Shown: piece after piece, positions 1 to 27,053 of the stretch | Numbering within the stretch: the stretch's first letter is position 1 | Layout of the letters: every line of letters begins with the position of its first letter | DNA from: an archaeon | Lineage (GTDB): Archaea > B1Sed10-29 > JAJSAI01 | Length of the DNA stretch: 27,053 nucleotides | Direction of reading: 5' to 3' | Assembly (NCBI GenBank): GCA_024274695.1 | Contig: JAJSAI010000004.1 | Span: 1 to 27,053 of the forward strand | Position numbers and translations under genes: made by a program | The notes under the pieces: model-generated | What the model saw: only the letters and a program-made list of their open reading frames with translations | Databases searched by the model: none | Told to the model about the DNA's origin: nothing

Positions 1-79
1 ACCATAAAAGGAAAACAAGTTTAAAAAACGTTCGCTTGCAGGCCGAAAACAGCAAAACAAAGCATAATCGCGGGAAAAG
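1..79. other. Non-coding leader of the window
   Basis: AT-rich sequence before the operator. I see no credible coding frame. A TTTAAAAA run at about 20-27 could be a TATA-like element but has no gene assigned to it. Confidence 0.4.
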
Positions 80-125
80 TAAACCTTTTCCTGGTTTATT
101 CTGGTTGCATAAAAGGTTTAAATAA
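80..125 (+). promoter_or_regulatory. Operator palindrome plus TATA box of the surface-protein gene
   Basis: A perfect inverted repeat, TAAACC-N7-GGTTTA, spans 80-98 and is followed by TTCTGGTTGCA and a TATA element (TTTAAATA, 118-125). The TATA centre is about 25 bp from the ATG at 145, so the transcript is probably leaderless. The same palindrome in the same place relative to TATA occurs at 10165, 10862 and 13142, which is why I call it an operator rather than chance. An upstream site in archaea usually fits an activator; the protein that binds it is not shown by the sequence. Confidence 0.75.
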
Positions 126-144
126 TGCTCTCGCGTTATAACAC

Positions 145-3100
145 ATGCGCGCAAGAAACCTCACACTCACAATCATAACACTCACACTGATTCTGACCAC
201 CGGGCTCGCGCAAGAAGAGCCATGGTGGAACACACAGTACCAGTGCAGGGCCAAAATAGAAAATGTACAACCAGGAGACAACCACATCACACCATTCGTC
301 GACCTAGACTATCTTGCCACGCTCTGCAACATCACCAAAGTCCGCTCCTGGACAATCATACAAAACGGAAAACAACTCCCCACCTACTCCTACGGACCAG
401 ACCAAGAAAAAACCATAATATTCACGACCACACCAGAACAAAACACCATAAGCAAACACTGGAGCGTGACCAACCGCACCGGAGGAAAAGGAAAAGACAA
501 AGCAAGCATACCTTACAAAACAACCAACCAAAACGGCACGCTAACCATAACAACAGCACAAACAGCATCAGACTGGACAACATACTACCCACAAACCTAC
601 GCACAATACACGATAACCAAAAACATGTACCTCCCCAAACCAAAACAAATACAAAAAATAACGCTCACAATAGAACACCAGCAACCCAGACTAACAGCAT
701 CAGACACATCAATAAGAATCAACGGAAAAAGAGTATACAAGAAACACCTAGACGAGTACACCACACAAAAAACACTCATTATAAGCATACCCACAGAATA
801 CCTCAAGAAGGGAAACAACCAAATAACAATAACAATCAAGCACACCAATTTTCTGGACTTATACCGTGGAGGAATAACAGTCTACCAAAAAACAACCATC
901 CACAACCCCATAATAATCACAAAAAACAACCAAACTGTCACACCACCCACAACAACACCCAAAATAGGAAACCACTGGAACACCCAAAACCAAACAGGCA
1001 AAGACCCCTCCAGACCACACGCACTACTATCATCCCACCCCAAAAAAATAACCCAAAAAAACGGGACAATAACCATAACAACCGACCACCGCGGCTACTA
1101 CGACGGCAGCGAGGCATCAGCCATAGGAACATCCTGGGCAAAATACACACTAACACAAAACATATACATCCCAGACATAACACAAATACAATACCTCAAC
1201 ATAGACTTCAACACCACCGGAGGATCACTCTGGCCATACAGCAAGCTCAAAACAAAAATCACAATATTCGTCAACAACAAAAGAGCATACCATAAAAAAG
1301 TAGAACAAACCACCCACTTCAAAGCCAAAATACCCTCCAAACACTTCAAAAACGGGCCCAACCAAATAACAATCAAAATAACACACGTCCAATACCGCCT
1401 CGTCAACAAACCCCAAACCACAACAATATACAACATAACATTCACCACCAAAAACCAAACCCAAAAAACAACAAACACCCAAACAACAGCCTGGCTATAC
1501 TACACAGACAAAAAACTACCCCCAGGACCAACATACCAGCCCAAAACAACCATAACACCACCCAGAGCACTCGACAAACTAACCGGGTACTACTACCCCT
1601 GCTTTTACTCAGTAGCAAGCGAAACACAAACAACCACCATAAGCCACTATGAAACAACAACAGCAATACACGTAAAAGGAAAACTAAGAGTACTCGGCGC
1701 CCACAAAGCGCACGTGTACGTAACAACACCAACCAAAACCAAAGAGATATTCAGCAGAATGTACGCACCACTCATCACATTCCACAGAAAGCTTTCCCCA
1801 GAAACAGGAGAAAACCCAAAAGACTACATCACCCAACACAAACACATAACAGTAAAAGTAAGATACACCTCCAGTTGCTACATAGGAGGAGAAGCAGAAG
1901 TAAAAGAAATAACAGTATGGACAGAATACGTCCCATCCAACCCCACACAAATCACGAACATCGAAAAATACGCCCCAGTACCCCCCGCACCAACCAACCA
2001 AATCTTCCAACCAGCCCAAGGAACCAAACAAAAAAACAACCAAAAACCAGCCCAAGGAACCACAATCCCAATACTCCCCATCACAAGCGCAGCCGCAGCC
2101 GCGTACGCATACCACACCCTACTACGGAAAAAACAAGCACAACTAGACCAAAAAATACGCGCGCTCACACAAGCCTTCCGCCAAACAATAGCACAAAAAA
2201 CACGCCAACACCAGCGCGTGTCAGACGCAGACTACTCCAAGTTCTGGAAACAAATACGCGCCCTCAAGAACGCGTTCGCGTACTGGAAAAAATGGCTAGC
2301 GCCAGTACCAGAATGGCTGTACAAGCGCATGAACCCACACTCCAAAAACATATTCTACCGCCCACACTACATCAAACACAGGCTCAACCACCCAACCAAA
2401 TACGGAAAACCATACGCCAACCTCATACAACCAGACGGAACCACCAACACCAAACACATACAACAAACAATAAAACACATACAAAACACAACATACCCAC
2501 CAACCAAAACACACAAGCCAACAAAACCACACTGGCCCACCACAATACACACACCAAACAACACCTACCACATACTCACACCCATCACACCAAACACAAC
2601 ACAAATAATCATACAAAACACAAGAACAGGACAACTATACACACTCCCAATACAAACCAACCCCAAAAACAAGACCATAAAATACGACCTAAGGAACAAA
2701 AAAGAATACAAGTACAAGATCACCATCACACTACCAGACGGCAGCACAATCAAACACAACAACACCCAAGCACTACAACAATACCTAAAACAAAAAATCA
2801 CGCCAAACAACAAGATCAAAAACTACACCCAAACCCCCACAGCACTCACAATCACACTACAAGACAACACAACCATCACGCTCACCAAACCCAGCCAAGC
2901 ATTCCTAGAATGGTTCCAAAAAATACTCCAGTACCCAAGCAAATACCAAAACCACCCCTACAACAAGTTCACCCTATACTACCAAACAGCACAATGGCAA
3001 AAAGCAGCAACACTCCTCACCAGACACTGGCAACAAAAAGGAATCACGACCAGTATGACAACACAAGAAACCACCCAAAGACTACAAATGCTCGACAAAC

Positions 3101-4113
3101 TCACCCCGAACCTAAAACAAATCTGGAACAACCCCACCACCCTCCAACAACTCACACAACAAGAATGGAAACAAACACACACAACAAAAGAAGAAAACAA
3201 AGAAAACGGCCCAAGAGAAGAATTCAGACAAAAACTTAACGCCAAACAAGCAAGCCTAAAAGAATACCAGGAATACCTGAACACCGTAGAAAAAATCTAC
3301 GGGACAAAATACGCGTCAAAAGTAACAATAAAAGTAGACGCAAACACCACAGCACTCGAAGGCATAAAAATAAGAATATGGAACAGATACACACAAACAA
3401 CAATACTAGACACAACAGGCCACTTCACCAAAGAACTGCCACAAGAAGGAAAAACCGTGCCACCAGACAGCACACAACAATTCATACTACCACCCGGAAC
3501 ATACAACATACAAATAGACGCCCCAAGACACGCCAGCCAAATACACCAAATAACAATACTAGACGGAGAACACACCACAATAACAACCAAACTAAAAGAA
3601 CTCTACCCACCACCAAGAACCAACACACCCCTAGACCCAATAATAGACCTCATAAGCGGAAGAAGACCAATACAAAAACAACTAAGAATAGAACAACAAA
3701 CAAACTGGCTAGCAGACAACCTCGGACAAGACCCCCTCGGAACAGGAAGAAAAACCATAATCATATGGCCAGGAACCGAAACAATAATAACAAAACATAT
3801 CATAGTCAACGGAAAGACATACAAACTCACTGAAAAAAGTTTGTATCATCTAATGAAAGAACTGCGGGGACCAAGACCCTTAAAAAACGGGGAACCTAAT
3901 ACGAGATTAAACCAGATAAAGATGCTATTCAACGTAAAGACGGATGAAGAAGTTCTGGAATTAATTCAAAAAACTCTAAAATCCGGGAAGATAATAAAGA
4001 AAGACCCTCAAACAGTCAATTTCAAAATGATTATCAACGGAAAAGAGTTTATCGTTGGAGTAGACCCCACACAAAACGTAATAAAAACAGTAATAGGCAA
4101 GGCGATCCGATGA
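145..4113 (+). CDS. Very large secreted/surface protein with duplicated beta modules and toxin-like C-terminal tip
   Basis: 1322 residues. A signal peptide (basic start, hydrophobic core, cleavage near GLA-QE around residue 22) leads into two homologous modules, about residues 102-260 and 275-437. They share anchors such as NGT(L/I)TITT, YT(L/I)T(K/Q)N(M/I)Y(L/I)P and a GxNQITI strand, which suggests duplicated carbohydrate-binding-like beta sandwiches. A third Cys-containing beta region covers about 477-598. A short Ala-rich hydrophobic stretch near 640-660 may span the membrane and is followed by charged helices. A PEGA/carboxypeptidase-regulatory-like beta domain lies near 1058-1152. The last ~110 residues, ending in a GKEFIVGVD...IKTV pattern, resemble the nuclease tips of polymorphic toxins (BECR/RelE-like); this is inference. 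Coding-strand A+C bias is extreme until about 3830, then relaxes in the tip. The ATG is leaderless and sits under the shared operator. An adhesin or S-layer-like role is the alternative. Confidence 0.7.
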   Translation: MRARNLTLTIITLTLILTTGLAQEEPWWNTQYQCRAKIENVQPGDNHITPFVDLDYLATLCNITKVRSWTIIQNGKQLPTYSYGPDQEKTIIFTTTPEQNTISKHWSVTNRTGGKGKDKASIPYKTTNQNGTLTITTAQTASDWTTYYPQTYAQYTITKNMYLPKPKQIQKITLTIEHQQPRLTASDTSIRINGKRVYKKHLDEYTTQKTLIISIPTEYLKKGNNQITITIKHTNFLDLYRGGITVYQKTTIHNPIIITKNNQTVTPPTTTPKIGNHWNTQNQTGKDPSRPHALLSSHPKKITQKNGTITITTDHRGYYDGSEASAIGTSWAKYTLTQNIYIPDITQIQYLNIDFNTTGGSLWPYSKLKTKITIFVNNKRAYHKKVEQTTHFKAKIPSKHFKNGPNQITIKITHVQYRLVNKPQTTTIYNITFTTKNQTQKTTNTQTTAWLYYTDKKLPPGPTYQPKTTITPPRALDKLTGYYYPCFYSVASETQTTTISHYETTTAIHVKGKLRVLGAHKAHVYVTTPTKTKEIFSRMYAPLITFHRKLSPETGENPKDYITQHKHITVKVRYTSSCYIGGEAEVKEITVWTEYVPSNPTQITNIEKYAPVPPAPTNQIFQPAQGTKQKNNQKPAQGTTIPILPITSAAAAAYAYHTLLRKKQAQLDQKIRALTQAFRQTIAQKTRQHQRVSDADYSKFWKQIRALKNAFAYWKKWLAPVPEWLYKRMNPHSKNIFYRPHYIKHRLNHPTKYGKPYANLIQPDGTTNTKHIQQTIKHIQNTTYPPTKTHKPTKPHWPTTIHTPNNTYHILTPITPNTTQIIIQNTRTGQLYTLPIQTNPKNKTIKYDLRNKKEYKYKITITLPDGSTIKHNNTQALQQYLKQKITPNNKIKNYTQTPTALTITLQDNTTITLTKPSQAFLEWFQKILQYPSKYQNHPYNKFTLYYQTAQWQKAATLLTRHWQQKGITTSMTTQETTQRLQMLDKLTPNLKQIWNNPTTLQQLTQQEWKQTHTTKEENKENGPREEFRQKLNAKQASLKEYQEYLNTVEKIYGTKYASKVTIKVDANTTALEGIKIRIWNRYTQTTILDTTGHFTKELPQEGKTVPPDSTQQFILPPGTYNIQIDAPRHASQIHQITILDGEHTTITTKLKELYPPPRTNTPLDPIIDLISGRRPIQKQLRIEQQTNWLADNLGQDPLGTGRKTIIIWPGTETIITKHIIVNGKTYKLTEKSLYHLMKELRGPRPLKNGEPNTRLNQIKMLFNVKTDEEVLELIQKTLKSGKIIKKDPQTVNFKMIINGKEFIVGVDPTQNVIKTVIGKAIR

Positions 4114-4502
4114 AAAAGACCCAAAATCAAACAGAACTAAGAAGGATTATCAGACAAATAAAACTATTAGAAACCGATGAAAAAACAAGAACAGAAAAAT
4201 GCTTCGACGATCCTGCAATAATCGCACTTTCACTACGTGACGCGTACGCCTGCCTAGGAGAACTATACCTAAAAGAAGCAGACATCAAACAAGCAATAAA
4301 CGCGTTCAAGAAAGCAAAAGAAAACGACCTCAAATTCATAAAATCAGAATTCTCATACGACCCAGAATACTTAAAAAAACAAATAAAATCCACACAGGCC
4401 TACTGGAACGAAAAAATAAACAAACTCACACAAAAGGAAGTGCTCCATCCCCACCAACACAGAAGAAAAAACCACAGCAAACAACCAAAGAAAGCCTCTT
4501 AG
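4110..4502 (+). CDS. Small helical protein, candidate immunity protein
   Basis: 130 residues, starting inside the stop of the large upstream gene (ATGA overlap), so translation is coupled. Residues 1-105 are predicted helical and include a TPR-like stretch (YACLGELYLKEADIKQAINA). No signal peptide or membrane segment is visible, so it should be cytoplasmic. A small cytoplasmic protein directly after a toxin-tipped exoprotein is the usual position of an immunity gene; I infer that role from position only. The last ~24 residues are His/Arg/Lys-rich and look out of frame: the +2 frame continues with a Pro/Lys linker and a plausible C-terminus to 4576, so the true C-terminus may have been altered by a frameshift near 4436. 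Confidence 0.55.
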   Translation: MKKTQNQTELRRIIRQIKLLETDEKTRTEKCFDDPAIIALSLRDAYACLGELYLKEADIKQAINAFKKAKENDLKFIKSEFSYDPEYLKKQIKSTQAYWNEKINKLTQKEVLHPHQHRRKNHSKQPKKAS

Positions 4503-4576
4503 ACCCCGATAAAATAGCCATCACAACAGTATACAAAACAACCAAACTAGGCAAAAATTGGGTGAGAATATGGTAA
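4436..4576 (+). pseudogene. Out-of-frame C-terminal remnant after the candidate immunity gene
   Basis: Open frame overlapping the end of the preceding gene. It reads a Pro/Gln/Lys linker and then a segment with LDPDKIAITTVYKTTKLGK before a stop at 4574-4576. It has no start codon of its own and keeps the local A+C codon bias. It may be the lost C-terminus of the upstream gene after a one-base change, or a displaced toxin tip (the IITTVY-type strand resembles the end of RelE-like folds). Low certainty. Confidence 0.3.
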
Positions 4577-5016
4577 AAGTAATGATAATGAACGAACCAG
4601 AAAAAGAGAGATTCACACTAATACTATTAAACAACAAAAAATACAAAGAAACACCCATCAATGACATAGTCCTCATAAGCATAGACACAGACAACGAATT
4701 GAAAGACATAGAAATACCCTACAATCTCAACAATTGCATAGGTCAAAACATACCAAAACCACCCGAGAAAACAACAAAAGACCCAAAAATAAAACTCCCC
4801 TCAGAAACACAAGAAGGAGTACTCTACGACCCGCAGGAACACACGATATACATACAACTAACACCCCAAACAGAACAAAAAATACAAATAAACAAAATGA
4901 TAACTCTAGGCAAAAACCAAAAAAAAGAACTTTCAGCTATATGGATCAAACTCCCAAAAGAGGTAAACCAAAAAATCTACCACAACCAAAAATTCTTACA
5001 AAAAATAGAACTCTGA
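4570..5016 (+). CDS. Hypothetical protein, DUF2283-like features
   Basis: 148 residues from ATG 4570, chosen over an upstream TTG at 4558 because GGTGAG lies 4 nt before it. There is no signal peptide. The stretch INDIVLISIDTDNELKDIEI resembles the C-terminal half of the small DUF2283 family (acidic Asp-rich strand followed by IEI), and a second YDPQEHTIYIQL segment resembles the N-terminal YDPxxDxLYI strand of that family. The match is by eye and the order of the two halves looks permuted or duplicated. Position downstream of a toxin-like gene allows a second immunity protein, but function is unknown. Confidence 0.5.
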   Translation: MVKVMIMNEPEKERFTLILLNNKKYKETPINDIVLISIDTDNELKDIEIPYNLNNCIGQNIPKPPEKTTKDPKIKLPSETQEGVLYDPQEHTIYIQLTPQTEQKIQINKMITLGKNQKKELSAIWIKLPKEVNQKIYHNQKFLQKIEL

Positions 5017-5117
5017 CAAGAAATTCTTTAAAATCCAAAACAAACTACTACTATGATCCAACACAAGACATTCTAACAATTCCAGGACCAGCCAAACCCA
5101 CAAAATACGCATTCTGA
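5016..5117 (+). pseudogene. Fragment with a YDPxxDILTI strand
   Basis: A short open stretch in another frame directly after the preceding gene reads YYYDPTQDILTIPGPAK and stops at 5117. It has no start codon. The YDPxxDxLxI pattern repeats the DUF2283-like strand of its neighbour, so it is probably a broken copy or the neighbour's frameshifted end. Confidence 0.25.
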
Positions 5118-5238
5118 AAAAAGAAGAAAGAGAGGGAGAGAGCTCACCCGGCGCTCCCTGGAGAAAAGGAGAGCCTCTACGCTCGCAAGAAAAACCCCGA
5201 ATCCTGGGAATAAAAAGCTTTTGCAACAAGAACAAACC

Positions 5239-5260
5239 AAACAAGAGTTTAGTTTTATAT
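5239..5260 (+). promoter_or_regulatory. TATA box and short inverted repeat upstream of the broken TrmB-like gene
   Basis: TTTTATATA (5253-5260) lies about 27 bp before ATG 5284, giving a leaderless promoter. AAAC-N4-GTTT (5239-5250) sits directly upstream. It shares the half-site core of the regulon operator but has a 4-bp instead of a 7-bp spacer, so I treat it as a possible autoregulatory site only. Confidence 0.45.
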
Positions 5261-5283
5261 ACTCCGCAGTCCCTTTCTGGATT

Positions 5284-6137
5284 ATGGGCTCCCTGGAGAA
5301 CGCCCTGAAAAGGCAGGGCTGACCGACTACGAGGTCAGGATCCTGTCAAGCCTCTCAAAGTATCCTGAGGGCCTCACCGCGGAAGAACTGTCCAAGATTG
5401 CGAGAGTGCCCCACGCCAAGATCTATTCTGTGCTGAACGGGCTGGCCAGGCACTCTCTCCTGCACTCTGACGAGAGCAGGCCCAAAAAGTACTATCCCCT
5501 GCCGGCAGACGCTCTCGCCGACGCGCTCATAAGACCGAGGAAAACCGAGCTAGACCAGATCCGGGAATCAGTGCTCGCAGCACTCTCCCCAGAACCCGGA
5601 CTCAAGCCCAACGTAAAAGCCCTGCACAGCAAAGAAGAAGTCTGGAGGAACGTGTACGCGATCCTCTCCGGAGCGAAAAGGAACATAAGAGCAATAAGCA
5701 TTGCCAAAATGTACGAGAAGTCAATGCTCATGCCAGACCTGATGAAACTAGGCACCAGGATATGCAATAACAAGGGCATCACGTTCAGGATACTCTCGAC
5801 AGAGTCACTGATGAAGATCCCGTTGTCAAAACTACCGTACGAAGCAGTAGAATTCTTGGCCAACCCAAGAGAGTCCAGCAGAGTCCTACCGGATGACATG
5901 CTACGCACTGACGTGCTGATCGCTGACGGAGAGAAAGCGGAAATACCCGCGATAGACCCTGAAACCCATGAGTACGTCTCGGGAGTGCTCATAGAAGGCA
6001 GGGAACTCGTGGCCCCGTTCGTGGCATACTTCGAGGACTTGTGGGAAAAAGCAGTCCCGATAGAAGACCAGGTAAGGAAAATGGCCAAAGAAGAGTTGAA
6101 AAGGAGAGGCATAAAGACTACTTTTTCCCGGTACTAG
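5284..6137 (+). pseudogene. TrmB-like transcriptional regulator disrupted by a one-base frameshift
   Basis: The first codons from ATG 5284 read MGSLENALKRQG and then hit TGA. In the next frame the sequence resumes at once with LTDYEVRILSSLSKYPEG and runs through a complete winged helix (recognition region ARVPHAKIYSVLNGLARH) and a C-terminal TrmB effector-type domain to 6137. The two intact TrmB-like genes at 8465 and 9313 read through the same point (GLSSYEAR, GLNSYQAK), so one base appears to be missing near 5319. An internal GTG at 5406 would give 243 residues but starts inside the helix-turn-helix. The gene is therefore a fresh pseudogene or a base-calling error. Its 3' end overlaps the convergent neighbour by 20 bp. 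Confidence 0.75.
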
Positions 6138-7128
6138 CAAGATGATACTTAAGCAAGAGTTCTAATCCTTCCACATACTCTCTCAAGTCTACGGATTTTA
6201 CCTTTGGAGCTAGCTTGAGGATATTATTTCTATGCATTTCCCATTCTTCTAGAAGATTTTTCTCTACTTCATTCTTTTTGATCTTTTGTTTTATATCCTC
6301 AGCTATTTTAGGATCGGAAACGCTTTCTTCCAACTCAGAAGGCGTTATGATCCCCTCGCTTATGGCGTATCCAAAAACTCCTGAGGAAAAATCTGTTTCT
6401 TTCATTTCTCTTTCCCAGGTGCTCAACCAGTTCCCTATTCTTGCCATCTGCTGCCCTTTCCACACTGCTTCTCTTAACAAGGGAAGATCACTCATATCGA
6501 ACTCTGGAGAGAACATGAGGTCTATGTCTGCAAACAAGTAAAACATCATATTATGAGCCCCATAAATTTTGGTCTCGAGATAGTTAAGCATTTTAACATT
6601 TTTGTTGGCAGTATAGGCATAAAGGAACGTATTCCACGTCTGTTTCAAATCGAACATAAACATTTCTCTGAATTCTTCCCATCTAGGTGCTTTTGATAAA
6701 ATTTCTACTGTCTTCCTCCAAGACTCTATTTCTATCTTTACTCTGTGTTGATCTTGAGTCACAAGATCAGCTGGTATCTTAATTTTTTCAAAGGGGACTT
6801 TCAGCATTACATCAAGAAGCCTTTTATTTTTATGAACATCTGAAATGTCATCGGTTACAGTTACCGCAAAGATCAAAATACTTTTCGCCAATGCTGATGA
6901 GTAACGATTACTTTCTGGAACGCAAGAAAGCATAAACCCTGGTTTCCGAGCGTATGTGAGATCCCAACACCATTTCCATAAAAATAAGGGCCTCTCTCCA
7001 CCCATTTTCTCATAATCTTCGGCAAGTTCATGGATTTCAGGCGGAAGTTCTACCTCCATGACTTTCCGAATGAACTTATTGATTCCTTCATTTTTTATTT
7101 CAGACAAGATCTGCTCGTATTTCTTCAT
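6118..7128 (-). CDS. Class I isoprenoid/terpene synthase-like enzyme
   Basis: 336 residues, all helical in character, cytoplasmic. An aspartate-rich motif DDISD (93-97) and a second metal-binding motif NWLSTWERE (233-241, with N233, T237, R240 and E241 matching Nxxx(S/T)xx(K/R)E) are at the spacing expected for class I terpene synthases, which ionise prenyl diphosphates with three Mg ions. The conserved Trp/Phe-rich surround supports this. The lack of a second DDxxD argues against an ordinary prenyl-elongating synthase. Substrate and product are unknown. The gene overlaps the upstream FIST gene by 4 nt (ATGA), so the two form one operon. It is clearly more AT-rich than the genes on either side, suggesting transfer. 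Confidence 0.7.
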   Translation of the reverse strand: MKKYEQILSEIKNEGINKFIRKVMEVELPPEIHELAEDYEKMGGERPLFLWKWCWDLTYARKPGFMLSCVPESNRYSSALAKSILIFAVTVTDDISDVHKNKRLLDVMLKVPFEKIKIPADLVTQDQHRVKIEIESWRKTVEILSKAPRWEEFREMFMFDLKQTWNTFLYAYTANKNVKMLNYLETKIYGAHNMMFYLFADIDLMFSPEFDMSDLPLLREAVWKGQQMARIGNWLSTWEREMKETDFSSGVFGYAISEGIITPSELEESVSDPKIAEDIKQKIKKNEVEKNLLEEWEMHRNNILKLAPKVKSVDLREYVEGLELLLKYHLASTGKK

Positions 7129-8405
7129 TTTTCCACCGAAATCACGTTTGCAGAGTATACTCCCAATATCACTCTCTCTCCAGGCTTTTTAAAATAATTG
7201 TTCATAGGATATACCGCAAGATAAGGCAACCCATCAAAATATTTTTCATATTTTTCTCTTAGCATCCAAGATTTATGAGAAAGCATATTCAAACGTATTC
7301 CTGAAGAATAAACAAATGCGAAAGCTTTTTCATTTTCAAATTCTTTTAACAATTCATCTACAGATTCTAAGATTTCTTTTCCAGAAACAGACAGAAGTAC
7401 TCCTTTTCGTCCTAAAGCCCTGTATCCTAAAAGGAGCTCTTCTCCGTAAATAGCTCCAACTCCTGTTGTATAAGTAGGGTTATCTTCAAATCCTATAGGA
7501 AAATAATCTGAAGTCTTGTAATAAAAGGCGGGCTCTATTACTTTAAATCGTTCTTCTGAAATTTTTGATATCTCTTCCAAAAACTGCCTTTTTGCACTTT
7601 TTCCATTTATTGAGACAACTATTCTATCATCATACGCAGTTTCGGTTATTGTAAATTTTTTATCTGTAGGTTTAGCTCCAAGCGTCCAATTCATGTAAAC
7701 ATTCTTGTTTATTCCAAAAAGTAACAGTACCGCAGAATTTCTTAGGGGAGTTTCGTTCAAAAAGACATAATTATCGAGACAGCTATAATCATCAACAGAA
7801 GAACCCCCAAAGATGTAATAATTTTCAAAATATTTTGATAATTCAATAATAAACGTCTCTTCTTTTCCTACTCCCGTACCAAGCAGGGCAGATATTCGCA
7901 TGCCTATTCTTGACAAGATTTTTCCCAAGACTACCGAGTTCACATTATTCACAGTACCTACAAAAGGCACTCTTGGGATTATAGCTCCTGAAACGAATGC
8001 AAACAAAAGCTTATTTCTGTGAGTGATTTTATTCCCTTTTCTCTTTATCATCTTCGCGGCTTGTCTTGCGGCCTTCCGCGGGTTTCGTTTCACGTTCTTG
8101 CCTACTCCCACGGCCACCTGCATTTCCGGGTCCTGGACCGCCATGGCAGTGACTCCCCTGGTGAACACGCCGTCCTGGTTCATGAATCCTGCCACCGTGC
8201 CCCCAACCAGCGGCGCGTCAGGAAACTCTTTCTTGATCCCCTCCAGCATTGGCTTGAACTCTTCCTTGTGGTGGATCGTGGAGAACAATAGAATGAACTT
8301 GGGCTCGGGCGTCTCTCGCTTTATTTTTTCAGTAATCTCTCTCGCGATCTCTTCTCCCTTCCACTTCCTGCTCGTTGCCACGCAAACCTTCAGTTCTCCG
8401 CTCAT
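7125..8405 (-). CDS. FIST-domain sensory protein
   Basis: 426 residues without membrane segments. The N-terminal half has the FIST_N pattern: a strand ending in LLFSTIHHKEEF, then LVGGTVAGFM and a GGSSVDDY loop near residue 205. The C-terminal third contains the FIST_C-like LLGYRALGRKGVLLSVSG and AFVYSSGIRLNML segments. FIST domains bind small ligands and usually serve as signal inputs. Pairing with a terpene-synthase-like gene is not a standard arrangement. Base composition jumps inside the gene near 8030: residues 1-125 are GC-rich like the neighbours, the rest is AT-rich. The ATG lies about 30 bp from a TATA box shared with the divergent regulator. Confidence 0.8.
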   Translation of the reverse strand: MSGELKVCVATSRKWKGEEIAREITEKIKRETPEPKFILLFSTIHHKEEFKPMLEGIKKEFPDAPLVGGTVAGFMNQDGVFTRGVTAMAVQDPEMQVAVGVGKNVKRNPRKAARQAAKMIKRKGNKITHRNKLLFAFVSGAIIPRVPFVGTVNNVNSVVLGKILSRIGMRISALLGTGVGKEETFIIELSKYFENYYIFGGSSVDDYSCLDNYVFLNETPLRNSAVLLLFGINKNVYMNWTLGAKPTDKKFTITETAYDDRIVVSINGKSAKRQFLEEISKISEERFKVIEPAFYYKTSDYFPIGFEDNPTYTTGVGAIYGEELLLGYRALGRKGVLLSVSGKEILESVDELLKEFENEKAFAFVYSSGIRLNMLSHKSWMLREKYEKYFDGLPYLAVYPMNNYFKKPGERVILGVYSANVISVEK

Positions 8406-8430
8406 CCTAATAAAAAAGAGGAAACCGGAG

Positions 8431-8440
8431 TATTTAAATA
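8431..8440. promoter_or_regulatory. Symmetrical bidirectional TATA box
   Basis: TATTTAAATA is its own reverse complement. Its centre is about 30 bp from ATG 8465 on the plus strand and about 30 bp from ATG 8405 on the minus strand, so one element can serve both divergent, leaderless transcripts (FIST operon and TrmB-like gene). Confidence 0.6.
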
Positions 8441-8464
8441 ATTTCAGCCCATTCTCTCTTTTTG

Positions 8465-9304
8465 ATGGACCTGCGGGAAGCTCTCGGAATGCTCGGTCTC
8501 TCCTCTTACGAGGCCAGGGCGTTCAGGTTCCTGTTGGATCATCCCAAGGCAAGTGCGGAAGAAGTGTCGCAGGGCTCTGGAATCCCGATGGCAAAAGTGT
8601 ACACTGTCCTTGGTAGCCTGGAAAAGAGAGGACTGGTCAGGACCTTCTTGTCCAGGCCCAAAAAGTATTCTCTCGTACCCCCAGAGGACCTAAGGAGAGC
8701 ATTCCTGGAGTCCAAGAAAAAGGAACTAGAAACGGCTGAAAAGGCTGTCGAAAAAATAGTCTCGGAAGCAGTCCTGCCAGAAGAAGAGGAAACCACAATC
8801 TTCACGGTCTACTCAGAGCAGGCAGTCTGGCGGGAGGTTGAAAGGATCAAGCTTTCCGCGAAAAGGTACGTGAAAAACCTCGGACCCGCGTTCCAATGGG
8901 AATACGCACTAAAACAAGAAAAACTGATACAAACCGTCCTGAAGATACTGAAAAGAGGTGTGAAAGTATACAACATCCTCCCGGACGACTATACCCCTAA
9001 TTTCAAGAGCCTCTCAACAAGCTTCATGAGGATGGCTGCCCACAAGAACGAGAACTTCAGAATACTAGACCACAACAAGATAGTGACTCCCATACAAGTG
9101 GCAGATGATTATTACATAGGAATCCCGTTCATTGACATGGAGCACAAAAAACTGATAGGAGGAATGGTCATCCACAGCCGGGAGCTCGGGGTGATAGCGT
9201 CCCACTATTTTGACATGCTCTGGGAACAAGCGGACCACGTTGAGGACAAGATACGCACGACAGCCAGGATAGAACTGGCAAAAAGAAAGATTACAAGGAG
9301 GTAA
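8465..9304 (+). CDS. TrmB-family transcriptional regulator
   Basis: 279 residues. An N-terminal winged helix (about 5-70) with GLSSYEARAF, the recognition region SGIPMAKVYTVLGSLEKRGLV and a wing ending RPKKYSLVPPEDL is typical of TrmB (PF01978). A coiled linker follows, then a C-terminal effector-type domain related to the TrmB phospholipase-D-like sensor domain. TrmB proteins bind sugars or other ligands and act as repressors or activators of archaeal promoters. ATG 8465 is preferred to TTG 8462 and suits a leaderless start. The paralogous gene at 9313 follows after 8 nt, so the two are co-transcribed. They are the nearest candidates for binding the four shared palindromes. Confidence 0.85.
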   Translation: MDLREALGMLGLSSYEARAFRFLLDHPKASAEEVSQGSGIPMAKVYTVLGSLEKRGLVRTFLSRPKKYSLVPPEDLRRAFLESKKKELETAEKAVEKIVSEAVLPEEEETTIFTVYSEQAVWREVERIKLSAKRYVKNLGPAFQWEYALKQEKLIQTVLKILKRGVKVYNILPDDYTPNFKSLSTSFMRMAAHKNENFRILDHNKIVTPIQVADDYYIGIPFIDMEHKKLIGGMVIHSRELGVIASHYFDMLWEQADHVEDKIRTTARIELAKRKITRR

Positions 9305-9312
9305 AAAAAGGA

Positions 9313-10167
9313 ATGCACGGGCTCGAGGACGAACTCAAAAAGTTCGGGCTGAACTCTTACCAGGCCAAGGCAGTCGTTTTCCTGCTGGAGAACCCTGATT
9401 CCACCGCGGAAGAGGTGTCAAAGTATTCTGGAATCCCCATGGCGAAAGTGTACCAGGTGCTCGACTCCCTCGTGAAAATGGGCCTGGCCTCGTATTCTCT
9501 GGGAAGACCAAAAAGATACTCTGCCCTGCCCGCGGACCAGATCGTGTCAAGGCTCGTTGGCAGGATAGAAGACAGGCTCGCGTCGCTGAAGGATTCTGCC
9601 AGAACTCTGCTGGAACAACTCTCGGAAGCGAGCGTGGAAGGAAGGCTCCAGCCAGTGAAGATAGTGGACTCAGAAGAAGGCGCGTGGGCGGAGTACGGCA
9701 AGATGGTGCGCAGGACGAAAGAATACATTTACAACACCTCAGATTCTCTCGGGTGGGACAGCGGTTACTCCCACGGGAACCTGATGCTTCCAGCGTACTA
9801 TGACCTCATCCAAAAAAGGAAAGTTAGGATAAGGTGCCTCTACCCTGATAATTACAATCTCCTGCACACGGTCACCCTGGTCCCTAAGGGAATTCGGAGA
9901 AAGCTTTTCAAAATATACTCTTATCCTGGGCACGAGGCGCGCAAGATAAAAAAGGATATAACCCTGTTCTTCTCAGTGTCTGACGACGAGAGAGTATTCC
10001 TTGTCCTCAGGGACGGGAACGAGATCGTGGGAGGCTTGTTCATAAACGATCCCTTGACCGCGAGGACGTTCAGGGAAGTGTACGACAAACTGTGGGAAAA
10101 AGGGGTTCCTGTAACCAGCCGGATGGTTGAGGCTGCAATAAGGTATGCGGGAAAACTGCTCAAGTAA
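9313..10167 (+). CDS. TrmB-family transcriptional regulator (second copy)
   Basis: 284 residues, clearly paralogous to the preceding gene: GLNSYQAKAV, SGIPMAKVYQVLDSLVKMGLA and RPKRYSALPADQI match it position for position in the winged helix. The C-terminal domain is less alike, which suggests a different ligand. An upstream GGAGG (9297-9301) and AAGGA support the ATG at 9313. Its TAA stop (10165-10167) forms the first three bases of the operator of the next gene, so the regulator gene and a target site are physically joined. Confidence 0.85.
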   Translation: MHGLEDELKKFGLNSYQAKAVVFLLENPDSTAEEVSKYSGIPMAKVYQVLDSLVKMGLASYSLGRPKRYSALPADQIVSRLVGRIEDRLASLKDSARTLLEQLSEASVEGRLQPVKIVDSEEGAWAEYGKMVRRTKEYIYNTSDSLGWDSGYSHGNLMLPAYYDLIQKRKVRIRCLYPDNYNLLHTVTLVPKGIRRKLFKIYSYPGHEARKIKKDITLFFSVSDDERVFLVLRDGNEIVGGLFINDPLTARTFREVYDKLWEKGVPVTSRMVEAAIRYAGKLLK

Positions 10168-10207
10168 ACCTTTTCTCGGTTTAATCCGGGCGCGGAAGGG
10201 ATATAAA
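10165..10207 (+). promoter_or_regulatory. Operator palindrome plus TATA box of the methyltransferase gene
   Basis: TAAACC-N7-GGTTTA (10165-10183), then ATATAAA at 10201-10207, 18 bp downstream. Same spacer length and layout as the copies at 80, 10862 and 13142. Here the transcript would have a leader of about 15-20 nt, with GAGGGGG before GTG 10244. Confidence 0.75.
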
Positions 10208-10243
10208 CTCTTGTTCTCCTTCTTAGAGTAAGAGGGGGTTATC

Positions 10244-10864
10244 GTGAAAAGACTCTACTCTGAGGGGGTCAAGTACTACGAGGACAACCCGCCCAATCCC
10301 ACGAGAGTGTACGAGAACTGGCTGGAGCTCTTGAAGAAGACGGATTACGCGAGCGTGCTTGACATAGGGTGCGGGCTGGGAGACTTTACCCAGATGCTGC
10401 GGGACGAAGGATACGAAGTGACCGGGATAGACAGTTCAGAGCAAATGATCCGGGCCGCAAGAAAAAGGCATCCTGAGTGCAGGTTCGTGCACGCGAACGC
10501 GGTGGACTACAAGCCAGCGCAAGAGCTGGGAATAATGGCGTTCACGGTCCTGCCACACCTCTCCCCAAAGGAACTCGGGGCCCTGTTCAAGAGGATGGGG
10601 CAAGGTGACTATACTAAGGCCTTGTGGTTCGACTACCCCAAGTACGTGAAACAACTGCTGGACGGGGTCACGAGCATGCCGGGAATAGACTTTGTCTTCC
10701 ACCACACGGGCAGGATAGAATACCATGTGGGAGAGTACGAGGAAGAGCTGTGGCTGGTCACACCCTCGCTCGTGGAAGCCCTGACAGGAGCCTGCGGGCT
10801 TGACTCCAGGACCCTAAAAGAAGGCAGGATAAGGTACTATCAAGAGTGCACGCTCGGGAACTAA
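10244..10864 (+). CDS. SAM-dependent class I methyltransferase
   Basis: 206 residues. Motif I VLDIGCGLGDF near residue 40, an acidic end of strand 2 (VTGIDSSEQM) and FVHANAVDY identify a class I Rossmann methyltransferase. The second half is lineage-specific, with several aromatic residues (GRIEYHVGEYEEELW), and gives no clear substrate. It starts at GTG 10244 behind GAGGGGG. It sits under the same operator as the two peptide cassettes and immediately before the first of them, so a role as tailoring enzyme for the modified peptides is a reasonable inference. A small-molecule methyltransferase is the alternative. Confidence 0.8.
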   Translation: MKRLYSEGVKYYEDNPPNPTRVYENWLELLKKTDYASVLDIGCGLGDFTQMLRDEGYEVTGIDSSEQMIRAARKRHPECRFVHANAVDYKPAQELGIMAFTVLPHLSPKELGALFKRMGQGDYTKALWFDYPKYVKQLLDGVTSMPGIDFVFHHTGRIEYHVGEYEEELWLVTPSLVEALTGACGLDSRTLKEGRIRYYQECTLGN

Positions 10865-10904
10865 ACCCTTTACAGGTTTAATCGTGTTGCAGATTCTTTA
10901 TAAA
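10862..10904 (+). promoter_or_regulatory. Operator palindrome plus TATA box of peptide cassette A
   Basis: TAAACC-N7-GGTTTA at 10862-10880, including the TAA stop of the methyltransferase, then GTTGCAGATTC and TTTATAAA (10897-10904). The stretch from the palindrome to TATA is nearly the same as at cassette B (GTTGCAGA(T/A)TCTTT). Confidence 0.75.
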
Positions 10905-10921
10905 CCTGTTCTGCTGGTTTA
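10901..10921 (+). promoter_or_regulatory. Second inverted repeat overlapping the TATA box of cassette A
   Basis: TAAACC-N9-GGTTTA uses the same half sites as the upstream operator but with a 9-bp spacer, and covers the end of the TATA box and the expected start region. A site here would block rather than assist transcription. Cassette B has only a weak counterpart at the same place. Confidence 0.45.
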
Positions 10922-10940
10922 GTTCCAGGAGGTGACGAGA

Positions 10941-11039
10941 ATGGTGTGGAGCTTGGTTGCTGAAAACGCTGGAGGAGACGAGTACAGAGAGTGGGGGACC
11001 TGGATAGACACGTACGGTGAGAGAGAGGAGGACGAATGA
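10941..11039 (+). CDS. Short precursor-like peptide A
   Basis: 32 residues, ATG 10941 behind GGAGGTG (10928-10934). The N-terminal part is MVWSLVAENAGG; the C-terminal part is rich in aromatic and acidic residues (DEYREWGTWIDTYGERE). It has no signal peptide and no Cys. The last 22 residues align without gaps to the end of peptide B at 13221: Gly, Glu, Tyr, Trp, Tyr, Arg and Glu are identical and several acidic positions are conserved in type. A peptide gene 15 nt before a radical SAM/SPASM maturase is the standard arrangement of a ribosomally made, modified peptide, so I take it as the substrate. Trp-x-Asp and Tyr-x-Glu triplets could be sites of aromatic side-chain crosslinks, but no modification can be read from sequence. 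Confidence 0.75.
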   Translation: MVWSLVAENAGGDEYREWGTWIDTYGEREEDE

Positions 11040-11054
11040 AAAAAGTGAGCAAGA

Positions 11055-12875
11055 ATGCAAGGGAGAAAGCTTCCTGACGGCAGGTTCGAAGGAGAAGGAC
11101 AAGCTGAGGACACACTGTTGCTGGAGAAAGTGTGCAATGCCTTCGGCCTACCGGCAGGAGAAGAAAGGGAGGTGAGGGCAGGGCTCAGGCAAAAGCTTTC
11201 CCAGGACCCAAAAGAATTCCTGCAGGGGATCAAGAGACTCAAGCAAGAAAATCCTCCCAGGCTCGCGGGAGTCCTACTGGAAATGGTGGGGTCAGCGGTC
11301 TCAGGCAGGCTCTGGAAAGCCCTAAGAAAAGAGTGCGAGCACGCGGGGATCGACTTCTTCCAGGCAGTCTCGCGTGTGAAAAGCCCTCTACTGCACGGGA
11401 GGACAGTAGAACAAGAGTTCGAAGGTTATCCTGAAAGAGTAAGACTATTGCTAACTGTAATGCAGGAGCTCGCGAACTTTGAGGAGAAAACCCTGTGGTA
11501 CTACTGGAAAGAAAAAAGGGAAGAACAGTACATCATTCCTCCCCTGGAAAGAGTCTCGCAGGATCCACCAATATTCCTGAATCCTGAGACAGGCGGCTGG
11601 GCAGTGGTAACAGACCCGAGCCTGCTGGACCCTGCAAGGTACGCTGGCAGGGGGCAGATGCTCCAGGCGGAAGTGCAGGGCACCGCGTACATCAGTGAAG
11701 GAGTCCTGACAGAACAGGAAAAGAAAGATCTTGACGCTCTGGTCAAGGCAAGGGTAGCATACCACACGGGATCCAACACCCCCTCTCTCATGGAAGTAAG
11801 GTTCAGGCCAACGTTCCTGTCAATAATGCTAACAGAAAAATGCAACTTCGCGTGCGAGTACTGCTACCAGGACCATGACCCAGGAAAAAAGGAGGCTAAC
11901 GCGAGAGAACTTGACGCGCAGGCGAGCAGGATCCTGTCCTGGTTCAGGACCATAAAGAGCATAGAATTCTTCGGAGGAGAACCCCTTCTAGAACTAGGAA
12001 AGCTTAGGATGCTCCTGCTTAACGAGCTCGTCAGGGCAAGAGACCTGTTCATGGAAACCAACGGAAACCTGCTCACCAGGGAGGTCGCCAGGCTCCTCAA
12101 GGTGCACGGGGTGAGCGTGGGAGTGAGCCTTGACGGCCCGCCGGAAAAGAACAGACACAGGAAAACAAGGGCAGGAGAACAAGCGTACGAGACCGCGGTC
12201 AGGGCAATGGAAAACCTTAAGGCAGAGGGACATTCTTATGGAATGATCTCCGTCCTGACCCCCTCTAACGCGGGAATGGGAGAAGACTTCCTTGAGTGGG
12301 CTGAAGAACTTGGAGTCCACTCCTTTCACGTGAACTACTGCAACCATCCTGAACTCGCTCCCAGCGCAGGGCAGGCGTTCGAGTTCTTCAAGAAAACCTT
12401 TGAAGCGTACGTCGAACAAGAGCACTACAAGAGAATAGGGTACTCTAACTTCAAGTGGGCGATCGAAGCCCTTTCAACACCCCAACACCAGAGGAGCCTA
12501 ATGTGCGGCAGGAGCCCGTGCGGGGCGGGCATCGCGCACCTGACCATAACCCCTGACGCTAGGATCGCCCCGTGCCCAAGGCTCTCGGAAAACAGGGTCA
12601 GCCCAGAGAACACCTCCGACCTTTTCAGAAGGTTCTGGAGCGTGTACTCTCACAACATACTGACCACGAGCCCCTGCTCAGAATGCGCGTACCGGAACCT
12701 CTGCACAGGAGCGTGTCCTGAAACAAGCTCAGGAAAAGTGTTCCGGGAATACTGCAGGTTCCAGAGAATGCTCTGGCCCTGGCTCATGCAGAAAGTCTAC
12801 GAGAACCCGAAATACCTGGAGGCGGTAAAAAGATGGAAGAGGCTGAAGGTCTCACCAATTACCCCGGGACCGTGA
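11055..12875 (+). CDS. Radical SAM/SPASM peptide maturase A
   Basis: 606 residues. A long N-terminal region (1-255) of helical character precedes the radical SAM barrel. The cluster motif is C263-x3-C267-x2-C270 in TEKCNFACEYCYQD, followed by IEFFGGEPLLE and VSVGVSLDGPP, the usual SAM-binding and barrel motifs. A full SPASM domain begins near residue 484 (CGRSPCGAG), with ITPDARIAPCPRL and a SPCSECAYRNLCTGACP...YC cysteine set, enough for two auxiliary iron-sulfur clusters. Enzymes of this build form C-C, C-S or C-O bonds on peptide side chains by hydrogen abstraction. The N-terminal part may recognise the leader of peptide A. It ends within the next gene, which starts 43 nt before its stop. 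Confidence 0.9.
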   Translation: MQGRKLPDGRFEGEGQAEDTLLLEKVCNAFGLPAGEEREVRAGLRQKLSQDPKEFLQGIKRLKQENPPRLAGVLLEMVGSAVSGRLWKALRKECEHAGIDFFQAVSRVKSPLLHGRTVEQEFEGYPERVRLLLTVMQELANFEEKTLWYYWKEKREEQYIIPPLERVSQDPPIFLNPETGGWAVVTDPSLLDPARYAGRGQMLQAEVQGTAYISEGVLTEQEKKDLDALVKARVAYHTGSNTPSLMEVRFRPTFLSIMLTEKCNFACEYCYQDHDPGKKEANARELDAQASRILSWFRTIKSIEFFGGEPLLELGKLRMLLLNELVRARDLFMETNGNLLTREVARLLKVHGVSVGVSLDGPPEKNRHRKTRAGEQAYETAVRAMENLKAEGHSYGMISVLTPSNAGMGEDFLEWAEELGVHSFHVNYCNHPELAPSAGQAFEFFKKTFEAYVEQEHYKRIGYSNFKWAIEALSTPQHQRSLMCGRSPCGAGIAHLTITPDARIAPCPRLSENRVSPENTSDLFRRFWSVYSHNILTTSPCSECAYRNLCTGACPETSSGKVFREYCRFQRMLWPWLMQKVYENPKYLEAVKRWKRLKVSPITPGP

Positions 12876-13144
12876 AGGGAACACTAATAACGAACGTTGA
12901 AAACGCTACAAGGTATCCTGACCCAGTACTGTACTGTGACAATTTCCTGATAGACCACGTGGTCTACTTGGACAGGCTCAAAGCAGTCCTGATACGGAGG
13001 AAGAACTTCTTGTGCCACGCGGCAATAGTCTGCAGGGAAAAGAAGATCCCGTCCGCTGTGGGAGTTGAGATCAGGGAACCGAAAGAAGGGGCTAGGGTCA
13101 CCGTGCACGCGGACACTGTCAAAACAAGAGTGGTGCTAGAGTAA
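12833..13144 (+). CDS. Stand-alone PEP-utilising-enzyme mobile domain A
   Basis: 103 residues, start ATG 12833 with strong GGAGGCGG (12818-12825), nested in the end of the radical SAM gene. The core FLCHAAIVCREKKIPSAVG matches the swivelling phosphohistidine domain (PF00391) of PEP synthase and pyruvate phosphate dikinase, in which a His between Thr/Ser and Ala carries phosphate. Here the His is H62, but the usual TxGG loop before it is replaced by RRKN, and the residue before His is Cys. No ATP-grasp or PEP-binding domain is attached, and no partner gene is seen nearby. Coupled expression with the maturase implies a shared job, possibly phosphate transfer to, or carriage of, the peptide. Whether this copy can be phosphorylated is uncertain. 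Confidence 0.8.
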   Translation: MEEAEGLTNYPGTVKGTLITNVENATRYPDPVLYCDNFLIDHVVYLDRLKAVLIRRKNFLCHAAIVCREKKIPSAVGVEIREPKEGARVTVHADTVKTRVVLE

Positions 13145-13185
13145 ACTTTTCCCCAGTTTATTCTGGTTGCAGAATCTTTTTATTA
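13142..13185 (+). promoter_or_regulatory. Operator palindrome plus TATA box of peptide cassette B
   Basis: TAAACT-N7-AGTTTA at 13142-13160. The C-to-T change in the left half is matched by G-to-A in the right half, so the symmetry is kept by compensating changes. It includes the TAA stop of the upstream gene. TTCTGGTTGCAGAATC and TTTTTATTA (13177-13185) follow, with the TATA-like element 17 bp away as at cassette A. Confidence 0.75.
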
Positions 13186-13220
13186 CTCTTCCGCAGGGTT
13201 ATTTTCTGGAGGTGGTTTTG

Positions 13221-13376
13221 ATGGCGGAGTACATGACATCCTCGTGCACGAGCGGAGGGGATGACTGGCCCAGGTACTCCAAGTCAGGAGGGTACTCAAG
13301 GTCAGGAGGCTGGGGAGAGTACGAGGACTGGAGAGACCACTACAACAAGTACTATGACAGGGACGAGTACGATTAA
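13221..13376 (+). CDS. Short precursor-like peptide B
   Basis: 51 residues. ATG 13221 is chosen over an in-frame upstream codon because GGAGGTGG (13208-13215) lies just before it and the promoter is only about 40 bp upstream. It opens MAEYMTSSCTSGGDDW, then has a tandem six-residue repeat YSKSGG-YSRSGG (an 18-nt DNA repeat), then GWGEYEDWRDHYNKYYDR and an acidic end. Fifteen or so residues are aromatic and there is one Cys. The last 22 residues align without gaps to peptide A. The radical SAM gene follows at once. Taken as the substrate of maturase B; W-R-D, Y-E-D and H-Y-N triplets could be crosslink sites, which is inference. Confidence 0.75.
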   Translation: MAEYMTSSCTSGGDDWPRYSKSGGYSRSGGWGEYEDWRDHYNKYYDRDEYD

Positions 13377-13410
13377 TTGGGGTGTGAGGTTGGAAGGCTG
13401 GTCGCAGGTA

Positions 13411-15393
13411 ATGAAGTTCGGGAGGATAAAAAGCATTTCAAGCGGGCTTGAGGACATGAAGCCCGCTGAAAGCCTTTTTTCTGTAATGCTCGGGAAAAGG
13501 CTTGAGCACCTGAAAAGGGAGTACGGGATAGAGGCAAGGGTGAACGAGAAGGGCGCGTGGGTCACGCGCGAGAGCAGGATCACAGCATACAAGCGGTTCC
13601 TGGCAGACCCGGAATACCGGAAGAAAATCCTGAGGCTGCGGATGAGGGACTACGAGCAGGAAGAACCTGAAGACCCGTGGGAAAAGAAGGAGTACTGGGA
13701 GAGGATGGCTGAAGAGCACGCTGAAGAAATGCTGCTCGTGACAATCTTGTACAGCATGCTGTCAAGAAAGGCTGAAGACCTCATCCTCTCAGGAGCCCCT
13801 CCTGAACTGCTCGCGTCACCTGACCCAGACTGGACTGAAAGAATAGGACCAACACACCCTTTCGTAGCATTTATTGAAGGAGGAGAGTGTGACTGGAGGA
13901 AGACAAGGGCAAAGAACAAGGACGCGTACAAGAGGGCCAGAGAACTCAGAAAGAGCGTGGACGAGAACGTCTTCAAGATAATGAGGCTCGCCAGCGCCAT
14001 GGCAAACCAGTACTCAAAAAAGGACTATGACGAGATCGTGTTCAGCAAGTACTCTTTCGCAAGATCGCAGAACTTTTTGGCTGACGACATAGAGTTCACG
14101 GGAAACAAGGCCGTGAACCGGGTGAACGGAAGGATAGCCAGGATCACTGAAGAAGAAAAAACGCTTCTGGAAAAGGCCTTGAAAGGGCCTTTGCTGTTCT
14201 CGGACATCAGCAGAAGAGAGTACTCCCTGCTCAAGAGCCTGCACGAGGCAGGGCTCGTGAGACTGAACGGAAGGTACCACGCCAGCGCGAGGCCCAGGGT
14301 CCCGGGAATCGAAGAGGACAGCGCCATAGTGGTGGTGAGGGTCACTGACGCGTGCAACCTCGCGTGCGAGTACTGTTACGCTAACGCGGGAAAAAGAACT
14401 GGCACCGTGTCCGAGGAGACAGTAATTAACGCGGTGAAGGTGTTCTCCCAGTACTATCCTCGGCTGACCGTGGAATTTCACGGAGGAGAACCCTTCCTCT
14501 ATTTTGACTCCTGGATAGGGACCGTGAACAGGATAAGGCGCTTGAACTGGCCTGTTGACTTCGCGGTGCAGACTAATGCCACGCTAATAGACCCGGACAA
14601 GGCAAGAAAGCTTTCCCTTAACAGGGTGAGCGTGGGAGTGAGCCTTGACGGGCCGAAGGAAATGCATGACAAGGCCAGGCATGATGCCGCTGGCAAGGGA
14701 TCCTGGGACGATGTGATGAGAGGAATAAGCGTGCTAAGGAAGTGGAACCTGTTCGCTGGAGTCATAACGACCGTGGGAGAGCACAACGCCAGACCGAGGG
14801 AACTCCTTGACTTTTATCTTGACAACGATATCACGAGGGTCAAGCTCAATCCCCTGTGGGAGTGGGGCAGGGGGAAGGGCAAGGGCATGAAAAGAGAAAA
14901 GTTCCACTGGTTCTACAAGGCATTCATAGAAGCCACTGTCAACGCCAGGCTGCAGGGAGAAAAACTGGTCAAGGAATCCAACTTTAAGGACATAATCGTC
15001 ACCCTCTCCTCCGGCAGGACAAGGTACATGTGCTTCCAGAACCCCTGCGGCGCTGGGAGAAGAATGTTCGGAGTAGACCACGACGGGACAGTGTACCCGT
15101 GCGAAGAGTTCACGGGAAACAAGGAGTTCGCGGGGCCCAACATCAACAAGGTCAAGAACGTGCTCCAGATCTTCTCCCACCCGGTAGTCTCTGGAGTGAG
15201 GGGGAGGATGCTGGAAGAGGACAGGCTGCCCTGCGGCCCGGGCTACTGCAAGTCAGCGTTCCTGCAGACAGGACGCCCCAGAGGATCCTGGGACGGCCTG
15301 CTTGAGTGGGCGTTCGACCTGCTCAAGGAAGAGCCCTGGCTGGCCAGGGAGTACGGGGTGAACATAGAATGGAAGAAGAGTTCGAGGGAGTGA
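13411..15393 (+). CDS. Radical SAM/SPASM-like peptide maturase B
   Basis: 660 residues from ATG 13411; GTG 13384 (669 residues, 7 nt after the peptide stop) is also possible. A charged helical N-terminus (1-230) is followed by a winged-helix-like stretch (LLFSDISRREYSLLKSLHEAGLVRL), possibly the peptide-recognition element. The cluster motif is C315-x3-C319-x2-C322 in DACNLACEYCYAN, with VEFHGGEPFL and VSVGVSLDGPK matching maturase A. The auxiliary region keeps CFQNPCGAG (541) and DHDGTVYPCEE (564) but ends with only CGPGYC (608-613), lacking the usual CxxCxxxxxC set. It therefore probably holds fewer auxiliary clusters than maturase A. The next gene begins 25 nt before its stop. Confidence 0.88.
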   Translation: MKFGRIKSISSGLEDMKPAESLFSVMLGKRLEHLKREYGIEARVNEKGAWVTRESRITAYKRFLADPEYRKKILRLRMRDYEQEEPEDPWEKKEYWERMAEEHAEEMLLVTILYSMLSRKAEDLILSGAPPELLASPDPDWTERIGPTHPFVAFIEGGECDWRKTRAKNKDAYKRARELRKSVDENVFKIMRLASAMANQYSKKDYDEIVFSKYSFARSQNFLADDIEFTGNKAVNRVNGRIARITEEEKTLLEKALKGPLLFSDISRREYSLLKSLHEAGLVRLNGRYHASARPRVPGIEEDSAIVVVRVTDACNLACEYCYANAGKRTGTVSEETVINAVKVFSQYYPRLTVEFHGGEPFLYFDSWIGTVNRIRRLNWPVDFAVQTNATLIDPDKARKLSLNRVSVGVSLDGPKEMHDKARHDAAGKGSWDDVMRGISVLRKWNLFAGVITTVGEHNARPRELLDFYLDNDITRVKLNPLWEWGRGKGKGMKREKFHWFYKAFIEATVNARLQGEKLVKESNFKDIIVTLSSGRTRYMCFQNPCGAGRRMFGVDHDGTVYPCEEFTGNKEFAGPNINKVKNVLQIFSHPVVSGVRGRMLEEDRLPCGPGYCKSAFLQTGRPRGSWDGLLEWAFDLLKEEPWLAREYGVNIEWKKSSRE

Positions 15394-15698
15394 CAGCGTC
15401 AAGAGGAAAAGCGGTCGGGCGCGCGTGCCTTGACCTCAAGGACTTCAGGGACGGTGACATAATAATCGCCGAGACGACTTACGCGCCACTGGTGCCCCTC
15501 ATGAAAAGAGCGGCCGCGATCGTCACCAGCACAGGAGGAGTGCTCTCGCACGCGGCAGTAGTATCAAGAGAACTGGGGATACCGTGCGTGGTCAGGGCAG
15601 CAGGAGTCCTGAGCGTGCCTCACGGCGCGCTCGTGGAAGTGGACGCCACCGCCCCGAAGGGCAGGGTAAGGGTCGTCGGAAAAAATGATGTTTCCTGA
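15369..15698 (+). CDS. Stand-alone PEP-utilising-enzyme mobile domain B
   Basis: 109 residues from ATG 15369, which has GGGGTGA about 9 nt before it and overlaps the end of the maturase gene. It is a textbook mobile domain: VTSTGGVLSHAAVVSRELGIPCVV with the phospho-accepting H61 in a TxGGxxSHAA context, followed by a Val/Asp-rich beta end (GALVEVDATAPKGRVRVV). In PEP synthase and similar enzymes this domain swings between two active sites carrying phosphate on His. Here it stands alone. Its equal placement in both cassettes, with the His at nearly the same residue number, is strong evidence that it belongs to the pathway. Unlike copy A, all consensus residues are intact. Confidence 0.85.
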   Translation: MEEEFEGVTASRGKAVGRACLDLKDFRDGDIIIAETTYAPLVPLMKRAAAIVTSTGGVLSHAAVVSRELGIPCVVRAAGVLSVPHGALVEVDATAPKGRVRVVGKNDVS

Positions 15699-15862
15699 CA
15701 GTCCGGAACACTAGCGCCCCGAACTCAGGATGAACCGCGGACAATCTGACGAGGGCGAGGCACGCGGAACTCCTGAACTCCCGGATAACAGAACAAGATA
15801 AGAAAAAACTGTACAACCTGCCCAAGGTCCGGGGATAGAAGCGCTTGGGGAAAACCAGGAGA
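15699..15862. other. Convergent intergenic region after cassette B
   Basis: Between the cassette and the convergent Roadblock gene. It contains a 23-codon frame from ATG 15731 with no clear ribosome binding site; I do not call it a gene. No tRNA or convincing hairpin is visible. Confidence 0.4.
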
Positions 15863-16222
15863 TCATGCCTTCAGTTCTCTTATTCTTCTCCGGGTGTTCT
15901 CCACTTCTACTTCTATTAGTCCCCTGTTCGCCAGGCTGTTTATCACGGTCACCAGGGCAGTTCCCCTGTCAACCGAGTACAACAGAATGCTCACCCTCCC
16001 CAGGTCTACCGTGATGTTGTCCATCCCGTAGTCATGGAATTTTGACATTATGTTCAGGAACGTGTCCATGGTGCCCTTTATCAGCGTCAGCAGGCCCACG
16101 TTCTTTATCTTGGGAGGCAGCCGGCTCTGGTATATCCTGCCAGGACTCTTGACCAGCATTACCGCCAAGACGTCGTCAAGCCTCTGCAGATCGTCCAGAG
16201 CATCGTAAAAACTTTCCGCCAT
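15863..16222 (-). CDS. Roadblock/LC7-domain protein
   Basis: 119 residues from ATG 16220-16222, with a TATA element (CTTTTTATC on the minus strand, 16247-16255) about 28 bp upstream, which excludes the longer frame to 16279. The layout is one Roadblock fold: LDDVLAVMLVKSPGRIYQSRLP, a central helix (TLIKGTMDTFLNIMSKF), DNITVDLGRVSILLYSVDRGTALVTVI and a final helix. Roadblock proteins dimerise and regulate small GTPases or other NTPases. The nearby KaiC-like ATPase is a plausible partner, from position only. Confidence 0.75.
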   Translation of the reverse strand: MAESFYDALDDLQRLDDVLAVMLVKSPGRIYQSRLPPKIKNVGLLTLIKGTMDTFLNIMSKFHDYGMDNITVDLGRVSILLYSVDRGTALVTVINSLANRGLIEVEVENTRRRIRELKA

Positions 16223-16282
16223 CAGTAAAGAAAAGCGCGGCGGAGGGATAAAAAGGTTCTGGTCACAGGAAAAACACAAGGA

Positions 16283-17065
16283 TCAGAACAGTTTTGACTG
16301 GGTAAGATTTTCTTCCGGCTTGCTTACCACGATCCCCCTGCTCGTTATGTCCATGCTCACGAAGTCGTCGTAGTGCTTGGTGTTCCTCATCTTCTCTATC
16401 CTTAGCGTTCTCTTGCTCCCCGCCATGCCGAGGTAGTGGAGTGTTATCACCGCGTCGGACAAGAATTCTGAGACCCCGTCGCTGGAGAACATGGGAGAGT
16501 CTCTGGGGGTCTGGGAGGTGACTATGGATGTCATGTTGAACTCTTTCAGCATGAGGATGAGCTTGTGCACCTGCATCCTGATCATTATGTTCTCTGACAA
16601 GGGGCCTCCCATGACCTTGTCAAGCTCGTCCAGGAGCCCGTACTCTGCCAGCTCGTTCACTGATATTGGAAAGTCTGCTAGGGGAGAAAGAGAGTCTAGC
16701 ACGAACCTTTCCGGCTTGAAGGACTCTATCTCCTTTCTTATCATGGAATGGTACGTTTCTCCTTTCGGGAGCCTCCTCTGGGTTATGTCAAAGAATATGA
16801 ACCTCGCGAGCCCGTTCTTTTCCAGGGACTCGAAGTCCATTCCCATCAGGCTCGCCTGCTCGTACAGGTCTCTCACGGGCTGCTCGAAGCTTATGTACAT
16901 TACCCTCTGCCCGTACTCTTTGGCCCCGTGGTACAAGAACTGCAGGCAAAAGATTGACTTTCCTGTTCCAGGGGATCCTGAGACAAGGCAGGTGCTGCCC
17001 TTGGGAAGCCCGCCTTGTATTAGCTCGTCAAGCCCAGGAACCCCTACAGGCTCTCTCTCAATCAT
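16283..17065 (-). CDS. KaiC-like RecA-superfamily ATPase
   Basis: 260 residues from ATG 17063-17065. A TATA element at about 17092-17098 supports this start over longer frames. Single KaiC domain: GVPGLDELIQGGLPKG, Walker A GSPGTGKS (30-37), the catalytic acidic strand MYISFEQP, Walker B RFVLDSLS, and a C-terminal DITSRGIVVSKPEE tail that matches the second KaiC-like protein at 17610-18371. Archaeal single-domain KaiC proteins are proposed to act in signal transduction; the function here is not known. It has its own promoter and sits between Roadblock and the zinc ribbon genes. Confidence 0.85.
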   Translation of the reverse strand: MIEREPVGVPGLDELIQGGLPKGSTCLVSGSPGTGKSIFCLQFLYHGAKEYGQRVMYISFEQPVRDLYEQASLMGMDFESLEKNGLARFIFFDITQRRLPKGETYHSMIRKEIESFKPERFVLDSLSPLADFPISVNELAEYGLLDELDKVMGGPLSENIMIRMQVHKLILMLKEFNMTSIVTSQTPRDSPMFSSDGVSEFLSDAVITLHYLGMAGSKRTLRIEKMRNTKHYDDFVSMDITSRGIVVSKPEENLTQSKLF

Positions 17066-17124
17066 ACTGGGTAAGAAAAAGTATTCTTTGGTATAAAAAG
17101 TTTTGGACTCCCCCGGGGCCCTGT

Positions 17125-17349
17125 TCACTCTACCGCGAGATGGAACTCTTCTCCCACTTCCCTGGGCGTTTTCTTCGAGTCCGCGGCCACCCTCTTCAGC
17201 CCTGTTATGAGCTCGTCCCTGGTTATCCACTTGCTCCCGCACTCAGGGCACTCCAGTCCAACGAACTCGTACTTCCTGTCCCCGTACCACACGTCAACGT
17301 ACGCGGGGTTCATGTGAACTGTCTCACAGTAAGGGCAAACGTGCTTCAT
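17125..17349 (-). CDS. Small zinc-ribbon protein
   Basis: 74 residues with VCPYCETVHMNP and GLECPECGSKW: four Cys in two CxxC knuckles form a zinc ribbon. It is paralogous to the gene directly upstream on the same strand (shared CPYCExVxMxPxY...KYE...CPECG). After the ribbon comes a helical tail. Small ribbons of this kind may bind nucleic acid or act as partner proteins. It lies 7 nt after the upstream copy, so they are co-transcribed. Confidence 0.75.
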   Translation of the reverse strand: MKHVCPYCETVHMNPAYVDVWYGDRKYEFVGLECPECGSKWITRDELITGLKRVAADSKKTPREVGEEFHLAVE

Positions 17350-17356
17350 CCCCTGA

Positions 17357-17533
17357 TCACTCCATCCTCTTTATCCTTTTTAGTGCGAGGTTCACCTCGT
17401 GGTCCGTGAAGAACTCTGCCCCGCACTCGGGACACTTGAATCCCGCGAGCTCGTACTCCTTGCCCTTGAAGGGCACTGCAAGGTACACTGGATCCATCCT
17501 GACCTTCTCGCAGTAGGGGCACACTTGCATCAT
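17357..17533 (-). CDS. Small zinc-ribbon protein (paralogue)
   Basis: 58 residues from ATG 17531-17533, behind GGAGGT 8 nt upstream; a longer frame to 17653 would overlap the KaiC-like gene and lacks a site. VCPYCEKVRMDP and GFKCPECGAEF give the same CxxC...CxxC zinc ribbon as its neighbour, ending in a basic helix (LALKRIKRME). It follows the KaiC-like gene by 76 nt; a TATA-like TTTTAATA near 17572-17580 may give it a separate promoter. Confidence 0.7.
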   Translation of the reverse strand: MMQVCPYCEKVRMDPVYLAVPFKGKEYELAGFKCPECGAEFFTDHEVNLALKRIKRME

Positions 17534-17609
17534 CCTGAATACCTCCTGCAAAGAGTATTCCAGGCGATCTTGTATTAAAACCAGACGGTCCAACCGAGGA
17601 GAGAAGAGA

Positions 17610-18371
17610 CTAGTAAATTCTTTCTCCAGGCTCTTCTGGCTTGCGCACCACAATGCCCTTCTGGGTTATGTGCATCGGGAGAATCTCTTCAGCGTGTCTG
17701 GTGCCCCTCATCTTCCGTATGTACAGGGTCCTCGTGTCAGAAGTTCCGAAGCCAAGGTAGTGGAGCACGATCACCCCGTCCGCCACGTACTCTTCCACAC
17801 CGTACTTTGAGAACTGCATTGGTCCGGCGGTGAAGCCCTGTTCAGGGACTTCTGACGTTATTACCGCGGTCACGTCAGTCCTCATGAGCATGTAGTTAAC
17901 CTTTAGTATTGTCCTCCTTATCTCGTGAATGCTGTCAATGTGGGCTGACAGGCCGGCCACCGAGTCCAGGACAAGCCTTTTCGCGCCTATCTCGTCAACC
18001 ACCTGCATTATCCTGAGCAGGAGCCTGTCAACGTCCAGGCTGGTGTCAGGGATCCTGTACTTCTCCTCTGAAGGAAACCCTGCCCTCGCGCTGCTCGCGT
18101 CCAGTATCGCGATCATGTTCTTTTTCTCAAGCTTCGGAATGTCCCAGTTGAACCGGGTCATGTCCTGTCTTATGAGCTCGGGCCTCTCGTCAAGGGTCAC
18201 GAAAACCCCTGGCTCGCCGTACTCAACAGCCCCCCTGTACAAGTACTGCATGCCGAAAATTGTCTTGCCCGCCCCGGTTCCTCCGGAGACGAGTATCGTC
18301 CTGCCTTTAGGGAAGCCTCCTTCTATCAGTTCGTCAAGCCCGTAAACGCCTGTCTGAACCCTTTCTATCAT
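17610..18371 (-). CDS. KaiC-like RecA-superfamily ATPase (second copy)
   Basis: 253 residues, Walker A GGTGAGKT (30-37), acidic strand VFVTLDERP, Walker B RLVLDSVA and tail HITQKGIVVRKPEE. It is similar along its whole length to the ATPase at 16283, including the MIER start, so the two came from a duplication. A TATA element (TTTATAAC on the minus strand, about 18394-18401) gives a leaderless start. The gene is divergent from the lipoprotein gene at 18462. Likely a signalling ATPase; no substrate can be read. Confidence 0.85.
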   Translation of the reverse strand: MIERVQTGVYGLDELIEGGFPKGRTILVSGGTGAGKTIFGMQYLYRGAVEYGEPGVFVTLDERPELIRQDMTRFNWDIPKLEKKNMIAILDASSARAGFPSEEKYRIPDTSLDVDRLLLRIMQVVDEIGAKRLVLDSVAGLSAHIDSIHEIRRTILKVNYMLMRTDVTAVITSEVPEQGFTAGPMQFSKYGVEEYVADGVIVLHYLGFGTSDTRTLYIRKMRGTRHAEEILPMHITQKGIVVRKPEEPGERIY

Positions 18372-18461
18372 GCTAGGAACAAAAAAGCAGGCCCTGGTTA
18401 TAAACGTTTCGTCGCAGAAGGGTTTTATACTCCCTATGAGTAAGAGTCTGGTGGTGATGAC

Positions 18462-19406
18462 ATGAAAAAGCTGGTGATACCACTACTGTTCGCGGCCGTC
18501 CTCCTCGCCGGGTGCATCGGGGGAGGCCCATCACAAACCCAAGAACAGCAGGCGGGACCGGCCGAGCAAGCGGCTGCAGCCATGGTGATGAGCCCGTTCG
18601 GCCTAATGCTCTCTGAGGCCGACGCGGCAGGGCAGGACCTGGAGTGCATCGGAAGACCCCCGGGAACAGTCAGAGGATACTACACCAAAACAGAGGACAC
18701 TGGACTGGGAGAAACCAGCGTGACGATCGTGTACTACAAGAAGGGAACGGACGCTGACTCGGTCAAGCAGTTCGTGGAATCAAAAGCCCAGGAGTGCGGC
18801 TGGAAGAAAACCTCTGAATCCTCAGGAAGCGTTTCAACCCCCGGGTTCCAGATAGTCCAAGGCTACTCCCTGGAGTACGAGAAACAGGACACTAGCCTGG
18901 GAGTGGACATAATCGCGGCAAAAACCTCTGGAGGGAACGAAGAGGGCTACACATTCATCGAGTTCACGGTCAACGAGCACTCGGGAGAACAGGGCACAGC
19001 AGCCCAGCAGGAGACCACCACAACAGAAGAGGAGTCTGGGTTCGGCGCGGTCACGGAGCCGAGCGTGACTGACGCTGACGCCCAGAAGTACGACAACCTG
19101 CTAAAGCCAGTGTTCCAGAAGGTTTTCGGGAGCACCAAGCTCTCAGCATACGCTGCCGTGGAAGGAGAGCAGAAGATGATAACCCTTGAGTACGTTCTGG
19201 AGCAGGGAGCGCAGGCAAGCAAGCTGGCTGACCTGAAGAACGAGCTCAGCCAGGCCTTGAACCCAGAGGGCTTTTCCAACATAGTCTCTACAGTGACCAG
19301 CGACAGTTTCATCTACTCCTACAAGGGACTCAGGGACAGCACGATAACAGTGTCAGGAGCCCCGGGAGAAAACAAGGTGAGCGTGACGATCCTGCTCGGC
19401 TCCTGA
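18462..19406 (+). CDS. Secreted lipoprotein, unknown function
   Basis: 314 residues. A lipoprotein signal peptide with LLAGC lipobox (C18) is followed by a Gly/Gln/Ala-rich tether. Two folded parts follow: residues 60-170, with three Cys and a VTIVYYKKGTDADSVKQFV motif, and a C-terminal alpha/beta part from about 215, separated by a Thr/Glu-rich linker. It should be anchored to the outer face of the membrane. TATA (GGTTTTATAC) and GGTGGTGATG precede the ATG. The family is not recognised. Confidence 0.75.
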   Translation: MKKLVIPLLFAAVLLAGCIGGGPSQTQEQQAGPAEQAAAAMVMSPFGLMLSEADAAGQDLECIGRPPGTVRGYYTKTEDTGLGETSVTIVYYKKGTDADSVKQFVESKAQECGWKKTSESSGSVSTPGFQIVQGYSLEYEKQDTSLGVDIIAAKTSGGNEEGYTFIEFTVNEHSGEQGTAAQQETTTTEEESGFGAVTEPSVTDADAQKYDNLLKPVFQKVFGSTKLSAYAAVEGEQKMITLEYVLEQGAQASKLADLKNELSQALNPEGFSNIVSTVTSDSFIYSYKGLRDSTITVSGAPGENKVSVTILLGS

Positions 19407-19465
19407 AAACCCCTCTTCCATTTTCCGGGAAAGGATTTTAAACCATCTTCCTCTTTTTATCCAGC

Positions 19466-20761
19466 ATGACACAACAAGAGCAGTACCCTCTCAGGGGCCT
19501 GAGAATGCACTATAACGCCAGTCCCGCGACGGGGACAAGGCTCCTGCACCCAGAGCACGCTACGCCGAACGGGATCTGCGTTGACTGCGTGCAGTGCGGG
19601 ATCTGCGAGGTCGGGCGCAAGGCGAAGACAGGCCAAGCCCTCTTCCCCCAGCCGTTCGGGAAAACGCAGTTCGGGGCGGAGAAAAGGCTTCCTGGAATAA
19701 AGGACCTTCAGGTGGTCCCAGAGCTCTTCGGCCCGGACATCCTGTTCCACGAAGTGAAAACAGAAACAAGGATAGGAGGATTCAGGTCAAGAGCCCCTGT
19801 CTCCATAGCAGCCATGGGGTCCACCCAGGTCGCTCACTCTAAAGGAAAAGCGCTTTCAGAAGGCGCCGCAAGAGCAGGGATCCCTGTCGTGATAGGAGAG
19901 AACGTGCTCATAACCCACGGGCCAGAAGGGCTTGAGGAGAGGATCAGGGCGTTCAAGGAAAACCAAGATGACGGGTACGGTGCGGTAGTAGTGCAGGCTA
20001 ACGTGCACGACAGGAAGCTCGGGGTGTGGAAGCACGCGGTAGAGTACGGCGCCGACGCGGTGGAGGTCAAGCTAGGCCAGGGAGCCAAACAGGGTCTTGG
20101 AGGAGAGATACGGTTCGAATCAGCAGAAGAGGCGGAAAAGTACAGTAAGGCAGGGTACACTATCATAAAAAACCCTGACGGGTCGTGGCAGAGGCACGCG
20201 CACCCAGGAGAGGTTTCCGAGGAGAGCGTGAGGCAGGCGCTGGCAGAAGCGGCTGACACAGGCCTGCCTGTGTGGGTCAAGACAGGCGCTGGCAAGGGAG
20301 TGGCCCGGCTCGTGGAACTGCTCGAGAGGATCAAGAAAGAAGAAAAAATCAGGCTGGAGTGCCTCACGGTAGACGGGCACGGCGGCGGGACTGGAATGAG
20401 CCCGTGGCTTGTCATGAACGAGGAGAACGTACCGAGCGCTGCCGCGCTCGCCAGGATGCCCAAGACCAGCTTCGACGTGCTCGTAGCAGGAGGGTACTCT
20501 GACGGCATGGACATTGCCAAGGCCATGATGCTGGGAGCCAAGGGAGTCAGCATGGGCAGGCCGTTCCTGATAGCCGCTGGAACAGCAGGGGCAGAGGGGG
20601 TGGAGAACTTCGTCAAAGCAGTCTCAACAGAACTGAAGATGGCCTGCGCCACTCTCAAGGCAGAGGACGTGGCAGGGATAATAGGAAAGAAAGAAAACCT
20701 GGTGGCCCTGAGCAGGCTGGCAGGAGAATGGTTCGGCGTGAAAACAACACCCGTCCTCTGA
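19466..20761 (+). CDS. GltB-like FMN-binding glutamate synthase-domain protein
   Basis: 431 residues, cytoplasmic. The N-terminus has a Cys cluster C38-x2-C41-x2-C44-x2-C47. From about 100 on it is the FMN-binding TIM barrel of the glutamate synthase central domain: ISIAAMGSTQ-type strand, AVEVKLGQGAKQGLGG, VDGHGGGTGMSP and GYSDGMDIAKAMMLGAKGVSMGRPF phosphate-binding loop. In archaea this domain often stands apart from the amidotransferase and other GOGAT domains. It may make glutamate or serve a related FMN enzyme such as the methylglutamate synthase subunit; no partner gene is nearby. A TATA (ATTTTAAACC) about 28 bp upstream gives a leaderless start. Confidence 0.85.
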   Translation: MTQQEQYPLRGLRMHYNASPATGTRLLHPEHATPNGICVDCVQCGICEVGRKAKTGQALFPQPFGKTQFGAEKRLPGIKDLQVVPELFGPDILFHEVKTETRIGGFRSRAPVSIAAMGSTQVAHSKGKALSEGAARAGIPVVIGENVLITHGPEGLEERIRAFKENQDDGYGAVVVQANVHDRKLGVWKHAVEYGADAVEVKLGQGAKQGLGGEIRFESAEEAEKYSKAGYTIIKNPDGSWQRHAHPGEVSEESVRQALAEAADTGLPVWVKTGAGKGVARLVELLERIKKEEKIRLECLTVDGHGGGTGMSPWLVMNEENVPSAAALARMPKTSFDVLVAGGYSDGMDIAKAMMLGAKGVSMGRPFLIAAGTAGAEGVENFVKAVSTELKMACATLKAEDVAGIIGKKENLVALSRLAGEWFGVKTTPVL

Positions 20762-20811
20762 GAAGAGGTTCTGGAAAAGCATTTATAACCGAGGGCAGTC
20801 TACTAAAAACT

Positions 20812-21648
20812 ATGAACACGAGAGCAGTCCTCCTGTCAATCATACTACTGGCCGGGACAGGCCTGCTGCAAGCCCAGCAGTACTCTCAGGTGAACGCCAG
20901 CATCACGTTCTCAGGAGACACTGCCAGCGTGAGAGCAGAATCAGAAGCCACAGGGTTCACTTTCCTTCAGTTCCCGGCCAAGGTCAGCGGAAGCTCTTTC
21001 CCTATTGAGTTCGAGTACATGATAAAAAGCGAGAACCCCTCCTTTGACCCGTCAATATTCATCCGAGTGTACCCCAGGGAACAGGAGATAAGCGACGACT
21101 GGATAAAAACGAGGACCAAAGAGGAATGCTACTACTACACGGCCAGCAACGGGGAGATGATATTCGTAGGGAAGACCCCTGTCATAAAGGGCAGGCTGGA
21201 GGCCTACGGCCCCAGCGGGTGCATAGAACAGGACTGCGATTACTACTACGAGAACAACAGCGTCCTCCCGATACCAGACGGAGAATGGGTTCACAGGACG
21301 GTCCCGGTAGAATGTGACAACAGCGGGACAGTGTGGATAGTGGTCGAGATGAACAAGAAAACCCTCGGGAGCATAGAATGGAACCTCAAGAACTTCAGGG
21401 TGAATGGGGAAAAGATCCTGTTCTCTGAAGAGGAGAAGGCCCCTGCACCACAGGAGCAGGAGAACAGGACGGTTGAAAAACAGCCTCCTTCCAAGCAGGC
21501 TGTCCTGGAAGAGGAAAAGAAGGAGACCCTGAGCATGTTCAAGAAAGCCTTAGAGTACTCCGCGGTGCTGTTGCTCGCGGCGGTCGTGATAGCGCTCGCA
21601 ATGTTATTAAAGAAGAAGAGAGCCTATAAGAGGATGGAGGTGGCATGA
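20812..21648 (+). CDS. Membrane-anchored exoprotein with C-terminal transmembrane helix
   Basis: 278 residues from ATG 20812 (TATA ATTTATAACC about 28 bp upstream excludes the longer frame). Signal peptide ending near LLQAQQ, then an extracellular beta-rich domain to about 210 with five Cys and many aromatic residues, a charged stalk, and one transmembrane helix near the end (AVLLLAAVVIALAMLL) followed by a basic cytoplasmic tail. Family not recognised. It leads an operon with the next two genes. Confidence 0.7.
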   Translation: MNTRAVLLSIILLAGTGLLQAQQYSQVNASITFSGDTASVRAESEATGFTFLQFPAKVSGSSFPIEFEYMIKSENPSFDPSIFIRVYPREQEISDDWIKTRTKEECYYYTASNGEMIFVGKTPVIKGRLEAYGPSGCIEQDCDYYYENNSVLPIPDGEWVHRTVPVECDNSGTVWIVVEMNKKTLGSIEWNLKNFRVNGEKILFSEEEKAPAPQEQENRTVEKQPPSKQAVLEEEKKETLSMFKKALEYSAVLLLAAVVIALAMLLKKKRAYKRMEVA

Positions 21649-21651
21649 AGA

Positions 21652-22725
21652 ATGAGAAGAACAGTGTTCGTGCTGCTGTTGCTGCTGGCAGCAGTGGTGG
21701 CACAGAATATCACGCCCGCAGTACAGGGTGACGGAGTGGCAACAGTAAAACCAGTCGTCCCAAGGGCTGTGAGGGCAGTGTACATGGCAGGAAAGGGGCT
21801 TGCAGTGAACCCGAACGACCTGACAGACTTCGCCCTGCTCAAAGGGGCTGTCGGAAAGGTAATGGTCGGGCAGGCTGAAAAGAAGATAGGGATCCTGCAC
21901 GTTGACGACAAGAGGTACGTGCTGAAGAACATTCAAGTGGAGAACGGGTCCTTCTACGCAGAACTGTACGAGAGCCTGCAGGCGGCCGAGCCAGCCGGAA
22001 GAATTTCTCTGGACAGGATAGACAAGCCTACCGGAGAAGTGTGGGCGGGAGTGCTAGCGTTCGAGGACAGGGAGTACTACGCGTACCTGATAGGATTCCG
22101 CGTGCCAATGCCAGTAAAGAAAGTAGGAGAGAGAATAGAAGAGTACTGCAAGGAACACCCTGAAGAGGAAAGGTGCCAGCAGATAAAGCAGGCGGCCCAG
22201 AACAGGATAAGAGAATACTGCGAGGAACACCCTGAGGACGCGAGGTGCAAGGCTGTCGTGGCAGAGTACTGTGCCAGGAACCTTGACGACGCTAGCTGCA
22301 GGGCGAGAATAAGAGAGTACTGCGAGAAGAACCCTGAGGACAGGGTGTGCGAGAGGGCAGGAGAAGTGGTAAGAGCAGCCAAGGCAACAGGGACAGCCCT
22401 GAAAGAGAAGGTCAGGAACTGTTACTCAGAGTGCGTCCGGGACTGCGCTGTTGAGAAAAACGAGTCCACCACGGCAGAGTTCTCATGCGCCCTCAAGTGC
22501 AGGAGAGAATGCGCGTTCCAGCCAGAGGAAATAAGCGCGGTGAAAAAGAGGGTGAAAGAAAGAGTCTCAGAAGAAAAAGAGATGATGCCGGAAATCTCAA
22601 GACGCGTTAAGATCAGGGTCATCCCAACAGCCCAAGAGGAGGAACAGGTGAGGGAAAGGAACAGGTACGAGATGACCGAACAGGGACAGTATAACAAGAC
22701 CATGGAAGAGGAAGTGAGCGCATGA
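21652..22725 (+). CDS. Secreted protein with CX8C repeats
   Basis: 357 residues, signal peptide at the start (VFVLLLLLAAVVAQN) and an N-terminal beta domain to about 155. The middle has four repeats of EYCxxxPEDxxC type (Cys pairs eight residues apart, about 22141-22350), then two CX3CX3C units (CYSECVRDC and CALKCRREC). This is a helical, disulfide-rich array, expected outside the cell. The C-terminus is highly charged. Start ATG 21652 follows GGAGGTG and lies 3 nt after the previous stop. No known family identified. Confidence 0.7.
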   Translation: MRRTVFVLLLLLAAVVAQNITPAVQGDGVATVKPVVPRAVRAVYMAGKGLAVNPNDLTDFALLKGAVGKVMVGQAEKKIGILHVDDKRYVLKNIQVENGSFYAELYESLQAAEPAGRISLDRIDKPTGEVWAGVLAFEDREYYAYLIGFRVPMPVKKVGERIEEYCKEHPEEERCQQIKQAAQNRIREYCEEHPEDARCKAVVAEYCARNLDDASCRARIREYCEKNPEDRVCERAGEVVRAAKATGTALKEKVRNCYSECVRDCAVEKNESTTAEFSCALKCRRECAFQPEEISAVKKRVKERVSEEKEMMPEISRRVKIRVIPTAQEEEQVRERNRYEMTEQGQYNKTMEEEVSA

Positions 22726-22970
22726 GGAAACAAGCCCTGCTCTTGGGAGTAGTACTGGCAGCATCATTCCTGCTGGGCTGCATAGGAGGACAGCAAGAGC
22801 AGCCAGGACAACAGGCGGCCAACATCACTCCCGGTGAGGCGCAGAACGCGGGCCAGCAGGCAGAGCCTGAGAGTTACGCGAGCGAGCAGGAGGCAGTACA
22901 GGGCCTGGAGCAGATGCTAGACCAGATGGAGGAGCAAGCGCTCGCGAACACCACAGGAGAACTGGCCTGA
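22722..22970 (+). CDS. Small lipoprotein
   Basis: 82 residues, ATGA overlap with the previous gene, so co-translated. Lipobox LLGC (C20), then a Gln/Ala/Glu-rich low-complexity chain ending in a short amphipathic helix. It should be membrane-anchored. Function unknown; the C-terminal helix may bind a partner from the same operon. Confidence 0.65.
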   Translation: MRKQALLLGVVLAASFLLGCIGGQQEQPGQQAANITPGEAQNAGQQAEPESYASEQEAVQGLEQMLDQMEEQALANTTGELA

Positions 22971-23000
22971 ACCCTTTTTCCCTTTCAATTTTTTATCCTC
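22971..23000 (+). terminator. T-rich termination region
   Basis: Successive T runs (CTTTTTCCC, ATTTTTTATCC) directly after the stop of the small lipoprotein fit archaeal oligo-T termination. The rest of the gap to 23104 holds a weak GGGG/CCCC hairpin and an AGCGATCGCT palindrome but no gene. Confidence 0.45.
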
Positions 23001-23104
23001 AAAAAAATTAGTGTGCTGGGGACAGGACCCCCTGGTTCTTAGCGATCGCTGCTGTTACCCTAAATGTTTCCAGGCAAGGGAGTATGTGCTTGGCCACTCA
23101 AAGT

Positions 23105-23290
23105 TTACTCAAGAGTTATCGCGCCCACTGGGCACGTGTCCCTTGCCTGCTCGCAGTTGCAGGAATCACACCCGTCAGGATTCTTGACGTGGCTCTTCCC
23201 GTCAGGTCCTATCTCGAACACGTCAGGACACAGGGCAGCGCAAGCGCCGCACCCAATGCAAAGGGACTGGTCAACAACAGGCTTTACCAT
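23105..23290 (-). CDS. Single-cluster [4Fe-4S] ferredoxin
   Basis: 61 residues from ATG 23288-23290; an in-frame ATG at 23311 would add 7 residues but contains the GGGGAGG that serves the downstream start. CIGCGACAALCPDVFEI and a C-terminal DTCPVGAI supply cluster ligands like those of Pyrococcus/Thermotoga ferredoxins; additional Cys (CDSCNC) could form a disulfide. An electron carrier in the cytoplasm. It could feed the radical SAM or GltB-like enzymes in the window, but no link is shown. TATA (TTTTTATACT) lies between it and the RadA gene. Confidence 0.85.
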   Translation of the reverse strand: MVKPVVDQSLCIGCGACAALCPDVFEIGPDGKSHVKNPDGCDSCNCEQARDTCPVGAITLE

Positions 23291-23361
23291 GCTTAACACG
23301 CCTCCCCTCATTTTTTTCTTGGGGTTAGATTATCCCGTGCAGTATAAAAAGGGTTTTGGTC

Positions 23362-24309
23362 TTATTCAATGTCACGGATCCCCTGGCTGGTGACCGCGAA
23401 GATGACTTCTCCTTCCGGCAGGCAGGGGGAATCCACTAGTTTCGCTATCCTTTTTTCTCCCTTGCTCTTCCTGAGGTAAATCCTGTACGTGCTCTGGTGT
23501 CCTAGCACGTTCCCTCCTATAGGGGTAGTAGGATCACCGAACAGGATTCCAGGGTTGCTCATCACCTGGTTGGTAACGTACACGGGTATATTGTACAGGT
23601 CAGCCAGCCTCTGCAGGGAGTGCAGGTGCTTGTTAAGCTTCTGCTGCCTCTCGGACAGCGTGCCTCTTCCCACGTACTCTGCCCTGAACTTTGACGTGAG
23701 AGAATCTACTATCAGCAGTTTGATGTTCTCTTTCTCTATTACTTCTCCCGCTTTTTCCACGAGCACCATCTGGTGGTCTGCGTTGTACGCTCTCGCTACA
23801 AGGATGTTTCTCAGCACTTCTTTCGGGTCCAGGTCAGTGGCCTCAGCCATCTGCAGCACTCTTTCTGGCCTGAAAGTGTTTTCAGTGTCTATGAAGAGGC
23901 ACTTGCCTTCCAGGCCCCCTTTTTCTTTCGGGAGCTGGACGTTCACGGCCAGCTGGAGCCCGAGCTGGGTTTTGCCAGAACCGAAGGTCCCGTAGACCTC
24001 TGTTATGGCCTGGGTTTCTATCCCTCCTCCGAGGAGCTGGTCCAAGGCCTTTGATCCCGTGGTGAGCTTGCCTATGTTCTTTCTTCTCTCTAATATCTGC
24101 TCGGCGGTCTCGAACCCTATCTTGAGTGCGTTCCTGGCCGCGGTTATTATCTTGTTCGCGGTGGCCTCGCCTATCCCGAACTCTGAAAGCTCTCCTGCGC
24201 TGGCCACTGCTATCGCTTCCAGGGTCCGGTAACCCGCTTCCCTGAGCTTGGCGGCGGTGGCTTCTCCCACTCCGGGGAGGTCTTCAATGAACTTTATTTC
24301 TTTGGCCAT
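23362..24309 (-). CDS. radA: DNA repair and recombination protein RadA
   Basis: 315 residues from the second of two adjacent ATGs, which has the better distance to GGAGGG. N-terminal helix-hairpin-helix region ([20 protein letters not shown] and a second HhH), the polymerisation motif GFETA, Walker [10 protein letters not shown], Walker B LLIVDSLT, the L2 region TNQVMSNPG and the C-terminal [12 protein letters not shown] all match archaeal RadA at normal length. It forms filaments on single-stranded DNA and carries out strand exchange. It follows the RPA gene with overlapping stop/start (TGATG), forming an operon with it. Confidence 0.95.
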
Positions 24310-25355
24310 CATGATCCCTCCAGCTCTTGTTTGATGCTGTACTCCCGGAAGCCTCTTATGACGAACTCGGTCCCATCGCCTGAGAGGCTCCCGTGGAAGA
24401 CTTTCTCTTCCCCGAGGAGTTTATTCTTTACGGTCTCATAAGGGTTTTGGTCGCGCGCCAGGTCTTGTCCAGTAATCCCCGCGAGGTCCTCTGCCGTGTC
24501 AAAGAAGGCCACGCTCCTCTTTTCTCCTGACGAGTCTGACAAGACCAGGCTGAGGACCAGGGACTTCCGCTTGTCCTGGCACTGGCATCCGGTGGTGTTG
24601 TGCCTTGGGCAGTAGTCCACTATCCTCGGCTCGAAGACTCTCGTGACGACCGCCCTAACCCCTGCAGGCTCTCCTGGCGCTAGCTCTGCCATTCTCTTGC
24701 GCGGGAACCTGTCGGAGGGCCTGCGCGACTCGCTGATCATCGTGCTCCGGACAGTGTGAACTTCTCCTTCTTTTTCCCTGTAGCCCTTGACCGTCACGGT
24801 CTGGCCTGCTGACAGGGGATGGAACGCGTGGCCGTTCCAGAGCACCAGCCTCTTCTCACGCCCGTTTTCTTCCACGACCGCGGTCCGGACGACTCCCTTC
24901 TCGAAAAACCTTCTTGGGAAGACCCTCACCACGCTCAGCTCGATCTCGTTCTCTTCCCGGCCGGGCTCGAGCTTTTCGATCCTCGTGCTCTTGGTGTAGT
25001 GGAGTTCTGGGCCCATCCTCCCTTCTTTTTCCCTGGCCCCTGAAACCTTTATCCTGTCGCCAGGGGAATACTTGCCCGCCAGGTCAGCGTCCTTGTCCCA
25101 GAAAACGAGCCGCACCCTCCCTTTTTCTCCCGAGAGGATCAGGGACGAGTAGTACCTTCCTTCACCGAACTGCTTCTTGCCGTAAACCTTTTCAACCGTG
25201 TACTCTTCCGCTGGGTCCAGGAGCCCTTCTTCTTTGGCTATCGCGTACAATGCTCCCTCCCTGTTCAAGAGCCCAGCGTACTCTTTCTGCTTTTCTTTTA
25301 TTCTCCTTTCAAGCTCTTCTTTGCCCAGTTTTTCAAGAAGCTTTTCTTCACTCAT
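24309..25355 (-). CDS. rpa: Replication protein A, single-stranded DNA-binding subunit
   Basis: 348 residues. The N-terminal helical segment ([15 protein letters not shown]) is typical of archaeal RPA and is followed by OB folds near 50-130, 135-205 and 225-345. The third includes a zinc site [12 protein letters not shown] (C, H, C, C), as in eukaryotic RPA70. It binds and protects single-stranded DNA and works with RadA, whose gene follows directly. The start overlaps the end of the gene upstream by 8 nt, so all three are co-translated. Confidence 0.85.
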
Positions 25356-26436
25356 CGTAAGGCCTCTTCTTGGTTATTCTGCGCATCATCTCCCTTTCGG
25401 TCTCGGCATAGTCTATCGGCATGGCCGCAGGGCCTTCTGGGAACAAGGGGACTTCCTGTTCTATTTTCTCCTGCTTTTTAACCCTTTCAGCGAACTCGGG
25501 CAGTTCTTTAGGGGTTAGTATGACCGGCTTCATCAGCACTGCTCTCGCTTCTGCCTTGAACCTCTGCTCCTGCTCTTTCTCGAGAACCTTTCTCGTGCTC
25601 TCGTCAAAGGATTCTATCCTCGGCTGGCGCATGTACTCGGTCTCAAAGGGCCAGACTATGCTGTCGAAAGCGTTCTTCGCCTTCCAGAGCCCTATTTCAA
25701 CGGCCTTCTGTTCCCTTTTCGTGAGCGGCCGGTCGAAGATGATGAGGGGCACCAGCGTGTCCTTCGTGGTCACTCTCTTTCCAACCACCTTCTTAACAAG
25801 CCGGGGGTCCGTCAGCAGGAGCATGTGCAGCAGCGCGGTTTCTGACACGTACTTTTCCACGAGGGCAGGGTTTTCTTTTTCCGGGAGCTTTTTTATTTCT
25901 CCCACGAGCACCTTGTTCCCTACCTTCGCGGCCACGTCAACGTCAACAGTTTCTCTGACGAAATGTGTTTTCTCCTCCACGACCTCAGGGGCTTTCTCGT
26001 ACTTTTCGCCTTTCAAGGTGGCCTGCTTAAGGGTCTTCTTCACTTCAACCTTTTTTTCTACGGTCCCTCCTTCAAGTGTCCTGTCCCTAACGGTCTCGTA
26101 ATCGTATATGGTCTTCGGGGCCAGTTCTCCCCTTTTTTTCACTTTCTTCTTTTTCTTGCCCGGGCGCATTCCCCTGTGCAGGTCTTTCAGGAAGGCCACG
26201 CCGAACCACAGGCCCGGATACGAGGGCTTTATCCTTCCCGAGGGCCTGCCTGATATCTTCACGTTGTACTTCGGCCTGAAGTCCGAAAACGCCTGCCTCA
26301 CCTGCTTCTCCAGCTCATACTGGCCTGCTCTCCAGAACTGGTGCAGGGGAACCTGTTTAGCAGGCTTTCCTGCAGGAGGCTTTTTTATTCTCGCCCCGAA
26401 GTCCTCCAGCCTCGGCTGTTTTTTCTTTCTCGCCAC
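25348..26436 (-). CDS. Basic protein with PIP-like box and possible PD-(D/E)XK nuclease core
   Basis: 362 residues, Lys-rich. Residues 7-14 (QPRLEDFG) fit the QxxLxxF pattern of sliding-clamp (PCNA) interaction boxes. A Lys-rich loop lies near 93-102. Residues 165-182 (DVDVAAKVGNKVLVGEIK) fit the D...ExK core of PD-(D/E)XK nucleases, with D167 and E180-x-K182. A helical region follows. It leads the operon with RPA and RadA, which implies a role in replication or recombination. The family is not one I recognise, and the nuclease reading rests on a short motif. A TATA element near 26460-26467 gives a leaderless start. Confidence 0.6.
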   Translation of the reverse strand: MARKKKQPRLEDFGARIKKPPAGKPAKQVPLHQFWRAGQYELEKQVRQAFSDFRPKYNVKISGRPSGRIKPSYPGLWFGVAFLKDLHRGMRPGKKKKKVKKRGELAPKTIYDYETVRDRTLEGGTVEKKVEVKKTLKQATLKGEKYEKAPEVVEEKTHFVRETVDVDVAAKVGNKVLVGEIKKLPEKENPALVEKYVSETALLHMLLLTDPRLVKKVVGKRVTTKDTLVPLIIFDRPLTKREQKAVEIGLWKAKNAFDSIVWPFETEYMRQPRIESFDESTRKVLEKEQEQRFKAEARAVLMKPVILTPKELPEFAERVKKQEKIEQEVPLFPEGPAAMPIDYAETEREMMRRITKKRPYDE

Positions 26437-26519
26437 ATCTTCTTTTGGAGCCCAACAGTGATATAAGGGTTCCCTTTTCCCCGGAAGCGTTAAAAACTCT
26501 CCCGGCCTTTTTTCACGTG
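26437..26519. promoter_or_regulatory. Divergent promoter region
   Basis: Minus-strand TATA (CTTATATC, about 26460-26467) lies about 27 bp from ATG 26436, and plus-strand TTAAAAAC (about 26490-26497) lies about 26 bp from ATG 26520. Both transcripts would be leaderless. Confidence 0.5.
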
Positions 26520-27053
26520 ATGAGAGTGGAGTCCTACGGCAGGATAGTGTTCGTCCAGGGAGTGGGAATGAACAGCAACAGCATTATCTTGGATGACGAG
26601 GAGAAGGGAATCATAGACCCTGGCCTGCCGGACAACTACTACCTGCTCGGGGTCCTGAAAAAGAGGGGCGTTGGCCCCGAGGATGTTTCGGTGGTGGTGG
26701 ACACAGAGCCCCACGCCGACCACTGCGGAGGGAACGCGCTTTTCCCGAAGGCAAGAGTCTACGCGGGGAAGGACGCTGCGGACTACGTTTCTGCCGGGGA
26801 CCCGAAGTACACTGTCTCAGGGCTTTTCGGAGTCAAGCTTGCCAAGAGGAGGGTCATACCCCTGAAGGAGGGTGACGTGCTCTCCTTCGGGGAGACGCGG
26901 TTCAGGGTGCTAGAAACTCCTGGGCATGCTCCGGGAGGCATAAGCTTGTACGAGCCAGACATGAAGCTGCTCGTGTGCGGGGACGTGGCGTTCAAGGAGG
27001 GCGTGGGCCGGACTGACCTGCCCGGGGGCAACGTGAGGCTCCTCAGGAAGAGC
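26520..27053 (+). CDS. Metallo-beta-lactamase-fold hydrolase, cut by the window end
   Basis: 178 residues present; the 3' part is beyond the window. NSIILDDEEKGIIDPGLP, VVVDTEPHADHCGGN, LETPGHAPGGISLY and LLVCGDVAF follow the order of metallo-beta-lactamase motifs. The metal motif HxHxDH reads ExHxDH here (E before PHADH), so the first His is replaced by Glu. The other ligands (HADH, PGH, GD) are kept. Glyoxalase II-like or related thioester/phosphodiester hydrolases are possible. Confidence 0.8.
   Translation, partial: MRVESYGRIVFVQGVGMNSNSIILDDEEKGIIDPGLPDNYYLLGVLKKRGVGPEDVSVVVDTEPHADHCGGNALFPKARVYAGKDAADYVSAGDPKYTVSGLFGVKLAKRRVIPLKEGDVLSFGETRFRVLETPGHAPGGISLYEPDMKLLVCGDVAFKEGVGRTDLPGGNVRLLRKS

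Follow-up and report, generated by a model that had tools for sequence, protein, structure and literature searches.

Parallel archaeal cassettes pairing short peptides and radical SAM maturases with stand-alone swivel domains: probable RiPP-type loci with a possible phosphohistidine carrier

Phosphate-carrying domains of the PF00391 (swivel) type have their usual home in enzymes of central metabolism, and the locus described here raises the question of what such domains do as separate genes beside radical SAM enzymes and short peptides. The locus lies in a stretch of 27,053 nucleotides (the window), which is a single 27-kb contig of an archaeal assembly of 825 kb (91% complete); a RadA-like gene in the window and a TFB-like gene on contig C29 of the same genome are what we take to be archaeal marks. 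A reading of the sequence alone had described two parallel cassettes with the same gene order, and its coordinates hold: cassette A extends from 10941 to 13144 and cassette B from 13221 to 15698, and in each a short Trp/Tyr/Asp-rich peptide is encoded together with a radical SAM maturase, whose gene is overlapped by that of a stand-alone PF00391 swivel domain. Pfam supports both the enzyme and the swivel in each cassette (Radical_SAM, 2e-20 for A and 5e-17 for B; PF00391, 7e-9 for A and 1e-20 for B), all above the curated cut-offs.

Cassette A begins with a precursor peptide of 32 amino acids (aa) (MVWSLVAENAGGDEYREWGTWIDTYGEREEDE; 10941–11039, + strand), whose leader and W-x-D-T-Y core are kept in genomes G010, G015 and G005. 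It is followed by radical SAM/SPASM maturase A (11055–12875, + strand; 606 aa), which has an extra helical N-terminal region and is identified by Pfam, by full-length relatives of about 35% identity and by an anSME/CteB-like predicted fold, and by swivel domain A (12833–13144, + strand; 103 aa). Cassette B contains a precursor peptide of 51 aa (MAEYMTSSCTSGGDDWPRYSKSGGYSRSGGWGEYEDWRDHYNKYYDRDEYD; 13221–13376, + strand) with a W-R-D-H-Y sequence that matches the shared motif, radical SAM maturase B (13411–15393, + strand; the start is uncertain among 13384, 13390 and 13411, probably the last) and swivel domain B (15369–15698, + strand; 109 aa). Strong GGAGGTG ribosome-binding sites stand just ahead of both peptides. 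The swivel genes overlap those of the maturases by 43 nt in A and 25 nt in B, as expected from the earlier description of a stand-alone domain overlapping each maturase, and their PF00391 scores (35.6 and 73.1 bits, respectively) exceed the cut-off of 23.1. A methyltransferase gene located 5' of cassette A (10244–10864) was excluded from the cassette because neither G010 nor G015 has it beside cassette A.

Both enzymes had been described as CxxxCxxC radical SAM/SPASM proteins, a claim that the cysteine pattern bears out for A and only in part for B. The CxxxCxxC motif is present in both (C263/C267/C270 in A; 319/323/326 in B, numbered from a start at 13399). Maturase A has seven SPASM-type cysteines (489, 507, 541, 544, 550, 554 and 567), in a region where Pfam SPASM does not score; the SPASM region of B is degenerate, with only Cys 545, 550, 568, 612 and 617 left after the radical SAM core and a Pfam SPASM score below cut-off. 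The two maturases are 26% identical in their catalytic part (BLASTP E 5e-28), whereas their N-terminal regions differ. Comparison of the predicted structures with solved ones identified anSME (Z 31.9 and 32.8 for the A and B models, respectively) as well as CteB and ChlB, all of which are peptide- or protein-modifying radical SAM enzymes. The swivel was also considered as a substitute for a missing recognition element. This idea is weakened by model A, which covers the CteB N-terminus (it aligns from residue 162 to CteB from residue 2, near the start of the recognition domain, with a high rmsd of 5.8), and by the weak PqqD-like N-terminus of the C29-type maturase; the N-terminal part of model B, where an RRE-like winged helix would be sought, is unusable, pLDDT being under 60 for most of the stretch that precedes residue 300. 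In NCBIfam the best matches of A and B are PapB/CbpB (E 6e-29 to 1e-43), at 101–149 bits against cut-offs of 340–375, and the curated cyclophane families OscB/GrrM, YhhB, FxsB and AmcB score 54–109 bits against cut-offs of 310–445. Since these scores are far under every curated cut-off shown, neither maturase appears to belong to a named group among the curated families compared. The Cys-Asp thioethers of PapB ranthipeptides are excluded for cassette A because peptide A contains no Cys (peptide B has one).

The precursor peptides bear on the chemistry. The A-type peptides of three genomes have a short leader, M-x-V-W, and a core, T-W-[IT]-D-T-Y; peptide A shares the M-x-V-W leader and a T-W-x-D-T-Y core with the G010 and G015 peptides, and the likeness of the G005 peptide is looser. 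More generally, an aromatic-x-D-x-Y motif occurs in all precursors of this maturase kind (7/7; WIDTY, WRDHY, FEDSY, WIDTY, WTDTY, WTDTY, YIDEY and others), the product of the shuffle probabilities being 10^-6.9, a post hoc value for sequences that are not independent. Pairs of W/Y and D at positions i and i+2 number 21 where 9.2 are expected, and none of 3000 shuffles reached 21 (P<1/3000), in a test that was devised after the peptides were seen and on a set that includes non-independent orthologues; with one peptide per family, the corresponding values are 13 and 5.0 (P 3e-4). No enrichment was found at spacings of 1, 3, 4 or 5. From these motifs it is probable that the maturase joins an aromatic side chain to an Asp located two residues on (W/Y-x-D); the radical SAM enzyme would link the W/Y side chain to the Asp beta carbon, which would result in three-residue cyclophanes. 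The precursors of the C29 and G005-C15 cassettes are of a different, Cys-rich type (C..KPC.GGCSA) and that of the G005-C21 cassette has W-x-x-D repeats instead of W-x-D, hence the cassettes may not all use the same radical chemistry.

Trp-Asp (OscB) and Tyr-Asp (YxdB) links at i,i+2 are established for triceptides (PMC11002830). The triceptide systems (XncB, OscB and YxdB) share with the cassettes described here a radical SAM/SPASM maturase adjoining a short precursor and the WxD/YxD motifs. They differ in that the pathways in PMC11002830 lack a swivel partner, maturases A and B have extra N-terminal regions, and the A and B scores lie far under the cut-offs of the named cyclophane families.

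The sequence-only reading had proposed a search of archaeal genomes for recurrence of the trio; that search has now been carried out, and the trio recurs, with its precursors kept across orders. Besides A and B, the same genome has a further cassette of radical SAM, peptide and swivel on contig C29, another, decayed, on C26 and, on C19, a swivel gene with no radical SAM gene. Across 19 genomes of the phylum there are 16 swivel-only or swivel-fused genes (5 in the window's genome, 4 in G005, 3 in G004 and 1 each in G003, G007, G010 and G015), about 11 of which stand next to a radical SAM gene or form a fusion with one; a naive binomial calculation for 10 adjacent genes out of 16 gives P 4e-11, the true support being weaker because the set contains orthologues. 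In G004, swivel, radical SAM and SPASM are directly fused in one 652-aa protein, and the swivels on C19, in G003 and in G007 have non-radical-SAM partners. Two genomes of another order, G010 and G015, have the whole of cassette A, peptide included; their maturases are full-length relatives of maturase A at about 35% identity, and the maturase and swivel genes overlap by about 45 nt. Of 80 other radical SAM/SPASM loci, and of 25 archaeal radical SAM loci outside the phylum, not one has a swivel neighbor. A contig profile scan with the A-family alignment, which drew generic radical SAM patterns and no true relatives, was reused as a control; in a search of 394 archaeal genomes, full-length relatives of the A-family maturase were found in the same phylum only. 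In a tree of the short swivel domains, the radical-SAM-linked copies fall in at least three groups, which suggests that the swivel has been recruited repeatedly to radical SAM genes.

The recurrence with its controls, the shared precursor motif and the i/i+2 enrichment together make it very likely, as judged from sequence, that cassettes A and B are RiPP-type. The best explanation of the locus as a whole, to which we assign a probability of roughly 40%, is that these parallel cassettes make peptides of a triceptide-like kind and draw on a phosphohistidine carrier as well in maturing them. The earlier proposal of an undescribed RiPP class with phosphate transfer thus divides into parts. A RiPP pathway with a swivel partner is well supported, because the trio recurs, the precursors are kept across orders and the swivel is linked or fused to radical SAM enzymes. 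The novelty of the class is not secured: the precursor motifs resemble the triceptide W/Y-x-D, and the radical chemistry may therefore be of a known kind. The phosphate part is weakened by a genome without a dedicated ATP-grasp and by the degraded loop of swivel A. The statement that a phosphohistidine domain is foreign to known RiPP pathways agrees with our search of the open-licence literature, which yielded no such pathway with a partner of the swivel, dikinase or PEP-synthase kind. RiPPs of small-genome archaea are, to our knowledge, hardly known.

If a phosphate carrier is used, the swivel domain would dock on the maturase-peptide complex, receive its phosphate in trans from the ATP-grasp domain of PEP synthase, of which the cell has a single one, and hand it to the peptide, yielding phosphorylated Tyr/Ser/Thr or a carboxylate activated for a second ring closure. 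Such a carrier domain acting in trans would be a new enzyme logic, phosphorylation of the peptide would tie peptide tailoring to the cellular PEP/ATP state, and the cassette parts are small and well delimited. The swivels themselves are related to each other over their length (E 8e-7), and their solved relatives are those of PEP synthase, rifampin phosphotransferase, PPDK, enzyme I and pyruvate kinase (best, 8a8e and 5fbs). With the swivels of PEP synthase, rifampin phosphotransferase and PPDK they share the PF00391 fold and the active-site His; they differ from these in being alone, 103–109 aa long and encoded in overlap with a radical SAM gene. The R-E that comes next after the catalytic His is invariant in a 13-row alignment. 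Swivel B retains an intact active-site loop (TSTGGVLSHAA, His61) of the T/S-x-x-G-G-x-x-x-H form, and only in the A family is the glycine pair missing. The GG of this loop (TxxGGxxxH) is held to be key. The split dikinase HpeHI phosphorylates phenols by means of a separate swivel and ATP-grasp subunit, and its activity is abolished by H581Q (PMC12167813). Two-component dikinases (HpeHI, CreHI and PpsAB; PMC12167813) share with the cassettes a separate swivel protein and, for cassette B, the TxxGGxxxH loop, and phenolic acceptors are known there; the window swivels, unlike them, lack a substrate-binding domain, and the genome has no paired ATP-grasp gene.

This last point bears on an alternative that is quite possible, if somewhat on the improbable side, namely that the cassettes are RiPP cassettes in which the swivel carries no phosphate and either belongs to the maturase as a subunit with a structural or docking function or senses PEP/pyruvate. 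PF00391 domains in some pyruvate kinases may be structural, docking or sensing, and the solved relatives include a pyruvate kinase swivel (2e28, 3t05). A search for a dedicated kinase in the window's genome (91% complete) gave none, and stand-alone ATP-grasp genes were found neither there nor in G003, G004 or G005; PF01326 occurs in the window's genome in PEP synthase only, so that charging of the swivel would be in trans or not at all. The GG loop is absent in swivel A, in which the active-site His is present, and in its two orthologues, and the tight translational overlap would suit a stoichiometric subunit. Against a swivel without phosphate, however, the catalytic His is invariant in 16/16 copies despite divergence to about 22–38% elsewhere, and an independent operon pairs a swivel with its own ATP-grasp. 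This operon, found in G220 and G433 from two archaeal families outside the phylum, encodes a radical SAM/SPASM enzyme, a conserved 25-aa peptide (MEKVLWQFSCLACGGISGSLDEEEN and MEKVLWQFSCVACGGISGNLEEECD, respectively), a 300-aa protein, a C39-peptidase-like/swivel fusion, a stand-alone ATP-grasp and an HD protein. It resembles cassettes A and B in combining radical SAM, a conserved short peptide and a swivel, and it differs from them in its ATP-grasp, its C39-like peptidase and its precursor. Judged by its gene content, the operon is a second, independent meeting of radical SAM peptide chemistry and a swivel, with its own kinase, and by analogy it supports swivel phosphotransfer, for which it is the best indirect support. 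A phosphocarrier role of the swivel is a plausible proposal, with odds slightly below even. Its extension to a new small-archaeal pathway, in which a swivel charged in trans by central metabolism would phosphorylate the maturase-held precursor, so combining radical cross-linking with phosphoryl chemistry, and in which the swivel, not the maturase, would be the common element, taken up by several unrelated maturases as well as by a cassette that lacks radical SAM, is doubtful.

It is improbable that the cassettes yield redox cofactors or peptides that bind metal (PQQ/mycofactocin-like) and not exported natural products. Several parallel cassettes in a small genome, short Tyr/Asp-rich precursors, structural matches of the maturase models that include PqqE and SkfB, and the fact that no transporter or leader peptidase was recognized beside the window cassettes would all suit such products; the cassettes, however, are without an oxidase or nicotinoprotein partner, and several divergent precursors per genome suit diversified products better than a single cofactor. 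Modification of the swivel or another protein by an anSME-like enzyme, the short ORF being an upstream regulatory ORF only, would agree with the closest predicted fold and with the adjoining swivel gene in every cassette, but is very improbable given a short-ORF leader and core kept across orders, with strong ribosome-binding sites, and the G004 fusion, which is more readily understood if the swivel is a working subunit than if it is a substrate.

Triceptide-like maturation at A and B would also be under common control. The two cassettes had been said to have the same promoter, and this has been extended to the whole 825-kb genome, in which TTTAWTCNNGTTGCARAW has exact matches at three sites only, 5' of cassettes A, B and C29. 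At cassette A the operator-like element (TTTAATCGTGTTGCAGAT; 10877–10894, + strand) is followed by a TATA-like TTTATAAA, and at cassette B it is present as TTTATTCTGGTTGCAGAA (13157–13174, + strand). The simplest reading of the distribution of this element would be a small TrmB-controlled regulon, in which a TrmB-family regulator probably binds the element and switches the cassettes jointly; the candidate, whose regulatory role is likewise presumed, adjoins the cassettes (9313–10167, + strand; Pfam TrmB 2e-18). Because the pattern was built from the three exact sites themselves, the independent signal consists of three sites with one mismatch, which are located at 95–112 (+ strand), 5' of a predicted secreted protein of 1322 aa (145–4113), at 5219–5236 (- strand), near a TrmB-like gene (5406–6137), and on contig C19, 5' of the TrmB gene that adjoins the C19 swivel.

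The window's own genome carries a third cassette on contig C29, in which the radical SAM gene (locus L017, positions 9144-10298 of that locus) contains an in-frame TAA that removes about 50 C-terminal residues, and beyond which the remaining SPASM region is still open in frame; the corresponding stop is absent from the relative of this gene in G005, a genome of the same phylum. A fourth cassette, AT-rich and located at one end of contig C26 (L018, 4957-6430), consists of a peptide with six Y-x-D repeats, an intact swivel (PF00391 phosphohistidine domain) gene, and a radical SAM gene that is disrupted by a stop and frameshifts.

Swivel genes are also found at two orthologous loci that lack a radical SAM gene (L019, about 5571-6919, and L054, about 3970-5290). 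At both, a strong ribosome-binding site is followed by a 9-codon ORF (MEMIPDFWP and MKGIGDFGF), which adjoins the swivel gene and a gene for a homologous 314-318-aa protein for which no clear Pfam match was found. These loci are possibly micro-precursor cassettes of the same kind as the radical SAM/swivel cassettes.

Stand-alone ATP-grasp genes accompany swivels at several other loci. One operon type, present in two other archaeal families (L276, 1445-5749; L302, 1168-5399), encodes a radical SAM/SPASM protein, a conserved 25-aa peptide, a 300-aa protein, a C39-like/swivel fusion, a stand-alone ATP-grasp of the PPDK_N type, and an HD protein. At locus L274 (2180-14808), seven or more swivel proteins (approximately 340-530 aa) are encoded in an array that includes a single stand-alone ATP-grasp gene, and at L059 (334-3346) a stand-alone swivel gene overlaps the gene for an uncharacterised 284-aa protein, with a stand-alone ATP-grasp gene about 1.7 kb downstream. 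Swivel expansion is seen in genomes G222, G449 and G321, each with 10-14 matches.

Within the window, three TrmB-like regulator genes (5406-6137, 8462-9304, and 9313-10167) lie at most 5 kb upstream of the cassettes. Reading by eye only, two overlapping genes were recognized there, viz. one for a protein with a DDISD motif that resembles terpene or prenyl synthases (6118-7128) and one for a FIST-like sensory protein (7125-8405). The minus strand carries two genes for KaiC-like ATPases (16283-17242 and 17610-18371), with two small Cys-rich proteins encoded between them; these, too, were recognized by eye only.

Follow-up and report, generated by a model that had tools for sequence, protein, structure and literature searches.

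We report that a 362-residue protein encoded immediately ahead of RPA and RadA in an archaeal genome is very probably a nuclease of the PD-(D/E)XK superfamily, its catalytic activity being deduced from conserved residues and from the modeled fold of a homologue. The protein is previously unclassified, and its family is recognized by none of the libraries that were searched. The reading toward which we lean, if only just, is that it is tethered to the clamp PCNA and operates beside RPA and RadA with a logic like that of NucS; catalysis, PCNA binding, substrate, co-transcription and pathway all enter this reading as deductions from sequence and models. The gene lies in a window of 27,053 nucleotides (the whole stretch of DNA analyzed here) from a small-genome archaeon of the Diapherotrites, whose assembly amounts to 825 kb in 32 contigs.

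Gene layout and start codon

As the original prediction had it, the nuclease gene overlaps RPA and RPA in turn overlaps RadA, with all three on the minus strand (Table 1), and from these overlapping reading frames we infer that they are co-transcribed. Pfam searches recovered Rad51 for RadA (4e-98), and an OB fold together with a weak Rep_fac-A_C match for RPA. The divergent neighbor of the nuclease gene, which begins at 26520, encodes a metallo-beta-lactamase-fold protein. A spacing of 30 nt between the TATA box and the start codon is the expectation for leaderless archaeal transcripts, and the placement of the TTATA element fits such a transcript beginning at or near the GTG. This GTG is also the sole in-frame ATG, GTG or TTG ahead of codon 46. 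Given the position of the box and the lack of an alternative start before that codon, the GTG start is supported, and the N-terminal tail with its clamp motifs is hence probably translated. The segment 26437-26519 as a whole constitutes a divergent promoter region, with TATA-like boxes exactly 30 nt from both the nuclease GTG and the ATG of the metallo-beta-lactamase-fold gene, which suggests that both genes give rise to leaderless transcripts. Elsewhere in the window, positions 145-4113 encode a 1322-aa protein without a Pfam match.

Table 1. Positions of the nuclease gene, its operon partners and the predicted elements within the encoded protein
Feature	Coordinates	Strand	Remarks
Nuclease gene (predicted PD-(D/E)XK type)	25348..26436	-	362 aa, GTG start; first in putative nuclease-RPA-RadA operon
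RPA, OB-fold single-strand DNA-binding protein	24309..25355	-	8-nt overlap with nuclease gene
RadA recombinase	23362..24312	-	4-nt overlap with RPA
TATA-like box TTATA	26462..26466	-	First base 30 nt upstream of nuclease GTG
PIP-like motif 1, QPRLEDFG	26395..26418	-	Residues 7-14, preceded by K6
Putative PIP motif 2, QVPLHQFW	26332..26355	-	Residues 28-35, preceded by K27; strict Qxxhxxaa
Basic loop KKKKKVKKR	26131..26157	-	Residues 94-102; from sequence
Predicted catalytic beta-hairpin	25888..25938	-	Residues 167-183; D167-x12-E180-x-K182
Family signature after hairpin	25846..25884	-	Residues 185-197; invariant P185, E188, N189, Y196

The predicted nuclease core and its family

The D-x12-ExK core that had been proposed for this protein is present, with its residues correctly numbered as D167, E180 and K182, and so is the proposed basic loop. 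A search of 61 genomes returned two weak matches, and one of these homologues, when used as a query, recovered a third. The resulting family comprises four divergent proteins, all from Diapherotrites, with the three distant homologues sharing 21-28% identity with the 362-aa protein. Conservation of D167, E180 and K182 had been suggested as a check on the prediction; all three are invariant across the four proteins, as are L184 and the four signature residues listed in Table 1. The residue two positions before D167 is acidic throughout, being D in the 362-aa protein and E in the homologues. The common core spans residues 161-247, and its alignment score was reached by none of 500 shuffles in each pairing. 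When residues 1-100 were compared with the helix-strand-helix preceding the core of the homologues, the resemblance to the G015 homologue was suggestive, with P 0.24 upon shuffling, and we thus claim no homology outside residues 161-247.

AlphaFold2 modeling of homologue L082 yielded a PD-(D/E)XK fold with a pLDDT of 77 and a pTM of 0.76. The structural matches of this model belong mostly to the same superfamily and are led by Cdn1 (Z 9.2, 2.8 A over 125 aligned residues), XisH (Z 8.5) and AF1548 (Z 8.2), followed by FokI (Z 7.9) and EndoMS (5gke; Z 7.5, 3.3 A over 109 aligned residues) and, lower down, by NucS (2vld; Z 7.3), McrBC (7.2), Bax1 (6.7) and Hjc (6.1). Z values of 7-9 are middling, and the best Foldseek E-value was 0.0029, with none reaching 0.001. 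The 362-aa protein, modeled together with the three homologues, gave a poor model (pLDDT 44), which includes, in turn, two strands (168-172 and 175-182), a helix (190-209), a further strand (227-234) and a further helix (240-257), a succession that would suit a PD-(D/E)XK core, and in which D167, E180 and K182 are placed on the first two of these predicted strands. The best structural matches of this model are not PD-(D/E)XK proteins, which means little at such a pLDDT, and its RNase E-like matches were not accepted as evidence given the quality of the model. The fold check proposed at the outset is therefore borne out by L082, with the model of the protein itself being too poor to serve as a test; neither variation of the motif residues nor a non-nuclease fold, the two outcomes named beforehand as speaking against a nuclease, was encountered, the fold being judged on this homologue only. 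Given that one superfamily is consistently matched and that the invariant D-x12-ExK falls on the expected hairpin, the nuclease assignment is a strong one.

Pfam, NCBIfam, PADLOC and PHROGs offered no usable match for the protein or its homologues; the 362-aa protein matched no Pfam family at E-values up to 10 and nothing in a PDB sequence search. A weak NCBIfam Bud32 match of one homologue, scoring 19.8 bits where the cut-off is 174, was rejected, and PDB matches of the family alignment to kinase, Fic and similar proteins, with E-values of 0.07 or worse, were judged to be due to chance. A search of 394 archaeal genomes found family members only in the same four genomes, a pattern search of GTDB contigs detected no further ones, and none were found in viral, phage and plasmid collections. 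Since no members were found beyond the Diapherotrites, on present evidence the family is limited to this lineage and patchy within it (4 of 19 genomes), with more distant relatives being conceivable.

Putative clamp-binding motifs

QPRLEDFG, the PIP-like motif to which the original prediction had drawn attention, lies at the N-terminus as claimed; it has no second aromatic residue and is not a strict PIP box. QVPLHQFW, which had been overlooked, follows the Qxxhxxaa definition of the PIP motif (PMC4929162), with W as the second aromatic, and falls in a flexible region with pLDDT under 50. Upon shuffling, a strict PIP motif within the first 40 residues has a P of 0.0016. We also constructed a lineage-specific PIP matrix from the C-termini of 16 FEN1 and 8 NucS proteins of Diapherotrites, which bear motifs such as QSRLDQWF, QSRLDQWS, QSRLDRWV, KQAKLEKYF, KQKGLGDYL and KQKPLAEFM. 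With this matrix, the occurrence of both motifs within the first 45 residues has a P of about 0.0002 by shuffling, a value that is post hoc because the motifs had been seen beforehand. In the FEN1 proteins of this lineage (L085, L096-L111) the second aromatic is often replaced by S or V (QSRLDQWS, QSRLDRWV), giving a relaxed style of PIP. Given that the final aromatic is often absent from Diapherotrites PIPs, QPRLEDFG is in keeping with this style (compare QSRLDQW). The two PIP-like motifs, their agreement with the style of the lineage and the presence of a PCNA gene together make tethering of the protein to the clamp plausible, and we slightly favor it. Thus, of the clamp-binding nuclease originally envisaged, the nuclease stands on its invariant residues and the fold of L082, and guidance by PCNA gains from QVPLHQFW and from the FEN1/NucS style, with the homologues, in which PIP motifs are absent from the N-terminus, counting against it; the searches turned up no close orthologue.

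This absence would also agree with a different reading, which we regard as rather unlikely, namely that the protein is a PD-(D/E)XK nuclease that is not bound to the clamp, that its PIP-like motifs arose by chance in a tail that is basic and flexible, and that it acts with its operon partners, to which it is joined by a real overlap, on recombination intermediates such as RPA-coated or RadA-bound DNA. On the lineage matrix QPRLEDFG and QVPLHQFW score 9.2 and 5.2, both below the 14-26 of the FEN1 and NucS motifs from which it was derived. Unrelated proteins, too, contain segments with comparable scores: 2 and 12, respectively, of 7061 windows from neighboring proteins score equally or higher. 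However, both shuffling values argue against a chance origin, as does the tail being modeled at low confidence, as if disordered, which is usual for clamp motifs.

One homologue (that from G018, L084:2357-3160) has ETMLDDFF near its C-terminus, with a matrix score of 10.4, and is the sole homologue with a C-terminal PIP-like motif; its sequence terminates in ETMLDDFFSSLLEK. Clamp binding may thus have shifted between the ends of the protein within the family. We also noted in the 362-aa protein a close repeat of its first motif, QPRIESFD at residues 271-278 (25603-25626, minus strand), which could be either a third clamp-like motif or a chance occurrence.

Known systems, genomic context and possible function

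The 362-aa protein shares with NucS/EndoMS (PF01939) its archaeal provenance, a predicted PD-(D/E)XK core whose hairpin reads D-x12/13-E-x-K and, putatively, a clamp motif on a flexible tail. Its gene lies in an apparent operon with radA, and NucS/EndoMS, which is activated by the clamp, is encoded on the radA transcript in Thermococcus (PMC8228993), where the nucS and radA reading frames overlap in T. kodakarensis (PMC4929162). However, the protein has no Pfam NucS_C match even at an E-value of 10, its two PIP-like motifs are N-terminal whereas that of NucS is C-terminal (no clamp-binding motif is seen at its own C-terminus), and its hairpin is followed by an LPxxEN signature; in hhalign comparisons residues 165-198 align with the NucS hairpin at a probability of only 2%. 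By the lack of a profile match, the opposite placement of the motifs and the different signature, it is not a NucS, and it seems to parallel that clamp-bound repair nuclease independently. A hairpin with residues spaced as D-x12-[E/Q]-x-K and the recombination context are likewise reminiscent of Hjc (PF01870), than which the protein is three times longer and to which it has no Pfam match. The nuclease domains of Cdn1/Can2/Card1, XisH and AF1548 provide the best structural matches of L082 (Z 8-9), but at about 10-14% identity, with no CARF sensor domain or sequence-level relationship found. An extreme N-terminal PIP followed by a flexible linker has been proposed for TIP, the Thermococcales PCNA inhibitor, which is not a nuclease (PMC4929162). 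Replacement of NucS or Hjc by the 362-aa protein was rejected, since the same genome encodes a genuine NucS (G000:C14, ending in KQAKLEKYF) and Hjc (G000:C22) elsewhere, besides PCNA (G000:C21); the protein thus adds to the known nucleases and replaces none.

The PCNA-tethered reading can be put as a sequence of steps. The protein would be an active, metal-dependent DNA nuclease, cutting DNA with D167, E180 and K182 of the hairpin, and its flexible basic N-terminal tail, with two PIP motifs, would hold it to PCNA. Tethering would direct cutting to freshly replicated or repair-synthesized DNA, near the fork or sites of repair synthesis, and the broken or gapped product would be coated by RPA and then repaired by RadA, both from the same overlapping gene set. 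The protein may have a role in recombination or fork repair, a proposal that draws on an operon seen in one genome only. We entertain more tentatively the stronger proposal of a second, independently evolved archaeal pathway of clamp-directed cutting, alongside NucS, in which a Diapherotrites-specific PD-(D/E)XK nuclease with tandem N-terminal PIPs would be expressed together with RPA and RadA as a unit, letting strand exchange follow replication-coupled cutting at once. If correct, the PCNA-tethered reading would repeat the Thermococcus nucS-radA arrangement of clamp-bound nuclease and recombinase, this time built on another nuclease and extended by RPA, and would support the notion that recombinational repair is fed by clamp-directed cutting, a connection described as still awaiting exploration for NucS (PMC8228993). 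It would also give a functional class to a family that no searched library recognizes.

No equivalent nuclease gene was found upstream of RPA at 14 other Diapherotrites RPA loci, 13 of which had at least 2 kb of upstream sequence, and the three homologues adjoin unrelated genes, none of them beside RPA. The RPA-RadA pair itself recurs and is common across Diapherotrites; a general nuclease-RPA-RadA operon was therefore rejected, the nuclease being upstream only here among the loci read. Such patchiness, the four unrelated neighborhoods, the strong sequence divergence and the several restriction or CRISPR-ancillary nucleases among the structural matches could indicate a sporadic mobile or defensive, restriction-like nuclease that landed upstream of RPA, making the operon accidental. 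We consider this improbable, given the lack of matches in PADLOC, PHROGs and the phage, plasmid and viral collections, the absence of a methyltransferase or mobile-element gene directly adjoining any copy, and the tight overlap with RPA. A catalytically dead, DNA-binding subunit aiding RPA, which the existence of inactive PD-(D/E)XK members and the strong divergence from the homologues might suggest, is very improbable with D167, E180, K182, E188, N189 and Y196 all retained.

In the course of this survey we noted that RadA is interrupted at the same site, close to residue 114, by an insert of about 500 residues in two other Diapherotrites genomes (G008:C44, L048 and L054; G013:C8, L047 and L055). 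The interrupted RadA is a single open frame of 829-838 aa, and we take the insert to be, in all likelihood, an intein located close to the Walker A region.
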